Of a DNA stretch of 64,000 nucleotides, positions 1 to 64,000 are shown in pieces. Under the pieces are notes generated by a model. It saw only the letters and a program-made list of their open reading frames with translations, was not told the origin of the DNA and made no database searches. Every line of letters starts with the position of its first letter. The first letter of the stretch is position 1. The stretch spans positions 124,001-188,000 of the forward strand of contig NZ_QFZQ01000007.1 in assembly GCF_003171675.1 (NCBI RefSeq), read 5' to 3'. The position numbers and the translations under genes were made by a program. Origin of the DNA: Reichenbachiella versicolor. Its GTDB lineage: Bacteria; Bacteroidota; Bacteroidia; Cytophagales; Cyclobacteriaceae.

Positions 1-826
1 CAAGCATTGTTTGAACACCTTTGTTCTTGAATGCAGATCCACAGAACATCGGAACAAATGCCATATCAATTGTTGCCTTTCTAGAAGCTTCAATAATCTC
101 CTCTCTAGTAATAGAGTCTGGATCTTCGAAGTATTTCTCCATCAATCCTTCATCGTATTCGGCAACAGCTTCAAGCAACTCTTCTCTATATTGATCAACG
201 TCGTCAACCATATCTGCTGGAATTTCAACTTCCTCAAAAGTCATTCCTTGGTCAGCTTCGTTCCAGATCATTGCTTTTTTCTCTACTAGATCAACGACAC
301 CTTTAAAAGTATCTTCCGCTCCAATTGGTAATTGGAAAGGAACAGCTTTGGATCCTAATCTTTCTTTTACTTGCTTACAAACTGCAAGAAAATCAGAACC
401 TGCACGGTCCATTTTATTTACGAAACCTAGACGTGCTACATTATAGTTATCAGCAAGTCTCCAGTTAGTCTCGGACTGAGGTTCAACACCATCAACAGCA
501 GAAAACAAGAAAACCAAACCATCTAATACTCTCAAAGATCTATTAACCTCTACAGTGAAGTCAACGTGACCAGGAGTATCAATGATATTAATATGATAAT
601 CTTGATTCTTATATTTCCAAAATACGGTAGTAGCAGCTGAAGTAATAGTGATACCTCTTTCTTGCTCCTGCTCCATCCAGTCCATGGTAGCAGCACCATC
701 ATGCACTTCTCCGATCTTGTGGCTTACTCCAGTGTAATAAAGGATACGCTCTGTAGTAGTTGTCTTACCGGCATCAATGTGTGCAGCGATACCGATATTT
801 CGCGTTAAGCTAAGGTCTCTAGCCAT
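1..826 (-). CDS. fusA: Elongation factor G, N-terminal part (cut by window edge)
   Basis: GTPase that drives ribosomal translocation. About 275 N-terminal residues are visible and the reading frame runs off the left edge. The whole GTP-binding site is present: P-loop AHIDAGKT (15-22), RGITIT switch (57-62), DTPGH (83-87) and NKMD (137-140). The start ATG is at 826, and rpsG ends 13 bases upstream in the same orientation, giving the classical rpsL-rpsG-fusA string. Whether this is the housekeeping or a paralogous EF-G cannot be settled without the C-terminus, but the str-operon position favours the housekeeping copy. Confidence 0.97.
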
Positions 827-838
827 TTTTCTTTATGA

Positions 839-1306
839 TTAAAATCTAAAATGTGAAAATGCTTTGTTTGCTTCAGCCATTCTGTGTGTATCATCCTTTT
901 TCTTTACAGCTGCACCTTCACCTTTAGATGCAGCGATGATTTCACCAGCTAAACGCTCCTTCATAGTTTTTTCGCCTCTTGATCTAGAGTAGGAGATCAT
1001 CCATTTGATACCCAGTGAAGTCTTTCTAGAAGGTCTTACTTCAATAGGCACCTGGAATGTCGCTCCTCCAACTCTTCTTGACTTCACTTCAACTGAAGGC
1101 ATGATGTTGTTAAGCGCTTTTTTCCAAGTCTCAAGACCATTCTCACCTGTCTTCTCTTCTACTATTGCCACTGCATCATAGAAAATAGAATAAGCAATAC
1201 TCTTCTTACCGTCTACCATTAGGTAGTTCACGAATTTAGATACCAAGGTATCCTGGAACTTAGGATCCGGAAGAATATATCTCTTCTTTGGTTTCGCTTT
1301 TCTCAT
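839..1306 (-). CDS. rpsG: 30S ribosomal protein S7
   Basis: Primary 16S rRNA-binding protein that organises the 3' major domain of the small subunit and lines the tRNA exit region. The 155 residues match the family length. The basic N-terminus MRKAKPKKR, the region [14 protein letters not shown] and the segment [16 protein letters not shown] are typical S7. It lies between rpsL (19 bases upstream) and fusA in a presumed single transcript that also carries rpoB and rpoC. In other bacteria S7 represses its own operon; no such structure was identified here. Confidence 0.98.
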
Positions 1307-1325
1307 TATTCTTTATTGTATATAA

Positions 1326-1706
1326 TTATTTTTTATCCTTAGGCTTCTTAGCACCATACTTAGACCTTCTCTGAAGTCTACCACTTACACCAGCAGTATC
1401 CAAAGCACCTCTAATAATGTGATATCTAACACCTGGTAAATCTTTAACCCTACCTCCTCTGATCAGTACAATCGAGTGCTCTTGTAGGTTGTGGCCCTCA
1501 CCTGGGATATAAGCATTGACCTCTTTACCATTAGTCAATCTTACCCTTGCCACTTTTCTCATCGCCGAGTTCGGCTTCTTCGGAGTAGTAGTATATACTC
1601 TAGTACACACACCTCTTCGCTGCGGACACGAATCCAAAGCCGGAGACTTTGACTTCGATACCAAAGTTTTTCTACCCTTCCTTACTAATTGTTGTATAGT
1701 AGGCAT
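1326..1706 (-). CDS. rpsL: 30S ribosomal protein S12
   Basis: Decoding-centre protein of the small subunit. The 126 residues contain the conserved loops [16 protein letters not shown] and the [11 protein letters not shown] and VRYHIIRG segments. The lysine in the PKKPNSA loop is the family position where streptomycin-resistance substitutions occur, and it is wild type here. The C-terminus is the usual basic tail ([11 protein letters not shown]). A gap of about 110 bases separates it from the DUF3467 gene upstream. I saw no terminator there, so read-through from rpoC is likely. Confidence 0.98.
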
Positions 1707-1818
1707 TTGTTATAATTTAATTTACTACCGTTCAAATTTTGGGAACGCAAAAATAGGGATTGCAAAATTTCTAGCAAAATTTCACAACCCCTATTTTAAA
1801 TATATTTATGTCAGGCAC

Positions 1819-2148
1819 TTACGCTTCGCCTACTGCACCTCCGAAATTCATTGGGAATTTTGGAGATTCTTCGACTTGCTTAATAGGTCCAAACATTTTT
1901 TCATATTTCTGAATATTCTCTTGAAGTGCCAAAAACAAACGCTTGGCATGCTCTGGAGTAACAACTACTCTTGATTTCACCTTAGCCTTTGGTACTCCTG
2001 GCATCAATCGAATAAAGTCGATAACGAATTCAGAATTTGAGTGAGCAATCATCGCAAGATTTGCATAAACACCTTCTGCGATTTCTTCAGACAACTCAAT
2101 GTTGATTTGATTGCCCGCTTGTTTCTGATTTTCGTCCTGCTTATTCAT
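1819..2148 (-). CDS. DUF3467 family protein
   Basis: Small soluble protein of 109 residues with no signal peptide or membrane segment. The core [19 protein letters not shown], the [11 protein letters not shown] segment and the [16 protein letters not shown] helix are the DUF3467 pattern. Its biochemical role is unknown to me. The start overlaps the end of rpoC by 8 bases, so the two are probably translationally coupled. This places it as a conserved accessory of the RNA polymerase/str operon in Bacteroidota. The C-terminus (residues ~90-109) is Pro/Gly-rich and probably flexible. Confidence 0.88.
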
Positions 2149-5100
2149 TTTCTTGTAAATCTTTAGACCTTACAAATTCTTGCTTAGCAGAAACTAAGTT
2201 ATCATACTCTTCTTGAGACCCAACGATTAAATCTCCGTATTCTCTTCTACCTGTACCTGCTGGTATCAAGTGTCCAACGATTACGTTTTCTTTCAATCCA
2301 CTTAAATCATCCCTTTTACCTCTAATCGAAGCTTCACTTAAGACTTTAGTGGTTTCTTGGAATGAAGCAGCAGATATGAAGCTTTCTGTTCCTAGAGATG
2401 CTTGAGTGATACCTTGAAGCGTTGGTTTAGAAACCGCAGGCTCTGCACTTCTAACAACTGCCAGTTTTAGGTCTTTCCTTCTCAAGCTAGAATTTTCATC
2501 TCTCAACTGTCGAGAAGTGATAATCTGTCCAGCCTTTAAGTTAGCAGAATCACCAGCATCCGTCACTACTTTCATATCCAATACAGAATCATTCTCTTCC
2601 ATAAATCTCTGTTTATCTACAAGCTGATTTGGTAGGAAGCTAGTGTCACCAGCATCTAGAATTATTACTTTCTGCATCATTTGTCTAACGATAACTTCAA
2701 TATGCTTATCGTTAATTTTCACACCTTGCAGTCTGTATACCTCTTGAATTTCATTCACTAAATATTCTTGTACTGCAGTAGGTCCTTTGATAGACAAAAT
2801 ATCTGCAGGAGTTACTGCACCATCAGAAAGCGAATAACCTGCCCTTACAAAGTCATTATCTTGAACCAAAATGTGTTTAGAAAGAGAAACTAGGTATCTT
2901 TTCTTCACTCCATCTTTAGACTCTACAAAGATTTCTCTATTTCCTCTTTTGATTCCACCGTATGTTACCACACCATCAATCTCAGAAACAACAGCCGGGT
3001 TAGAAGGGTTTCTAGCCTCAAATAACTCTGTTACTCTTGGTAAACCTCCAGTAATATCTCTTGATTTACCCATTGATCTCGGAATCTTAGCAAGAATCTG
3101 ACCTGCAGAAATCTTATCCCCAATATCAACCGCCAAGTGTGCCCCTACAGGTATATTATAACCTTTAGACTCATCCTTGCCTTCCACAACTACGGCAGGA
3201 TTCTTTGTTTTATCTTTTGTATCGATGATTACTTTCTCTCTGTGACCGGTCTGCTCATCAGATTCTTCCTTATAAGTAATACCCTCAATTATCGAGTCAA
3301 ACTCCACAGTACCATCGAATTCAGACAAGATCACAGCATTATATGGATCCCACGCACAAAGTTGATCTCCTTTCTTCACTTTTTTCTTGTTTTTCACATT
3401 CAAGAAAGCTCCATAAGGTACATGATTACTGATCAAAGTCTTACCTGTTTCAGGGTCGTTAATTTTAATCTCGCCCGCTCTACCCATTACTACGTCTACA
3501 GCATCTCCTTCAGAGTTAGTAGTTTTCAAAGATCTTAGCTCTTCAAATTCTACGACACCATCGAACTTAGCCTGGATCGTTGCTTCAACTGCAATGTTCG
3601 AAGCAGTACCCCCTACGTGGAATGTTCTCAATGTCAGCTGTGTTCCTGGCTCACCAATCGACTGGGCAGCGATCACACCTACAGCCTCTCCTTTTTGAGC
3701 CATTTTACCCGTAGCAAGATTACGTCCATAACACTTAGAACAAACTCCTCTCTTCGCTTCACAAGTAAGTACTGATCTAATTTCTACTTCTTCGATAGCT
3801 GTCTCATCAACTTGCTCAGCTAACTCCTCTGTAATCTCGATTCCTGCTGGAATAATCAATTCTTCGGAGATAGGATCGTACACATCATGTACAGATACTC
3901 TACCTAAAATTCTTTCAGACAATGGCTCTACAATATCCTCATTGTCTTTCAGTGCTGAAACAACAAGCCCTCTTAGCGTACCGCAGTCTTCTTCGTTTAC
4001 TACTACATCTTGCGATACATCTACCAAACGTCTAGTCAAGTAACCCGCATCCGCAGTTTTCAATGCTGTATCGGCAAGACCTTTACGAGCACCATGCGTA
4101 GAGATAAAGTATTCAATTACATCAAGTCCTTCTTTAAAGTTTGAAAGAATTGGGTTTTCGATGATTTCACCTACAGAACCTTGAAGGTTTTTCTGTGGTT
4201 TAGCCATCAAACCTCTCATTCCTCCGAGCTGACGAATTTGCTCTCTCGATCCCCTTGCACCTGAGTGCATCATCATGTAAATCGAATTAAAACCTTGCTT
4301 TTCCTCTTCTAATTGCTTCATTAGTGTTGAAGTCAACATAGAATTGATTCTGGTCCAAATATCAATAACTTGGTTATATCTCTCGTTGTCAGTTATTAGA
4401 CCCATTTGATAATTGGCCCATACTGCATCTACTTCTTCTTTGGCTTGTGCGACAAGTCCTTCTTTCTCCTCAGGAATGTTAATGTCACCAAGTCCCATTG
4501 ACAAACCTCCCTTGTATGCCGACTGGAACCCTAAGTGTTTGATATCATCTAAGAACTGTGCAGTTCTAGCCATTCCAGTAATCTTGAAGACTCTAGAAAT
4601 AATCTGTTGAAGCTTTTTCTTCGAAAGAAGCTCGTCTACGAAACCTACTTCCTCAGGAACGAACTGGTTAAATATAACTCTACCAGCTACCGTTTCAATA
4701 ACTTTAGTTTCTAACTCACCTTCCTCAGTTCTAACCGTAGTTCTTACTTTGATGAAAGCGTGCTTTGATAGTTTTCCTTCGTTAATAGCAATTACTACTT
4801 CTTCTGCACTGTAGAAAGTCATACCTTCTCCAGCAACCTTCTCCTCATCTGTACTTCTTTTACCTTTAGTAACATAGTAAAGACCCAATACCATATCCTG
4901 AGAAGGTACAGTAATAGGAGCTCCATTTGCAGGATTTAAAATATTATGAGAAGCGAGCATTAAAATAGATGCTTCCAAAATAGCCTCATGACCTAAAGGT
5001 ACGTGAACCGCCATTTGGTCACCATCAAAATCGGCGTTGAATGCCGTACATGCTAATGGGTGAAGTTGGATAGCTTTACCTTCAATCAACTTAGGTTGGA

Positions 5101-6451
5101 AAGCCTGAATACCAAGCCTGTGTAGTGTAGGAGCACGGTTAAGCAGAACAGGATGTCCTTTCAAAACGTTCTCCAATATATCCCAAACAACTGGGTCCTT
5201 TCTATCAACTATTTTCTTAGCAGACTTTACAGTCTTAACAATTCCTCTTTCTATTAATTTTCTAATGATAAAAGGCTTGAAAAGCTCAGCAGCCATTCCT
5301 TTAGGAAGACCACACTCGTGCATTTTCAATTCTGGTCCTACTACAATTACAGAACGTCCAGAATAATCAACCCTCTTTCCTAGTAAGTTTTGACGGAATC
5401 TACCTTGCTTACCTTTAAGCATATCGCTCAAAGATTTCAATGCTCTATTTCCATCAGATCTTACCGCATTCACTTTTCTTGAGTTATCAAAAAGAGAATC
5501 AACTGCTTCTTGAAGCATCCTCTTTTCATTTCTCAAAATCACCTCTGGAGCCTTAATATCAACCAATCTTTTCAGACGATTGTTTCTGATAATAACTCTT
5601 CTATAAAGATCATTTAAATCAGATGTAGCGAATCTACCTCCGTCTAATGGCACCAATGGTCTCAATTCAGGTGGAATAACTGGAACCATCTTAATTATCA
5701 TCCACTCAGGCTTATTCTCAATTCTAGTCTTAGCATCTCTGAATGCCTCAACAACCTTTAACCTTTTCAAAGCCTCTGCTTTTCTCTGCTGAGAAGTATC
5801 TGTGGCAGCTTGGTGTCTCAAGTCATAAGATAAAGTATCTAAATCTATCCTTGATAAAGACATCTCCAAAGCCTCAGCTCCCATTTTAGCGATGAATTTG
5901 TTTGGATCATCATCATCAAGCATTTGGTTTTCCCTTGGAAGTTTATCCAAGATATCTAAATACTCATCTTCAGTTAAGAAGTCATGCCTGTTGATACCAT
6001 CTTCTTCCTTGATACCTGGTTGAATAACCAAAAAACGCTCATAGTAAATGATTTGGTCAAGCTTCTTAGTAGGAATTCCCAGAAGATAACCAATTTTATT
6101 TGGTAATGATTTGAAGTACCAAATATGAGCTACAGGAACCACCAACTCGATGTGCCCCATTCTCTCTCTTCTTACTTTCTTTTCAGTAACTTCAACACCA
6201 CATCGATCACAGATAATACCTTTATATCTGATTCTCTTATATTTCCCACAATGACATTCCCAATCCTTTACAGGTCCGAATATTCTTTCACAGAATAGTC
6301 CACCCATTTCTGGCTTATAGGTTCGATAGTTGATGGTCTCTGGTTGAGTAACCTCACCATGCGAGCTTTCCAGAATAGATTCGGGAGAAGCCAAACTTAC
6401 TGTCACTTTCGAGAAGTCGTTGTTCAGCTTTTTGTTTTTTCTGAATGCCAT
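2141..6451 (-). CDS. rpoC: DNA-directed RNA polymerase subunit beta'
   Basis: Large catalytic subunit of RNA polymerase, 1436 residues. The N-terminal zinc ribbon has the cysteines CHCGKYKR...CDRCG (about residues 67-85). The clamp and rudder regions follow, then the active-site loop NADFDGDQ at residues 472-479, whose three Asp residues bind the catalytic Mg2+. The second zinc site is [15 protein letters not shown]. The bridge/trigger region includes [16 protein letters not shown]. It is complete and unsplit. It follows rpoB by 58 bases containing a small hairpin, and its end overlaps the DUF3467 gene. Confidence 0.99.
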
Positions 6452-6475
6452 AATTATATCTTGATATATGTTAAT

Positions 6476-6495
6476 GTCCCGAGGTTAGTCGGGAC
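6476..6495 (-). promoter_or_regulatory. Hairpin in the rpoB-rpoC gap
   Basis: Perfect 7-bp inverted repeat GTCCCGA/TCGGGAC with a 6-base loop, between the rpoB stop (6510) and rpoC start (6451). No T-run follows on the minus strand, so it is unlikely to terminate. mRNA processing or stability control is an inference. Confidence 0.6.
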
Positions 6496-6509
6496 TGTTG
6501 TTCAAAAAA

Positions 6510-9500
6510 TTAGTCTAAAGTGATTTCAAGAGCCAAACCTCTTAATTCGTGAACGAGTACGTTGAACGACTCCGGAATATTAGGTTTGTTCATATTCTCA
6601 CCTTTAACGATAGCTTCATAAGCTTTCGCTCTACCAATTACATCATCAGACTTGATAGTCAAGATCTCTTGAAGAACATTAGCAGCACCGAAAGCTTCCA
6701 GTGCCCAAACTTCCATTTCTCCAAAACGCTGACCACCAAACTGAGCCTTACCTCCTAATGGTTGTTGAGTAATCAACGAGTATGGTCCGATAGAACGTGC
6801 GTGCATCTTATCATCAACTAAGTGACCTAGTTTCAGCATATATGCTATCCCCACTGTAACAGGTTGGTCAAACCTTTCACCTGTCAATCCATCATATAGA
6901 TAAGATCTACCGTACTCTGGAAGCCCTGCCTCTGCCAATTCTGCTGCAACCTCTTCCATAGTAGCACCGTCAAAAATCGGAGTAGCATATTTTCTACCCA
7001 ATTTGTATCCAGCCCAAGCCAAAACAGTTTCATAAATCTGTCCTATATTCATCCTTGATGGTACACCAAGAGGGTTCAAACAAATATCTACTGGAGTCCC
7101 GTCTTCTAGGAAAGGCATATCCTCTTCTCTAACAATCTTAGCAACAACACCTTTGTTACCGTGACGACCTGCCATTTTATCACCTACTTTCAACTTACGC
7201 TTCTTAGCTACATAAACTTTCGCAAGTTGAACAATTCCAGCTGGAAGCTCGTCTCCTACCTCTAGAGTAAATCTTTCCCTTTTGAAAACACCTGAAATCT
7301 CATTTCTAGCTTTATTATAATTCTTAACAAGTCTCACAATAAGCTCATTTGCGTGATCATCATCTGTCCAGTTTTCTAGAATTAAATCTGAAATTAAATT
7401 CACTTCTTCTGGGACATGATAACTACTTTCATCTCTGAAGATATTCTTGTCAGGGAAAATGTTTTGATCAATGTTATTAGCATTGAACTTGACACCTTTT
7501 GACATGATCTCTTCTCCAAACTTATGCTTAACTCCTTGCGAGGTCATACCTCCGATAAGTTCGACAAGCTTTTCTATAATTTCAGTTCTGAGCGCCAAAA
7601 GATCTTTTGAGTACTTTGCTTTAAGCAATTCTACTTCCTTTTTAGCCTTTGCCCTAAGATCTTTATCCTTCTTAGGTCTTGAGAATAGTTTTGTATCTAT
7701 AACAACACCTCTCAATGATGGAGAGGCTTTCAAAGAAGCATCCTTAACATCACCTGCTTTATCACCAAAGATAGCCCTAAGTAGTTTCTCCTCAGGAGTA
7801 GGATCCGACTCTCCTTTAGGAGTAATCTTACCAATTAAAATATCTCCTTCTTTGATCTCCGCTCCTACTCTGATAATACCGTTTTCATCAAGGTTTTTAA
7901 CTGCCTCTTCTGATACATTAGGAATTTCAGACGTTAGTTCTTCTTCACCTCGTTTAGTATCTCTAACCTCCAATTCATATTCATCGATATGAATAGAAGT
8001 AAAAACATCATCCCTTACAACCTTCTCAGAAATCACAATCGCATCCTCAAAGTTATAACCTTGCCAAGGCATGTATGCCACTTTAAGATTTCTACCAAGA
8101 GCAAGCTCTCCTTTTTCAGTAGCAAAACCTTCACACAGTGCTTGACCTTGTTTAACCTTATCACCTTTATAAACAATTGGCTTCAGATTAATACAAGTAT
8201 CTTGATTTGTTCTTCTGAATTTTATTAAATCATAAGTAGTTTCCTCACTGCCGAATAATACCAACTTCTCATCGTCGGTTCTATCATATTTTACGACAAT
8301 CTTTTTTGAATCTACATATGTAATAACTCCATCTTTTTCAGCTAAAACTAACGATCGAGAATCCAATGCAACCCTTTTCTCTAAACCAGTACCTACAATT
8401 GGAGCTTGTGGCTTCAATAAAGGTACAGCTTGGCGCTGCATGTTCGATCCCATCAAAGCACGGTTCGCATCATCATGCTCGAGGAATGGAATCATAGATG
8501 CTGCAACAGAAACAATCTGGTTAGGTGCAACATCCATATATCTAAGCTCCTTAGGCCCTACAACAGGGAAATCCCCTTCGTACCTAGCTTTAACTTTATC
8601 ATTTAGGAATTCTCCTCCATCATTTAATGGTGCGTTTGCCTGAGCAATGTTATGCGTATCTTCTTCCTCTGCCGTTAAATATTTAACGTCAGCGGACATA
8701 TCAACAACACCTTCATTTACCTCTCTGTAAGGGGTTTCAATGAATCCCATTTGATTCACTTTTGCATGAACACAAAGAGAAGATATCAAACCAATGTTTG
8801 GTCCCTCAGGAGTTTCAATTGTACAAAGTCTACCGTAGTGAGTGTAATGAACGTCTCTTACCTCAAAACCAGCTCTTTCTCTAGAAAGACCTCCTGGTCC
8901 TAGTGCAGACATTCTTCTTTTATGTGTAATCTCTGCTAATGGATTAGTTTGATCCATAAACTGAGATAACTGATTAGTTCCGAAGAACGAATTGATTACC
9001 GATGAAAGTGTTCTTGCATTGATCAAATCAATAGGCTTGAACTCTTCATTATCCCTGACATTCATTCTTTCCTTGATCGTTCTAGCCATTCTAGATAGAC
9101 CAACACCGAACTGTGCGTAAAGCTGTTCACCTACCGTCCTTACACGTCTATTACTTAAGTGATCAATATCATCCACAACAGCTTTTGAATTGATCAACCC
9201 TATCAAATACTTAACGATAAGGATTATATCCTCAGTGGTTAATACCCTTGAATCGTTAGAAAGATCCAATTGAAGCTTTCTATTAATTCTATATCTACCT
9301 ACATCACCTAAATCATATCTCTTGTCTGAGAAGAACAAGTTGTTAATGATATCACGAGCGGTTTGCTCATCTGGTGCCTCAGTATTTCTTAATTGTCTAT
9401 AGATCTGCTCTACTGCTTCTTTTTCAGAGTTGGAATTGTCTTTCTGAAGCGTATTGTAAATAATAGAGTAATCTGTAACGTTAACATCTTTCTTGTGAAG

Positions 9501-10382
9501 AATAATAGACTTAGATCCCGAATCTAAAATAATGTCAATGTCCTCTTCTGTAATTATAGAGTCTCTTTCAAGAACAACTTCGTTTCTGTCAATAGATACA
9601 ACCTCTCCTGTATCTTCATCAACGAAATCCTCTGTCCAAGTTCTAAGAACCCTTGCAGCTAATTTTCTATCAACTACTTTCTTCAGTTCTTTTTTATTTG
9701 CTTCGATTTCTTCTGACAATCCAAACAAATCGAGAATATCTTTATCACCTCCATAACCTATTGCTCTTAATAAAGTAGTTACAGGGAACTTTTTCTTTCT
9801 ATCGATATACGCATACATAACGTTATTTACGTCTGTTGCGAATTCAATCCAAGAACCTCTAAAAGGAATAATTCTCGCTGAATATAGTTTCGTTCCATTA
9901 GTGTGCTTACTCTGTGCGAAAAACACACCTGGAGACCTATGTAATTGAGATACAATAACTCTTTCTGCACCATTTATCACAAAAGAACCCTTCGGAGTCA
10001 TATAAGGAATATTCCCTAAAAACACCTCTTGTTCGATAGTTTCAAAATCATCATTATCTTCATCATTACAAGATAATTTCAATTTTGCTTTCAGAGGCAC
10101 CGAATATGTCAGTCCTCTATCAATACTTTCATCTACATTGTACTTTGGTGGGTCTACCATATAATCAATGAACTCTAGGACAAAATTGTCTCTAGAATCA
10201 GAGATTGGGAAGTTTTCTGAAAATACTTTGAACAGTCCTTCTTGCACCCTTTTTTCTGCAGGTGTTTCCAATTGGAAGAAGTCCTCAAATGACTGCAACT
10301 GAACCTTCAAGAAATCAGGATAATCTATCACTGATTTGATCGAAGAAAAATTGATTCTTTCAGATGTATTATTACTAGCCAA
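6510..10382 (-). CDS. rpoB: DNA-directed RNA polymerase subunit beta
   Basis: Second large subunit of RNA polymerase, 1290 residues. The rifampicin-pocket region is visible and looks wild type ([19 protein letters not shown], then [21 protein letters not shown]). So are the downstream [11 protein letters not shown] segment and the C-terminal [21 protein letters not shown] motif that contacts beta'. The start ATG at 10382 lies 144 bases after rplL. That gap contains a strong hairpin, which may set the rplL:rpoB expression ratio. Confidence 0.99.
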
Positions 10383-10455
10383 GGCAGTACTATTTATTTG
10401 TTATCAATACAAGAAATGTTTCGCATCCAAGATTTGGAAATATAGAAACAGGAAA

Positions 10456-10487
10456 AGACCTGACCCCGATGCATCGGGGCCAGGTCT
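10456..10487 (-). terminator. Strong hairpin between rplL and rpoB, probable partial terminator/attenuator
   Basis: Arms AGACCTG plus CCCCGAT pair with ATCGGGG plus CAGGTCT, 14 base pairs with a single mismatch. On the minus strand the right arm is followed by a short T-rich stretch (TTTTCCTG). The T-tract is weak, so partial rather than full termination is expected, leaving rpoBC less expressed than L7/L12. The position matches the rplL-rpoB attenuator known in Escherichia coli; function here is inferred. Confidence 0.7.
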
Positions 10488-10526
10488 AATATTTTAGACG
10501 TTTTTTAATTAAAAACCGTCAAAGAA

Positions 10527-10907
10527 TTACTTAAGCTCTACTTCAGCTCCAGCTTCTTCCAATTGCTTCTTAAGACCTTCAGCTTCATCTTTAGCTAGAC
10601 CTTCTTTGATAGCTTTAGGAGCTCCGTCTACAACTTCTTTCGCTTCTTTCAATCCAAGACCTGTTAGCTCTTTAACAAGCTTAACGATTGCAAGTTTAGC
10701 TCCACCTGGAGATTTTAAGATCACGTCAAAAGAGCTCTTCTCTTCTGCCCCACCTTCTTCTCCTCCAGCAGCACCAGCTACCATTACAGGAGCAGCAGCA
10801 GCAGCTGGCTCGATTCCGTACTCATCTTTTAAAATTTCAGCTAATTCATTTACTTCCTTTACAGTTAAGTTGACCAACTGCTCAGCGAATTCTTTTAAAT
10901 CTGCCAT
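10527..10907 (-). CDS. rplL: 50S ribosomal protein L7/L12
   Basis: Stalk protein that recruits translation GTPases, present in several copies per ribosome. The 126 residues show the N-terminal dimerisation helices ([19 protein letters not shown]), an Ala/Gly-rich hinge at about residues 36-57 and the C-terminal factor-binding domain ([20 protein letters not shown], then [15 protein letters not shown]). It lies directly downstream of rplJ, whose product (L10) anchors it to the ribosome. A hairpin with attenuator character follows before rpoB. Confidence 0.98.
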
Positions 10908-10947
10908 TTTCTTACTATTTGTAAATTAATAATTTAAACCTTGATAA

Positions 10948-11478
10948 TTAACGTTCGGACAAAGTCTTAAGCAACCCTGATAATGTTTGTCCTCCACTCT
11001 GTAGAGACGAAATAACATTTTTAGCAGGAGATTGCAACAATCCAATGACTTCACCAATAAGCTCATTCTTAGACTTAAGCTTGCTAAGCGCACTCAGGTG
11101 TTCGGCACCAATGAAGAGATCGTAATCGATGGAAGCTCCCTTCAAATGTGGTCTTTGGTCTTTATCCTCTTTTTGAAATTTCTTGATCACATTAGCAGGC
11201 ACATTCGCTGCTTCTGCACTTGTAAACATAACTCCAGTAAATCCTTTCAAAACTGTATCATTAAGTTCTGAAAAATCACCTTCTACATTTTCAAGCGCCT
11301 TTTTGATCAAAGTGTTTTTGATAACCTTATATTCAATACCAGCCTCGAAGCACTTTCTTCTCAAGTTATTTACTTCTTCTACTGTCATACCTGATGCATC
11401 AGTAAAATAGAAATTACTTGTTTCTTTGAACTTCTCAGTTAGTTCTTGAATAACAAGGGCTTTATCTTCTTTTGTCAT
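10948..11478 (-). CDS. rplJ: 50S ribosomal protein L10
   Basis: Stalk base protein that binds 23S rRNA and carries the L7/L12 dimers. The 176 residues include the typical N-terminus (MTKEDKALVIQELTEKF) and the segment VNNLRRKCFEAGIEYKVIKNTL. The C-terminal helix that binds L7/L12 is SALSKLKSKNELIGEVIGL and onward. Spacing to rplL is 40 bases. In other bacteria L10 with L7/L12 represses this operon at the mRNA leader; no leader structure was resolved here. Confidence 0.97.
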   Translation of the reverse strand: MTKEDKALVIQELTEKFKETSNFYFTDASGMTVEEVNNLRRKCFEAGIEYKVIKNTLIKKALENVEGDFSELNDTVLKGFTGVMFTSAEAANVPANVIKKFQKEDKDQRPHLKGASIDYDLFIGAEHLSALSKLKSKNELIGEVIGLLQSPAKNVISSLQSGGQTLSGLLKTLSER

Positions 11479-11534
11479 TTTAATTTCTTTTGTAATTCCA
11501 ACGTATTTCTACGGTTGAATTAGTTAAAAGACTA

Positions 11535-12233
11535 TTATAAACCCGCTATTGAACCTTTGTCAACAGAGATGCCAGCACTCATAGTACTAGACATGCTAAT
11601 ACTCTTAAAATAAGTACCTTTTGCACTCGCAGGCTTCAACTTTGAAACTGTCTGAATTAACTCCATAGCGTTTTCTTCGATCTTCTCTGGTGAGAATGAC
11701 ACTCTTCCGATACTTGCATGGATGATTCCAAATTTGTCTACTTTAAAATCAATTTTACCAGACTTCACTTCTTTTACTGCTTTAGCAACGTCAAGCGTAA
11801 CAGTTCCAGATTTAGGATTTGGCATTAAACCTCTAGGCCCTAAAACTCTACCAATACGACCAACTTTAGCCATTACAGTAGGCATAGTTATGATAACATC
11901 TACATCAGTCCATCCACCTTCGATCTTCTTAATGTAATCATCTAACCCTACGTGATCAGCACCTGCATCTTTTGCTTCCTGTTCTTTATCAGGTGTACAA
12001 AGTACAAGTACTCTAGTTTCTTTACCAGTTCCATGTGGAAGTGCAACAACACCTCTCACCATTTGATCTGCCTTTCTTGGATCAACTCCTAACCTTAAGT
12101 CAACGTCAACTGATGCGTCGAACTTACTCGTAGTGATATCTTTTACTATCTGCGATGCCTCCGAAAGAGAGTAACTCTTTGTTTTGTCATACTTTTCTGC
12201 AGCTAGCTTTTGACTTTTCGTTAATTTTGCCAT
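11535..12233 (-). CDS. rplA: 50S ribosomal protein L1
   Basis: L1 stalk protein involved in E-site tRNA release. The 232 residues match the family. Diagnostic segments are [45 protein letters not shown] and the [20 protein letters not shown] stretch. It follows rplK by 13 bases and precedes rplJ by 56, in the standard rplK-rplA-rplJ-rplL order. Confidence 0.98.
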
Positions 12234-12246
12234 TTTAATTCAATAA

Positions 12247-12690
12247 TTAATTGGCCCAAGGGGCGTCTCCTGTTACATTTATTCCCATGCTTCTAGCAGT
12301 ACCCGCTACTTGTTTCATAGCAGACTCTACTGTAAAAGCATTCAAGTCAGGTAGCTTGGTCTCTGCGATCTCTTTCACTTGATCCCAGCTTACTGATCCT
12401 ACTTTGTCTCTGTTTGGTTGTGAAGAACCTTTCTTAAGTTTCGCAGCATTCATCAAAAGAACAGATGCTGGGGGTGTCTTAATAACAAAGTCAAAAGATT
12501 TGTCACTGTAAATAGTAACAAGTACTGGAAGTACTTGACCTGCTTTTTCCTGAGTTCTGGCATTAAATTGCTTACAGAAATCCATTATGTTAAGTCCCTT
12601 ACTACCTAGAGCAGGACCTACTGGAGGAGAAGGATTGGCAGCGCCACCCTTTATCTGTAATTTTAAGTAACCACTAATTTCCTTAGCCAT
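12247..12690 (-). CDS. rplK: 50S ribosomal protein L11
   Basis: Protein of the GTPase-associated centre, needed for factor-dependent GTP hydrolysis and for the RelA/SpoT stress signal. The 147 residues contain the Pro-rich N-terminal domain ([20 protein letters not shown]) and the rRNA-binding C-terminal domain ending [13 protein letters not shown]. The proline pair that thiopeptide antibiotics target appears intact. It begins 2 bases after nusG ends, so the two are tightly coupled. Confidence 0.98.
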
Positions 12691-12692
12691 TT

Positions 12693-13250
12693 TTACTCTA
12701 CTTTTTCAACTTGAACATAATTAAGCTCTACAGGAGTATTTCGGCCGAAGATTTTCACCATTACATTCAACTTCTTCCTTTCTTCAAATACTTCTTCTAC
12801 CGTACCTGTAAAACCACTAAATGGACCATCCATTACATTAACACTCTCTCCCACTATAAAAGGAGTATCAAGCTTTTCTTCTAGCTCGTCTACCTCTTCT
12901 ACTTTTCCTAAAATTCGGTTAACCTCATTTTGTCTTAATGGAACAGGGGTCTTAGAAGGACCTCCATCATTTGAACCTAAAAATCCAATTACACCTGGTA
13001 TATTAGTGATTGTATGTTGTACCTCACCGTGATTGATGTCTGCAGAAATCAAAATATAGCCAGGAAAGAAATTCCTTTCTCTGACTCTCTTTTTTCCATT
13101 TCTCATTTCATACACCTTTTCAGCAGGTATCATAACCTGAGGAATGTATTCTTCCAGATTCATCCTGACAATCTCCGTCTCCAAGTAAGATTTTACTTTC
13201 TTTTCTTGGCCACTGACAGCACGAACAACGTACCATTTTAAATCACTCAT
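12693..13250 (-). CDS. nusG: Transcription termination/antitermination factor NusG
   Basis: Binds the RNA polymerase clamp and couples transcription to translation and Rho. The 185 residues show the NGN domain ([20 protein letters not shown] at the start, [10 protein letters not shown] further on) and a C-terminal KOW domain ([24 protein letters not shown]). It is slightly longer than the E. coli protein, as usual in Bacteroidota. The gene is between secE (18 bases upstream) and rplK. Confidence 0.98.
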
Positions 13251-13267
13251 AGTACAGGACTTTAGAC

Positions 13268-13459
13268 TTAAAGATTATTATAGTACCAATCCAACATATT
13301 CTCGAAACCGAGATCTATCAGACCAATGAATAACGCGAAGATCAGGGAAGCGACTAAGACCAGAATAGAAGAACTTTGAAGCTCAGAATACTTGGACCAT
13401 GTAACCTTGTGGACCATCTCGTCATAAGATTCTTTAATAAAGTTGATCAATTTAGTCAT
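13268..13459 (-). CDS. secE: Preprotein translocase subunit SecE
   Basis: Small essential subunit of the SecYEG channel in the inner membrane. I start it at the ATG at 13459, giving 63 residues (MTKLINFIKESYDEMVHKV). The longer open frame extends into the tRNA-Trp gene and cannot be the real start. It has the amphipathic helix with the conserved HKVTWSKYSEL segment and one transmembrane helix (about residues 30-50). This is the single-spanning SecE type. Confidence 0.95.
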   Translation of the reverse strand: MTKLINFIKESYDEMVHKVTWSKYSELQSSSILVLVASLIFALFIGLIDLGFENMLDWYYNNL

Positions 13460-13486
13460 AGTACAAACCTTAACGTTTTTAATTAG

Positions 13487-13559
13487 CACGGGTCGAGAGA
13501 CTCGAACTCCCAACCGCTGGTTTTGGAGACCAGTGCTCTACCAATTGAGCTAGACCCGT
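13487..13559 (-). tRNA. tRNA-Trp (CCA anticodon)
   Basis: 73-nt cloverleaf read on the minus strand. The acceptor arm ACGGGTC pairs with GACCCGT, the D-arm is TAGCTCAATTGGTAGAGCA, and the anticodon loop CTCCAAA gives anticodon CCA. The T-arm contains GTTCGAGTC. No CCA end is encoded. It sits between tuf and secE, a common Bacteroidota arrangement. Confidence 0.97.
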
Positions 13560-13614
13560 GTGCGGTTTTCCTTAAAAAAGGACTGCAAAATTAGATGATT
13601 ATTTCAGATAAACA

Positions 13615-13644
13615 AACGCACTTCATTAAAAAATGAAGTGCGTT
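13615..13644 (-). terminator. Intrinsic terminator of tuf
   Basis: Perfect 13-bp stem (AACGCACTTCATT and its complement) with a 4-base A/T loop. On the minus strand it is followed by TGTTT. It begins about 30 bases after the tuf stop and separates tuf from tRNA-Trp/secE. Confidence 0.85.
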
Positions 13645-13672
13645 GTTAATTTTATATCTACCGATTAGACGA

Positions 13673-14860
13673 TTAGTCTAAGATTTCAGTAACCTGCCCA
13701 GAACCAACTGTTCTACCACCTTCTCTGATCGCAAATCTTAGTCCTTTTTCAAGAGCTACTTTATTGATCAAAGTTACTTCGATAGTAACGTTATCACCTG
13801 GCATTACCATTTCAACTCCTTCAGGAAGTTTAATCTCACCAGTTACATCAGTTGTCCTTAGATAGAACTGAGGTCTGTATTTGTTAAAGAAAGGAGTGTG
13901 TCTACCACCTTCTTCTTTTGAAAGGACATAAACCTCAGCTTTGAAGTGAGAGTGAGGATTCACAGAACCAGGCTTACAGATAATCATACCTCTTTTGATA
14001 TCCGTTTTCTCGATACCTCTTAAAAGTAGACCAACGTTGTCACCAGCTTCACCTCTGTCTAAGATTTTTCTAAACATCTCAACACCAGTGATAGTTGAAG
14101 TCATGTCTTCAGCACCCATACCGATGATATCTACAGGGTCACCTGTGTTAGTAACACCTCTTTCGATTCTACCAGTAGCTACTGTACCTCTACCAGTGAT
14201 AGAGAATACATCTTCTACAGGCATCAAGAAATCTTTATCTACAGCTCTTTCTGGTAATGGAATATACTCGTCAACAGCAGCCATCAACTCGTCGATTTTA
14301 GCAACCCACTCAGCTTCACCGTTCAATCCACCTAATGCTGATCCAGCAATTACAGGAATATCATCACCTGGAAAATCATACTCAGAAAGAAGCTCTCTTA
14401 CTTCCATTTCAACAAGCTCAAGAAGCTCTTCATCATCTACCAAGTCAACTTTGTTCATGAACACAACTAGCGCTGGTACACCTACCTGTCTTGAAAGAAG
14501 GATGTGCTCTCTAGTTTGTGGCATAGGACCGTCAGTAGCAGCAACAACGATGATAGCACCGTCCATTTGCGCAGCACCAGTAATCATGTTCTTTACATAA
14601 TCGGCGTGACCTGGACAATCAACGTGTGCGTAGTGTCTGTTTTCTGTTTGGTATTCGATATGAGAAGTATTGATTGTAATACCTCTTTCTGCTTCCTCAG
14701 GAGCGTTATCGATTGCACCAAAGTCTTTTTGCTCAGCAAGACCTTTGTCAGCTAATACTTTAGAGATAGCAGCAGTCAAAGTTGTCTTACCGTGATCCAC
14801 GTGACCAATAGTACCAATATTCACGTGAGGTTTCGAACGGTCAAAGGTTTCTTTAGCCAT
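13673..14860 (-). CDS. tuf: Elongation factor Tu
   Basis: GTPase that delivers aminoacyl-tRNA to the ribosome. The 395 residues comprise the G domain with GHVDHGKTT (19-27), [14 protein letters not shown] and NKVDLVDD, then the two beta-barrel domains ending in [13 protein letters not shown]. It is the only tuf copy in the window. The gene lies downstream of a Tyr-Gly-Thr tRNA cluster and is probably transcribed with it from a promoter at about 15,400. A strong terminator follows. Confidence 0.99.
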
Positions 14861-14975
14861 GTCTGAAAATTCCTATTTTAGTTAAAAATTCTGTTAAATA
14901 TAAAAATCACCATACAACAGTGCATGGCTAATTAAAAAATTCAAAACTCTAATGGATTACCTGAGGGAGAGAATG

Positions 14976-15047
14976 AGCCAACGACGGGATTTGAACCCGT
15001 GGCCTCTTCCTTACCAAGGAAGTGCTCTACCCCTGAGCTACGTCGGC
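14976..15047 (-). tRNA. tRNA-Thr (GGT anticodon)
   Basis: 72-nt cloverleaf on the minus strand. The acceptor GCCGACG pairs with CGTTGGC through one G-T pair, the D-arm is TAGCTCAGGGGTAGAGCA, and anticodon stem CTTCC/GGAAG encloses loop TTGGTAA with anticodon GGT. The T-arm is GGGTTCAAATCCC. No CCA is encoded. It is the last tRNA before tuf. Confidence 0.97.
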
Positions 15048-15079
15048 TTGATTGAATCTATCCGACATTGCCAGGCAAG

Positions 15080-15095
15080 CCTTAGCTACATCGGC
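15080..15095 (-). pseudogene. Possible remnant of a tRNA-Thr 5' end
   Basis: Sixteen bases here match the first 16 bases of the neighbouring tRNA-Thr (15032-15047) at 14 positions: the acceptor strand GCCGATG followed by TAGCT. The homology stops before the anticodon arm, so no functional tRNA can form. It probably records a partial duplication within the tRNA cluster; chance similarity is not excluded. Confidence 0.45.
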
Positions 15096-15111
15096 ATAGT
15101 TTAATAAAAAG

Positions 15112-15184
15112 AGCGGGAGACGAGGCTCGAACCCGCGACCTACAGCTTGGAAGGCTGTCGCTCTACCAACTGAGCTACTCCCGC
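15112..15184 (-). tRNA. tRNA-Gly (TCC anticodon)
   Basis: 73-nt cloverleaf on the minus strand. The acceptor GCGGGAG pairs with CTCCCGC, the D-arm is TAGCTCAGTTGGTAGAGC, anticodon stem ACAGC/GCTGT encloses loop CTTCCAA (anticodon TCC), and the T-arm is GCGGGTTCGAGCCTCGT. No CCA is encoded. It is the middle gene of the Tyr-Gly-Thr cluster. Confidence 0.96.
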
Positions 15185-15225
15185 TTATTAAACATTTTGA
15201 TGTCCTCGACATCAATGGCCAATGG

Positions 15226-15308
15226 TGGGGGGAGCAGGATTCGAACCTGCGAAGACATAAGTCAACGGAGTTACAGTCCGTCCCAGTTGGCCGCTTTGGT
15301 ATCCCCCC
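15226..15308 (-). tRNA. tRNA-Tyr (GTA anticodon)
   Basis: 83-nt class II tRNA with a long variable arm, read on the minus strand. The acceptor GGGGGGA pairs with TCCCCCC, anticodon loop CTGTAAC gives GTA, and the T-arm contains AGGTTCGAATCCT. Unlike its neighbours it is followed directly by an encoded CCA (15223-15225). It is the first gene of the cluster, nearest the predicted promoter. Confidence 0.96.
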
Positions 15309-15379
15309 AGTTATTTCAACATTTCAATGTAACTTTCCTCAATTGGCTGACCTTTTTAGCCCGTTTTTTTAAGGAAGTG

Positions 15380-15410
15380 CAAAAGTATAATCTTTTGTCT
15401 CTTATTCAAA
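15380..15410 (-). promoter_or_regulatory. Promoter of the tRNA-Tyr-Gly-Thr-tuf operon
   Basis: On the minus strand TTTG (15407-15410) is followed after exactly 19 bases by TACTTTTG (15380-15387). This matches the Bacteroidota housekeeping pattern TTTG-N19-TAnnTTTG. It lies about 75 bases before tRNA-Tyr, which suits a stable-RNA/tuf operon. Confidence 0.75.
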
Positions 15411-15541
15411 TTTTTCAAAATTTATTTTCAATCTCTTTTTTCTTCGTGATTGTTTTCATTTTGAATGGGCGGCAAAAATGCACTTATGCTTTCAATTTTC
15501 AATAGTTTTAGGAAGAATTTTCAAAAGAATTTTATGCTAAC

Positions 15542-17419
15542 ATGAAGTCATTTTACAGAAGCATTTCATTACCAACTACTTTGGCTGTTTTTATTTCTTT
15601 TTTTTCTTGTCAAACATCTAACGATTCAATCAACATGGATGCCATTAATAATGATAGTCACTCGTTCGCAAGACTAGGACAGTCTATAATCACTCATCTA
15701 AACTGGGACGCAAGAATTGATTTTAACAAAAAGAAAATCTTCGCCACCGCTACTTACCAAATAAAAAAGCTACCCAATGCTAAGATTATAGTCTTGGATA
15801 CTAAAAATCTAAATATTCGCTCTGTTGTGAATGGGAATAATGAAACTCTTCCCTTTGAATTATTAGAACCACAGCACTTTCTCGGACAAGCTCTAAAAAT
15901 TCAGCTAAGCTCTAATACTAAGCTAATTAGCATAACTTATGAAACTAATAAATCAGCTGAGGCTCTACAATGGTTGAGTCCGCAACAAACAGCTGACAAA
16001 ACTTTTCCCTTTTTGTTTACACAATCACAAGCCATCCTTGCTCGTTCATGGATTCCTATTCAAGATTCTCCTGGAATACGATTCACATACGATGCAAAGG
16101 TTGAAGTACCTAAAAATCTAATTGCTCTAATGAGCGCTAATAATCCTACTAAGAAAAATGATTCTGGAATTTATAATTTTAAAATGGAGCAACCTATTCC
16201 TGCATATCTATTGGCTCTTTCAGCGGGAGATTTAGTCTATAAACCAATCAGCGATCGAAGCGGAGTATATGCAGAGCCTTCAGTTTTAGATGATGCTCTA
16301 TATGAATTTGAAGATCTTGAAAAAATGATCTCTACAGCTGAATCATTATATGGTGAATACAAATGGGGTAAATATGACTTACTTGTCTTACCTCCAAGTT
16401 TTCCATTTGGAGGGATGGAAAACCCTAAATTAACTTTTGCCACTCCTACCATTTTGGCAGGGGATAAGTCTCTAACGTCTCTAGTTGCTCATGAGCTAGC
16501 TCATAGTTGGTCTGGTAATTTGGTAACGAATGCAACATGGGATGACTTTTGGTTAAACGAAGGGTTTACGGTCTACTTCGAATATAGAATTATGGAAGCT
16601 CTTTATGGAAGGGAATACTCTGAAATGCTAGCTTCATTATCAATGAATGGACTGAAGGAAGAATTAGAAAGTTTACCAGCTGAAGACACTCGTCTAAAAC
16701 TAAATCTTAAGGGTCGTAATCCAGACGATGGGATGACTTCTATCGCTTATGATAAAGGATATTTCTTTTTAAGGTCACTAGAAGAAAAATTTGGGAGAGA
16801 AAAATTTGACTTATTTCTAAAGACTTATTTTTCTCAAAATGCCTACCAGAGCATCACTACTGAAAAGTTCATTGAAATTTTAAACAAACAACTTATAGAA
16901 GAGTATCAAATTGACTTACCAAAAGACTTTTTAAATGAATGGATATATACGCATGGACTTCCAAATGACTCTCCTACTCCATCTCCAGAAAAGTTTAAAA
17001 CTGTAGATAAAGCAATCCTTCAGCTATTAAAAAACATGACCGCGTCCCAAATGAAGGATGAATTCAAAACAGATCAATGGTCTACACATGAGTGGATACA
17101 ATTTGTCAGTGAGCTTCCAAACCAATTAGACTCTGTGCAATTGCGTTCTTTAGATGAAGTATTTGGTTTTACAAAATCTCAGAATAGTGAAATATTCTCT
17201 GTTTGGGCTAAAGTCTCTATTCAAAATAATTATCAGCCTTGCTACCCATACATTGAGTCTTTCTTAATAAAAACTGGTCGTCGTAAATTTCTAATGCCCC
17301 TTTATACCGCTCTAATTCAAACGGAAGAAGGTAAAAAATGGGCAAAAGAAGTTTATAAGAAAGCTAGACCTAATTACCATTATGTGGCTAGTAGTTCTAT
17401 TGATGAATTATTAGAATAA
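15542..17419 (+). CDS. M1 family metallopeptidase, leukotriene-A4-hydrolase-like lipoprotein
   Basis: Zinc aminopeptidase anchored as a lipoprotein: signal peptide with lipobox FFSC, lipidated Cys23. An N-terminal beta domain is followed by the catalytic domain with GGMEN (290-294), zinc site HELAH (317-321) and the third ligand Glu340 in LNEGF. The C-terminal ~150 residues are helical. The 625-residue length and HELAHSWSGN motif resemble the LTA4H-like branch (cold-active aminopeptidases). It probably trims peptides outside the inner membrane. The end overlaps the oppositely oriented second M1 gene by 9 bases. Confidence 0.92.
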   Translation: MKSFYRSISLPTTLAVFISFFSCQTSNDSINMDAINNDSHSFARLGQSIITHLNWDARIDFNKKKIFATATYQIKKLPNAKIIVLDTKNLNIRSVVNGNNETLPFELLEPQHFLGQALKIQLSSNTKLISITYETNKSAEALQWLSPQQTADKTFPFLFTQSQAILARSWIPIQDSPGIRFTYDAKVEVPKNLIALMSANNPTKKNDSGIYNFKMEQPIPAYLLALSAGDLVYKPISDRSGVYAEPSVLDDALYEFEDLEKMISTAESLYGEYKWGKYDLLVLPPSFPFGGMENPKLTFATPTILAGDKSLTSLVAHELAHSWSGNLVTNATWDDFWLNEGFTVYFEYRIMEALYGREYSEMLASLSMNGLKEELESLPAEDTRLKLNLKGRNPDDGMTSIAYDKGYFFLRSLEEKFGREKFDLFLKTYFSQNAYQSITTEKFIEILNKQLIEEYQIDLPKDFLNEWIYTHGLPNDSPTPSPEKFKTVDKAILQLLKNMTASQMKDEFKTDQWSTHEWIQFVSELPNQLDSVQLRSLDEVFGFTKSQNSEIFSVWAKVSIQNNYQPCYPYIESFLIKTGRRKFLMPLYTALIQTEEGKKWAKEVYKKARPNYHYVASSSIDELLE

Positions 17420-19891
17420 CTGATTTGACTCATACCAATTTATCAATTCTGGGTCTGATTCATTTTTTCTGATATCTTCCATGGCTTGCTCGGCACCGTT
17501 AGTATCTGAAATCAACATTAAAGTTTGATAGGCTGATAGTTTTGTTCCGTACTGAGCATGGGTTGTTGCTATGTGATACAACTGTCCAACGGCTATTTCT
17601 TTGAACTTAGTAGGAGCGCTTATGAGTTTCTCTGCATAGAGTTGAAGTAAAAAGTATATCTCTGAGTTCTTAAGTTGTTTAAACTTCGTGCTGTACCATG
17701 GAAATACAAAATCATCTTCTTTTTCATTCACAAATGGTGCCAATGCCAAGACTATATTGATATTAGTTTCAAGAGCGAAATTTTTAAAAACCGATTCGTG
17801 TAATTGCTGTCCATTTTCTTGAAACTGTGTTAACGCTGCACCTGCTACCATGTAAGATGAGTCGCCTATTGCTTTAGTAATAAATTGCTTATACTCTTCA
17901 AATGAAACCTGTCCTACATAATTGACAGCCGAAGCACGAACTTCGGATGATGAATCTTTCAGTAAAAGTGTTACACGATCTTTATAATCGTCAATTTTGA
18001 GTTTAGATGAACTTAGATAATTCAAGGTTCTTTGTTTTATTGTTGGATATGGATCTTCTAATCCCATTTCCACTATACTTTTTATAATCTTTTTGGATTT
18101 AAAAGAAGGAAGGCTATCTATTGTCTGAATCCTTCCATACAGATCCGATTTGTTTTTCATTTGTTCAAGTAGCTCCAACTCAGATTTATCATGATTAATC
18201 TCGGCTAGTAAATATCTATCACCATCAAACACTACAAGTTCAGGTTCTGATTCATACTTAAAAGTGTAGACTTCTAATCCATTTGTCATGACAACTGAAT
18301 GGCGATGGATAATTCCTTCTACGGTTATATCAATAAATAGTGGAAGTTCATATACCATATCCATCCCTACAGAAGAATATTGCTCTGCGGTAATGGTCAA
18401 AGTTCCATCTTTATATTCATGGGTTACATCAATTATTGGATGTCCTGGGGTAAAATACCATTGGTCAAAAAACCAGTGCAAATCCTCTCCTAACAATTCT
18501 TCAAAAGCTAATCTTAAGTCTGCTACCTCTACGGATTGGTATTCATTTTTCTTTAAATAATGATGTACCCCAGCAAAAAACGCCTGATCTCCAAGATAAC
18601 CTCGGAGCATATGTAGGACTGCTGCTCCTTTATTATAAGAATGTGTATCAAACAGATCATTTCGAGAGTCATAATAATATCTAATCAATGACTTTGCGCT
18701 ATCATAGGATTCGGTAAAGTAAGCTTCCCTAGAGTTAAGTAATTCAAACTGAGCTTCGTCAATTCCATACTTATACTCTGCCCACAGATACTCACTATAA
18801 CTTGCAAATCCTTCATTAAGTGTCAAATTTGACCAAGATTCACAGGTGACCAAATCTCCAAACCATTGATGAAACAGTTCATGCGCTATAATATCGTCCC
18901 AATTAAAATCGATGAGCTCACGCCTAGTAGCCTGAACTCCTTCCATAAAAACGGATGCTGTTGTATTCTCCATGGCTCCAGAGACAAAATCCCGGACGAC
19001 AACTTGACTGTACTTCTGCCATGGAAACGGATAATCCAACAATTCTGAAAAATACTCTATCATCTCTGGGGTATGCCCAAAGATTGCCTTTGCATGAGCC
19101 TCATACTCTGGTTCGACTATGTATTCTAATTCGATATCATTCCAAGTATCCTTGACGGTTGCGTATTCACCTATGGCCATCATGAATAAATATGGTGCAT
19201 GTGGCTGATCCATTTTCCAGATATCTGTTCTAATTCCAGATTGATCTGGACTCGCTTTTGGATTGATAAGAATGCCATTGGACAATGTTCTGTATTTATC
19301 TTGAACAGATATTTGGATCTCTTGAGTACACCTCTGATTGGGAGTATCAATAGTAGGAAACCACACTGAACTTGATTCTGTTTCTCCTTGTGTCCAAATC
19401 TGAAATGGTTTGTTAGGCTTGTCTTTAGACGGTTTTATGAAGTAAAGTCCTTTATCTTCAGTGATCACACCATCTCCTTTGGTCTTTACTAAATTAGGGT
19501 GTGCTGTATAGTCTATGTTTACCTCGAGAGTATCGAAACGATTAACTGGTCTATCTAGGTCTATAGCCAAGTTCAAACTATCATATTGATAATTCATAGA
19601 TCTACCGTTGACCATTACCTTAGAAATCACCATCATTTTTGCATCAAGAACAAGACGAGTTTGTTCGTAATAATACGGTTTAAGGAACAAAAGGGCTTCT
19701 CCCTGCATCGTTTCATTCTCCCAATCAAAAGACACTTTTAATTCTGTATGAATAAGATCAAAATGATTTGTTTCTGAGCCTCTATAGACCGCAGATAATT
19801 CTTCGTTTTCTTGAGTATACCCCTTAGATATAAATACTGTTAATGAAAGAACTAGAAATAAGAATAAGATGGAATTCTGAATGCTTCGCAT
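17411..19891 (-). CDS. M1 family aminopeptidase with C-terminal HEAT-like repeats
   Basis: Secreted zinc aminopeptidase of 826 residues. I start it at the ATG at 19891 because the signal peptide (MRSIQNSILFLFLVLSLTVF) begins there; an in-frame ATG lies 27 bases upstream. The catalytic domain contains GAMEN (305-309), HELFHQW (337-343) and LNEGF with Glu360 as third zinc ligand. Residues beyond ~600 look like HEAT-type helical repeats, as in APN/ERAP-type enzymes. Substrate is unknown. It is convergent with the other M1 gene and has no recognisable terminator. Confidence 0.92.
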   Translation of the reverse strand: MRSIQNSILFLFLVLSLTVFISKGYTQENEELSAVYRGSETNHFDLIHTELKVSFDWENETMQGEALLFLKPYYYEQTRLVLDAKMMVISKVMVNGRSMNYQYDSLNLAIDLDRPVNRFDTLEVNIDYTAHPNLVKTKGDGVITEDKGLYFIKPSKDKPNKPFQIWTQGETESSSVWFPTIDTPNQRCTQEIQISVQDKYRTLSNGILINPKASPDQSGIRTDIWKMDQPHAPYLFMMAIGEYATVKDTWNDIELEYIVEPEYEAHAKAIFGHTPEMIEYFSELLDYPFPWQKYSQVVVRDFVSGAMENTTASVFMEGVQATRRELIDFNWDDIIAHELFHQWFGDLVTCESWSNLTLNEGFASYSEYLWAEYKYGIDEAQFELLNSREAYFTESYDSAKSLIRYYYDSRNDLFDTHSYNKGAAVLHMLRGYLGDQAFFAGVHHYLKKNEYQSVEVADLRLAFEELLGEDLHWFFDQWYFTPGHPIIDVTHEYKDGTLTITAEQYSSVGMDMVYELPLFIDITVEGIIHRHSVVMTNGLEVYTFKYESEPELVVFDGDRYLLAEINHDKSELELLEQMKNKSDLYGRIQTIDSLPSFKSKKIIKSIVEMGLEDPYPTIKQRTLNYLSSSKLKIDDYKDRVTLLLKDSSSEVRASAVNYVGQVSFEEYKQFITKAIGDSSYMVAGAALTQFQENGQQLHESVFKNFALETNINIVLALAPFVNEKEDDFVFPWYSTKFKQLKNSEIYFLLQLYAEKLISAPTKFKEIAVGQLYHIATTHAQYGTKLSAYQTLMLISDTNGAEQAMEDIRKNESDPELINWYESNQLF

Positions 19892-20239
19892 AAATGCACC
19901 GGTTAATATTTCTAACAAACAAAAGCGCTAAGTAACGTGAAAATCACAATATAAACTTGAACCTATAATAACAAATACAGCATTGTTTGATCTTATTTAA
20001 TTTGGTTTGGGGAGAAATCTGTTGTTTTTAAACCTCTTAACTTTACAACTTTCATATCAGTATACATATGATTACATTTCAGTTTTTACTTCCTAAACTA
20101 CTTTGTATTCTATAAACTATTGGCAGCACTCCTTCTTGATCTAAATCTACTTGAAAAGAGCTTAACATAAGTTAACGAAGCTTACCTCTGCCAATTAGGC
20201 AATAATTAGTATTTTCGCCTCTCACATCGCCAAATCGAT
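19892..20239. other. Divergent intergenic region between the M1 peptidase and the DUF2723 gene
   Basis: About 350 bases without a convincing gene. It must hold the promoters of both flanking genes. For the rightward gene the best -7 candidate is TATTTTCG at 20210-20217, one base off the TAnnTTTG pattern, about 22 bases before the ATG at 20240. No repeat or RNA structure was seen. Confidence 0.5.
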
Positions 20240-23200
20240 ATGCTGAATTATACGAAACTTAACAATATTATAGGCTGGTTAGTCTTCATCGCTGCGACAG
20301 TAGTATATGCTATGACAGTCGAACCTACGGCTAGTTACTGGGACTGCGGGGAGTTCATCGCAGTATCCTACAAGTTAGAAGTTCCTCATCCTCCAGGAGC
20401 TCCATTTTTTCTTCTAATTGGCAGAATGTTCTCTTTCCTAGCAATGGGTGATGTAGAACAAGTTGCCTATTGGATCAATATGGTAAGTGTAATTAGTAGT
20501 GGGTTTACGATTTTATTTCTATTCTGGTCTATTACTCACTTAGCGAAAAAACTTGTCAAAGAAGATAACATTATCGGTAATCTAGTTGTGCTCGGAAGCG
20601 GTTTGGTAGGTGCTTTAGCCTACACTTTTTCAGATTCATTTTGGTTCTCTGCTGTAGAAGCAGAGGTGTACGGTATGTCTTCTTTCTTTACCGCATTTGT
20701 TGTGTGGGCCATATTGAAGTGGGAAAATATTGAAGACCCTGCGAGTCAAAATAGATGGATGATCTTCATTGCATATATGGTAGGGTTGAGTATTGGGGTT
20801 CACTTGTTAAATTTAGTAACAGTTCCAGCTTTAGGACTTATTTACTACTTCAAGAAAAGACTAGAAGTGACTGTCAAAGGGGTGTTTGGAGCACTGATTG
20901 CTAGTGGCACTATCATCATAGTAATCATGGAAGGTATCATACCTGGTCTTCCCTCAGTTGCTGGTCAAATAGAAATCAATTTCGTTAATGATCTTGGACT
21001 TCCTTTCGGGTCTGGAATAGCAATTTTCATAGCAGCATTCTTCGGATATATTATCTACGGTATTGTATCCACTAGCAAAGGTGACAAATTGAGTCATTTG
21101 TTTTTATTGATCACTTCTGGAGTTATACTTTTTGTGTTGGTCAATGTTATTATAAGCGGAAGCCCTTTGAGATCTGTGGTCATAGCAGCGATCGCAACTA
21201 TCGTAACTTACTTCGTCTCTAAAAAGAATATTAATAAAACGGCAATCATCGTTGCTCTAGGGATAGTACCAGGAATAGCTGTCTGGTATCTATTTTGTGA
21301 AGGTACTAAACACGAAAAATATATTGAAAACCTGAGTGTAAGCGGATTCAATACGATTATGCTATCCTTCGCATTTATCATTATTGGGTACTCTACTTAC
21401 AGTATAGTATTAATCAGATCAAACTACGATCCTCCTATTGATGAAAATAATCCTGAAGATGTACTGAGTTTCGTATCTTATTTGAAACGTGAGCAATATG
21501 GTAGCCGTCCACTTGTACATGGTCAGTACTTCACTGCTGACGTAGTAGATCAAAAGAAGGGAGAAGCGGTTTATAAAAAAGGGAAGGAAGAATACGAAGT
21601 AGCAGACTTCAAACTGGACTATATCTACGACCCAACCCAAACAACTATTCTTCCAAGAGCCTGGAGTAGTCAACCTGCCCATGCACAAAAATATCGTGAC
21701 ATTATTGGATTACGAGAAGGTGAGAAACCTAGCTTTGCTGACAATATAGCTTTCATGCTAAAGCATCAATTGGGTACCATGTACTTCAGGTACTTCATGT
21801 GGAATTTTGCAGGCCGAGCTTCAGATATACAAGGAGCTGGGTGGCTAGGCATTAATGATGCTCTAGAAGAAGTCCCCGCTGAATTGGCAAATAATAAAGG
21901 GCGAAATATCTACTTCATGATCCCATTGCTTTTGGGAATAATTGGTCTAATATTTCAATACTATAAGGACACTAAAAACTTCGCATTTGTAGCTATGCTA
22001 TTTTTCCTGACTGGCGCAGCTATTGTTCTTTATTTAAACTCTCCTCCTATCGAACCTAGAGAAAGGGATTACATCTACGCTGGTTCATATTATGCATTTG
22101 CATTTTGGATTGGTCTGGCAGTAATTGCGATCTATGAAGGATTGAAGAAATTATTAAATATAGGTTCAATAGCAGCTGTGATTGCTATAGTAATTGGTTT
22201 AACTGCTCCAACTATAATGGCAGCTGAAAACTGGGATGACCATGATAGATCTAATAGATATTTTTCTGTAGACTCTGCTAAAAACTTCTTAGCATCATGT
22301 GCTCCAAATGCCATCTTATTTACTGGTGGTGATAATGACACCTTCCCGCTCTGGTATGTACAAGAGGTAGAAGGATTCAGAACTGACGTAAGGGTAGTGG
22401 TATTAAGCTACTTCAATACAGACTGGTACATAGCGCAAATGATGCGAGACGCATACGAATCTAAACCATTACCATTTGGACTTACTTTAGATAACTATGT
22501 TCAAGGTGGTCTCAATGATTATTTACCATTGAGAGAACTCCCAAGTATTAAAAACGGAATGATCGATGCTCGTCAATTTATTAAGCTGATTAAGAACGAG
22601 CACCCCGCTCTTCAATTGCCAACGAGTATCAGTAAGTATAATTCGGTGCCTGCTAAAAAATTCTCTCTTAATGTAGATACGGCTGCCGTTCTAGCTAAGG
22701 GTATTATTCCTGAACAGTTCGCTGATAAAATGGTGTCAAAAATGCAATGGAGCATGAAAGGTCGTGGTCTTGAGAAAAAGGATTTGGCAATACTTGACTT
22801 GATAGTGAATAACAACTGGGAACGACCTATATATTTTAACAATACATCGGCATCATCTGTAAATCTCAACTTGAAACAGTTCATGGTTCAAGAAGGGAAT
22901 GCATTTAGGTTATTACCTATCAAAAACGATAAGCAAGGCATGTTCGTCGATACTAATATGATGTATGACAACATGATGAATAATTTCTACTGGAGAGAGC
23001 TAGATAACCCTAATGTTTATTATTCTGAAGATTATCGAAATTTCGTCCTTAATCACAGAGCTTCATTCAACACATTGATTGAAAACCTACTGATGGAAGG
23101 AGATACTGTCAGAGCTAAGCAAGCAGTGGAAGAAACACTTGCACGAATGCCAGATGAAGTAATTCAATTTGATCATTTCAGTGTACAGGTCGTAGGCTTC

Positions 23201-23437
23201 TTGTTGGAGCTTGGTGAGAAAGAAAAAGCTGATAAGATCGCAAATAGAATTGGTGATCGTGCTAATGAAATGCTTGCTTACTTATTCATGAAAGGCTCTA
23301 GAGATACTTTCGCTCTCCAAAAGAATCTTGTATCACTTAATGAACTATCAAGAACTTATCGTCAATACAATGATCCAGATCTGGCTTTGAAATTCGAAAG
23401 AATGTTTAGCCAATATTACGGTATGATGGCTCCATAA
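20240..23437 (+). CDS. DUF2723 integral membrane protein (TMEM260-like glycosyltransferase)
   Basis: Large membrane protein of 1065 residues. The N-terminal half has about a dozen transmembrane helices and starts with the DUF2723 signature (VEPTASYWDCGEFIA, residues 28-41), whose acidic residues resemble those of GT-C mannosyltransferases. The family includes human TMEM260, an O-mannosyltransferase. The C-terminal ~400 residues are soluble, contain GGDNDTFPLWY and end in helical repeats. A role in protein O-glycosylation in the periplasm is inferred from family. A strong terminator follows. Confidence 0.88.
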   Translation: MLNYTKLNNIIGWLVFIAATVVYAMTVEPTASYWDCGEFIAVSYKLEVPHPPGAPFFLLIGRMFSFLAMGDVEQVAYWINMVSVISSGFTILFLFWSITHLAKKLVKEDNIIGNLVVLGSGLVGALAYTFSDSFWFSAVEAEVYGMSSFFTAFVVWAILKWENIEDPASQNRWMIFIAYMVGLSIGVHLLNLVTVPALGLIYYFKKRLEVTVKGVFGALIASGTIIIVIMEGIIPGLPSVAGQIEINFVNDLGLPFGSGIAIFIAAFFGYIIYGIVSTSKGDKLSHLFLLITSGVILFVLVNVIISGSPLRSVVIAAIATIVTYFVSKKNINKTAIIVALGIVPGIAVWYLFCEGTKHEKYIENLSVSGFNTIMLSFAFIIIGYSTYSIVLIRSNYDPPIDENNPEDVLSFVSYLKREQYGSRPLVHGQYFTADVVDQKKGEAVYKKGKEEYEVADFKLDYIYDPTQTTILPRAWSSQPAHAQKYRDIIGLREGEKPSFADNIAFMLKHQLGTMYFRYFMWNFAGRASDIQGAGWLGINDALEEVPAELANNKGRNIYFMIPLLLGIIGLIFQYYKDTKNFAFVAMLFFLTGAAIVLYLNSPPIEPRERDYIYAGSYYAFAFWIGLAVIAIYEGLKKLLNIGSIAAVIAIVIGLTAPTIMAAENWDDHDRSNRYFSVDSAKNFLASCAPNAILFTGGDNDTFPLWYVQEVEGFRTDVRVVVLSYFNTDWYIAQMMRDAYESKPLPFGLTLDNYVQGGLNDYLPLRELPSIKNGMIDARQFIKLIKNEHPALQLPTSISKYNSVPAKKFSLNVDTAAVLAKGIIPEQFADKMVSKMQWSMKGRGLEKKDLAILDLIVNNNWERPIYFNNTSASSVNLNLKQFMVQEGNAFRLLPIKNDKQGMFVDTNMMYDNMMNNFYWRELDNPNVYYSEDYRNFVLNHRASFNTLIENLLMEGDTVRAKQAVEETLARMPDEVIQFDHFSVQVVGFLLELGEKEKADKIANRIGDRANEMLAYLFMKGSRDTFALQKNLVSLNELSRTYRQYNDPDLALKFERMFSQYYGMMAP

Positions 23438-23481
23438 TTCCTAGAAGAATTCAGCTCTGAGTAGACAAACTCATTGACATG

Positions 23482-23516
23482 AAAAAGCCCGTACGGTAAA
23501 CCGATACGGGCTTTTT
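23482..23516. terminator. Bidirectional intrinsic terminator
   Basis: Perfect 12-bp stem AAAAAGCCCGTA/TACGGGCTTTTT with an 11-base loop. It has A-runs on the left and T-runs on the right, so it works on both strands. It lies between the convergent DUF2723 gene (ends 23437) and the small T9SS-domain gene (ends 23535). Confidence 0.9.
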
Positions 23517-23534
23517 CTTACCAAATAAGTTATA

Positions 23535-23858
23535 CTACTTTTTCAAAAATCTAAAAGTCTCTTTGTATCCTGATGCCGTAGCAATTAGGTAATAGTATCC
23601 ATCACTAAATTTACTAACATCTATTTTGTATTTAGTTTCAGTCAACTTAATGATATACGCCTCTTGATCATTGCCAATCATACTCTTGATCTGAAGAGAT
23701 GGATTATCTATATAATCTGGAAGTTGAACAAAAATGAAATGTGAAGTAGGGTTTGGGTATACTTCTAGAGAAGAGTCTTGCTTATTAATGCCTATCTGGG
23801 CCTCTGCTGATCCAGCAAGGCTTATTGATAATAATAATATGGTTAGACATCTTTTCAT
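23535..23858 (-). CDS. Minimal secreted protein: signal peptide plus T9SS-type C-terminal domain
   Basis: 107 residues. A signal peptide (MKRCLTILLLSISLAGSAEAQ) is followed after about ten residues by what looks like a complete type A Por-secretion C-terminal domain: LEVYPNPTSHFIFVQLP, a central KYKIDVSKFSDGYYYLIA and a basic end (ETFRFLKK). No cargo domain is present. The YPNPTS start and GYYYLI motif are characteristic of T9SS sorting domains. It could be a decayed cargo gene or a functional mini-substrate. A terminator follows and nnr lies upstream in the same orientation, 122 bases away. Confidence 0.8.
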   Translation of the reverse strand: MKRCLTILLLSISLAGSAEAQIGINKQDSSLEVYPNPTSHFIFVQLPDYIDNPSLQIKSMIGNDQEAYIIKLTETKYKIDVSKFSDGYYYLIATASGYKETFRFLKK

Positions 23859-23980
23859 GTAAAGGAGTAATCTTTAATTTATGATTTCATTGAATATAGC
23901 AACATTCGGCAAAAGATTTGGTATACCATGTTCACTTTCGACTAAAAATTAGATTTAATAGACGAATACTAAGATCTAAA

Positions 23981-25501
23981 CTAGTTTTCCCTTAATGAAC
24001 GAAAAGCTTTTCCAAGATTATCAATAATATCTGAAGCTATCAGAGACTCCATAGAATGTTCATCTACATAAATATCTGCTGCTAAGCCATGAATATAAAC
24101 TCCTAATATGGCAGCTTCTTCCCCACTATACCCTTGACCAATCATAGCCGTGATAATACCCGTCAGTACGTCACCACTTCCGGCAGTTGCCATTCCTGGA
24201 TTCCCTGTGCTATTAAAAAACACTAAACCATCTTTTGTAACTACGCTTGTATTAGCTCCTTTAAGAACCACGTTGACATTGTACTTTCTAGCAAATTCTA
24301 TCTGAAGCACAAGCCTTTCATAATCATCTGACCAGCTTCCTACCAGCCTTTTGAATTCACCAGGATGAGGTGTAAGTACTGTATCTACTGGGAGTTTTTG
24401 AAGCAATTTTTTATCAGAAGAAAGGATATTTAAAGCATCTGCATCTATTAGTAATCCACCTTTAGTAGAAGAAATTATTTGCTCAACTACCTTTTTGGTT
24501 TGATACTCAGTACCTAATCCAGGACCAATCCCTATAGCGTCATAATTACTAATCTTAGGTGCTACTGTAAAAAACTCCTCTCCTTGATTCTCATCTACCA
24601 TGGCTTCAGGTAATGCAGTTTGGAGTACGTTAGTACCACATTTTGGAACAGCAACTGTCAAAAGGCCAGCTCCCGATTTTAAACAAGAATGACTTGCCAA
24701 TATAGAAGCTCCAATCTTACCCTTACTTCCTGCAATAATCAAGTCACGCCCCATCTGTCCTTTGTGAACATATTTTGATCTACTCTTCAATATTGAAGCA
24801 ATAAATTCTGGGGTTGTTTGATACATCTTAGATGGAAGGTTATTCACAAAACCTTGATCTAAACCAATATCAACTATAGAAACACGACCACAAAACGAAT
24901 CGTTTTCAGGTAAGAAAAAAGGAAGTTTAGGTACTTGAAAAGAAATTGTCTGATTAGCTCGAATGATTTCGCCATTTTCTACCTTATCACTGCTTCCCAA
25001 GCCAGAAGCTATATCTACGGATACTACTTTTAGTTCCGATTGATTAATACAAGTTATTAAATCCGCATATACTCCCGTAACAGGTCTTGACAATCCAGAA
25101 CCAAATATGGCATCAATGACAACATTATATTGCCCCAACTCGGGAAAATTCTTCCTTGAGGTAATAAAGTGAGGTTCCAAATACTTATTGAGTAATTCAA
25201 GATTAGTGCTAAAATCCTTTGTCCCTTTTTCAGCATCTCCGATTACTGCTACAGACACCTTATAACCTGCTTCAATAAGTAACCTTGCAATAGCTAGACC
25301 ATCCCCGCCATTGTTACCTGTCCCAGCAACAACGAACACTGAATAGTTCAAATCATATAACTCTATAAACCTATTAAAGAATGCCTCTGAAGCACGCTCC
25401 ATTAAATCTATTGAAGCAATGGGCTCATTGGTAATAGTAAATTGATCCGTTTGTCGGATGGCCTCCGCATCAAGGACTTTCAGGCAGAGATTAAGTTTCA
25501 T
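23981..25501 (-). CDS. nnr: Bifunctional NAD(P)H-hydrate epimerase / ADP-dependent dehydratase
   Basis: Repairs hydrated NADH/NADPH. The N-terminal YjeF-N domain (about 1-220) epimerises NAD(P)HX; its signature is VVAGTGNNGGDGLAIARLL. The C-terminal ribokinase-like domain (about 225-506) dehydrates the S form using ADP, with GIGPGLGT, LTPHPGEFKRL and the catalytic-loop motif AGSGDVLTGIITAMI. The 506-residue fused form is standard. It follows nuoD by 80 bases on the same strand, a context that fits protecting NADH used by complex I. Confidence 0.95.
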   Translation of the reverse strand: MKLNLCLKVLDAEAIRQTDQFTITNEPIASIDLMERASEAFFNRFIELYDLNYSVFVVAGTGNNGGDGLAIARLLIEAGYKVSVAVIGDAEKGTKDFSTNLELLNKYLEPHFITSRKNFPELGQYNVVIDAIFGSGLSRPVTGVYADLITCINQSELKVVSVDIASGLGSSDKVENGEIIRANQTISFQVPKLPFFLPENDSFCGRVSIVDIGLDQGFVNNLPSKMYQTTPEFIASILKSRSKYVHKGQMGRDLIIAGSKGKIGASILASHSCLKSGAGLLTVAVPKCGTNVLQTALPEAMVDENQGEEFFTVAPKISNYDAIGIGPGLGTEYQTKKVVEQIISSTKGGLLIDADALNILSSDKKLLQKLPVDTVLTPHPGEFKRLVGSWSDDYERLVLQIEFARKYNVNVVLKGANTSVVTKDGLVFFNSTGNPGMATAGSGDVLTGIITAMIGQGYSGEEAAILGVYIHGLAADIYVDEHSMESLIASDIIDNLGKAFRSLREN

Positions 25502-25581
25502 GAAAATTATTTTTGATAATAAACAACATAAAGGTACTTACTCGTACCCCATGATGAAAAACTTAATACCAACAAGGTTAT

Positions 25582-26799
25582 TTATCTATCAACCTCCCCC
25601 ATCACAAAATCAAGCGAACCTATAATAGCTATTAAATCTGCAATCATATGACCTCTAGATATATCAGCTAATACCGATAAATTAGAAAACGAACAGCCAC
25701 GAGCTTTACAACGAACAGGAACATCGGACCTTCCATCTGTACGAAAGAAAAAGCCAAGTTCACCTTTAGGGTTTTCAGATCTAGTGTAAAAATCTTGGGC
25801 CTTAGGTCTTACTTTCTTAGGCACCGCCGAGCGAGGGTCAAAATCTCTAGTTCTTTTGTAGTCTCCAGTTAATTTCTCAAGACACTGTTCAATGATCTTT
25901 ACCGATTGTTTTACCTCTTCTACTCTTACCCAGGTTCTATCCCAACAGTCTCCTGTTGTCCCCATTTTTCCTGTTCCGATAGGTACCTCAAAATCAAGCT
26001 CTGGATACACAGAATAGCCATCTACTTTACGCAGATCATATTTTAATCCTGAACCTCTCAATATTGGCCCTGTTACACCATAGTTGATAGCAAGATCTCT
26101 TGAAAGTACTCCAATATTGGCTGTTCGCTCTACAAAGATTTTATTTCCAATAAGCACATTATCTAACTCAGCAAGTTTTGGTTTTAGATAATTGACAAAC
26201 TCAAGACACTTCTCTTCAAAACCTACTGGTAGATCATAGAATAGACCTCCTACCCATATATAATTGTATAGCATACGAGCTCCACTGACCCACTCTAACA
26301 TTCGTAAAATATGCTCACGATCTCTCATCAGCCATAGAAATGGTGTAAAAGCACCAATATCTAAGCCATAGGTACCTATCGCTACAAAGTGAGAAGCAAT
26401 CCTATTCAACTCTGCTACAAGTACTCTTATGTACTCTACTCTTTTCGGAATATCATTTTCAATCCCTAGCATTTTCTCGACTCCCATCACCCAAGCATGC
26501 TCTGAGTTCATAGCTGCGACGTAATCCATTCTATCTACAAATGGAATGCCTCCGATGAAAGAGACCGACTCAGTATGTTTTTCAAAACACCTATGTAAAT
26601 AGCCTAAGTGAGGAACAACGTCGACCACTATCTCTCCATCAGTCACGACTTCTAATCGTAATACACCGTGAGTAGATGGGTGCTGAGGCCCTATATTTAA
26701 GACCATTTCCTCTGTCTTCAGATTCTTTTCTGTATAGACATTTGGAGCAGATTCGTTGAGATTGGATGGGTGATATTTATATTCTATTGCCTGACTCAT
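25582..26799 (-). CDS. nuoD: NADH-quinone oxidoreductase subunit D (49 kDa)
   Basis: Subunit of the complex I peripheral arm that forms the quinone pocket with NuoB. The 405 residues contain [16 protein letters not shown] near the N-terminus, CFEKHTESV and the NSEHAW segment. The C-terminus carries the hydrogenase-like [12 protein letters not shown] and the ending [12 protein letters not shown]. It overlaps nuoC by 4 bases. NuoC and NuoD are separate proteins here rather than fused. Confidence 0.97.
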
Positions 26800-27302
26800 A
26801 TGCGATCTTCCTCCTCCCTGATGGTTTTCATTCCTCGATACTCTTGAGGTTCGACATAGTCCTTGCGAAGAGGGTATCCTTCCCAGTCTGCGGGCATTAA
26901 AATTCTTCTTAAATCAGGATGATTTAGGAACTTAATCCCAAATAAGTCATACGCTTCACGCTCGTGCCAATTTGCAGTTTTCCAAATCTGAGTAGCGCTT
27001 TCAACCTCAGGATTTTCTCGATCCAAAGTAACCTTGAGCATCAGCGAATGTTCTAAAGGAATGGAGTACAAAGTATAAATCACTTCCATGCTATTAACCT
27101 CTGGTCCGTTATCAATTGCCGTAATACATGATAACATATCAAAATACGCTTGGTCACTTGAATGTAAGAAGTCAAGTACTTCTAATATTTTTTCTGTTCG
27201 AACCTCCAATGTTGCAGGTGTGGAATTTTCAACGACACCTAAGACAGACTCATCTCCTAACTTCTCCTCGATTAACTCTTTAAATCCTTGAATATCCATC
27301 AA
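26796..27302 (-). CDS. nuoC: NADH-quinone oxidoreductase subunit C (30 kDa)
   Basis: Complex I peripheral-arm subunit of 168 residues. The family signature is at the C-terminal end: [38 protein letters not shown]. It overlaps nuoB and nuoD by 4 bases each, so the block is translationally coupled. Two Met codons open the frame; the first is used. Confidence 0.96.
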
Positions 27303-27820
27303 TCCATTTTTTCAATGATCTCACGTAATCCTTCTGGCTCTCCAAAGTTTTCTTGTTCAATCTTTTCTCTAAGTTTAAGAATACCGCCAATCAACGCTTC
27401 AGGCCTAGGAGGACACCCTGGTACATAAACATCAACCGGAATAATTTTATCTACACCTTTGACCACATGATAACCATGCTCCCAATATGGTCCACCACAG
27501 TTGGAACACGATCCCATAGATATAACATAGCGAGGCTCTGCCATTTGTTCATATAATCTACGAACTCTATCAGCCATTTTATAAGTTACTGTACCAGCAA
27601 TAATCATTACATCTGACAGTCTAGGGGAAGCCCTTGGGATCACTCCGTATCTGTCTAAGTCATAAGCCGAACTATAGGCTCCCATCATCTCGATCGCGCA
27701 ACATGCTAATCCAAACCCCATAGGCCAAAGACTTGATAACCTGGCCCAATTAGTTAGATCTTCGAGGTTACTTACGATTACACCTCCATTGTTAAATTTT
27801 TGATCGAGTAATCCTTTCAT
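27299..27820 (-). CDS. nuoB: NADH-quinone oxidoreductase subunit B (PSST)
   Basis: Carries the terminal [4Fe-4S] cluster N2 that reduces quinone. The 173 residues contain the adjacent cysteines in [10 protein letters not shown], then [11 protein letters not shown] and [11 protein letters not shown], the full N2 ligand set. It lies between nuoA (73 bases upstream) and nuoC (4-base overlap). Confidence 0.97.
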
Positions 27821-27893
27821 CTATTTTTTTAATGTTCAGTATTGTCGGTTAAGAAATACGGATGATTGCTTATTCTTCAGACTTCACTGCTTT

Positions 27894-28379
27894 CTAAGAA
27901 TATTTGGCATTGATTTTATCATAGAGTGAGTCAGGAACTTTCGACTCTACTTTTACGACTTTAACTTCTGGTTTTTCCCAATCCAAAAAACCTTTTGCCC
28001 AAACATATGCAAGTCCTACTGCTAATATTAAAATGAATAACCCCATCTCTACGAAAGCTAGAAACCCCCATTGTCCTCCTGTATTATTATTTAATTCCTC
28101 GTTTCCAAAAACAATAGCCCATGGAAACAAAAACAAAAGCTCTGTTTCGAATAGTACAAAAACTAATGCAACTACATAAAATCTAATGTTAAACTTCCCC
28201 CATGCAGTACCTGTAGGATCTTCTCCACACTCATAGGTAGTTAACTTTTCTTCGTTGGGGCGTCTGGGTCTAAGTAACCAACTGATTACCATCGGCCCCA
28301 GAATGGCTACTAACCCACCTAAAGCAAACACTAGAATAATCTGATAATTGGAAATTTGCATAGCCGCAAAACTAATCAT
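27894..28379 (-). CDS. nuoA: NADH-quinone oxidoreductase subunit A
   Basis: Membrane subunit of complex I with three transmembrane helices, 161 residues. Signature elements are TTYECGEDPTGTAWGKFNIRFYVVALVFVLFETELLFLFPWA. The conserved Cys is in the loop after helix 1. The C-terminal extension of ~35 residues is charged. A second Met at residue 7 could be the true start. It is the first gene of an nuoABCD block. nuoE-N are not in the window. Confidence 0.96.
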   Translation of the reverse strand: MISFAAMQISNYQIILVFALGGLVAILGPMVISWLLRPRRPNEEKLTTYECGEDPTGTAWGKFNIRFYVVALVFVLFETELLFLFPWAIVFGNEELNNNTGGQWGFLAFVEMGLFILILAVGLAYVWAKGFLDWEKPEVKVVKVESKVPDSLYDKINAKYS

Positions 28380-28478
28380 AATGGACAGATATTAGAAGTC
28401 AGGCTCGCATCTCCAACGAAATATCTAAAGATCAAGTTCTAGTTATTGAAAGGAATAGTATGACTAAAGCAAAGAGAA

Positions 28479-29234
28479 TTATTCTGCCTCTTCTTTCACC
28501 TTACGTTTCAATTGGACAGGTGAAAGCTTCTTCTTTTTTCTACGGATACGAATATTGATCATTTCTACCACCAATGAGAAGAATACGGCGAAATAGATAT
28601 ATCCTTTTGGTACATGGTGTCCAAATGCCTCGATCATTAGCATAAATCCTATCAAAATCAAGAACGAAAGAGCCAATACCTCCAAGGAAGGATGACTACT
28701 GATATAATCACTAATCTTACCTGCGAAGGTCATCATAATGAACATCGCTATTATAACAGCTGTAATCATTATCATCAGTTGATCAGTCAAACCCACTGCA
28801 GTCAAAATAGAATCAAAAGAAAAAATAATATCAAGCATCACTATTTGAGCAATAGCAGAAGGTAATGAAGTTGTTTTTCGAACAGTATGCTGTTCTTCTA
28901 TTGCCTCCATTTTGTGATTCATCTCTAGAGTACTTTTTCCAATAAGGAAAAGTCCCCCAGATAACAGAATCAAATCTCTACCACTAAATCCATGATCAAA
29001 AACTGTAAAAAGTGGTTGTGAGAAAGTGATAATCCAAGTAATGGCACTCAGTAAACCAATCCGCATAATTAAGGCCAATGAAAGACCTACCATTCTTGCT
29101 TTACCTTGTTGATCTTTGGGAAGCTTATTGGATACGATGGATATGAAAATAATATTATCCACTCCAAGTACAATCTCTAAAAAAGTAAGGGTCAATAGGG
29201 CTACAAGTCCCTCTACAGTTAGAAACGCTTCCAT
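28479..29234 (-). CDS. TerC family integral membrane protein
   Basis: 251 residues, about seven transmembrane helices. The two family signatures each carry an acidic residue in the membrane: EIVLGVDNIIFIS near residue 20 and DIIFSFDSILTAVGLT near residue 133. There is no CBS or transporter-associated domain, so it is the short TerC form. The family is linked to metal (manganese) efflux and tellurium resistance; substrate here is not determined. It sits upstream of nuoA in the same orientation, separated by about 100 bases. Confidence 0.9.
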   Translation of the reverse strand: MEAFLTVEGLVALLTLTFLEIVLGVDNIIFISIVSNKLPKDQQGKARMVGLSLALIMRIGLLSAITWIITFSQPLFTVFDHGFSGRDLILLSGGLFLIGKSTLEMNHKMEAIEEQHTVRKTTSLPSAIAQIVMLDIIFSFDSILTAVGLTDQLMIMITAVIIAMFIMMTFAGKISDYISSHPSLEVLALSFLILIGFMLMIEAFGHHVPKGYIYFAVFFSLVVEMINIRIRRKKKKLSPVQLKRKVKEEAE

Positions 29235-29593
29235 GTTATACGTTGACTTTTATTGATTGGTAATCGATTAAGTATTCATTGAATTCCTAACGTTCATATG
29301 CTAGGCAGTCTTACAATTGTAGACAAAATTGATAAGGCTTTTGAAAAAATAGAGAAATTCCAACCACTTAAATAGGTAAATCCCCTAAAACTTAAAACCC
29401 AACACTATCTACAAACCCTGTTCAGAGGCTAAAAATGGCATTTCATTGAATTTTCCATATTGACACAGCGATATTGTAGCCGATATCCCTATTTCTATAA
29501 ATACGGAAATCCTGTATTCTATTAAATAATGGATTACTTCAACTTTGGAAAACTAAACTCGAATATCCATTTGTCATAACACTTGAACGAAAT
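29235..29593. other. Divergent intergenic region between terC-like gene and SiaC-like gene
   Basis: About 360 bases, AT-rich, with no convincing gene. A perfect 10-base palindrome TACAATTGTA lies at 29312-29321 upstream of the TerC gene. No -7 element matching TAnnTTTG exactly was found for the rightward gene. Confidence 0.4.
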
Positions 29594-30010
29594 ATGAAAG
29601 GCTTCTTCATAAGATCAACAAAAGTTACTCCCTCGGTGTATTTCAACCCGCAGAAACAAATTCTTGACCTTAGAGGAAAATCAAGTCCTGAAAATCCAGT
29701 TTCATTTTATACTCCTTTGTTCAAGTATTTGGAAGCTTACCCTAAAGCAGCTCAAGATAAATTAATAGTCAATCTGGCTTTCGAATATTTCAACACCAGT
29801 TCCAGCAAGTGTATTTTTTTAATCCTAGATAAACTGAAAAAGATTCATGCAGCTGGTAAAAAAGTAGTAGTGAATTGGTTTCACGAAGAAGATGATGAAG
29901 ATATGATGGAAGCTGGAGAGGATTATAGTTCTTTTTTCGACTATGAGTTCAACTTCAAAGAAGTACCAGAAATAACAGTATTAGGAGGCCAATCTACCAC
30001 AGCAGCATAA
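29594..30010 (+). CDS. SiaC-family (DUF1987) regulatory phosphoprotein
   Basis: 138 residues, soluble. Family features are the N-terminal TPSVYFNPQKQILDLRGKSSPEN block, the YFNTSSSKCIFLIL core that contains the phospho-accepting Ser/Thr cluster, and VVVNWFHEEDDEDMMEAGEDYS. In Pseudomonas SiaC is phosphorylated by SiaB and dephosphorylated by SiaA to control a diguanylate cyclase. No SiaA/B homologue or cyclase is next to it here, so partners must be elsewhere. A tiny membrane ORF starts 31 bases downstream. Confidence 0.85.
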   Translation: MKGFFIRSTKVTPSVYFNPQKQILDLRGKSSPENPVSFYTPLFKYLEAYPKAAQDKLIVNLAFEYFNTSSSKCIFLILDKLKKIHAAGKKVVVNWFHEEDDEDMMEAGEDYSSFFDYEFNFKEVPEITVLGGQSTTAA

Positions 30011-30041
30011 AAACAATCGAAATACATTAAACGATTAAAAT

Positions 30042-30149
30042 ATGAAACCAAAATTTAGACCTTCGAAAAAAACAGTTACACAGATTGCTCTTGGAGCATT
30101 TTTAACTTACGGTTTTGTGTTAGCATGCACGCTTCTTAGCGTGGTTTAG
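30042..30149 (+). CDS. Possible 35-residue membrane peptide
   Basis: Short frame with ATG at 30042 and TAG at 30147-30149. It has a basic N-terminus (MKPKFRPSKKTVTQ) followed by one hydrophobic segment of about 20 residues (IALGAFLTYGFVLACTLLSV). The A-rich sequence before the ATG is typical of Bacteroidota starts. The arrangement (positive head, single helix, 31 bases behind the SiaC-like gene, terminator at 30266) looks like a genuine small protein, but no homologue is known to me. Confidence 0.5.
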   Translation: MKPKFRPSKKTVTQIALGAFLTYGFVLACTLLSVV

Positions 30150-30265
30150 TTAGGTCTTCTCTATTTATATGATAAGGCATTAAGTAGACGCTCTGAGGTA
30201 GTGGTTTTAATCAGTGTGTCTCAGCCAGCTATGGAATCATTATAATTATGAGATGACTTTATCAC

Positions 30266-30298
30266 AAGGTCTTGGCTTAATTGTCAAGACCTTTTTTT
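30266..30298 (+). terminator. Intrinsic terminator after the SiaC-like gene and small ORF
   Basis: Perfect 9-bp stem AAGGTCTTG/CAAGACCTT with a 10-base loop, followed by a run of seven T. It closes the short transcription unit 29594-30149; about 115 bases of apparently noncoding RNA lie between the small ORF and the hairpin. Confidence 0.88.
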
Positions 30299-30408
30299 AT
30301 TTTTAGGATACTTTGGCTCATTTATTGCTAGTAATCACAGACGCATAACCCATCCCTTTATTATTACAATCTTAGCTCACCGAGCTAAACAATAAATTGG
30401 TACCAGAC

Positions 30409-32841
30409 ATGAAGCTGAAAGCTCTAATTACAATCATTATCATTTCATCTAGTATTCACCTATCCGCTCAAAATAAATACGAAATCGGTGGTCAAATCTT
30501 TGATGAAATGGCTATGCCGGTACCCTTTGCCAATGTAGGCTTTTTCCTTGCTGGAGAGACTGTTCCTGTGGGAGGTTGTGCATCCGATTTTGACGGCTTT
30601 TTCAAGTTCGATCTTGAACCAGGACTTTATAACATTCAAATTTCTTTTATAGGATATAAGACGTTTCACTTAGACTCGGTACAGGTGAGTACTGACGCTA
30701 CTCTACCCTCTATACAAATAGAACCTGATGCACAAAAGCTCAAAAATGTAGTGATACAATCAGAAAGACCTACTATTCAAACCACTCCTGGGGTCAAAAC
30801 TTATAATGTAACAGAAACTGCTGCTTCAGAATCTTCAAACGCACTAGACGTGCTAAAAAACATTCCTTCCGCCAATGTAGACGCGGACGATCAAATTACC
30901 ATGAGAGGAAGAAAAGTCACTATTATGATAGATGGAGTGGAAACCAATATTGAAAATATATTGGAACAAATACCCGCTGATCAAATAGAAAGTATTGATG
31001 TCATCAACAACCCTTCGGCTAAATACGACACTCAAAATGGAGAGGGGGTACTGAACATCAAACTTAAAAAAAGTAAGAAAACTGGATTCAGTGCCTATAC
31101 TGGGATGAGAATCGGCAACGATGGAATGTACAATCCATCAGCAGGCGGATCATATACCAAAGGCAAATTTTCAGTAAGTGGCGGCGCCAATCTCAATTGG
31201 AATATTTTTAAAGACAATGGATCTAGTTACAGAACAAGCTATAGAGTAACTGACACATTAGTCTCTGGTCTTGACACTACGTATATCAGAGAGCCTAATT
31301 CTTTTCAAGATCAAGATTTTGCTAGCCATGATGACCAGTTCAAACAAAACTATAGACTCAAAGGAAGGTATCAATTAAATGATCAGAGTAACGTAGAGTT
31401 GAACTTAAACGGAGGCCTTGGAAGCTATGATAAGCTTAGAGAATATCATCAAGACTTCTTCAGCAAAGACACCGTCTTAACCAGGATGTCAGACAGGGAA
31501 AGAAAAGGAACTTATGATAGCTATTGGTACAAAGTCAGTGCGCAATACAAATGGAAAGAATATGAAGGTCATGAATTCCGAGCTAGAGTAGACTTCTACG
31601 AAGGAGACAGGCAAGACAATTATACTTTTCTAGATTCTTTGTTTACAGCCGAAGGAGAATTTAATCGAGTAAATAGACTCGATCTGATAGAGGATGGTAA
31701 CAATGAGAAAAACTTCAGATCTAAAATAGACTATGAAAAACCCCTTTCAGGAGGTCACAGCTATGAAATAGGAGCTAGTATGAGTCTGCGATCGGTCATC
31801 AGAGACTACCAATACTCAAGAATAGACAGAGATGACATGATCACTTGGTTAAAAGATACTGCTCGGTCCAACGTCTACGACTATGATGATCAAAACTACA
31901 GTGTCTATGTATTAGTCAAAGGTCCGACCGTATTCGTTGATAAATTGACCTATTCGGCAGGGCTTAGATTCAACACCGCATTACTCAGTCCTAAGTCAAG
32001 AACTGATACTGTAGACAACTCTTCAGATCATTATTATTGGTCTCCTTCGTTTCAGTTAGCATATGAGATCAATGACTCGCAAACCTTGTCCTTCAATTAC
32101 TCTACGAAAACAAAATTGCCCTCCTACTATAGACTTAACCCGTTCATTACCTACTATGGCCCTACTCGTGTATTCTATGGAAATGCACAATTGAAACCTG
32201 AAGAAATCAACACTTTTGATCTCTCTTATGACATTTCATTATTAGATGATAAGTTATTTTTAGGCGCGAGCACATATTATAAATCCATCTCTAACATCAC
32301 TATCAGATACAGATTCGATAGTGAAGATGAAGATGGTAATAGCATCGTCAATCAAACATTTCGAAATGTGAATAGTGGCGAAACATACGGCTTTGAAATA
32401 ATAGAAACTTGGAAAGTAATTAAACCTCTAAAAATAAAATCCAGCTTCAACTGGTACACTGCTACTTTCGCTACTTTCTCAGAGACTTACAATAGAATAG
32501 TCACCCGAAACGGAACTAATTACAACTTCAAAACCAGTACCGATTTAGAAATAAACAAGAAGCTATCTACTCAACTTTCTTTCAATTATTTCAGTACCAG
32601 AGTAACTGCTCAAGGATACTATGAGCCTAATTACTTCATGAATTTCTCTGCTAGACAAAAACTACTCAAAGATGACCGATTGAGTCTAAGTTTCAGATGG
32701 ACAGATGTGCTTCAATCATGGAACAGAGATCGAGTAGTCGATCAAGAAGACTCATATTCCTCGACAAGTGAATACTCTAGAAACCAAAGTAGGTATTCGA
32801 TCACTGCTAGGTATAGCATCAATAAAATGAAGTTCAGTTAA
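30409..32841 (+). CDS. TonB-dependent receptor-like outer membrane protein (carboxypeptidase-regulatory domain, OMP beta-barrel)
   Basis: About 810 residues. I start it at the ATG at 30409, which begins the signal peptide MKLKALITIIIISSSIHLSA; an in-frame TTG lies 12 bases upstream. Order: a CarboxypepD_reg-like Ig fold (~25-105), a plug domain (TTPGVKTYNVTETAA..., VTIMIDGVETNIENILEQIPADQIESIDVINNPSAKYD), then a long beta barrel of the OMP_b-brl_3 type. No SusD partner is adjacent, so the substrate is unknown. A 42-bp tandem array begins 20 bases after the stop. Confidence 0.88.
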   Translation: MKLKALITIIIISSSIHLSAQNKYEIGGQIFDEMAMPVPFANVGFFLAGETVPVGGCASDFDGFFKFDLEPGLYNIQISFIGYKTFHLDSVQVSTDATLPSIQIEPDAQKLKNVVIQSERPTIQTTPGVKTYNVTETAASESSNALDVLKNIPSANVDADDQITMRGRKVTIMIDGVETNIENILEQIPADQIESIDVINNPSAKYDTQNGEGVLNIKLKKSKKTGFSAYTGMRIGNDGMYNPSAGGSYTKGKFSVSGGANLNWNIFKDNGSSYRTSYRVTDTLVSGLDTTYIREPNSFQDQDFASHDDQFKQNYRLKGRYQLNDQSNVELNLNGGLGSYDKLREYHQDFFSKDTVLTRMSDRERKGTYDSYWYKVSAQYKWKEYEGHEFRARVDFYEGDRQDNYTFLDSLFTAEGEFNRVNRLDLIEDGNNEKNFRSKIDYEKPLSGGHSYEIGASMSLRSVIRDYQYSRIDRDDMITWLKDTARSNVYDYDDQNYSVYVLVKGPTVFVDKLTYSAGLRFNTALLSPKSRTDTVDNSSDHYYWSPSFQLAYEINDSQTLSFNYSTKTKLPSYYRLNPFITYYGPTRVFYGNAQLKPEEINTFDLSYDISLLDDKLFLGASTYYKSISNITIRYRFDSEDEDGNSIVNQTFRNVNSGETYGFEIIETWKVIKPLKIKSSFNWYTATFATFSETYNRIVTRNGTNYNFKTSTDLEINKKLSTQLSFNYFSTRVTAQGYYEPNYFMNFSARQKLLKDDRLSLSFRWTDVLQSWNRDRVVDQEDSYSSTSEYSRNQSRYSITARYSINKMKFS

Positions 32842-32860
32842 ATAAAATTTCATTCCGAAC

Positions 32861-33112
32861 TGGTCGGCTGTCATTCGGGTATGGTCGTGGATCGATAGGG
32901 CATGGTCGGCAGTCTTTCGGGCATGGTCGTGAATCGTTAGGGCGTGGTCGGCGGTCATTCGGGCATGGTCGTGGATCGTTAGGGCATGGTCGGCAGTCAT
33001 TCGGGCATGGTCGCGGATCATTAGGGCGTGGTCGGCAGTCATTCGGGCATGGTCGTGGATCATTAGGGCGTGGTCGGCAGTCATTCGGGTATGGTCGTGG
33101 ATCATTTGGGCA
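32861..33112. repeat. Intergenic tandem array A: 6 x 42 bp, each unit two 21-bp modules
   Basis: Twelve consecutive 21-bp modules without a single length change. Modules alternate: odd ones begin TGGTCGGCAGTCATTCGG and even ones TGGTCGTGGATC(A/G)TTAGG, both ending GGC(A/G) or a close variant. The two types are about 76% identical, so a 21-bp ancestor duplicated and the 42-bp pair then amplified. The array starts 20 bases after the receptor stop and ends 108 bases before glyS. The period is a multiple of three, so open frames cross it on the minus strand; they have no start context or domain. Confidence 0.95.
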
Positions 33113-33187
33113 ATACCTCCTACTTACTTTTTCGATTAAGAGTCAAAGTACATCAGATAAGATAATCTATATAACTGTCAATATCCT

Positions 33188-33216
33188 TTTGCATATTTTC
33201 CGTTCGTATATCTTTG
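33188..33216 (+). promoter_or_regulatory. Promoter of glyS
   Basis: TTTG at 33188-33191 and TATCTTTG at 33209-33216 (17-base spacer) match the Bacteroidota -33/-7 pattern. The -7 box ends only 4 bases before the glyS ATG (33221), so the predicted transcript is leaderless or nearly so. Confidence 0.65.
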
Positions 33217-33220
33217 CGCC

Positions 33221-34768
33221 ATGGCAAAAAATGACGATCAGAATCTATTGAAGAAAATCGTATCTCACGCTAAAGAGTACGGTTATGTGTTCCCATCTAG
33301 TGAAATATATGACGGGCTGAGTGCGACCTATGACTATGGTCAGTATGGCGTAGAGTTGAAGAACAATATCCGAAACTATTGGTGGAAAGCCATGGTGCAG
33401 ATGAATGAAAACATCGTAGGTATCGATGCTGCCATCTTTATGCATCCTACCACTTGGAAGGCTTCTGGACACGTAGATGCTTTCAATGACCCGATGATCG
33501 ACAACAAAGACTCCAAAAAAAGATATAGAGCTGATGTATTGATCGAAGAGCATATCGCTAAAATCGAAGCTAAAATCGACAAAGAAGTGGCTAAGGCTGC
33601 TAAGAGATTTGGTGATGATTTTGATGAGGCTCAGTTCAAAGCTACCAACCCAAGAGTTCTTCAGAATCAAGAGAAAATTGATGCCATCAATGAGCGATTC
33701 GCTAAAGATATGGCGGAGGAGAATTTTGAAGATCTAAAACTTCTAATCGAAGAATTGGGTATAGCTGACCCTGTAAGTGGGTCTAAGAACTGGACTGAAG
33801 TTCGTCAGTTCAACTTAATGTTCAGCACTGAACTTGGTTCTTTAGCGGATGGTGCTAGTAAAATCTACTTAAGACCAGAGACGGCTCAGGGTATATTCGT
33901 GAACTACCTGAATGTACAGAAGACTGGTCGTATGAAGCTTCCTTTCGGAATCGCTCAGACGGGTAAGGCTTTTAGAAACGAAATCATCGCTCGCCAGTTT
34001 ATCTTCCGTATGAGAGAGTTTGAGCAAATGGAGATGCAATTCTTCATCAAGCCTGGTACAGAGATGGAGTGGTATGAAAACTGGAAAAACAAGCGTATCA
34101 ACTGGCACAAGTCTCTGGGAATGGGTGAGGAAAATTATAGATTTCATGATCACTTAAACCTTGCTCACTATGCCAACGCGGCGTGTGATATCGAGTTCAA
34201 CTTCCCAATGGGTTTCAAGGAACTGGAAGGAATTCACTCAAGAACTGATTTTGACCTGAAGGCTCACGAAGAACATAGTGGTAAGAAACTTCAGTTCTTC
34301 GATAATGAAACTGATGAATCGTATGTTCCTTATGTGGTAGAAACTTCTATTGGTTTGGATAGAATGTTCCTAGCGGTATTGTCTAGTTCATATGAAGAAG
34401 AAACTTTAGAGGATGGTAGTTCGAGAACTGTATTGAAGATCCCTTCAGTATTAGCTCCAGTAAAAGCTGCTGTACTTCCTTTGGTCAATAAAGATGGTCT
34501 TCCTGAGAAAGCAAGAGAGATTTTGGATGAGTTGAAATTCTCTGTGAATGCTCAGTACGATGGTAAGGATGCCATAGGCAGAAGATATAGAAGACAAGAT
34601 GCGATCGGTACTCCGTATTGTATTACTGTTGATCATCAAACGCTAGAAGACGGAACTGTCACGATTCGTGAAAGGGATTCTATGGAACAAAAAAGAGTCT
34701 CTATAGATGAGGTGGTAAAAGAAATCGAAGCTGCAGTGGACTTGAAGCCGTTGCTGAAATCTTTATAA
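33221..34768 (+). CDS. glyS: Glycine--tRNA ligase, alpha2 dimer type
   Basis: Class II aminoacyl-tRNA synthetase that charges tRNA-Gly, 515 residues. It starts with the conserved KKIVSHAKEYGYVFPSSEIYDGLSATYDYGQYGVELK. Motif 2 region is IARQFIFRMREFEQMEMQFF and motif 3 is YVVETSIGLDRMFLAVL. The C-terminal anticodon-binding domain covers about residues 410-515. This is the single-chain bacterial/eukaryotic-like form, not the alpha2beta2 GlyQ/GlyS form, as usual in Bacteroidota. Confidence 0.97.
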   Translation: MAKNDDQNLLKKIVSHAKEYGYVFPSSEIYDGLSATYDYGQYGVELKNNIRNYWWKAMVQMNENIVGIDAAIFMHPTTWKASGHVDAFNDPMIDNKDSKKRYRADVLIEEHIAKIEAKIDKEVAKAAKRFGDDFDEAQFKATNPRVLQNQEKIDAINERFAKDMAEENFEDLKLLIEELGIADPVSGSKNWTEVRQFNLMFSTELGSLADGASKIYLRPETAQGIFVNYLNVQKTGRMKLPFGIAQTGKAFRNEIIARQFIFRMREFEQMEMQFFIKPGTEMEWYENWKNKRINWHKSLGMGEENYRFHDHLNLAHYANAACDIEFNFPMGFKELEGIHSRTDFDLKAHEEHSGKKLQFFDNETDESYVPYVVETSIGLDRMFLAVLSSSYEEETLEDGSSRTVLKIPSVLAPVKAAVLPLVNKDGLPEKAREILDELKFSVNAQYDGKDAIGRRYRRQDAIGTPYCITVDHQTLEDGTVTIRERDSMEQKRVSIDEVVKEIEAAVDLKPLLKSL

Positions 34769-34893
34769 TTCGTAAATTGTCCAATGAAGCTCCTCGAACT
34801 TAGGGTACGGGGCATCAGGTTTTATTTAAGCTCGCCCCAAGGGTCAGAAATCAACCCAATGGGCTGTCGCGCTGCGATTGAATTAATTAGCCA

Positions 34894-35535
34894 ATGGACT
34901 TTATACTAATCATCGGACTGGCTCTTTTCCTTTTTGGGATAGGGCTTATCTCTCCGAAACTCTGGAATCTCTTTTCTATCTGGAAGCGAACTTCCTCTAT
35001 GGGGCTCAAACTAGATGGGAAAGAGATTTTTTCTTTGACCAAATTCTATGAATTAGAAAACTGGTTTTTGGAAGCTTGCCAATCGTTCAAAGAACTCAAT
35101 CCTAAAATATCAGTAGTCGATATTGTTCGCCATCACATGGCGGATGGAGATACTTTGGCTTTTCTGGATAAGTACAGAGGCTTAGTAGAAAAACAGGCTG
35201 ATATCAGTTTTCAAGATGCCTTGATGCTAGACTTATCTGGAAAAAATGTCAATGCTGACAACCCTGAAACGGATCTAAGACTGGCTCTTGAGTTTACAAT
35301 AGATAATTATCGATTCAACTATCTCGGACTCATTAAAATCAAATCCACCAGCCGAAATTGGGTCAATACCCAACATGATGCTATCCAAGGCAAAATATCT
35401 TCAGCGATCAAAACTTGGATGACTGTAAACGGAGAACCTACGTCTGAAGCGATTCTTGAAAAAGTATTAAATGATAGTTTTTGGCAAACTACCTGTCATG
35501 GAACTATCAAGAACCAAACAATAAATATCAATTGA
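34894..35535 (+). CDS. Conserved-type hypothetical membrane-anchored protein
   Basis: 213 residues that I do not recognise. One N-terminal transmembrane helix (about residues 3-22) is followed by a short basic stretch and a soluble domain of mixed helix/strand. There is no lipobox and no catalytic motif. Its TGA stop overlaps the probable TTG start of the M90 peptidase gene, suggesting translational coupling and a shared role. Confidence 0.7.
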   Translation: MDFILIIGLALFLFGIGLISPKLWNLFSIWKRTSSMGLKLDGKEIFSLTKFYELENWFLEACQSFKELNPKISVVDIVRHHMADGDTLAFLDKYRGLVEKQADISFQDALMLDLSGKNVNADNPETDLRLALEFTIDNYRFNYLGLIKIKSTSRNWVNTQHDAIQGKISSAIKTWMTVNGEPTSEAILEKVLNDSFWQTTCHGTIKNQTININ

Positions 35536-36368
35536 CTTTACTACATTCCTTCTTATTGGAGATACAATCTTCTCACTCATCTGACGTCAGAGATGGTGCT
35601 TTATTTGCTTTGATCTCATTTTTATTAATATTCATATTAGCTGCAAGTGGCCGAGTACAAATGGGATTCGTAGTGCCAGGTTTTCCTACCCCATTACGAA
35701 GAAGCAGAAAGAAAATTCTGTCAGAGTATTTCCCATTTTATAAAAACCTTCCTTCAGACCAGCAGAAAGTATTTGGTCAACGTGTCCAAGCTATTATTCT
35801 TTCGAAGACTTTTTATGGAAGAGGTGTAAAAGTAGATGAGGTGATGAGGGTTTTGATTTCAGCATGCGCGGTACAGCTGACCTTTGGACTTCCTAAAATA
35901 ATGCTGTCGCATTTCACACGAATCATCATCTACCCAAATGATTACTATTCTACCATCAATAAACAATATCACAAGGGTGAAATCAACCCTAGACTGAAAG
36001 CTATTGTGCTTTCTTGGCATCACTTCCTAGATGGGTACGTCAAAAAGAATGACGGTATTAACCTTGGTCTTCACGAAATGGCTCATGCGCTTCATTTAGA
36101 AAATATTATATCTAATGATGAATATAACTTCCTAGACCAAGGAGCTCTGGCTCAATGGCGAAAGGCTGCTTCGGAGGAAATGATGAGAATCAATAGTGAC
36201 CCCAGCCACCTATTTAGATCTTACGCAAGTGTCAATGAGCATGAGTTTTTTGCTATCGCTGTGGAGAACTTCTTCGAAAGAAGTGAACAATTCAATGCGC
36301 AATTACCACACCTCTATCACTTGATGACGCTAATTTTGAGGCAAAACCCATTAAGTAATTCTCTTTAA
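35532..36368 (+). CDS. M90 (MtfA-like) zinc-dependent peptidase
   Basis: Predicted metallopeptidase with one transmembrane helix near the N-terminus (DGALFALISFLLIFILAASG). The zinc site is LHEMAHALHLE (HExxH), followed by NEHEFFAIAVENFFE with the downstream acidic residues typical of MtfA. In E. coli MtfA acts on Mlc in glucose signalling; that link is not evident here. I place the start at TTG 35532 because it overlaps the upstream stop (TTGA); another in-frame TTG at 35481 would overlap the previous gene by 55 bases. The start is uncertain. Confidence 0.8.
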   Translation: MTLLHSFLLEIQSSHSSDVRDGALFALISFLLIFILAASGRVQMGFVVPGFPTPLRRSRKKILSEYFPFYKNLPSDQQKVFGQRVQAIILSKTFYGRGVKVDEVMRVLISACAVQLTFGLPKIMLSHFTRIIIYPNDYYSTINKQYHKGEINPRLKAIVLSWHHFLDGYVKKNDGINLGLHEMAHALHLENIISNDEYNFLDQGALAQWRKAASEEMMRINSDPSHLFRSYASVNEHEFFAIAVENFFERSEQFNAQLPHLYHLMTLILRQNPLSNSL

Positions 36369-36369
36369 G

Positions 36370-36690
36370 ATGGCGAAGAAAAATCCACATCCTGCTAGCG
36401 TTAGAAATAAACACACTGCCTCCGTCAAGGATGTCATAGATGCTATGCTCAAGTCATACAACTTAGAGAAGCGATTTGATCAAGCCAATATATCCACTGC
36501 TTGGGAAAAGATTATGGGTTCGGCTATAGCCAATAGAACGGATCATATAGAAATGCGAGATAGTGTATTGATAGTCAAACTAAATTCTGCCCCCCTCAAA
36601 CAAGAACTAAACGCTGCCAAGCATAAAGTGATAGAACTGATCACCAAAGAATTTGGGAGACGAGTGGTGAAAGATGTGCTGTTTATTTAG
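36370..36690 (+). CDS. DUF721 / DciA-like protein
   Basis: 106 residues. The DUF721 core is NISTAWEKIMGSAIANRTDHIEMRDSVLIVKLNSAPLKQELNAAK. DciA proteins of this family load the replicative helicase in bacteria lacking DnaC, so a role in replication initiation is plausible. It begins 1 base after the M90 gene stop and ends in a 4-base overlap with the convergent gene 36687-38102. Confidence 0.82.
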   Translation: MAKKNPHPASVRNKHTASVKDVIDAMLKSYNLEKRFDQANISTAWEKIMGSAIANRTDHIEMRDSVLIVKLNSAPLKQELNAAKHKVIELITKEFGRRVVKDVLFI

Positions 36691-38102
36691 TCTTTGACCT
36701 CGTTTTTAGCAAACTGTTTGAGTTCTTTCGACATGCTCTGAGCTAACTGTCTAGCCGCATCACCGATCAATTTAGGTGTAGAAGATGGTTTAGTCTTGGC
36801 GTCGTCCATAGCTCGTTTATCTCCTGATAGAAATACATACCACTCGGTAGTCCAAGATTCTTTATCACTAAGTTCTCTTGCCCAAACTACACGGCCACCT
36901 TTGGCTACTAATCGGTATTTTACCGCTGCCGAAGCTTTTACTGTCTTTACTTTTTTCTTGGACTTAGCTGTTACTTCTTTCTTCACATCTCGTTTTTTCT
37001 CCTTACCATCCTCATCTTTATAAGTTTCTTGTCCTACTACTACTTCTCTAGAGAAAACCTTTTCGCCACTATCTTCAGTAATGGAAGATGTTCTACAGGC
37101 TCCCAATTTGCCAGTAAGAACATAGTCCGCATTTCTGATTTGATCTAGATCTCCAGAACTCATATCGAATTTTGATTCATTCAAACTGGCTGTAGTATTT
37201 GATTTCTTGCTATCGGATATATTGAGTGAATTGACCAAACCACGAGCCAGTGCATAAGTCACATCTGTCGCTGCATTCTTTTCATACCCTCTCACCTCTA
37301 TGAATTCTATATTTTCTTTTCTCAGCTGAGAAGTAATCAATCGGGTCATTTCATTGACTGATTCCGCATCGCACTTATCTCCTCCAGACTCTATAGGCAT
37401 CACACCTATGCTCACTGTGCCTCTCTGTACTGCTTGCTCGTATAGTCCATCTGCGTCTTTGTAATTTTGAACATAGCCTTGCGCGTATGCAAATCTCCTT
37501 GCAGCTCTTCTATTCGCTTGCTTATTATCAGGGCCAATATTGAAGTGAGATAGACCTTCCTTGTAGTGCATCTCTGCCGCTTTTCTCTTTCCTTTCTCAA
37601 ATGCCACCAAAGCTCGATTGACCTCTGAACTGTATGGCTCTGCTATCTGAATCTCTACTTTAGCATCTTTTTTCTTGACAGGTGTGAATTTAGAAGCAGG
37701 CAGTTTTCTCAGTACTTTGTTGTACTTATTCATGGCTACGTACATGTTGTAGATTTCTGCTTGTTTGGTTACTGTTCCATCGCCTTTGAACTCAGCAGTA
37801 GCGACTTTATGCTCATCTATTTTTCTCAAATTACTCTCTACCTGAGCAGTATAGTAGGTTCTCAACACCTCTTGAGCATTGGATATGTCTTTCTTTTTAG
37901 AAGCTATTTCCAGTGCATATGAGGCACACAATAGGGCATTGTCAATTCTATTTTTCTTTCTTTCTTTCTTGGCTTGAGAGTTATAATAAGAAGGTTTCTT
38001 ATCTCCTTTAGGCTCAAAATCTACAATTTTGAAATTGGGCTGAGCATGCGCTAATACAATTGATCCAAGAAAAAGTACTACGGTAAAAAGAAAATTTGAC
38101 AT
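36687..38102 (-). CDS. Secreted/periplasmic protein with TPR-like and CsgG-like parts, function unknown
   Basis: 471 residues with a signal peptide (cleavage near residue 20, AHA-QP). The N-terminal half is helical and TPR-like with many Lys/Ala. Residues ~230-300 (TVSIGVMPIESGGDKCDAESVNEMTRLI..., then YVLTGKLGAC) resemble the CsgG/TolB-like fold that builds an adenine-pocket-like beta-alpha unit. Residues ~350-390 are an unusually Lys/Asp/Glu-rich insert. No catalytic motif is visible. It is the only minus-strand gene between glyS and zur. Its 3' end overlaps the DciA-like gene by 4 bases. Confidence 0.65.
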   Translation of the reverse strand: MSNFLFTVVLFLGSIVLAHAQPNFKIVDFEPKGDKKPSYYNSQAKKERKKNRIDNALLCASYALEIASKKKDISNAQEVLRTYYTAQVESNLRKIDEHKVATAEFKGDGTVTKQAEIYNMYVAMNKYNKVLRKLPASKFTPVKKKDAKVEIQIAEPYSSEVNRALVAFEKGKRKAAEMHYKEGLSHFNIGPDNKQANRRAARRFAYAQGYVQNYKDADGLYEQAVQRGTVSIGVMPIESGGDKCDAESVNEMTRLITSQLRKENIEFIEVRGYEKNAATDVTYALARGLVNSLNISDSKKSNTTASLNESKFDMSSGDLDQIRNADYVLTGKLGACRTSSITEDSGEKVFSREVVVGQETYKDEDGKEKKRDVKKEVTAKSKKKVKTVKASAAVKYRLVAKGGRVVWARELSDKESWTTEWYVFLSGDKRAMDDAKTKPSSTPKLIGDAARQLAQSMSKELKQFAKNEVKD

Positions 38103-38212
38103 GCTATTAGCGTCTGATGAATTACTAAAATACCGAATCGCAGGGAAACTTCAGAATAGGCAGATACTTGACAAATGTTTATACCACAGATTTTAATGAA
38201 AGAACCTATCGT

Positions 38213-38587
38213 TTAACTAGAACATTGGGCACAAACTCCTGAGACTACATGAAGTGAATCTTTTACTTGATAACCGTCTGGTAAATCTACTTGCGGCTTG
38301 ACTGTATCTAAGCAAAAGACCTTATTACAAGACTCACAACTAAAATGAACATGATTATGAGAATGTTCATGATCTCCACAATGATGACAAGCCGCAAAGC
38401 GCATCACTCCATCAAAGTCAATCACCTTATGCACTCGGCCTTCATTGACAAGTCTATCCAAAACACGATAAACTGTCACTCTATCACATAAATCCTTGAG
38501 CTGAGTCTGAATATCCTTATGGCTCAATGCTCCTTCAGACTGTTCTAGCAGCTCCACTATAGCTGTTTTACTTTTAGAGTTTCTCAT
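38213..38587 (-). CDS. Fur-family metalloregulator, probably zinc-responsive (Zur)
   Basis: 124 residues from the ATG at 38587. A longer frame starts at 38647 but would run through both operator palindromes, so the shorter start is preferred. The winged helix covers ~1-70 (SHKDIQTQL...DRVTVYRVLDRLVNEGRVHK). The metal sites include CHHCGDHEHSHNHVHFSCESC and the terminal CAQC, giving the two Cys pairs of the structural zinc site and a His-rich hinge. Divergent to it lie a His-rich lipoprotein and a TonB receptor, which argues for Zur rather than Fur. It probably represses itself and them. Confidence 0.85.
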   Translation of the reverse strand: MRNSKSKTAIVELLEQSEGALSHKDIQTQLKDLCDRVTVYRVLDRLVNEGRVHKVIDFDGVMRFAACHHCGDHEHSHNHVHFSCESCNKVFCLDTVKPQVDLPDGYQVKDSLHVVSGVCAQCSS

Positions 38588-38593
38588 TTTTAT

Positions 38594-38608
38594 CGCAACT
38601 GTATTGCA
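38594..38608. promoter_or_regulatory. Putative Zur operator 1
   Basis: CGCAAC-TGT-ATTGCA, a 6-3-6 palindrome with 5 of 6 arm positions matching operator 2. It lies 7 bases before the regulator's start codon. Centre-to-centre distance to operator 2 is 38 bases. Confidence 0.65.
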
Positions 38609-38631
38609 TTTAATATTTGAAAGACGATCTT

Positions 38632-38646
38632 TGCAACTTTGTTGCA
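38632..38646. promoter_or_regulatory. Putative Zur operator 2
   Basis: Perfect palindrome TGCAAC-TTT-GTTGCA in the divergent region, 30 bases before the His-rich lipoprotein start. Both operators are followed on the right by the same bases (TTTAAT), so they are a duplicated element. Confidence 0.75.
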
Positions 38647-38675
38647 TTTAATGTTTCCAATACACTAAAATACAT

Positions 38676-39317
38676 ATGAATATGAAAATATTTAATAAAT
38701 CACTACTTGTAGCCGCTTTGGCTGCCTCAGTAATGTTCACTTCTTGTGATGAGGAAGAAACCGAAATTCCAAATGAAAATGAACTCATTACTACTGTGAT
38801 TCTTGAGTTATATGATGAGTCAAATCCAAATAACGAAGTTCATTTACATTGGGAAGATATAGACTTGGATGGTAAACCGGAAATAGAGACTGAAGCTCTA
38901 GCTGCCAACACTACTTATCATGGTCATATTGAATTTTTGAATGAACTTGCTGAAAAAGATGAAGATGATCATGACGATGAGGATGGTCATAATCACAGAA
39001 CGCTAGAAGATGATCACGATCATGACCACGAACATGATCATGGCTATGATGTAACTGAGACGATAGAAAAAGAAGATGAGGATCACCAAGTATTCTATGT
39101 AGTTGACCCTGCAGACCTTGCTACTATCGAGTATGAGGATGAGGATGGAAATGGAATGCCTTTAGGTCTTGAAATAGAACTGACTACTGGCGATGCTGGT
39201 ACTGGTACCCTCAACATTGTTTTGAAGCATGAGCCTACTAAATCAAAGGATGCCACTTTGGAAACTGCTGGTGGATCTACTGATATAGATGTAAAGTTTG
39301 ACATTACCGTAGAATAA
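38676..39317 (+). CDS. His/Asp/Glu-rich lipoprotein, probable surface zinc-binding protein
   Basis: 213 residues. Signal peptide with lipobox FTSC (Cys24) followed by an acidic DEEE stretch, similar to the export signal that places Bacteroidota lipoproteins on the cell surface. Residues ~96-123 form a dense His/Asp run (DDHDDEDGHNH..., DHDHDHEHDHG) expected to bind several zinc or copper ions. The rest looks like beta sandwich. It lies behind the Zur operators and 6 bases before a TonB receptor, so it is probably a zinc-capture partner of that receptor. Confidence 0.8.
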   Translation: MNMKIFNKSLLVAALAASVMFTSCDEEETEIPNENELITTVILELYDESNPNNEVHLHWEDIDLDGKPEIETEALAANTTYHGHIEFLNELAEKDEDDHDDEDGHNHRTLEDDHDHDHEHDHGYDVTETIEKEDEDHQVFYVVDPADLATIEYEDEDGNGMPLGLEIELTTGDAGTGTLNIVLKHEPTKSKDATLETAGGSTDIDVKFDITVE

Positions 39318-39323
39318 GCTTAA

Positions 39324-41639
39324 GTGCGAACATTTTTTTTTGTATTAATATTTCTGGCTTCATCCTATGGGTGGAGCCAGAATTGTAATATTACCTATCA
39401 AGGTCAAATTCTTGACCAAATGTCAGGACTTCCTAAGTGCTATGCTTCGATTATGATTTTAGAATCTAGTCAAGGTATGATCACAGATTCTTTGGGAAGA
39501 TTTGAATTTAAAAATATCTGTCCTGGTCAATATCATATAAAGGTTACTCATGTAGGTTTTACTCCAGAAAACTTATACGTAGACCTTCAAGAAAACAGTA
39601 ACCAAACCATCTCTCTTGATCGCAATGATGAGTTATTAGATGAAATTCTAGTACATGGTGAGACAGTAGAGTCATTGACAAAAGTCAGTAATGTACTTTC
39701 ACAAGAGAAAATTCTATTCGAAGCCAATAACAACTTAGCAGATCTCGCAGCAGTAATCAGTGGAGTAAATGTAGTAAAAAACGGCCCTGGTGTTTCAAAA
39801 CCAGTAATACATGGCTTGTATGGTAATAGGGTCACTATCCTCAATAATGGCATCAAACAAGCAGGTCAAAGATGGGGAAATGACCACGCTCCTGAGATAG
39901 ATTTATTTGTAGCAGATCATCTAGCTGTGATAAAAGGTGTCGCAGGACTTGAGATTAGTGGCGGCTCTCTTGGTGGAGTACTTGAGATACACCCTGGTCC
40001 AATAGCGAATGACCCTCACCTTCATGGTGATGTTAATTATATTTTTCAGTCCAATGGACTAGGTCATACGCTGAATAGTAAAATTCAAAAAGGAAATGAC
40101 ATCGATCAATGGAGAATCGTCGGTACCGCTAAACTAATTGGTGATGCTAAAGCTCCTGGCTATTTTCTGACCAATACTGGTCGAAGAGAATCAAACTTCG
40201 CGGGACAGTGGAATCATTCAATGTCTAAGAAATGGAAAATCAATTCCTATTACAGTTTCTTTCATACGGATATAGGAATACTCAAAGGGTCACACATCTC
40301 TAATACGAGAGACCTTAAATCGGCACTTACAGTCAAAGAACCATTCAATAATGACGATAACTTTAGTTACAAACTGGAATCACCAAGACAGAGTGTAAAC
40401 CATCACCTTCTTCTTCTAGAAAGTAATCATAGTCTCTCCGAGACTAGCCAACTCAGTCTAAAATACGCTGGTCAATTAAATCGAAGAAATGAATTCGATG
40501 TCAGAAGAGGTGGTGAATCTAATACACCTGCTGTAAGTATGTCCCTTAATTCTCAATATCTAGAAGCTACTTTAGCCAAAGACGTTAATGTTAACTTAAG
40601 TTATCGAGCAGGGTTGCAATACAACTACCTGATCAACAAGAATCATAATGGAACGACCGGTAGGCTACCTCTAATACCTGACTATAATTCACAAATCCCT
40701 GGGGCGTTTTTAACTTTTCAAAGAAGCTATCTTAAAAGCATTTTAGAGTTTGGCTTGAGGTATGACTTGGTCACACAAAACGTCAGAAATATAGAAAGAA
40801 ATGATATTGGCAACCTTGAGGTATACAAATACAACAATCTAGCTCATAATTTTTCTGTAGCTGCGGGAGTGAGTAGAGACTGGAATACGAATTTCACTAG
40901 CAAATTAAACATTGGTTTTGCACAAAGGGCTCCTGAAGTAAATGAGCTCTATAGTGATGGAGTACATCAAGGGGTAGCTAGCTATGAAAAAGGAGACCCA
41001 GATCTAACAGCCGAACATTCGGTCAAAGCTATTCTTTCGAATGATTACACTATTGGACGTAAATTATTTCTTCAAACAGTATTCTATGGTCAGTACTTTA
41101 AAGATTACATTTATCTCAAACCAGCAAATGACACTACAACTATTAGAGGTACTTTCTGGAAATTTGATTACGATCAGACTGACGCACTGTTATTAGGTGC
41201 TGATTTTAACTTTAGTTACACACTCTCTCATCACTACAAACTAGACTTTGGATATGCTCATTTGTATGCTCAAGATCTGGTCAATAATATTCCATTGGTA
41301 TTCATGCCTTCCAATGCCCTTACAGGACGGCTTACATATACAATTGATGATCAAGGAGTATTAAAGAACAATAGTGTATCGCTAGGGGGAAAATATGTAT
41401 TGGAAAGAGACATTATTCCTCAAGTAGAACAAGAAGAGCTATCACCTCCTCCTCCGTCGTATGTGCTTATTAACATTAGTGCTAGCACAAGTATTCTTAT
41501 AAATAAGTCTATAATCAATATTAGTTTCAAAGTTGAGAATTTATTGAATACAGAATATCGTGATTATCTGGATAGGTTAAGGTATTTTGCAGACGCATCG
41601 GGAATCAATGCGGTGCTAACACTTAACTATAAATTCTAA
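39324..41639 (+). CDS. TonB-dependent receptor, probable zinc uptake (ZnuD-like role)
   Basis: 771 residues with a GTG start and a signal peptide (MRTFFFVLIFLASSYGWSQ). Order: CarboxypepD_reg-like domain (~22-105), plug domain (ISGVNVVKNGPGVSKPVIHGLYGNRVTILNNGIKQAGQRWGNDHAPEID), then a 22-strand-type barrel ending in the aromatic residue F (LTLNYKF). HDHAPEID-type plugs occur in zinc/copper receptors. Being in one unit with the His-rich lipoprotein and divergent to zur makes zinc the likely substrate; this is inference. Confidence 0.85.
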   Translation: MRTFFFVLIFLASSYGWSQNCNITYQGQILDQMSGLPKCYASIMILESSQGMITDSLGRFEFKNICPGQYHIKVTHVGFTPENLYVDLQENSNQTISLDRNDELLDEILVHGETVESLTKVSNVLSQEKILFEANNNLADLAAVISGVNVVKNGPGVSKPVIHGLYGNRVTILNNGIKQAGQRWGNDHAPEIDLFVADHLAVIKGVAGLEISGGSLGGVLEIHPGPIANDPHLHGDVNYIFQSNGLGHTLNSKIQKGNDIDQWRIVGTAKLIGDAKAPGYFLTNTGRRESNFAGQWNHSMSKKWKINSYYSFFHTDIGILKGSHISNTRDLKSALTVKEPFNNDDNFSYKLESPRQSVNHHLLLLESNHSLSETSQLSLKYAGQLNRRNEFDVRRGGESNTPAVSMSLNSQYLEATLAKDVNVNLSYRAGLQYNYLINKNHNGTTGRLPLIPDYNSQIPGAFLTFQRSYLKSILEFGLRYDLVTQNVRNIERNDIGNLEVYKYNNLAHNFSVAAGVSRDWNTNFTSKLNIGFAQRAPEVNELYSDGVHQGVASYEKGDPDLTAEHSVKAILSNDYTIGRKLFLQTVFYGQYFKDYIYLKPANDTTTIRGTFWKFDYDQTDALLLGADFNFSYTLSHHYKLDFGYAHLYAQDLVNNIPLVFMPSNALTGRLTYTIDDQGVLKNNSVSLGGKYVLERDIIPQVEQEELSPPPPSYVLINISASTSILINKSIINISFKVENLLNTEYRDYLDRLRYFADASGINAVLTLNYKF

Positions 41640-41644
41640 TAAAC

Positions 41645-42232
41645 ATGAATCCAGTACTAAATCGAAACTTGTTCTTCGTAAAAGAACACGTGGGGATGTT
41701 CAAAGCATCTAACAACTACAACATCCATGATCCAGAAAACCAAGAAGTGATCATGGAATGTAGAGAACCTAATCTAGGAGTCTTCACCAAAATCTTTCGA
41801 TTCACGGACTACAAAAGAATGACACCATTTGAAGTGGTTCTTACGGACACTCAAGGGAACAAAGTCTTGACCGTGAAAAGAGGTGTTTCTATTTTCTTAT
41901 CTGAAGTTCAGGTATTGGACGAGAATGACCAATTGGTAGGGATGTTCAAGCAGAAATTTTTCTCTATCGGAGGGAAATTCGATATTCTAAACCCTTCAGG
42001 CGAAGTACTATGTCAACTAAAAGGGAAATGGACTAGTTGGGATTTCAAGTTTATCAAAGACAATGTAGAATTCGCTCATGTAAGTAAAAAGTGGGCGGGT
42101 CTTGGTAAAGAAATGTTTACCACTGCCGACAACTACATGTTGGAAATCAATGACCAGGTACCAGCGGACAATCCTATGCGTCAATTGATCTTAGGAGCTG
42201 TGATGGTTATAGACATGGTTCTTAAAGAGTAA
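41645..42232 (+). CDS. Phospholipid scramblase-related (LURP-one fold) protein
   Basis: 195 residues, no signal peptide. Recognisable scramblase/Tubby-like beta barrel: VKEHVGMFKASNNYNIHDPENQEVIMECRE at the start, FDILNPSGEVLCQLKGKWTSWDFKF in the middle, and a C-terminal hydrophobic helix (LILGAVMVIDMVL) that may insert in the membrane. The function in bacteria is unknown; membrane lipid binding is a guess from the fold. It starts 5 bases after the zinc receptor, so it may belong to that operon. Tandem array B lies downstream. Confidence 0.82.
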   Translation: MNPVLNRNLFFVKEHVGMFKASNNYNIHDPENQEVIMECREPNLGVFTKIFRFTDYKRMTPFEVVLTDTQGNKVLTVKRGVSIFLSEVQVLDENDQLVGMFKQKFFSIGGKFDILNPSGEVLCQLKGKWTSWDFKFIKDNVEFAHVSKKWAGLGKEMFTTADNYMLEINDQVPADNPMRQLILGAVMVIDMVLKE

Positions 42233-42380
42233 TCTTTACTCTAAAAAAAGAAATACGAACTTAGTGTATCATTCTTCGCACAAGATTGGATGGTACGCTA
42301 AGCTCTTCAATACTTTATTGCAACCCTGCAATAGAACTCCGTGAAACAATTACCATTCTTAGAAGGTCAGACGTAACGTT

Positions 42381-42737
42381 TGGTTGATCGCATGTAGTCC
42401 TTGGTTGATCAATTGTAACGTCTGGTTGATCACATGTAATCCTTGGTCGATCAATTGTAACGTCTGGTTGATCACATGTAATCCTTGGTCGATCAATTGT
42501 AACGTCTGGTTGGTCACATGTAATCCTTGGTTAATCAGTTGTAACGTCTGGTTGGTCACATGTAATCCTTGGTTAATCAGTTGTAACGTCTGGTTGATCG
42601 CATGTAATCCTTGGTCGATCAATTGTAACGTCTGGTTGATCGCATGTAATCCTTGGTTGATCAGTTGTAACGTCTGGTTGATCACATGTAATCCTTGGTT
42701 AATCAATTGTAACGTCTGGTTGGCCGCATGTAATGAT
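42381..42737. repeat. Intergenic tandem array B: 8 x 42 bp plus a partial unit, built of 21-bp modules
   Basis: Sixteen full 21-bp modules and a degenerate seventeenth. Odd modules read TGGTTGATC(A/G)CATGTAATC-, even ones TGGT(C/T)GATCA(A/G)TTGTAACG-. Neighbouring 42-bp pairs are sometimes identical (42423-42464 and 42465-42506; 42507-42548 and 42549-42590), showing recent local duplication. Most modules contain GATC. It lies between the convergent scramblase-like and YceI-like genes. Open frames cross it on both strands only because 42 is divisible by three. Same architecture as array A, different sequence. Confidence 0.95.
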
Positions 42738-42888
42738 CGTATGGCTAGGCACTAATCCCTTTTTGCATTTTGTTAGAGTTACTCACATTTAGCAATTCAT
42801 CTATCAAAGGGGCATGGAGCAATAGAGAAGCATAAAACTTTCATGAAGCTACCATACTGAATAGCCTCATGAAAACTTTATCATCAGA

Positions 42889-43512
42889 TTACTTAATCAA
42901 TGGCACTGAAAGTACTACATCCACATCTGGCCATAGTTTGGATACTCCATCGTCACCAGTATGTAGTCCCTTACATACCTCATTCAAAGCTGCAATAGCT
43001 GCGCTACCGTTCCAAGTAGTCACATCTACTGCTGTGGTTACAACTAAGGCAGTATCATTGACAGCGTATGTATATGGGGTATTGGCAGACATACCATTCA
43101 TCGTAAATTCAATTTCACCTTTACCATCAGCAGCACTTAAGATCTTTCCTTTAATCTCAGATGTGTTGAATGTGCCAAAAAATGAGGCTTTAATCTTTGG
43201 GTCTCTGATTACATTGTTAGAGTTGACTGTACTTGTTGGAATAGTAATTTTACCACCAGCCAAAATCTCTTCAGCAGTACCACTGATTTTATCAGCTTCT
43301 ATATTCAAAGTATCGAATGTCCCTCCTACTCCAGATCTGGAAGTAAACTTATAGGCTGTCCATTTCAATGAAGCTCCATTGGTCTTTACTTTCAATGACG
43401 GAACGGCTTCTGCAACTGGCTCAGCTATGGTTGTTTCTTTCTTAGCGCTTTTACTACAAGACATTACTACAACTGCCAAAACGGCAAATAATAAGGTTTT
43501 GAAAATATTCAT
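42889..43512 (-). CDS. YceI-family lipoprotein
   Basis: 207 residues with lipobox VMSC (Cys19). The YceI-type lipocalin barrel is recognisable from SLKWTAYKFTSRSGVGGTFDTLNI, ITIPTSTVNSNNVIRDPKIKASFFGTF and the GKGEIEFTMNGMSANTPYTY segment. YceI proteins bind isoprenoid or other amphipathic lipids in the periplasm; the ligand here is unknown. It is a single gene, convergent with array B and the scramblase-like gene. Confidence 0.85.
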   Translation of the reverse strand: MNIFKTLLFAVLAVVVMSCSKSAKKETTIAEPVAEAVPSLKVKTNGASLKWTAYKFTSRSGVGGTFDTLNIEADKISGTAEEILAGGKITIPTSTVNSNNVIRDPKIKASFFGTFNTSEIKGKILSAADGKGEIEFTMNGMSANTPYTYAVNDTALVVTTAVDVTTWNGSAAIAALNEVCKGLHTGDDGVSKLWPDVDVVLSVPLIK

Positions 43513-43935
43513 GATATATAGATTTATTTAAAGTGCGCCTAAGTTAAAAAACATTCTCAAAGGATCACTGAATCGTTTATCGCGTTTGACAGCCTCCGAC
43601 AGATTAAGTTCAACTAGAGAATTAAAATTCGAAACCATTCAACTCTGAAGATATCACAGTTCTTTAATAAGTAGAGAGCAAAAAAATACCAGCCGGACTC
43701 CTCCGACTGGTAGTACTAACTTTTACTAAATCTATTGTAGTTCTCTAAAACCTTAATCGCAGGGCGTTAGCCCGGTTTGATTGAATTTCCCCGCCCCTTT
43801 TGACTAGATAACTGAAGATAACCAGTACGCTGGATAGGGAGCTTCTTGAAAGATTCGAGATAGAACTCTGGGATAAATGAAGAGCCAAAACCTTGAAAGC
43901 CTAGGTTCTCAATTGGTGGACTTTTGACATGGCTC
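43513..43935. other. Intergenic region with one hairpin
   Basis: About 420 bases between the starts and ends of two minus-strand units. The only clear structure is an inverted repeat at 43688-43713 (TACCAG-CGGA arms, one mismatch, short loop) preceded by seven A residues on the left. Read on the minus strand the A-run becomes a T-run, so it may terminate the ABC operon that ends at 43936. No ORF of note. Confidence 0.5.
43688..43713 (-). terminator. Probable terminator of the nitrate-type ABC operon
   Basis: Arms TACCAG and CTGGTA extended by CGGA/TCCG across one mismatch, loop of about 4 bases. On the minus strand it is followed by at least six T. It lies about 220 bases after the last ATPase gene, farther than usual. 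Confidence 0.55.
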
Positions 43936-44769
43936 TTAGTGATTCAAGAAATTCATTAAATAACCTCTGTAATCATAATAATCTGGATGCTCAAGAATTT
44001 CTTTTCTTACCCTTGGACGTTCGTATGGAATCACAAGCTCATCGCCAATCTTAGCAAAAGGCCCACTGGTCATCATGATCACACGGTCAGCCAAGAATAT
44101 TGACTCATCTACATCGTGAGTAATCGCTATAGCTGTTATCTTTTCCTTTTGCCATACTTCTAATAGCACATCTTGCAGCTCTCCTCTAGTCAAGGAATCT
44201 AGCATACCAAAGGGCTCATCTAGTAGCAATACTTTTGGCTTAAGAGCAAATGCTCTTGCAATACCTACACGCTGCTGCATGCCTTGAGAAAGCTCTAGTG
44301 CTTTCTTATTAAAATCATTGCCTAGACCTACTTTATCTAAGTAGTATTTACAAATATCTAATTTCTCTTGTTTAGAGCCATGAGGAAAGACTTGCTTCAC
44401 TCCTATCAGTACGTTTTCTAATGCTGTCAACCAAGGGAATAAACTTGGAGACTGAAATACTACAGCTCTATCAGGACCTGCTCCATGAATTTGCTCTCCA
44501 TCCACTTTAATCTTACCCGCAGATATGTCATTCAATCCTGCAATCATGGTCAAAAGCGTGGATTTACCACAACCTGAGTGACCAATAATAGAAATGAATT
44601 CACTCTGTTTCACACTAAGCTGAAGATCTGAAAGCACCGTGTAGTCACCTTTTGGTGTAGGATATACTTTGGCTAAATCCTCTATCTTGAGCATGTCAGG
44701 TCTAGTATCTATTTCAGGCAATGAAGCCTTCGATTTTTTCTGAACTAATTCTTTATCTAATACTTCCAT
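43936..44769 (-). CDS. ABC transporter ATP-binding protein, nitrate/sulfonate/bicarbonate type (second ATPase)
   Basis: 277 residues. Walker A GHSGCGKS (63-70), signature LSQGMQQR, Walker B KVLLLDEPFGMLD and the switch His in AITHDVDES. The signature has Gln in place of the first Gly of LSGG, which is common in this subfamily. An N-terminal 25-residue extension precedes the nucleotide-binding domain. It resembles NrtD/SsuB. It is the last gene of the operon, following another ATPase by 41 bases. Confidence 0.9.
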   Translation of the reverse strand: MEVLDKELVQKKSKASLPEIDTRPDMLKIEDLAKVYPTPKGDYTVLSDLQLSVKQSEFISIIGHSGCGKSTLLTMIAGLNDISAGKIKVDGEQIHGAGPDRAVVFQSPSLFPWLTALENVLIGVKQVFPHGSKQEKLDICKYYLDKVGLGNDFNKKALELSQGMQQRVGIARAFALKPKVLLLDEPFGMLDSLTRGELQDVLLEVWQKEKITAIAITHDVDESIFLADRVIMMTSGPFAKIGDELVIPYERPRVRKEILEHPDYYDYRGYLMNFLNH

Positions 44770-44810
44770 AATGTGTGCTTTTTGCTATCAGTATTCACCA
44801 ATAGTTGGGT

Positions 44811-45704
44811 TTAAATGTGTTTTGACCTTTCGTAATCAGTCTCTGAAGGCTTTTTACCCCACTTGATCCACCCTGGCATCACTGGTTTCAGATCCGGAAG
44901 GGTGTACTCGGCATGTTGTTCAGCCTTTCTATTCTCCCCTAGCTCTATCAAATACTCGACGATTTTAGTTCTCAGTTTTTTGTAATTAGGGTCTTGGTTG
45001 ATCTCTGTGATCACCCTTGGTCTAGCAAAATCCACTTTAAACTCTGGCCCGAGCGTTGCATTTGGACCAGGAGTCAATGGAATTATTCTATCTGCCATGA
45101 TGATTCCCTCGTCCACATCATTGGTGATCAGCAGACAAGTTTTCTTGTCCTCACCCCAGATTTTTACGATCTCCTCCTGTAGCGTACCTCTGGTCAATGC
45201 ATCCAATGCAGATAATGGCTCATCCATCAAAAGCATTTTAGGATTCATCGCCAATGCTCTTGCTACTGAGACTCTCTGTCTCATACCTCCTGATAGCTCA
45301 GCAGGACGTTTGTCAATCGCATGTGTCAAATTTACCATCTCCACATACTTGCGGATTTGAGCATCTTTTTCTTTTTTGGAAGCGCTTTTCATTACTTCAT
45401 CGATTGCCAGTTTCACATTGGAGTAAACTGTCAACCACGGAAGAAGAGAATAGTTTTGAAAAACTACACCTCTATCTGGCCCAGGACCTGTGATTGGCTT
45501 ACCGTTTAGCAACACCTCCCCTTCGTCAGGGAAGTGAAGACCATTGATCAAATTGATCAATGTAGTCTTACCACTACCAGTAAATCCAACGATGGCAAGA
45601 AATTCTCCTTCCTCTACTGATAGATTGATGTTCTTCAACACCTCTACCTTATCTTTTCCCGTCCCGTAGGACTTTGATACATTTCTTAATTCTAAAAAAG
45701 CCAT
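44811..45704 (-). CDS. ABC transporter ATP-binding protein, nitrate type (first ATPase)
   Basis: 297 residues. Walker [10 protein letters not shown] (40-48), Q-loop [10 protein letters not shown], signature LSGGMRQR, Walker [13 protein letters not shown] and ITNDVDEGI where the switch His is replaced by Asn. A C-terminal extension of ~50 residues ends the protein, shorter than the binding-protein domain found in cyanobacterial NrtC. With the second ATPase it probably makes a heterodimer, so the missing switch His suggests one degenerate ATP site. Confidence 0.9.
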
Positions 45705-45749
45705 GTCTTCAATATTTTAAAGTTTGAATACTTATCACTGAATTGCCAA

Positions 45750-46850
45750 TTAAGCAACATCAGCTTTGTTGAAAGACATGAATTTCTGGATAGTAGCCAT
45801 GATTCTGTCAAGTCCAAAACCAATCATACCAATGACGAACATCGCTACAATAATTTTGGCGTTAGAATCATTCGCTCCATTTTGGAATTCCTCCCATACA
45901 AATGATCCTAGTCCTGGGCTTTGAGCCAATAACTCAATAGCAATCAATACCATCCATGCTACAGAAAGAGTAATTCTCAATCCTGTAAAAATCATCGGTA
46001 ATGAAGATGGTAATACCACTTTAAAAATATTTTGAAATACGTTTAGCTTTAGAACTTTAGCTACGTTTACGAAGTCTTTATCTACCGTCGCTACTCCCAT
46101 AGAAGTATTAACCAATGTTGCCCACATCGCGCAGAGACCAACAGATATAAAGGAGATCATGAATGATTTATCAGAATCTGATTCACTCAAAAGTGTCTTG
46201 ACAATCATGAATACAAGTAACAACCATACTACTGGAGATACTGGTTTCAAAATCTGAATGAACCAGTTGATTGAAGTTCTTAAAGTGGTACTTAATCCTA
46301 TAATAATACCTACCGGTATTGCGATCAATGCAGCAAGAAGGAATCCTGCAAACACCGTTTTCAAACTAGTCTGAATTTGATCTACGAAAGATGGACGTCC
46401 TGTATACTTAATAGGAGCTTCACCTTTCTCTGCTCTCTTAGCATTAATCTTGGCAGTCTTCTTCGCAAACTCTTCTTTCTTCTCAGAAATCGTCCAGTGA
46501 TCAGCAAGCAATGTTTTATACGCCGCCCAGACTTTGGCAGGAGATGGTAGTGTATTTGGTTGGCAACTTACATCACCTGATTCGATACATTTCTGCATCT
46601 CTACAGCTGCAGCTTCACCCTGCTCTGATCTAGCTTTCTCTATTCGGGCATTAGCATCTTTGTCATATAGAGACTGCGCTCCCATTCCCCAGATCACTAG
46701 GAATGTTAAAATCGACACGAGTGGAAAGATGGCTTTCTTTACAAAAAGCACCGCGTTTTTTTGTGGCTGTTCACCTACGCATAATCTAACTAATGGCTCT
46801 AGAAATCCTAGACCAATTAATCGCAACACTTTGATGATTGAATCTTTCAT
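45750..46850 (-). CDS. ABC transporter permease, nitrate/bicarbonate type
   Basis: 366 residues. A first transmembrane helix (~32-50) is followed by a long hydrophilic periplasmic stretch (~55-150, charged, with two Cys) and then the permease core of five helices. The EAA-like loop appears in NVFQNIFKVVLPSSLPMIFTGLRITLSVAWMVLIAIELLA. The long insert between helix 1 and the core makes it longer than NrtB (~275). It lies 46 bases before the first ATPase. Confidence 0.9.
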   Translation of the reverse strand: MKDSIIKVLRLIGLGFLEPLVRLCVGEQPQKNAVLFVKKAIFPLVSILTFLVIWGMGAQSLYDKDANARIEKARSEQGEAAAVEMQKCIESGDVSCQPNTLPSPAKVWAAYKTLLADHWTISEKKEEFAKKTAKINAKRAEKGEAPIKYTGRPSFVDQIQTSLKTVFAGFLLAALIAIPVGIIIGLSTTLRTSINWFIQILKPVSPVVWLLLVFMIVKTLLSESDSDKSFMISFISVGLCAMWATLVNTSMGVATVDKDFVNVAKVLKLNVFQNIFKVVLPSSLPMIFTGLRITLSVAWMVLIAIELLAQSPGLGSFVWEEFQNGANDSNAKIIVAMFVIGMIGFGLDRIMATIQKFMSFNKADVA

Positions 46851-47201
46851 GTGAATAGTATTTTGTTGTTAACTGTCACATGGAATTTGCATGAAGTGAC
46901 AATCCAAGCTAATGGGCGCTGTCTTGTCATGCTCATTTCATGAGTACTTGATTTAGTAATTCTTGTGGTCATAGCCTAGTGCTTATCTCAAGACCTGACC
47001 GGTTATAATTCTTCTATATTTTTCTACTTGTATGATACTTTGAAAAATCAGGGAGAGACTCTCGCCCCTCCCGTCAAAGCACCCATAATTTTCTTTTGTC
47101 AGGTTGATTACTCTAATTTTTGTTGGTTTAGGTTGGGTTAATAAACCTGACAGGTGTTTGACCTGTCAGGCATGATATGTTGATTAGATCTTTATTAATT
47201 A
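46851..47201. other. Long gap inside the importer operon
   Basis: 350 bases between the binding-protein gene and the permease gene, all on the minus strand. It holds the perfect inverted repeat described at 47146-47170 just after the binding-protein stop. I saw no ORF and no second promoter of the TAnnTTTG type. Confidence 0.5.
47146..47170 (-). promoter_or_regulatory. Hairpin after the binding-protein gene
   Basis: Perfect 10-bp stem CCTGACAGGT/ACCTGTCAGG with a 5-base loop, 32 bases after the stop of the binding lipoprotein. On the minus strand it is followed by TTTATT, a poor T-run. It could partly terminate or protect the upstream mRNA, raising binding-protein levels over permease. Function is inferred. 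Confidence 0.7.
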
Positions 47202-48596
47202 TCAGTCTTTGTTTCCTACAGGGAAGCTATTAATGTATCCGATTGGATCTTTACCATCATAAGTAATACCATCGATGAAGTCCGCTGTTGGAGCTTTGTA
47301 ACCATCCGTAGTAGGAATTTCATCTTTAGTCAAGTAACCTTCTTCAAGTAGAAGAGCTGCTGCTTTCTCCCAGATATCTGGTCTGTAGATATTCTTAATA
47401 GTCTCAGAGTACCATCCAGCTGGCTTAGATTCAGGAATCTGTCCCCATCTTCTCATCTGAGTCAAGAACCAAGTTCCGTCAGAGTAGAATGGATATGTCG
47501 CGTGGTATCTGAAGAATACATTGAAATCAGGCATTGATCTCTTGTCTCCTTTTTCGAATTCGAAAGTACCTGTCATTGAGTTTGCGATTACTACAGAGTC
47601 AGCACCTACATACTCAGGCATAGAAAGTATACCTACTGCTTGTGGTCTATTACCTTGAGCATCTAACCACTTACCTGCTCTGATCAATGCTTTAGTGATC
47701 GCAACAGCAGTGTTAGGATATTTCTCAGCGAAGTCTTTTCTCATTACGAAAACCTTCTCTGGGTTATTTTTCCATACATCATAGTTAGTAGTCACTGGCA
47801 CACCGATACCTTTGAATACAGCTTGCTGGTTCCAAGGCTCTCCCACACAGTATCCATAGATAGTACCTGCCTCTAGAGTAGCTGGCATTTGTGGTGGAGG
47901 AGTTACTGAAAGAAGAACGTCAGCATCTACTTGTCCTTGAATATTGTCAGCAGTATAAAAACCAGGATTGATTCCTGCTGCTGCCAACCAGTATCTGATC
48001 TCATAGTTGTGTGTAGAAACTGGGAATACCATACCCATTTTGAATGGTTTACCATCCGCTTTGTAAGACTCGATTACTGGCTTGATAGCGTCTGCCTTGA
48101 TTGGATGAACTGGCTTACCGTCTTCTCCTACTGGCACGTTTGGCTTCATTTTAGACCATACATCGTTAGAAACAGTGATACCGTTACCATTAAGGTCCAT
48201 AGAAAATGGCGTAATTAATTCAGCTTGTCTACCAAATCCAGCACCTGCAGCGATAGGCTGACCAGCCAACATGTGAGAACCGTCTAACTGTCCGTCAATC
48301 ACTCTATCAAGAACGTTCTTCCAGTTTGATTGAGCTTCAATCGTAACGAAAAGTCCTTCGTCCTCGAAGTAACCAAGCTCTTTTGCAATAGCAAGTGGAG
48401 CCATATCTGTCAACTTAATAAAACCGAAAGTCAATTCTGGCTTTTCGATTTCTAGCTGAACTGTTTTGCTAGTTTCCTCTTCAGCTACCTCTTCGGTAGA
48501 TTCAGATTTCTTAGCTCCACCGCACTGACTCAATAGAACCAATAGCGCGGCGAATACGCTAAGTCTTACGAATAAATTATTAAAAACTTTTTTCAT
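47202..48596 (-). CDS. Nitrate/bicarbonate-type ABC transporter substrate-binding lipoprotein (CmpA/NrtA family)
   Basis: 464 residues. Signal peptide with lipobox LSQC (Cys25), then a Ser/Glu-rich linker and a periplasmic binding fold: [26 protein letters not shown], the CmpA-type [10 protein letters not shown], and [13 protein letters not shown]. The ligand could be nitrate, nitrite, cyanate or bicarbonate; residues deciding this were not resolved. No nitrate reductase gene is in the window, so the substrate stays open. It lies between the porin and the permease in one operon. Confidence 0.88.
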
Positions 48597-48621
48597 GAGT
48601 TTTGATTTTCAATGTTTATAA

Positions 48622-48641
48622 CGAGCCTCATATGAGGCTCG
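48622..48641. promoter_or_regulatory. Perfect 20-bp palindrome between porin and binding-protein genes
   Basis: Two 10-base arms CGAGCCTCAT and ATGAGGCTCG with no spacer, lying in the 68-base gap. No T-run follows on the minus strand. As RNA it forms a tight hairpin 26 bases before the binding-protein ATG; it may set the ratio of porin to binding protein. Confidence 0.65.
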
Positions 48642-48664
48642 CGTTAGTATTATTAGTGGATTGA

Positions 48665-49966
48665 TTACAAGAATTTAGGCTTGAAAGTCAACTGCATCCA
48701 TGCCCAGTTCTGTCCTGCTTTGTGATCTCCTCCATAAACAGAAGACATGTATGAAGTAGCAAACATTTTAGAATAACCTAAAGTGAAGTTAAAGTCAGCT
48801 GACACTTGGTAGATATACACAAAGTCTAATTCAGTACCGAAGAACCCATCAGATTGAATACCCTCTGGAGCCAAAGTAGTTTTGAATACATGTGGCATCA
48901 CTACCAACTTAGACTTCTCTCCTGTTTTGAAAACCGCTTTAGCGTAAATATCTGTTAAACCTTGACCACCTTTAACAGACTCCCCTACGTAGAAATAATC
49001 CATAAAACCATAAAATTTATGATTGGTACCGAAAGGCTGTTGCCAAAGGTTTGATCCCTCATCATCAGAAGACTCTCCAGAAACTACATCTACTCCAAGG
49101 GTCAATGGAAGACCTAATGCTTTTGAAGTAATATCAAATGCAGCTAAATAACCTAAACCTTTATTTCCTTCTCTAGTCTGGACGTATGCAGAAGCATTCA
49201 GAGTGAATGATGCAGATTTAAAAGTTGGTAAAATACCAATAGTGGTTTCATTAGAATACTCTATTTCCGATGGGAATCTTGTTGGTGCAGGTCCACCTTG
49301 ACCGCCTATATAACCACCTAAAGTTCTGTTAGAGATCATTGCATCAAGAGTTAAATCTCCTGCTGGCAGTGTTAACCAAGCATACTGCAAACTTTTGTAC
49401 CCTGTTCTGATTCCAGCAATGTTTATCGAATCTAATTTATTGGTATGTCTAGTTTGAGCTAAGGCTACACCCACATCTAATTTAACATCTCCAAAAGAGA
49501 ACTTATTAACAAAAGCATCATGTGCTCTTCCTGAAGCCGCCCAGCCTAGTGCACCAAACCATCTTTGATCTTTATAACTGATTGCTTGACGTCCTACTTT
49601 TAAAGAGTACATATCTCCAGCCTTGTATTCAGCATAAGCCTCGTAAACTCCAAAAGTTGGCTCAGGAGCTCCTGGTGCACCATCCCCTAATAAGTCATAT
49701 GCTTGAGGCATTTGACCCCAAAAATGAATCAACTGAGGAGTAAAGACGATTTTCAGATCTTCGCTCTTATAACTAAAGTATAGTCTTGATCTCTGCTGAG
49801 TAGCTAAACCTATTCTAGTTCCTGGTACATCCAACTTCTCTGACAAGCCTGTGTTTGCACCATTGTACAATTCGGTACGTGGTCTTATCTCTCCAGTGAT
49901 AGACATCTGTGCGAATGAAGCTACCGATGCACACAAAAGAACTAATGTTAATAAGTGTTTTTTCAT
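48665..49966 (-). CDS. Alginate-export-family outer membrane porin
   Basis: 433 residues with a signal peptide (MKKHLLTLVLLCASVASFAQ). The rest is alternating beta strands: ITGEIRPRTELYN at the start, SRLYFSYKSEDLKIVFTPQ, and the LKVGRQAISYKDQRWFGALGW box that is typical of the AlgE-like/alginate_exp barrels. The C-terminus WMQLTFKPKFL ends in an aromatic strand. It is the first gene of the importer operon and is probably the outer-membrane entry for the same anion. Alginate itself is not implied. Confidence 0.82.
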   Translation of the reverse strand: MKKHLLTLVLLCASVASFAQMSITGEIRPRTELYNGANTGLSEKLDVPGTRIGLATQQRSRLYFSYKSEDLKIVFTPQLIHFWGQMPQAYDLLGDGAPGAPEPTFGVYEAYAEYKAGDMYSLKVGRQAISYKDQRWFGALGWAASGRAHDAFVNKFSFGDVKLDVGVALAQTRHTNKLDSINIAGIRTGYKSLQYAWLTLPAGDLTLDAMISNRTLGGYIGGQGGPAPTRFPSEIEYSNETTIGILPTFKSASFTLNASAYVQTREGNKGLGYLAAFDITSKALGLPLTLGVDVVSGESSDDEGSNLWQQPFGTNHKFYGFMDYFYVGESVKGGQGLTDIYAKAVFKTGEKSKLVVMPHVFKTTLAPEGIQSDGFFGTELDFVYIYQVSADFNFTLGYSKMFATSYMSSVYGGDHKAGQNWAWMQLTFKPKFL

Positions 49967-50043
49967 GATGATAGTTTTATCTGTTTAGTAATAACTACGT
50001 AATCGAATAACTTGATACGTATTTGTTTCAGTATTTATACTTA

Positions 50044-50051
50044 CAAATGTA
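50044..50051 (-). promoter_or_regulatory. Promoter (-7 element) of the importer operon
   Basis: TACATTTG on the minus strand, an exact TAnnTTTG match, with predicted start near 50040 and a ~75-base leader before the porin ATG (49966). There is no good -33 TTTG 19 bases upstream, which fits an activator-dependent promoter. Confidence 0.65.
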
Positions 50052-50073
50052 GAAGCGACTTGCCAAGCATGGT

Positions 50074-50087
50074 ATGACTAACATCAT
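50074..50087. promoter_or_regulatory. Candidate FNR-type box upstream of the importer operon
   Basis: A-TGAC-TAAC-ATCA-T: the TGA(T/C)-N4-ATCA half-site pattern of FNR/Crp proteins, flanks symmetric. Its centre (50080.5) is about 41 bases upstream of the predicted start, the class II activation position. Confidence 0.55.
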
Positions 50088-50426
50088 AAATCAATATTTT
50101 TTTACACCATGTATAAAACTGCTTTTTAACATATAAAATTATTAAACTATTGAATTTCTGATACTTAACAAAATCAATAGAACTACGTAGAAAATAAAAA
50201 ATTACGTAATAAACCAAATAAATACTTACTATCCGTTGCTAATAAGCAAAATACGTAGAAATTAAATTGAAAGATAAAAAGGCTTATTTAGGATAAAAAA
50301 CAGTAAACAAACACATTAAGCAACCTCAGAATCAATAGACGACCTAATTAAGTACAATCAAAATAAATACGTACTTTTACTTTAATTACTTAGAACAGCA
50401 TACGTAATTAATCAAAACAAAACATC

Positions 50427-51374
50427 ATGAAATCAACACATCTCTTTTTAAACATGTTTGTTTTATTTCTAACCATATCTAAAGTTTCCTTTGCACAAGA
50501 TGGCATAGGTATTGGAACCTCGTCAGTGGAAAAAACAGCAGTACTAGATATAGTCTCTCAAACAAAGAACAAGGGAGTTCTATTACCTCGGTTGAGTCAT
50601 AAACAAATGTGGTCAATAATATCTCCTGCTGAAGGGCTACTAATATATAATACAGATGAAAAAGCCGTTTGCAGTTATCAAAACGGTAGATGGTCATCTT
50701 TAGGAAGTCCAACTGGAACAATAATCATGTGGTCTGGAACTAACATACCTGCCGGATGGGCTCTATGTGATGGAAGATGGTATAATCCAAAAGATCATTC
50801 AGATATCGGAAACTCAAAAAATGGAGATAGAAACATCCTACCCCCCAATTTAAAAGGTAAATTTATAGTTGGATATTCTTCTAATGATGTTGATTACAAC
50901 AATCCAGGCAATCTTAGTTCTCGTACAACTGCAAAAATTACTGGTAAATCTGGTGGAGAAAAATCACACATTTTAACTACTAATGAAATGCCGTCACATA
51001 AACACAGCATCAATAGTGTAAGTCATCAGCATTCAATTAACTTATCTGGTGGCAGCCATAGCCATTCCGTAAAACAAAGTCATGGAGCTAGATTTACAAG
51101 TGACGGAAGCGGAACTATTTCCGGATCTCTTCCAGACGGAGTTAATGGACCTGGATTGGTCTATTCACAAGGAATAGACACATCAATAGATTACGAAGAA
51201 GGTTATAACTATTCAACTCGAACTTTAAACAATCAAGTTAACTCAAGTACTCACTCACATTCAGGAACAACAAATAATAATACGCACACTCACTCAATAG
51301 GCAATTCTGGTAATGGATCTGCTCATGAAAACAGACCCCCATATTACACTCTTGCTTATTTAATGAAGTTATAA
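50427..51374 (+). CDS. Secreted phage-tail-collar-domain protein
   Basis: 315 residues with a signal peptide (ending SFAQ) and the GIGIGTSS...AVLDI and GVLLPRLS...GLLIYNTD segments seen at the N-terminus of many secreted Bacteroidota proteins. The tail-collar motif is GTIIMWSGTNIPAGWALCDG (~95-115). The central part is Ser/His/Gly-rich with repeated HxH pairs (SHKHS, SHQHS, SHSHS, HSHSG, HTHSI). It ends in ENRPPYYTLAYLMKL, the usual C-terminus of such fibres. In T4 gp12 HxH motifs bind metal along a trimeric stem. No other phage gene is near, so it is a cell-surface fibre rather than a prophage. Confidence 0.8.
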   Translation: MKSTHLFLNMFVLFLTISKVSFAQDGIGIGTSSVEKTAVLDIVSQTKNKGVLLPRLSHKQMWSIISPAEGLLIYNTDEKAVCSYQNGRWSSLGSPTGTIIMWSGTNIPAGWALCDGRWYNPKDHSDIGNSKNGDRNILPPNLKGKFIVGYSSNDVDYNNPGNLSSRTTAKITGKSGGEKSHILTTNEMPSHKHSINSVSHQHSINLSGGSHSHSVKQSHGARFTSDGSGTISGSLPDGVNGPGLVYSQGIDTSIDYEEGYNYSTRTLNNQVNSSTHSHSGTTNNNTHTHSIGNSGNGSAHENRPPYYTLAYLMKL

Positions 51375-51435
51375 ATTTTGAATAGTTCACAAACTATTAT
51401 GCAGCATACTATAATGTTAGTAGTAATTCCTTTGT

Positions 51436-52314
51436 TCATTCATTGGCCAACCCCATCACATTGAACCCCATATCAAGTTTGATTCTTTTTCCATCTTTAA
51501 ACTCAATGGAATAATACTCTTCTTCTGCACTTTTATCATAGCTCACTCTTCCAAAGTTTTCCAAACCTCCATTATCTGCTACGTACATCATCAAATCCAT
51601 CGGTAGATAGTCATAGCTATTCATATAGTAACGTGTGTAAGACCAATCTCCGTCCTTTGAATAAACTACTTTTCCTTTTTGATAATCCACATAGTCTGTC
51701 TTAAAAACAACTTGAAACTGATAATGCCCTGGTTCATCTGCTGCTTTTCCTTCATAGACATACCAATTTTCAAGTCTTGAATCAATATCCTTCATGATCT
51801 TATCTGTCATTATACCCTCGATATGCATTGCACCATAGTCCATCCGTTTAAAATCTTGAGTCAAACAAAACAACTCTCCTGACTTAAGAGTCACTTTATA
51901 ATATGGATCGGAGTATGAGGTAACCATGTACTCTAAATTCCTGAAGTTTTTCTCAAAATCAATCCCCAATAAAGAACTCCTTAGTTCATCAGTTAAAGAG
52001 GAGCTGCCCCGCACTTGTTGACGCATATCGACCCAAGAACCTGTAGAATCATAATCTATCCTCACTTTTGACCTTATACCAGGAATCAACTCTCCCTTAC
52101 CATAAGCCCAATAAAAATTCCATGGCTTGTAATCAATCTTACTCATCTCAAAAGACGGTAGCCTTTTTTCTATATCAGTTTTAATTTTATCAACCTCTGC
52201 TTGATCTTGTGCGATAACAGCAGGAGCCGACCCAACGTAAAATATTAATACCAATCCAAAATAAAACAGTTGTACAGGGCGAGTAACTCGCCAGATATTA
52301 GTCTTTATCATCAT
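51436..52314 (-). CDS. Secreted protein with two PepSY-like (beta-lactamase-inhibitor-like) domains
   Basis: 292 residues with a hydrophobic N-terminal segment ending VIAQ. Two similar units follow: one around KVRIDYDSTGSWVDMRQQVRGSS...YYKVTLKSG (~80-150) and one around KVVYSKDGDWSYTRYYMNSYDY...EEYYSIEFKDG (~215-285). Each has the dG-W....elP..........y.v.f..g pattern of PepSY-like domains. Function unknown; inhibitor or chaperone roles have been proposed for the fold. It lies alone between the collar protein and a long gap. Confidence 0.6.
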   Translation of the reverse strand: MMIKTNIWRVTRPVQLFYFGLVLIFYVGSAPAVIAQDQAEVDKIKTDIEKRLPSFEMSKIDYKPWNFYWAYGKGELIPGIRSKVRIDYDSTGSWVDMRQQVRGSSSLTDELRSSLLGIDFEKNFRNLEYMVTSYSDPYYKVTLKSGELFCLTQDFKRMDYGAMHIEGIMTDKIMKDIDSRLENWYVYEGKAADEPGHYQFQVVFKTDYVDYQKGKVVYSKDGDWSYTRYYMNSYDYLPMDLMMYVADNGGLENFGRVSYDKSAEEEYYSIEFKDGKRIKLDMGFNVMGLANE

Positions 52315-52715
52315 CCATTACTTTAATAATCAATTAATCAATAACTGAATAATACATAATCTAATAGGGTGGAGAACAGAAAGGAAAAGGAGATAAGAAG
52401 GGAAAATTGATAATCACATATATTTCAACAATTTACCTATAACAATATACAGGTTTTGAAGCATAATTCTAGAAAATAGAAACCTAAAAATCAGAATCTA
52501 TAACAAAAGCATAAAGTCGTAATTTCTACGTTTTTGGCTTTTGCTTGTCTTACTACAAGGTAAACTGACATCAATCCAATTTCAATTCTAAAACTCTTAA
52601 TAGCTATTCAGTTATACTTCGGAGTAAAACAATTAACACCTATTGGTTTAAAAAGAAAAACCTCGCAAACTTTTCTTCAGCCTGCGAGGTTTAACAAAAT
52701 ATAATTCCAATGTTT
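52315..52715. other. Intergenic region
   Basis: 400 bases between the PepSY-like gene start and the FNR-like gene end, both on the minus strand. It contains the terminator at 52658-52692; the rest is AT-rich with no gene I can support. It must hold the promoter of the PepSY-like gene. Confidence 0.5.
52658..52692 (-). terminator. Intrinsic terminator of the FNR-like gene
   Basis: Perfect 10-bp stem AAACCTCGCA/TGCGAGGTTT with a 15-base loop. On the minus strand it is followed by TTCTTTTT. It lies 24 bases after the stop. Confidence 0.85.
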
Positions 52716-53423
52716 TTAGCTATCCAAGAAGAAATTGTGTTCTGAAATTTCTTTTTTAAGAAGATCTAAATCTACAATTCCCAACTTTTTACCTTGTGCT
52801 CTAAGCAGGTTTTCTTTTTTCAAACTAGATATTACTCGTATCACCTGTTCTTCAGTTGTACCTGCAAATCCGGCTATGTCCTTTCTAGACAATTGAATAT
52901 CAAAAAAGTCTCCTGGTTGACCGAATTTCCTACGTATATATAGAAATGCGTCTATTACCTTCTCTCGAACAGTCATCTGAGCAAATTTCTTAACCTTAGT
53001 CTCAGATTTATTTAACTCTTCTGCATAGAACATCATCATATCATAAGTAACATCCGGCACATGATGCATCATATCGTTGAGTACATCATTAGTGAAGTTA
53101 CATAAAACAGTATCTTCAAGTGCCACCGCACTAATAGGTGAGAATTTACCAGTACCAAAACCTCTATGACCAATAATCTCTCCATCATGACCAAACCTTA
53201 CGATCTGTTCTCGTCCATGAAGGCCTGTCTTGGAAACCTTAACCTTTCCTTTATAAACAAAGTACAAACCATGCACTGGCGCACCTTCAATAATGAACTG
53301 TTGCCCTTTTTTACAAAAGATAGTGTGTTTTTGCTCTACGAACGGCATTGCAGCAGTTGCATTGGCATTTTTCTTGATCAGGCAGCTGTCGTTGGTACAT
53401 GTAAGACAATCCGCTTTTTGCAT
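52716..53423 (-). CDS. FNR-like Crp/Fnr regulator with four conserved cluster cysteines
   Basis: 235 residues. The N-terminus has Cys6, Cys9 and Cys14 (CLTCTNDSC), and Cys108 lies in ALEDTVLCNF, which aligns with the ALETSMVCEI segment holding E. coli FNR Cys122. All four FNR-type ligands for an oxygen-sensitive [4Fe-4S] cluster are therefore present. The cyclic-nucleotide-like barrel and long dimer helix (~120-160) follow. The HTH recognition helix is TTEEQVIRVISSL with the conserved E..xR spacing that reads TGA half-sites. It is followed by a terminator, so it is a single-gene unit. Confidence 0.88.
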   Translation of the reverse strand: MQKADCLTCTNDSCLIKKNANATAAMPFVEQKHTIFCKKGQQFIIEGAPVHGLYFVYKGKVKVSKTGLHGREQIVRFGHDGEIIGHRGFGTGKFSPISAVALEDTVLCNFTNDVLNDMMHHVPDVTYDMMMFYAEELNKSETKVKKFAQMTVREKVIDAFLYIRRKFGQPGDFFDIQLSRKDIAGFAGTTEEQVIRVISSLKKENLLRAQGKKLGIVDLDLLKKEISEHNFFLDS

Positions 53424-53908
53424 AATTTTTCCTGTTAGATATCAGTAATATTCAAATCCTTTAACGCCGCAAATTATGGTGCGATAGCAGGTACAATAAC
53501 AAATCTAAGGTAGTAGTTGGTGATTTTCTTTAAAAAAAGAAATAAATAAAAGCTGTTATAGACTTCATCTAAGTCCAGCCAACAAATTGATTAGTTGCAA
53601 ATTACAAACTTAAACCCTTTAACAAAGTCAAAATCGCTCATTTGCCTCTTTAAACCTATGAATATCCTTGATCAGAAATTCACTTTTGATTTAAGCAGCA
53701 ATGGTAATTGAATGTGTCATGAAATATTAACACCTTTTGTCATTATTAAATATGCATTATTACACAAAAGCTATCCAGATGATTTAAATCATGTTTTTAG
53801 TTAATTTTTTCTAAATAAATATTAGAAAGAGAGGTGATTTCTAGCACATTTGTCGCACAATTATAATTTCTCAGTTCCCGAATTTTGAATTCCGTATCTA
53901 AAAAAGCC
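53424..53908. other. Long upstream region of the FNR-like gene
   Basis: 485 bases between the FNR-like start and the HAD gene end. A -7 candidate TAGATTTG on the minus strand is at 53500-53507. A palindrome A-TGAT-TTAA-ATCA-T at 53779-53792 fits the FNR half-site pattern but lies ~280 bases upstream of that promoter. No gene is supportable. Confidence 0.5.
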
Positions 53909-54772
53909 CTACAAAATTTTAGAGTAGCCACTTATGACCGCTGACTCACATACATGGTCTGGAATAATACCCGTAGTAGCTATTCTCATTTGATAGTTCT
54001 CCATTAAAGTATTACCGGTCAAAACTAAAGCAGTGTCAATTCCAAACTTGTTACCTCCCAATATGTCGGTATTCAACGTATCTCCCACCATTAAAATTCT
54101 CTGCTTTCCTAGCTCTTGTGCCTTCGCCGTATGTTGGTATGCGAATATGAACATATTTGTATCTGGCTTACCAAATTTGATAAACTTCTTACCCGTGATT
54201 TTTTCAATCATCTCTGCTATACTCCCAATGGCTATAGAGACCTCTTTAGCGTTTACAGGATAGGATCTATCAGTATTTGCTATTATCACAGGGATATTTC
54301 TTAGTCGAACAAGATTCAGTAGTTTATTTATATCCTTGAACCAATCAAAACCTTCATCATCCAAAAACACAAGCGCATTGATATCATCAATATGATTAAT
54401 ATCTACATCTGCTATAGAAACCGCATGTAAGCCGGTTTCTTCAAGATAATGAGCTGACTCTTTAGTTCCAAGATAAGCTACCTTACCTCCTTTTACTTTA
54501 GTTTTCAGATAATCCCTTGCCATCATTCCTGACGAAATAATTTTATCTTCGGTAACTAGGGGCAAGCCTTTAACCAAATAAGATTCAGCCAATTTAGCAG
54601 GGCCTTTTGAAGCATCGTTGGTAAGAATATAAAACTCAATATCATTTGCGACCAGATAATCGAACGTTTTTTCTATATCTGGAATCAAACCGCTTGAGTT
54701 TTTAAGTACTCCAAATGCATCAAAAAACACTACATCATACTGATCTACTACTTCTCTAAAATCCTTAATCAT
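53909..54772 (-). CDS. HAD-IIA-type hydrolase-like protein
   Basis: 287 residues. HAD motif I is FFDAFGVL (nucleophile Asp18) but the usual second Asp is replaced by Phe20. Motif II is ILTNDAS, motif III KFGKPDTNMF, and motif IV VGDTLNTDILGGNKFGIDTALVLTGN. The cap sits between motifs II and III, the IIA type (NagD/pyridoxal-phosphatase-like). Loss of the second Asp, the usual acid/base of phosphatases, suggests a different or weak activity. It lies 3 bases after a kinase-like gene, so they form a two-gene operon. Confidence 0.82.
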   Translation of the reverse strand: MIKDFREVVDQYDVVFFDAFGVLKNSSGLIPDIEKTFDYLVANDIEFYILTNDASKGPAKLAESYLVKGLPLVTEDKIISSGMMARDYLKTKVKGGKVAYLGTKESAHYLEETGLHAVSIADVDINHIDDINALVFLDDEGFDWFKDINKLLNLVRLRNIPVIIANTDRSYPVNAKEVSIAIGSIAEMIEKITGKKFIKFGKPDTNMFIFAYQHTAKAQELGKQRILMVGDTLNTDILGGNKFGIDTALVLTGNTLMENYQMRIATTGIIPDHVCESAVISGYSKIL

Positions 54773-54775
54773 TTT

Positions 54776-55819
54776 TTATAAATCTAAAGCCTTCAACAAC
54801 TTCTCTCCATCAAAGTTATCAATTTGAGGAAAGTATATTTCGTAAGCTTCTTTTTGCAGTTTAGTCGCATATATCTCGTGAAAAAAATATCGACCATCTT
54901 TAATGACATAATTGAGAATAAAAAACCTGTAAGCCTCCTTAATGAATAGTATTTCATTTCTAGTTAATGGAAATATCTTATGATATTCTTTCAAAAAAAG
55001 AATAAATCGATCCTCATTTACTGGGTCTATTAAATAACTAAACTCTTTCTTATCTCCTATTGTAGAACAAACTCGGCTAAAAAAATAGAAGTCTAATATT
55101 CTTGAGCTCATTCTGAACCAATCGTAATCCCAACGACTGAAAAAATTACCTGACTTATCAATTGAAAAATTCCCTATATTCCAATCTACAAATACAGGGA
55201 TGGCTGTCCATGGCTCTGCACCAAGCTCGTCATAGTTCCTGTAGAAGATCTCAATTTGATTTTTTATTGTATCAATATTACCTCGGTGTTCATACTGCCC
55301 TACATCAGAGCTACATATCTCGATTAAATGGTCTAGGTCTTTTCTTAATGTCTTAGACCAAGTGGGCAAAATATTTACCATGCGAGTACAAGCTTTATGA
55401 AACTTGGCTACTTCTTGACCAAGCTTGATTATCTGATCTTCACTCAAAATTGGAGGCAACATTTGTCCAATTTTGATTGGATTGTAAAACACTACCCAGG
55501 CATCCAACACATCATCTTGATATCTATGTGTGAACAGTTCGTTCCCTTTAGTGAGAGACCTTGAAATAAAAGAATCATAGGGAGAAGGAAGGTTAATCGC
55601 TAGGCCATTTACTAGAGCATGATCCTCTAGGAAATTTTCATAAAACCCAAAGTAACTTAGCTTGCCTATCACTACTGTATCTGTATCTAATACAAGTTTA
55701 TAAACATGATTAGTAGACACTCGTGCACTGATATCATTGATAGAGACAACTTTACGCGTGCTATCATAGCTTTCCCAAGCCTCGAGCACAATTTCATTGA
55801 AATTTAATTGCTTTGACAT
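54776..55819 (-). CDS. Aminoglycoside-phosphotransferase-fold kinase-like protein
   Basis: 347 residues, soluble. The catalytic loop reads FVDWNIGNFSI, with the Asp and Asn of the HGDxxxxN motif kept while His-Gly become Phe-Val. The metal-binding motif is RWDYDWFRM. The N-terminal lobe (YKLVLDTDTVVIGKLSYFGFYENFLEDHALVNGL) fits the phosphotransferase fold. Substrate is unknown; members act on sugars, choline and amines as well as drugs, so resistance is not implied. It is directly upstream of the HAD-like gene. Confidence 0.72.
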   Translation of the reverse strand: MSKQLNFNEIVLEAWESYDSTRKVVSINDISARVSTNHVYKLVLDTDTVVIGKLSYFGFYENFLEDHALVNGLAINLPSPYDSFISRSLTKGNELFTHRYQDDVLDAWVVFYNPIKIGQMLPPILSEDQIIKLGQEVAKFHKACTRMVNILPTWSKTLRKDLDHLIEICSSDVGQYEHRGNIDTIKNQIEIFYRNYDELGAEPWTAIPVFVDWNIGNFSIDKSGNFFSRWDYDWFRMSSRILDFYFFSRVCSTIGDKKEFSYLIDPVNEDRFILFLKEYHKIFPLTRNEILFIKEAYRFFILNYVIKDGRYFFHEIYATKLQKEAYEIYFPQIDNFDGEKLLKALDL

Positions 55820-55912
55820 AAACTAAATTTAACCGAAAAAAGATGCCAATAAACCAATCTTCGATCATGTTTTTCATCAGCAAATCAATTCTTCTACATA
55901 GCGTTGAGTTTT

Positions 55913-55920
55913 TATATTTG
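55913..55920 (+). promoter_or_regulatory. Promoter (-7 element) of yebC
   Basis: TATATTTG, an exact TAnnTTTG match, 21 bases before the yebC ATG at 55942. No clear -33 box was found. Confidence 0.65.
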
Positions 55921-55941
55921 CGATCTAAATAAAGATTAGAA

Positions 55942-56649
55942 ATGGGAAGAGCATTTGAATTTCGTAAAGCAAGAAAGCTAAAAAGATGGGGTGCTATGTC
56001 TAAGACATTCACTCGAATAGGAAAAGAGATAGTAATAGCGGTAAAAGAAGGAGGTCCAAACCCAGACAGCAACTCTCGTCTTAGAGCAGTAATTCAAAAC
56101 GCTAAGGCTGCTAACATGCCTAAAGACAATGTCGAGCGTGCCATCAAAAAAGCTTCTGATAAAAATCAAGGAGATTTCAAAGAGACTCTATTCGAAGGCT
56201 ACGCTCCTCATGGAATTGCAATATTGGTAGAGACCGCTACTGATAATAACAATCGGACTGTCGCTAATATTAGAAGCTACTTCAATAAGTGCAATGGAAA
56301 CTTAGGTACTTCTGGTTCAGTGGAGTTTATGTTTGACCACACCTGTAATTTCAGACTAAATAAAGAAGGTCTTGATCCTGAAGAGTTGGAATTAGAACTA
56401 ATCGATTTTGGCGCTGAAGAGGTTTTCGATGATGAAGATGGTATTATGGTCTATGGAGGTTTTGCTGATTTTGGATCTCTTCAGAAGTATTTTGAAGAAA
56501 ATAATATTGAAATCCTGTCATCAGGATTTGATAGAATACCTCAGTCAACCACAGAGCTTTCTGAAGAGCAGCAGGAGGATGTTAACAAGCTTCTTGAAAA
56601 AATAGAGGACGATGACGATGTGCAAAATGTATTCCATAACATGGCCTAA
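55942..56649 (+). CDS. YebC/PmpR family protein
   Basis: 235 residues. The N-terminus is the family signature MGRAFEFRKARKLKRW(G)AMSKTFTRIGKEI, followed by VIQNAKAANMPKDNVERAIKKA and YAPHGIAILVETATDNNNRTVANIR. YebC proteins act as DNA-binding regulators in some bacteria and, more recently, as ribosome factors that relieve proline-run stalling. Which applies here is not known. It is transcribed alone: its own -7 box precedes it and a terminator follows. Confidence 0.93.
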   Translation: MGRAFEFRKARKLKRWGAMSKTFTRIGKEIVIAVKEGGPNPDSNSRLRAVIQNAKAANMPKDNVERAIKKASDKNQGDFKETLFEGYAPHGIAILVETATDNNNRTVANIRSYFNKCNGNLGTSGSVEFMFDHTCNFRLNKEGLDPEELELELIDFGAEEVFDDEDGIMVYGGFADFGSLQKYFEENNIEILSSGFDRIPQSTTELSEEQQEDVNKLLEKIEDDDDVQNVFHNMA

Positions 56650-56667
56650 TTTGTCGCTATGACTTTC

Positions 56668-56704
56668 AAAAAGCCTCTTTCGGGTGACCGGAAGAGGCTT
56701 TTTT
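56668..56704 (+). terminator. Intrinsic terminator of yebC
   Basis: Arms AAAAAGCCTCTT/AAGAGGCTTTTT, 12 bp perfect, with a 13-base loop and a T-run at the end. It starts 19 bases after the yebC stop. Confidence 0.9.
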
Positions 56705-56754
56705 GTAAGATCAAAAAACATTAAATTAAACATCCACCAATAACCAGGTACATT

Positions 56755-58260
56755 TTGTTTTTACGTCTTTGCTTAGGCTTATTTTCATACTTGCTTTTCA
56801 ATATAAGTACCTCGATAGGTAAAGGTATTGTCATTGACTCTGATGAAAAGCAGAATATTGGCCATTCTGTATTGACTACTGTGGATACACATGGAAATTA
56901 CAAGGTAGAAGATGTGATTCAAATGTACAGAAGGAATAAATTCCAAGAATCAAACCATCCAGTCTTTAACTTTAGCGCTCAGGACTCTGTCATTTGGATA
57001 GGGATTGAATTAGAAAGCAAAACTTTTGATCATACTTATTTAAGTTTTGGTGACTACTCCAACGTATGGAAAGCTTCAGGTTATATTATTGACTCTTTGG
57101 ATAATTTTCATCAATTTCTTGAGTTTGATCACCTAAAATCAAGACCTACTATCGGGAAGACGTTGCCATATCAAACTCTTGCAGTGAGAATAGATTCTTT
57201 ATCAACCTCTCCACTTATACTACTACGAATTAGTTCTCAATCTTCAAGAAACTACCAATATATAATAGCAGGACTTGCCAACATGATAGATTTTCTTCAC
57301 ACAAGAGAATTACTACCAGTAGGATTTATTGTATTGATGCTCTGCATGTTTGTTTACAATAGTTTCTTACTCATATCTACACGCGACATCATTTACATAC
57401 CTTATTTAATTTATGTTCTATATATAGGTTTTGCCCTTCCTTTTCACAGTGGATTCGTACTATTTCAAAATAAATGGATGTGGGACTACATCATGGCTTG
57501 GAGCAGTATTGGTTATTGGTCTGCCACAGCATTCGCATTTCTTTATTTGGAAATGAAAAAAACTGCTAAATGGTTTTATAGACTAATCACTACACTCACC
57601 TTAATTATTGGACTATTTTATCCATTTCTTTTATTGACAGGCTTGTCTGCTCCTTCAGCTCTTAGTGACTCGCTATACACACTATCTTTTCTTTACAATC
57701 TCATTCTATTGTTGGCGGCTATATATGTGTGGACTAAAGGCTATTTCAATGCTAGATTCTACGTACTTGGATGGTTCTTCGTCGTGTCTAGTATGTTTGT
57801 CTACATCTTTTGGACGAATGGCCTACTTACTCATCAACTATCTGAGTTTGCGGTATATGGTGGATTTTCCTTTGAAGCCATGTTGTTTGCTTTCGCTTTA
57901 GGAAATAGAATGAACCGCCTGAAAAAAGAAAAAATAGCCATTCAACAAGAGAATACTAACCTAGTGATCGCCCAAAACAAAACTCTAGCTAAACAAGCTT
58001 TCATGAATTCTCATTTGCTAAGAGCTCCTTTGACAAGGCTTTTGGGTCTTATCAACCTTTTAAAAAAAGAAGGAATCCACTACGAAGAAGTAAATAAAAT
58101 CACTGATCTTTTAGATAAATCCGCAATCGAAATGGACAATATCACTAAAGACATTAGTTCTTTACTTGAAGAACAAGGATACTTTGATCAATATCAGTCT
58201 GAATTCAATCAAATACGTCAAGAAATCGAAAAGAATAGCGAAACCTCTAACTCTAAATAA
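56755..58260 (+). CDS. 7TMR-DISM sensor with an orphan histidine phosphoacceptor-like helix
   Basis: 501 residues from a TTG start (no ATG is near; the first codons after it make a signal peptide). An extracellular 7TMR-DISM-type beta domain (~30-175) is followed by seven transmembrane helices (~185-380) and a coiled coil. The C-terminus has an H-box-like motif SHLLRAPLTRLLGLINLL with His420, matching histidine kinases of Bacteroidota. It then ends about 80 residues later with no ATPase domain. It could dimerise with or be phosphorylated by another kinase, or be a degenerate receptor. Confidence 0.78.
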   Translation: MFLRLCLGLFSYLLFNISTSIGKGIVIDSDEKQNIGHSVLTTVDTHGNYKVEDVIQMYRRNKFQESNHPVFNFSAQDSVIWIGIELESKTFDHTYLSFGDYSNVWKASGYIIDSLDNFHQFLEFDHLKSRPTIGKTLPYQTLAVRIDSLSTSPLILLRISSQSSRNYQYIIAGLANMIDFLHTRELLPVGFIVLMLCMFVYNSFLLISTRDIIYIPYLIYVLYIGFALPFHSGFVLFQNKWMWDYIMAWSSIGYWSATAFAFLYLEMKKTAKWFYRLITTLTLIIGLFYPFLLLTGLSAPSALSDSLYTLSFLYNLILLLAAIYVWTKGYFNARFYVLGWFFVVSSMFVYIFWTNGLLTHQLSEFAVYGGFSFEAMLFAFALGNRMNRLKKEKIAIQQENTNLVIAQNKTLAKQAFMNSHLLRAPLTRLLGLINLLKKEGIHYEEVNKITDLLDKSAIEMDNITKDISSLLEEQGYFDQYQSEFNQIRQEIEKNSETSNSK

Positions 58261-58320
58261 ACAAAGCGCACTGACTAAATTCTTAATTTCAAAAACTACA
58301 ATAAATAGTTTTAGCTAATT

Positions 58321-58346
58321 TTTTTAGTATTTTTGAATACTAAAAA
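58321..58346. promoter_or_regulatory. Perfect inverted repeat overlapping the radical SAM gene promoter
   Basis: Arms TTTTTAGTATT and AATACTAAAAA (11 bp each) around a 4-base centre TTTG. A -7 element TATTTTTG (58328-58335) lies inside it, 19 bases before the ATG at 58355. The geometry suits a repressor operator. Confidence 0.65.
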
Positions 58347-58354
58347 GAACTGGC

Positions 58355-59419
58355 ATGCTATACCAAAAGGGACGAGGGGCACAAATCAACACTTCGAATC
58401 ATTTTCTAAATACAGCATTCGAAAAGGATATAGAATACGACGAATACTTGAGAAGTCAAGGTAAAAAACATAAAAAAATCACTACTAAAGTTATTCGTAC
58501 TTATCCTAAAACAATTGTGAATCGTGTTCCTAGTGAGGACCTAAATTTTGACTACTCTATCAACCCTTACCAAGGCTGCGAGCATGGTTGCGTATATTGT
58601 TACGCACGAAACTCACATGAGTACTGGGGATACAGTGCTGGAACAGACTTTGAGTCTAAAATTCTTATCAAAGCAAATGCTGTTTCTCTGCTGGAAAGAA
58701 AGCTTGAATCGAGAAACTGGAAACCAGCCCCCATCATGCTCTCTGGAAACACTGACTGCTACCAACCACTAGAACGGAAATGGGAACTTACTAGAAACTT
58801 ACTTAAGGTTTTTCTCCAAACTCGAAACCCAGTAGGCATTATCACTAAAAATGCTATGATTTTAAGAGATTTAGATATTCTTAAACCTCTAGCTGAACGT
58901 AACTTGATTAGAGTTATTATTTCGCTTACTAGTCTTAGTGAAAAAACTCGTTCTACACTTGAGCCTAGAACATCTGCCGTTCCTGCTCGTCTGAATGCGA
59001 TAAGAAAACTGTCTGAAGAAGGAATTCCTACAGGTATCATGATGGCTCCCATTATTCCTTCCATTAACAGCCATGAAATCAATGCAATAGCAAAAAAAGC
59101 TCAAGACAATGGAGCTCTTTCAATGTATTACACTGTACTAAGGCTTAATGGAGTTCTACCGGAAATCTTCACGAATTGGCTAGACCATCACTATCCAGAC
59201 CGAAAAAACAAAGTATTGAATCAAGTCAAGGAATTGCATGACGGAAACCTAAATGACAGCAGAATAGGCACTCGAATGACTGGAGATGGCGAGCTATCTC
59301 AGCAAATCAAAAAACTAATAAACTCAGCCAGAAAGAAGCACAACCTAAATCAGCTTTTCCCAGAATGGAACCTCAATGACTTTAGAAAACCAAGCGTAAG
59401 GCAATTGGGATTGTTTTAA
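58355..59419 (+). CDS. PA0069/Rv2578c-family radical SAM protein (SplB-like)
   Basis: 354 residues. The cluster motif is CEHGCVYC (Cys75, Cys79, Cys82), C-x3-C-x2-C, preceded by DLNFDYSINPYQG. Other conserved blocks are ILIKANAVSLLERKL, MLSGNTDCYQPLER, ITKNAMILRDLDIL and GIPTGIMMAPIIPSIN. Such proteins resemble spore photoproduct lyase, but the substrate is unknown in non-sporulating bacteria. DNA repair or modification is a guess. It has its own promoter with a striking inverted repeat. Confidence 0.9.
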   Translation: MLYQKGRGAQINTSNHFLNTAFEKDIEYDEYLRSQGKKHKKITTKVIRTYPKTIVNRVPSEDLNFDYSINPYQGCEHGCVYCYARNSHEYWGYSAGTDFESKILIKANAVSLLERKLESRNWKPAPIMLSGNTDCYQPLERKWELTRNLLKVFLQTRNPVGIITKNAMILRDLDILKPLAERNLIRVIISLTSLSEKTRSTLEPRTSAVPARLNAIRKLSEEGIPTGIMMAPIIPSINSHEINAIAKKAQDNGALSMYYTVLRLNGVLPEIFTNWLDHHYPDRKNKVLNQVKELHDGNLNDSRIGTRMTGDGELSQQIKKLINSARKKHNLNQLFPEWNLNDFRKPSVRQLGLF

Positions 59420-59513
59420 GATCAAATAACTATTCACCATCCGAAATTTTGTTCTTTAGATGGTAAAATCTTCTATATACGTATAACTCTTGCTACTTTT
59501 TTACCAATCTATA

Positions 59514-61076
59514 CTATTCAACCAGTATCTTCCAAAACCGAGTAGTTCCTGAATTACGTATTTTTAACACATAAACACCTTTATTCTTAGGTTTCTCAAT
59601 CCTAATACTTTTTAAAAAGCTATTTCCCGAAGAAAATATCTTACCAGAAATAGATCTAATCTGATAACTAAATGTAGACGAGTTACTATTTTTAAAAATC
59701 CAATACCCTCCTATTTCATCTAATGCAAGAAAATCATTTTCTCCTTTTATTCTGGCTACTATATTAGAATTTTGTTCCTCTGGAGGTATAAGTTCATCAA
59801 CGGGAATTTCAATAGTGAAACATTCTGTAGTTTCTTGACATTCATTCTGAGACAAAATTGCTGCATAATCTCCCGAAACCTGTGGTTTAAATATCGTACC
59901 CTTAACTCCTAAAATATTACTTGTTGAGCAATCTATCCACTGAATGTCAGTTGATAAGGCTGATATTATTTCAATACTATTATTACTGAAAGAAGTAGTG
60001 TAACTTATCTCTTCAATGGTAAGATCTAAATTCACTAAACTATCACAACCATCCACATCTTCAAACAATTCAGAATATTGACCTGACTCCGTCAACTCTT
60101 GACTTCCCATTATGAATGACTCCCCTTTACATATTGTATATGAAACTTCTTCTTCAATCTTAGAGTCTGTTGTCCCTACTTTAAAAGTTATTGGCGCAAT
60201 AGATTCACATCCTGTTTGTTTACTTAAAACCTCCACGGTATATATACCTTCTAAATCTGGATAGAATGGATTTCCTGCATAACCTTCCTCCTCTTCCACT
60301 TCAGTACCCCTGTACCAAGAATATTCATATTCCGTAGAATTAGGATCGTCAATTTCCAACATAACTTCTCCAGGTCGACCACAAGACTTAACATCTTTGA
60401 TTTCAGCAATGTTTATCTCTGGAAGGGTAATTGCTGTTAATATTGATCCCATTCTAAAGTCTTCACAACCTGAAATTTTATCAACCATCGTAACATTATA
60501 TAGTCCTTGATCTAAGTGACTTTGCATAAAATCATTCCCGATTGGGACAACTTGAGTGGAACCAAAGTACCACTCTGGATCAAACCTATCAGGGTTATCT
60601 TTTGAATTAATCAACTCTCCTTCCCATTCAATATAGGCTATCGCATTCAATGCACCATTTGAAACAGTACAATGTGTCAAATCAGAAATCTTCTCTATAG
60701 CGATTTCAATATTCACTTCAGTTCGTTCAATCACCAATTCAAAGACTGAAGATATGCAACCCGACTCTTTTTCTATCAATTGATATTGATATACTCCAGA
60801 AGGAACTTCCTTATGTAATAATCCTTCAAAAAGAAGGTTATCCAAGTTATTTTCGCTAAAAAAACGAGAGGTATACCCTTTTAAGTCATTAGTCTCAACT
60901 CCATCCACTATAATGGACTGAATATGTATTTCTCCATTTGCAGAAACATCATCGAAACATCGACGATCATTCTTTAAATTCAATTTCCCTATTGATATGG
61001 TGGGACATGAATCTGCGTAAAGATTTGAACTATACATCCCAATACAGATACATAGGACAGGAATTAGATATTTCAT
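59514..61076 (-). CDS. Secreted T9SS cargo protein with repeat-rich body
   Basis: 520 residues. A signal peptide (ending LYA) is followed by several Ig-like units with paired Cys residues (e.g. CPTIS...CFDDVS, CTVSNGALNA, CESIAPITFKV). The segment YTICKGESFIMGSQELTESGQYSELFEDVDGCDSLVNLDLTI is the unit common in gliding-type adhesins. The last ~80 residues (YWIFKNSNSSTFSYQIRSISGKIFSS... GVYVLKIRNSGTTRFWKILVE) are a type A sorting domain, so the protein should be exported by T9SS and anchored at the surface. It follows the PorG-like barrel gene by 50 bases. Confidence 0.82.
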   Translation of the reverse strand: MKYLIPVLCICIGMYSSNLYADSCPTISIGKLNLKNDRRCFDDVSANGEIHIQSIIVDGVETNDLKGYTSRFFSENNLDNLLFEGLLHKEVPSGVYQYQLIEKESGCISSVFELVIERTEVNIEIAIEKISDLTHCTVSNGALNAIAYIEWEGELINSKDNPDRFDPEWYFGSTQVVPIGNDFMQSHLDQGLYNVTMVDKISGCEDFRMGSILTAITLPEINIAEIKDVKSCGRPGEVMLEIDDPNSTEYEYSWYRGTEVEEEEGYAGNPFYPDLEGIYTVEVLSKQTGCESIAPITFKVGTTDSKIEEEVSYTICKGESFIMGSQELTESGQYSELFEDVDGCDSLVNLDLTIEEISYTTSFSNNSIEIISALSTDIQWIDCSTSNILGVKGTIFKPQVSGDYAAILSQNECQETTECFTIEIPVDELIPPEEQNSNIVARIKGENDFLALDEIGGYWIFKNSNSSTFSYQIRSISGKIFSSGNSFLKSIRIEKPKNKGVYVLKIRNSGTTRFWKILVE

Positions 61077-61126
61077 AAATAATTATCAAATTAAACTCGA
61101 GTACAAAAATAAAACAATGATAGAAC

Positions 61127-61795
61127 CTAAAACTTTATAGGTGCATAGAAGACTAATCTAAGAGTAAGAATATTATCATTTTTACTATCCTTTCCCCACT
61201 GGCTGATATTATCCAAATAGTCTGTTGTCGTATTCAGCCAACCTATTTGTGCTCCAATAGAGTATTGCGTCGTTGTCACATATCTAACTCCGAAATGTGT
61301 CGGCAACATGAAAGATATGTTTCCATATTCTTCATTGAGAGCTCTTGTTTCTGTTTGATCAGATAAATTTTCTCCTGATTCATCCTTTGGTTGAAATCTT
61401 GCAAAACCAATTCCCTGAGAAAAGTAGACTTTCAATCTTTCCCAATCAACTAAGTAATATTGTAAGTCATAGTTGAAAGCAAGCAAACTGGAAGTAAATG
61501 AAGAGTTAGGAGTAGAATTAGGATCATCTTGAAAGACATAATCTAGCTCGTGACCACTAACAGAACCTAATGTAAGAGTCAAGTTGCCATGAAGCCTTTT
61601 ATCTCGATTGAGTTTAAGCCCTATTGACCCCATAAGAGAACTTGCTCCATAACCACTTCCTAAATCTCCTTTGTACTTGGCTCCCCCTAAACCTATCATT
61701 AATTCCTTCTTCTTAGGTTGACGAACATAAGCGGAGTCTTGTGCCACCAAAGACACTGATACCAAAAGTAAAATGATTAAAATACTATACTTCAT
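61127..61795 (-). CDS. PorG-like outer membrane beta-barrel (DUF6089-type)
   Basis: 222 residues with a signal peptide (ending LVAQ). The family motif ELMIGLGGAKYKGDLGSG follows, then eight or so amphipathic strands, with LAFNYDLQYYL and the last strand ending YAPIKF (aromatic C-terminus). The GGAKYKGDL start matches DUF6089/PorG proteins, one of which is a component of the T9SS in Porphyromonas. Adjacent to a T9SS cargo gene, which supports but does not prove a secretion role. Confidence 0.72.
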   Translation of the reverse strand: MKYSILIILLLVSVSLVAQDSAYVRQPKKKELMIGLGGAKYKGDLGSGYGASSLMGSIGLKLNRDKRLHGNLTLTLGSVSGHELDYVFQDDPNSTPNSSFTSSLLAFNYDLQYYLVDWERLKVYFSQGIGFARFQPKDESGENLSDQTETRALNEEYGNISFMLPTHFGVRYVTTTQYSIGAQIGWLNTTTDYLDNISQWGKDSKNDNILTLRLVFYAPIKF

Positions 61796-61796
61796 G

Positions 61797-61832
61797 ACAA
61801 AAAAATAGCCATTCTATCAGATAGAATGGCTA
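61797..61832 (-). terminator. Intrinsic terminator of accC
   Basis: Perfect 12-bp stem AGCCATTCTATC/GATAGAATGGCT. On the minus strand it is followed by ATTTTTTT. It begins 25 bases after the accC stop (61857) and overlaps the very start of the PorG-like gene's upstream region. Confidence 0.9.
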
Positions 61833-61856
61833 CTAATATAAATATTGTCCTTGCTA

Positions 61857-63206
61857 TTATAGGTCACTCATATCAAATGATTCCATAAATGCTGTCGTAA
61901 ACTGACCAGATTTAAAAATCTCATCTTCCATTAATTTGATATGAAATGGAATTGTCGTTTTCACTCCTTCAATTACGAACTCTTCCAATGCTCTTTTCAT
62001 TCTAATCAATGCTTCTTCTCTTGTCTGAGCAGAAACAATCAGTTTAGCAATCATTGAGTCATAATTAGGAGGAATAGTATAACCTGCATATACATGACTA
62101 TCTACTCTTACACCATGACCACCAGGAAGGTGAAGGTTTGTAATCTTCCCTGGAGAAGGTCTAAAATCTTTTGCTACATCCTCAGCATTGATTCTACACT
62201 CTATGGCATGAAGCTTTGGGAAATAGTTTTTACCAGATATCTCAATACCAGCAGCCACCTTTATTTGCTCCTTGATCAGATCAAAATCTGTTACTTCTTC
62301 CGTGATAGGATGCTCTACCTGAATACGAGTATTCATTTCCATAAAGTAGAAATCACCATGCTTATCTAGTAAGAATTCAACTGTACCTGCGCCTTCATAA
62401 CCGATAGCTTCCGCACCTTTAATCGCAGCTACACCCATTCTCTCACGAAGTTCCTGAGTCATAACTGAAGCTGGACATGGAGTTTCTTCAGTCAATTTTT
62501 GGTGCCTTCTCTGTACAGAACAATCTCTTTCAGAAAGATGACAAGCTCTACCTCTACTATCTCCTACTATCTGTATTTCTACGTGTCTTGGCTCTTCCAC
62601 GAATTTCTCAAGGTACATACCATCGTTGCCAAAGGCTGCTTTGGACTCAATTCGAGCGTCATTCCATGCTTTCTCAAATTCTTCCTCCTTTTCGATTTTT
62701 CGCATACCGCGTCCACCACCACCAGCAGTCGCTTTGATAATGACTGGGTATCCAACTTCCTTAGCCAATGCAATACCTTCTTGTAATGAATCTAACAATC
62801 CATCAGAACCAGGAATAGTAGGAACACCAGCTTTCTTCATAGTATCCTTAGCTGTAGCCTTATCCCCCATTTTGTTAATCATCTCTGCACTAGCACCGAT
62901 GAATTTGATATCGTACTCCTCACATACTTTAGAGAATTCGGCATTCTCAGAAAGAAATCCATATCCTGGATGAATAGCGTCTGCATTAGTAATTTCTGCT
63001 GCTGAAACTATTTTCTTGATATCTAAGTAAGATTGAGAACTCGGAGCGGGGCCAATACATACAGCCTCATCAGCAAACCTCACATGTAAACTGTCAGCAT
63101 CGGCTGTAGAATAAACCGCTACAGTTTTGATGCCCATTTCCTTACAAGTTCTGATTACTCTAAGAGCAATCTCTCCCCTGTTGGCAATTAATATCTTTTT
63201 AAACAC
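61857..63206 (-). CDS. accC: Acetyl-CoA carboxylase biotin carboxylase subunit
   Basis: Carboxylates biotin on AccB using ATP and bicarbonate, the first half of malonyl-CoA formation. The 449 residues have the N-terminal [22 protein letters not shown]. The ATP-grasp glycine loop is [13 protein letters not shown], and the catalytic end is [15 protein letters not shown]. It follows accB by 19 bases and ends in a terminator. Confidence 0.97.
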
Positions 63207-63225
63207 TACGCTTTGAGTTTATGTA

Positions 63226-63705
63226 TTAAGAAGGATCTACTAGGAATAATGGCTGATCATACTCAACAGGCGCAGCATTTTCTGCCAAAATCTTCACTAT
63301 AGTACCTGAAACTTCAGATTCAATTTCATTGAAAAGTTTCATAGCTTCTATAATACATACTGTGTCCCCAGCGCTAATTTTATCTCCTACATTCACAAAG
63401 TTTGGTGACTCTGGATTAGCTGCTTTGTAGAAAGTACCGATCATTGGAGACTTTACTTCGATATAGTTATTTCCAGCTGGAGCAGGAGATTCTACTGCTG
63501 CTGGAGCAGGTGCTGGTGCTGCAGCTGGCACTGGAGCTGCTACGGGTGCAGGTGCTGCGACCACAGGAGCTGCAACTGTCTCTACTATTTGAGCTTCGTT
63601 ACTTCTCTTCACCTTAATCTTGAACTCTTCAGTTTCGATATTCACCTCTTCTAGTCCTGAATCTGCTAGGAAATCAATTAGGTCTCTGATTTCTTTTACT
63701 TTCAT
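63226..63705 (-). CDS. accB: Acetyl-CoA carboxylase biotin carboxyl carrier protein
   Basis: 159 residues. The N-terminal region (KEIRDLIDFLADSGLEEVNIE) contacts the carboxylase. A long Ala/Pro-rich linker (about 46-78) follows, then the biotinyl domain with EAMKLFNE, where Lys123 carries biotin (the common EAMKMMN motif has Phe here). It is the first gene of accB-accC, with a -7 element TACATTTG at 63758-63765 about 50 bases upstream. Confidence 0.97.
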   Translation of the reverse strand: MKVKEIRDLIDFLADSGLEEVNIETEEFKIKVKRSNEAQIVETVAAPVVAAPAPVAAPVPAAAPAPAPAAVESPAPAGNNYIEVKSPMIGTFYKAANPESPNFVNVGDKISAGDTVCIIEAMKLFNEIESEVSGTIVKILAENAAPVEYDQPLFLVDPS

Positions 63706-63757
63706 GAGATATGATATTTATTGTAATTCTTAACTATTGATTGGGATAAATGGACGG

Positions 63758-63765
63758 CAAATGTA
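63758..63765 (-). promoter_or_regulatory. Promoter (-7 element) of accB
   Basis: TACATTTG on the minus strand, exact TAnnTTTG. It lies between efp and accB, so accBC can be transcribed apart from efp. No good -33 box was seen. Confidence 0.6.
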
Positions 63766-63804
63766 AAGCTTTAAGCCTAATAACATTCTTATCTCTCCCT
63801 CAGT

Positions 63805-64000
63805 TTATTTCTTGACTCTTTCTACGTAAGCCCCTGTTTTACTCTCAATCTTCAATGTATCACCTTCATTGACGAAAAGTGGAACTTGAATCTCAGCACC
63901 AGTCTCTACAGTAGCAGGCTTGGATGCATTAGTCGCTGTATCGCCTTTTAACCCTGGTTCAGTGTAAGTGACATCAAGGATTACATGAATAGGAAGCTCT
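63805..64000 (-). CDS. efp: Elongation factor P, C-terminal part (cut by window edge)
   Basis: Translation factor that rescues ribosomes stalled at proline runs. Only the last 65 residues are visible: [34 protein letters not shown], then [19 protein letters not shown] and YVERVKK before the stop at 63805. The [12 protein letters not shown] and VNEGDTLKI pieces are the third OB-like domain of EF-P. The efp-accB-accC order is usual in Bacteroidota. Confidence 0.95.

Follow-up and report, generated by a model that had tools for sequence, protein, structure and literature searches.

Dispersed noncoding arrays of 21-bp modules in a Bacteroidota genome and a candidate partner protein

Bacterial minisatellites are usually treated as the debris of replication slippage. 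REP/BIME elements with their RAYT proteins are species-specific intergenic repeats in alternating subtypes, many of them dispersed and some beside a protein gene, and plasmid iterons and parC/parS arrays are direct repeats about two turns apart beside the gene of a binding protein. Within the Bacteroidota, PMC4596501 describes two minisatellite MITEs of Porphyromonas gingivalis, BrickBuilt (23-nt unit) and MITE464/PgRS (41-nt unit). Tandem repeats of perfect units, some of 20-21 nt and some lying within genes, are described from archaeal Borgs (PMC9879509). A full-text literature search returned no report that we recognised of alternating 21-bp arrays in Bacteroidota, the nearest being BrickBuilt.

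The window analysed here is a stretch of 64,000 nucleotides from a 5.25-Mb genome (G000) and contains two arrays, A and B (Table 1). A first-pass annotation had described 21-bp modules, two alternating module subtypes and intergenic positions less than 10 kb apart, all of which is upheld in both arrays, the spacing being exactly 21 bp by direct reading and by TRF. It had also described modules that start with TGGTYG, which is true of nearly all of them, although a few in array B read TGGTTA. At a period of 42 bp the match is 91% in array A and 93% in array B (TRF). Array A starts 19 bp after the stop codon of the TonB receptor gene, and the degenerate module that leads array B is also present at the 5' end of a class-B array elsewhere in the genome (C20:352k). 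At the same threshold, mononucleotide shuffles of all sampled intergenic regions, window included, contained no arrays, and the arrays therefore exceed chance.

Table 1. Features at the two loci and related arrays elsewhere. Positions are those of the window unless a contig (C) of genome G000 is given.
Feature	Position	Strand	Basis or remark
TonB-dependent outer-membrane receptor gene, flanks array A	30397..32841	+	Pfam PF14905/PF00593
Array A, class A: 12 modules x 21 bp	32861..33112	+	direct reading, TRF
Array A modules, alternating TGGTCGGCAGTCATTCGGGCA / TGGTCGTGGATCATTAGGGCG	32861..33112	+	
Glycyl-tRNA synthetase gene	33221..34768	+	Pfam PF00587/PF03129; 108 bp downstream of array A
Scramblase/LURP-one-like protein gene, upstream of array B	41645..42232	+	Pfam PF03803
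Degenerate leading module of array B (GAAGGTCAGACGTAACGT...)	42360..42380	+	14/21 bases to nearest module consensus
Array B, class B: 17 modules x 21 bp	42381..42737	+	direct reading, TRF
Array B modules, alternating TGGTTGATCACATGTAATCCT / TGGTYGATCAATTGTAACGTC	42381..42737	+	
YceI-like protein gene, downstream of array B, convergent	42889..43512	-	Pfam PF04264
Second class-A array	G000:C17:130.8k		
Class-A' array	C2:871.8k		
Class-A' array	C18:398k		

By every test made, arrays A and B are confirmed to be noncoding. Open reading frames of 115-123 aa run through both and 21 is a multiple of 3, as would be expected if the arrays were translated heptapeptide repeats. That reading is nevertheless highly improbable, as no codon rhythm at p < 0.05 was found in any of the 11 families (mod-3 p 0.054-0.92), and on this ground coding repeats were rejected. 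In class D, a family discussed below, two of three arrays also carry in-frame stops, and the phenylalanine codon is always TTT and never TTC. A conserved RNA hairpin was rejected as well. The fold z is -0.74 for array A, -5.88 for array B and between -7.1 and +1.5 across the seven class-B arrays, meaning that some arrays (B included) fold better than shuffles and others do not, and the palindromic hairpin module that is the hallmark of REP/BIME is not consistently present. Rfam gave no matches at gathering score in nine array loci and in positions 28000-48000 of the window.

The first-pass annotation had placed A and B in a single repeat class and had read the even modules of A as B modules with three extra bases. 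The architecture is indeed common to the two, but their sequences fall into at least two families. The likeness of the A and B profiles is not above that of column-shuffled profiles (p 0.671, all rotations and both strands). The longest run shared by the consensus sequences is 5 bases exact and 6 with C/T tolerated, against null means of 5.3 and 7.2 (P 0.84 and 0.95). On alignment, then, the match between A and B is no better than chance, an outcome that the annotation itself had named as refuting; a single sequence family was rejected on these figures, and the three-base relation was not confirmed. Profiles of A and A' are related (p 0.002). With no sequence relation detected between A and B, the proposed class splits into at least two families with one architecture, and A and B appear to be two members of many dispersed noncoding 21-bp arrays, in mutually dissimilar families with no detectable relation.

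Three TGGTYG motifs at 21-bp spacing occur as 85 matches at 11 places in the genome, with none for the reversed control pattern. By sequence these 11 arrays comprise seven of class B, two of class A and two of class A'; the relatives of array A are thus one A and two A' arrays, and those of array B six further class-B arrays. The pattern is absent from seven congeners in what is probably the genus Reichenbachiella (glyS identity 89-93%; best named match Reichenbachiella faecimaris, 89%). Among another 31 relatives it was found in G014 alone, a genome in which the reversed control gives seven matches as well. At least four other 21-bp families are present in the genome, namely classes D, E and F and an element found on C18 and C17. 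The annotation's expectation of further arrays in the same 21-bp phase was thus borne out by the genome scan, with 11 TGGTYG arrays, three class-D arrays and others recovered by sampling. This sampling covered 864 kb (the window and 40 stretches of 20 kb) and gave noncoding arrays with periods of 21, 26, 40, 41 and 42 bp, together with one microsatellite and one low-complexity row.

Outside this genome, 21-bp families number two in the congener G005, at least two in G014 and one in Flavobacterium macrobrachii. Sampled DNA of G005 (200 kb) holds two 21-bp arrays and one 41-bp array and that of the congener G001 two 22-bp arrays, and no arrays were found in sampled G002 and G006 (240 kb together) or in sampled G017, G019, G028 and G033 (100 kb each). 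Across 80 Bacteroidota glyS loci (1.03 Mb) there is one clear noncoding 21-bp array, that of F. macrobrachii, and two further rows at lag 14 or 21 are heptamer-based or purine-rich. In the F. macrobrachii genome four arrays are dispersed, each with 11-16 modules of 21 bp and all with a sequence peculiar to them, and alternation of subtypes is clear in at least two of the four. A period of 20-22 or 40-42 bp, bins that were chosen after seeing the data, is found in 14 of 15 sampled families, or in 13 of 14 if L176 and L177, which have a common 66-bp stretch and are counted separately in the 15, are merged. This count leaves out arrays A and B themselves, a trinucleotide run (L061), an N run (L288), the low-complexity repeats at 63.5 kb of the window, a purine-rich row at lag 21 (L239), a heptamer-based row at lags 14 and 21 (L257) and the 36-lag row of L267.

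The annotation had also expected arrays to lie mostly 3' of genes, which holds only weakly. A same-sense gene lies on the 5' side of 10 of the 14 A, A', B and D arrays, and for six of the 14 a stop codon is at most 20 bp away, but by gene arrangement no clear bias emerges: of 24 arrays, a set that includes 40/41/26-bp arrays, 14 are tandem, 5 convergent and 4 divergent, against 60/16/24% of intergenic bases, and one, of class E, was not placeable. At three orthologous sites (OxyR, Bcp and a membrane protein before polA) the stop codon is not followed by a 21-bp array in any of the seven congeners, and at the class-D site on C3 no array was seen by eye in 300 bp in any of the seven. In G001 a 22-bp repeat lies about 1 kb along from one of the three sites. 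The gene upstream of glyS differs, which made the glyS synteny comparison unusable. The class-B pattern gave no stretches in a genome-contig collection from which its own genome may have been left out. An origin from phages or plasmids was rejected, as blastn gave no match for array B in phages or for A and B in plasmids, and the candidate partner protein described below has no match in either (tblastn) and no relatives in viral contigs.

It is conceivable that the arrays are minisatellites inside a MITE, as in BrickBuilt, and are moved by an IS transposase. Copies are dispersed, the C18/C17 element is a true dispersed copy of about 460 bp, and CCTC(A) directly precedes 4 of the 14 arrays (three class B, one class D). 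Given the frequency of RCCTCA in sampled DNA, about 3.5e-4 per position, this last finding is unlikely to be chance, although it was noticed after the fact. The 13 arrays compared, however, have no common leader or tail, their 250-bp flanks sharing nothing beyond two 13-mers (blastn, E 0.05), and inspection by eye of 40 bp at the ends of 14 arrays showed no terminal inverted repeats, so that movement of this kind is very unlikely.

Class D, with 36 modules in three arrays of the genome and a pattern found in none of 38 relatives, gives a view of constraint within a family. Its core, TGTTT, is conserved at 94-100% per position and AG at 81-89%, and most non-core columns are near background at 28-50%. 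When loci are compared in register, the core is 97-100% identical and the other columns 54-67%. Non-core identity is best at register 0 in all three locus pairs, with a wide margin only for D3-D20 (0.67 vs 0.51); for the D2 pairs the margin is smaller (0.54 vs 0.53 and 0.60 vs 0.53). In the D3-D20 pair, 17-21 of 21 bases agree in modules 1-7 but only 8-13 in modules 8-12, with the core still at 97%. The flanks of class-D arrays are unrelated between loci. Conservation is thus restricted to the core and blocks of modules are copied in register; the kept order of modules, the unrelated flanks and the kept core together fit whole-block copying with selection on the core.

Across 11 families, conserved columns recur after about 10.5 bp (Fisher p 0.005 by block permutation, 2e-6 by a looser column permutation), a helical-turn signal that class A' lacks (p 0.95), that is weak in class A (p 0.25) and that is not large overall. 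Intrinsic curvature was rejected as the reason for A and B, since their predicted curvature is not in excess (percentiles of about 0.3 vs permuted modules; Bolshoy wedge parameters); high values (0.90-1.00) were obtained for one class-D array, one G014 array and the G001 array. These results bear on a possible architectural role, in which two-turn arrays would be BIME-like platforms for a general DNA-organising or topology protein and adjacency to a gene would be a side effect. Such a role would account for a 21-bp period in sequences without detectable relation, for the spacing of conserved columns by about one turn in some families, and for the arrays close to stop codons. It is quite unlikely in view of the curvature of A and B, even with the higher values of the other arrays, and because each family has a core of its own, for which a general protein would have no need.

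The main rival explanation is that the arrays are neutral minisatellites with a bias in period, in which duplication favours 21- and 40-42-bp units and slippage, unequal exchange and ectopic block copying do the rest, with no function and no partner. Slippage during replication on a seed, as the first-pass annotation proposed, is a live rival. Presence of the arrays is lineage-specific at the three 3' sites, in class D and, within the limits of the contig collection, in class B, which is in keeping with neutrality, as are the many sequences, the inconsistent RNA fold and the ordinary curvature of A and B. In three of the seven class-B arrays the modules resemble one another more than those of any other locus, as neutral turnover would produce, but those of the other four are closer to another locus, and local homogenisation is therefore not general. 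Neutral decay would also not be expected to leave conservation restricted to a core at exact spacing, as seen in class D, or a gene of one protein family beside an array in four of four homologues found. Neutral minisatellites would suffice for A and B on their own, whereas the class-D core and this adjacency would be left unexplained, and we consider them somewhat unlikely as a general account.

A search for a shared trans-acting gene, which the annotation had suggested, yielded a candidate, a protein of 227-239 aa encoded beside arrays in three genomes. Four genes were found, two in G000, one in the congener G007 and one in F. macrobrachii. The C16 member (P0002, 227 aa) is encoded 289 bp away from the C16 class-B array, and the gene of its paralogue in the same genome is 116 bp away from the class-F array of C18. 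The two G000 copies are 59% identical, with 39% for the G007 copy and 26% for that of F. macrobrachii. About 117 bp upstream of the G007 homologue, which was retrieved solely by protein similarity, there is a 21/42-bp array, part of which reads N. The F. macrobrachii member (E 4e-7 by tblastn over all fetched loci, 3.5e-11 by phmmer) is about 163-184 bp, depending on the array start chosen, from the array beside glyS. For all four genes the distance to a 21-bp array is therefore about 116-289 bp, each array being of different sequence, with the array downstream of the gene in F. macrobrachii and upstream in the other three. The best lag of 48 in the array-side gap is 21 or 42 for all four (P 0.002, the floor of 500 shuffles), and the opposite gap, tested for two of the four, holds no array.

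Background adjacency to arrays amounts to 8/496 genes in G000, 4/457 in congeners and 4/626 in the phylum sample (0.6-1.6%), where the G000 and phylum-sample counts include the P0003 and P0001 loci. Since P0002 was the search seed and P0001 was noticed at its array, only P0003 and P0004 are unconditioned tests; their joint chance is 0.016 x 0.009, about 1e-4, without correction for the search having covered six flanking proteins. No homologue was found in G001-G006 at E 0.001, including G001 with its 22-bp arrays and G005 with its 21-bp arrays, or at the fetched G014 arrays. Only the C16 array among the 11 of classes A, A' and B adjoins the gene (1/7 in class B), and no partner gene was seen next to arrays A and B themselves or next to the remaining arrays of classes A and A', so that the relation of array to protein is not one-to-one. 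The class-F array is degenerate or short, as is the visible part of the G007 array.

The C16 protein has no Pfam match above cut-off. Three of the proteins score 38.5, 27.4 and 30.9 bits with NCBIfam NF052641 (PQLLE) and the fourth has no match; with a cut-off of 80 bits, the three are distant PQLLE relatives at most, and a literature search found no paper naming this family. No DNA-binding domain was recognised, and a single-sequence fold prediction was uninformative (mean pLDDT 39.5). Weak PDB and family matches to a designed PPR, a circular tendon repeat protein, SMC, Cbp1 and Csx1 were set aside as short or sub-threshold.

With four proteins that each sit beside a different array family, we favour paired array-protein systems. 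Our main reading, to which we give a probability of roughly 0.4, is that the arrays are multi-site DNA targets of cognate proteins and that the 227-239-aa family is one such partner. Each array family would be the target of its own protein, which would bind one face of the DNA through the conserved patches every 21 bp, and the two would diverge together in sequence. Copying in module blocks would carry arrays to new intergenic sites, in some cases at a great distance from the gene. We infer that the protein binds the array, that the function lies in this binding, and that the protein contributes to the spread of the arrays. A broader proposal, more doubtful than this reading, is that of a new chromosomal system of the Bacteroidota, in which a fast-diverging protein would have its own two-turn-phased array, dispersed as blocks, the period and often the alternation of subtypes being kept and the sequence replaced between lineages. 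The interest of the arrays lies in dissimilar sequences with one period, in the class-D core that is kept as the other columns saturate, and in a protein family that accompanies arrays in two lineages far apart in the phylum. The pairing, if real, would offer a testable system of DNA array and protein, with chromosome organisation, regulation or selfish spread as possible roles.

BrickBuilt and MITE464 (PMC4596501) are similar to the arrays in being dispersed and intergenic in a Bacteroidota genome, in their units of about two or four turns, and in lineage-specific sequence with module positions partly conserved. BrickBuilt has a leader, a tail and IS5-like terminal inverted repeats, whereas the arrays here have unrelated flanks, a period of 21, subtypes that alternate in arrays A and B, and several families with a candidate partner gene. 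Borg repeats (PMC9879509) are likewise lineage-specific, of fast turnover and also intergenic, with some 20-21-nt units; unlike those perfect repeats, the arrays are degenerate and have one dominant period. The hallmarks of CRISPR are absent, as there are no spacers, the modules abut, and no cas gene is found among 20 flanking or array ORFs (Pfam). Iterons and parC resemble the arrays as direct repeats about two turns apart beside a protein gene, but the arrays are chromosomal and have many dispersed copies, and among the flanking proteins examined neither a Rep nor a partition protein was recognised. Alternating subtypes, an array beside a protein gene and many dispersed copies are all reminiscent of REP/BIME with RAYT, from which the arrays differ in their head-to-tail tandem 21-bp modules, without a consistent hairpin and without a Y1 transposase. 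Matches to the latter (PF01797) are present in 31 of 39 genomes, with three weak ones in G000 (C18:115k and twice on C8), and none lies at the 11 arrays, so that a RAYT or Y1 transposase was rejected as the partner. Tests for the hallmarks of REP/RAYT, CRISPR, BrickBuilt flanks and known RNAs did not find them. We propose that the pairing, if real, would resemble REP/RAYT or iteron-Rep in its logic and not in its parts.

Three long open reading frames (ORFs) run through arrays A and B, the two 21-bp-unit arrays of the window, and seem to be a side effect of the 21-bp spacing. A Pfam search gave weak matches for both minus-strand ORFs, such as Alanine_zipper and Laminin_II, and no match for the plus-strand ORF through array B.

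Class B, the 21-bp family of array B, also has arrays at other loci. At L047:5028-5822, a class-B array of 25-26 modules is followed directly, in the same intergenic region, by a 12-module array of class D, a separate 21-bp family with a TGTTT core. At L050:5660-5862, a stretch with a 42-bp rhythm and GGTTCATGGATAAACC palindromes adjoins a class-B array; its predicted folding is strong on both strands, and related copies occur at further sites in the sample. Two loci of the source genome (G000) carry a dispersed element of ~460 bp, 91% identical between copies; in its middle, two arms with a 21-bp period, inverted relative to each other, flank TTCGCATGCGAA. G014, a genome of the same taxonomic family, has its own 21-bp families, TTGGTTGGAGGCTTCCGTGCA and GCGGATGAGTGAATGCCGCGT (loci L055-L058 and L116), and one of its arrays occupies a convergent gap, leaving 18 and 27 bp at its ends. 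Among sampled families, the sole exception to the 21/42 rhythm is a 26-bp family containing GCATATATGC, found at two sites.

Coordinates of ORFs, arrays and dispersed elements
Feature	Genome	Position	Strand
ORF through array A	G000	window 32752-33105	-
ORF through array B	G000	window 42359-42706	-
ORF through array B	G000	window 42384-42755	+
~460-bp element	G000:C18	L075:5583-6044	
~460-bp element	G000:C17	L187:10401-10862	
26-bp array		L063:1151-1331	
26-bp array		L073:12161-12336	
40-41-bp-unit array	G000	L065:9012-9278	
40-41-bp-unit array	G000	L186:15176-15358	
40-41-bp-unit array	G000	L176:8375-8640	
40-41-bp-unit array	G000	L177:10395-10616	
40-41-bp-unit array	G005	L098:5922-6131	

Noncoding arrays with 40-41-bp units lie at four loci of the source genome and one of its congener G005, several with internal palindromes. 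Their unit length resembles that of the PgRS minisatellite of Porphyromonas gingivalis, whose units are 41 nt (PMC4596501).
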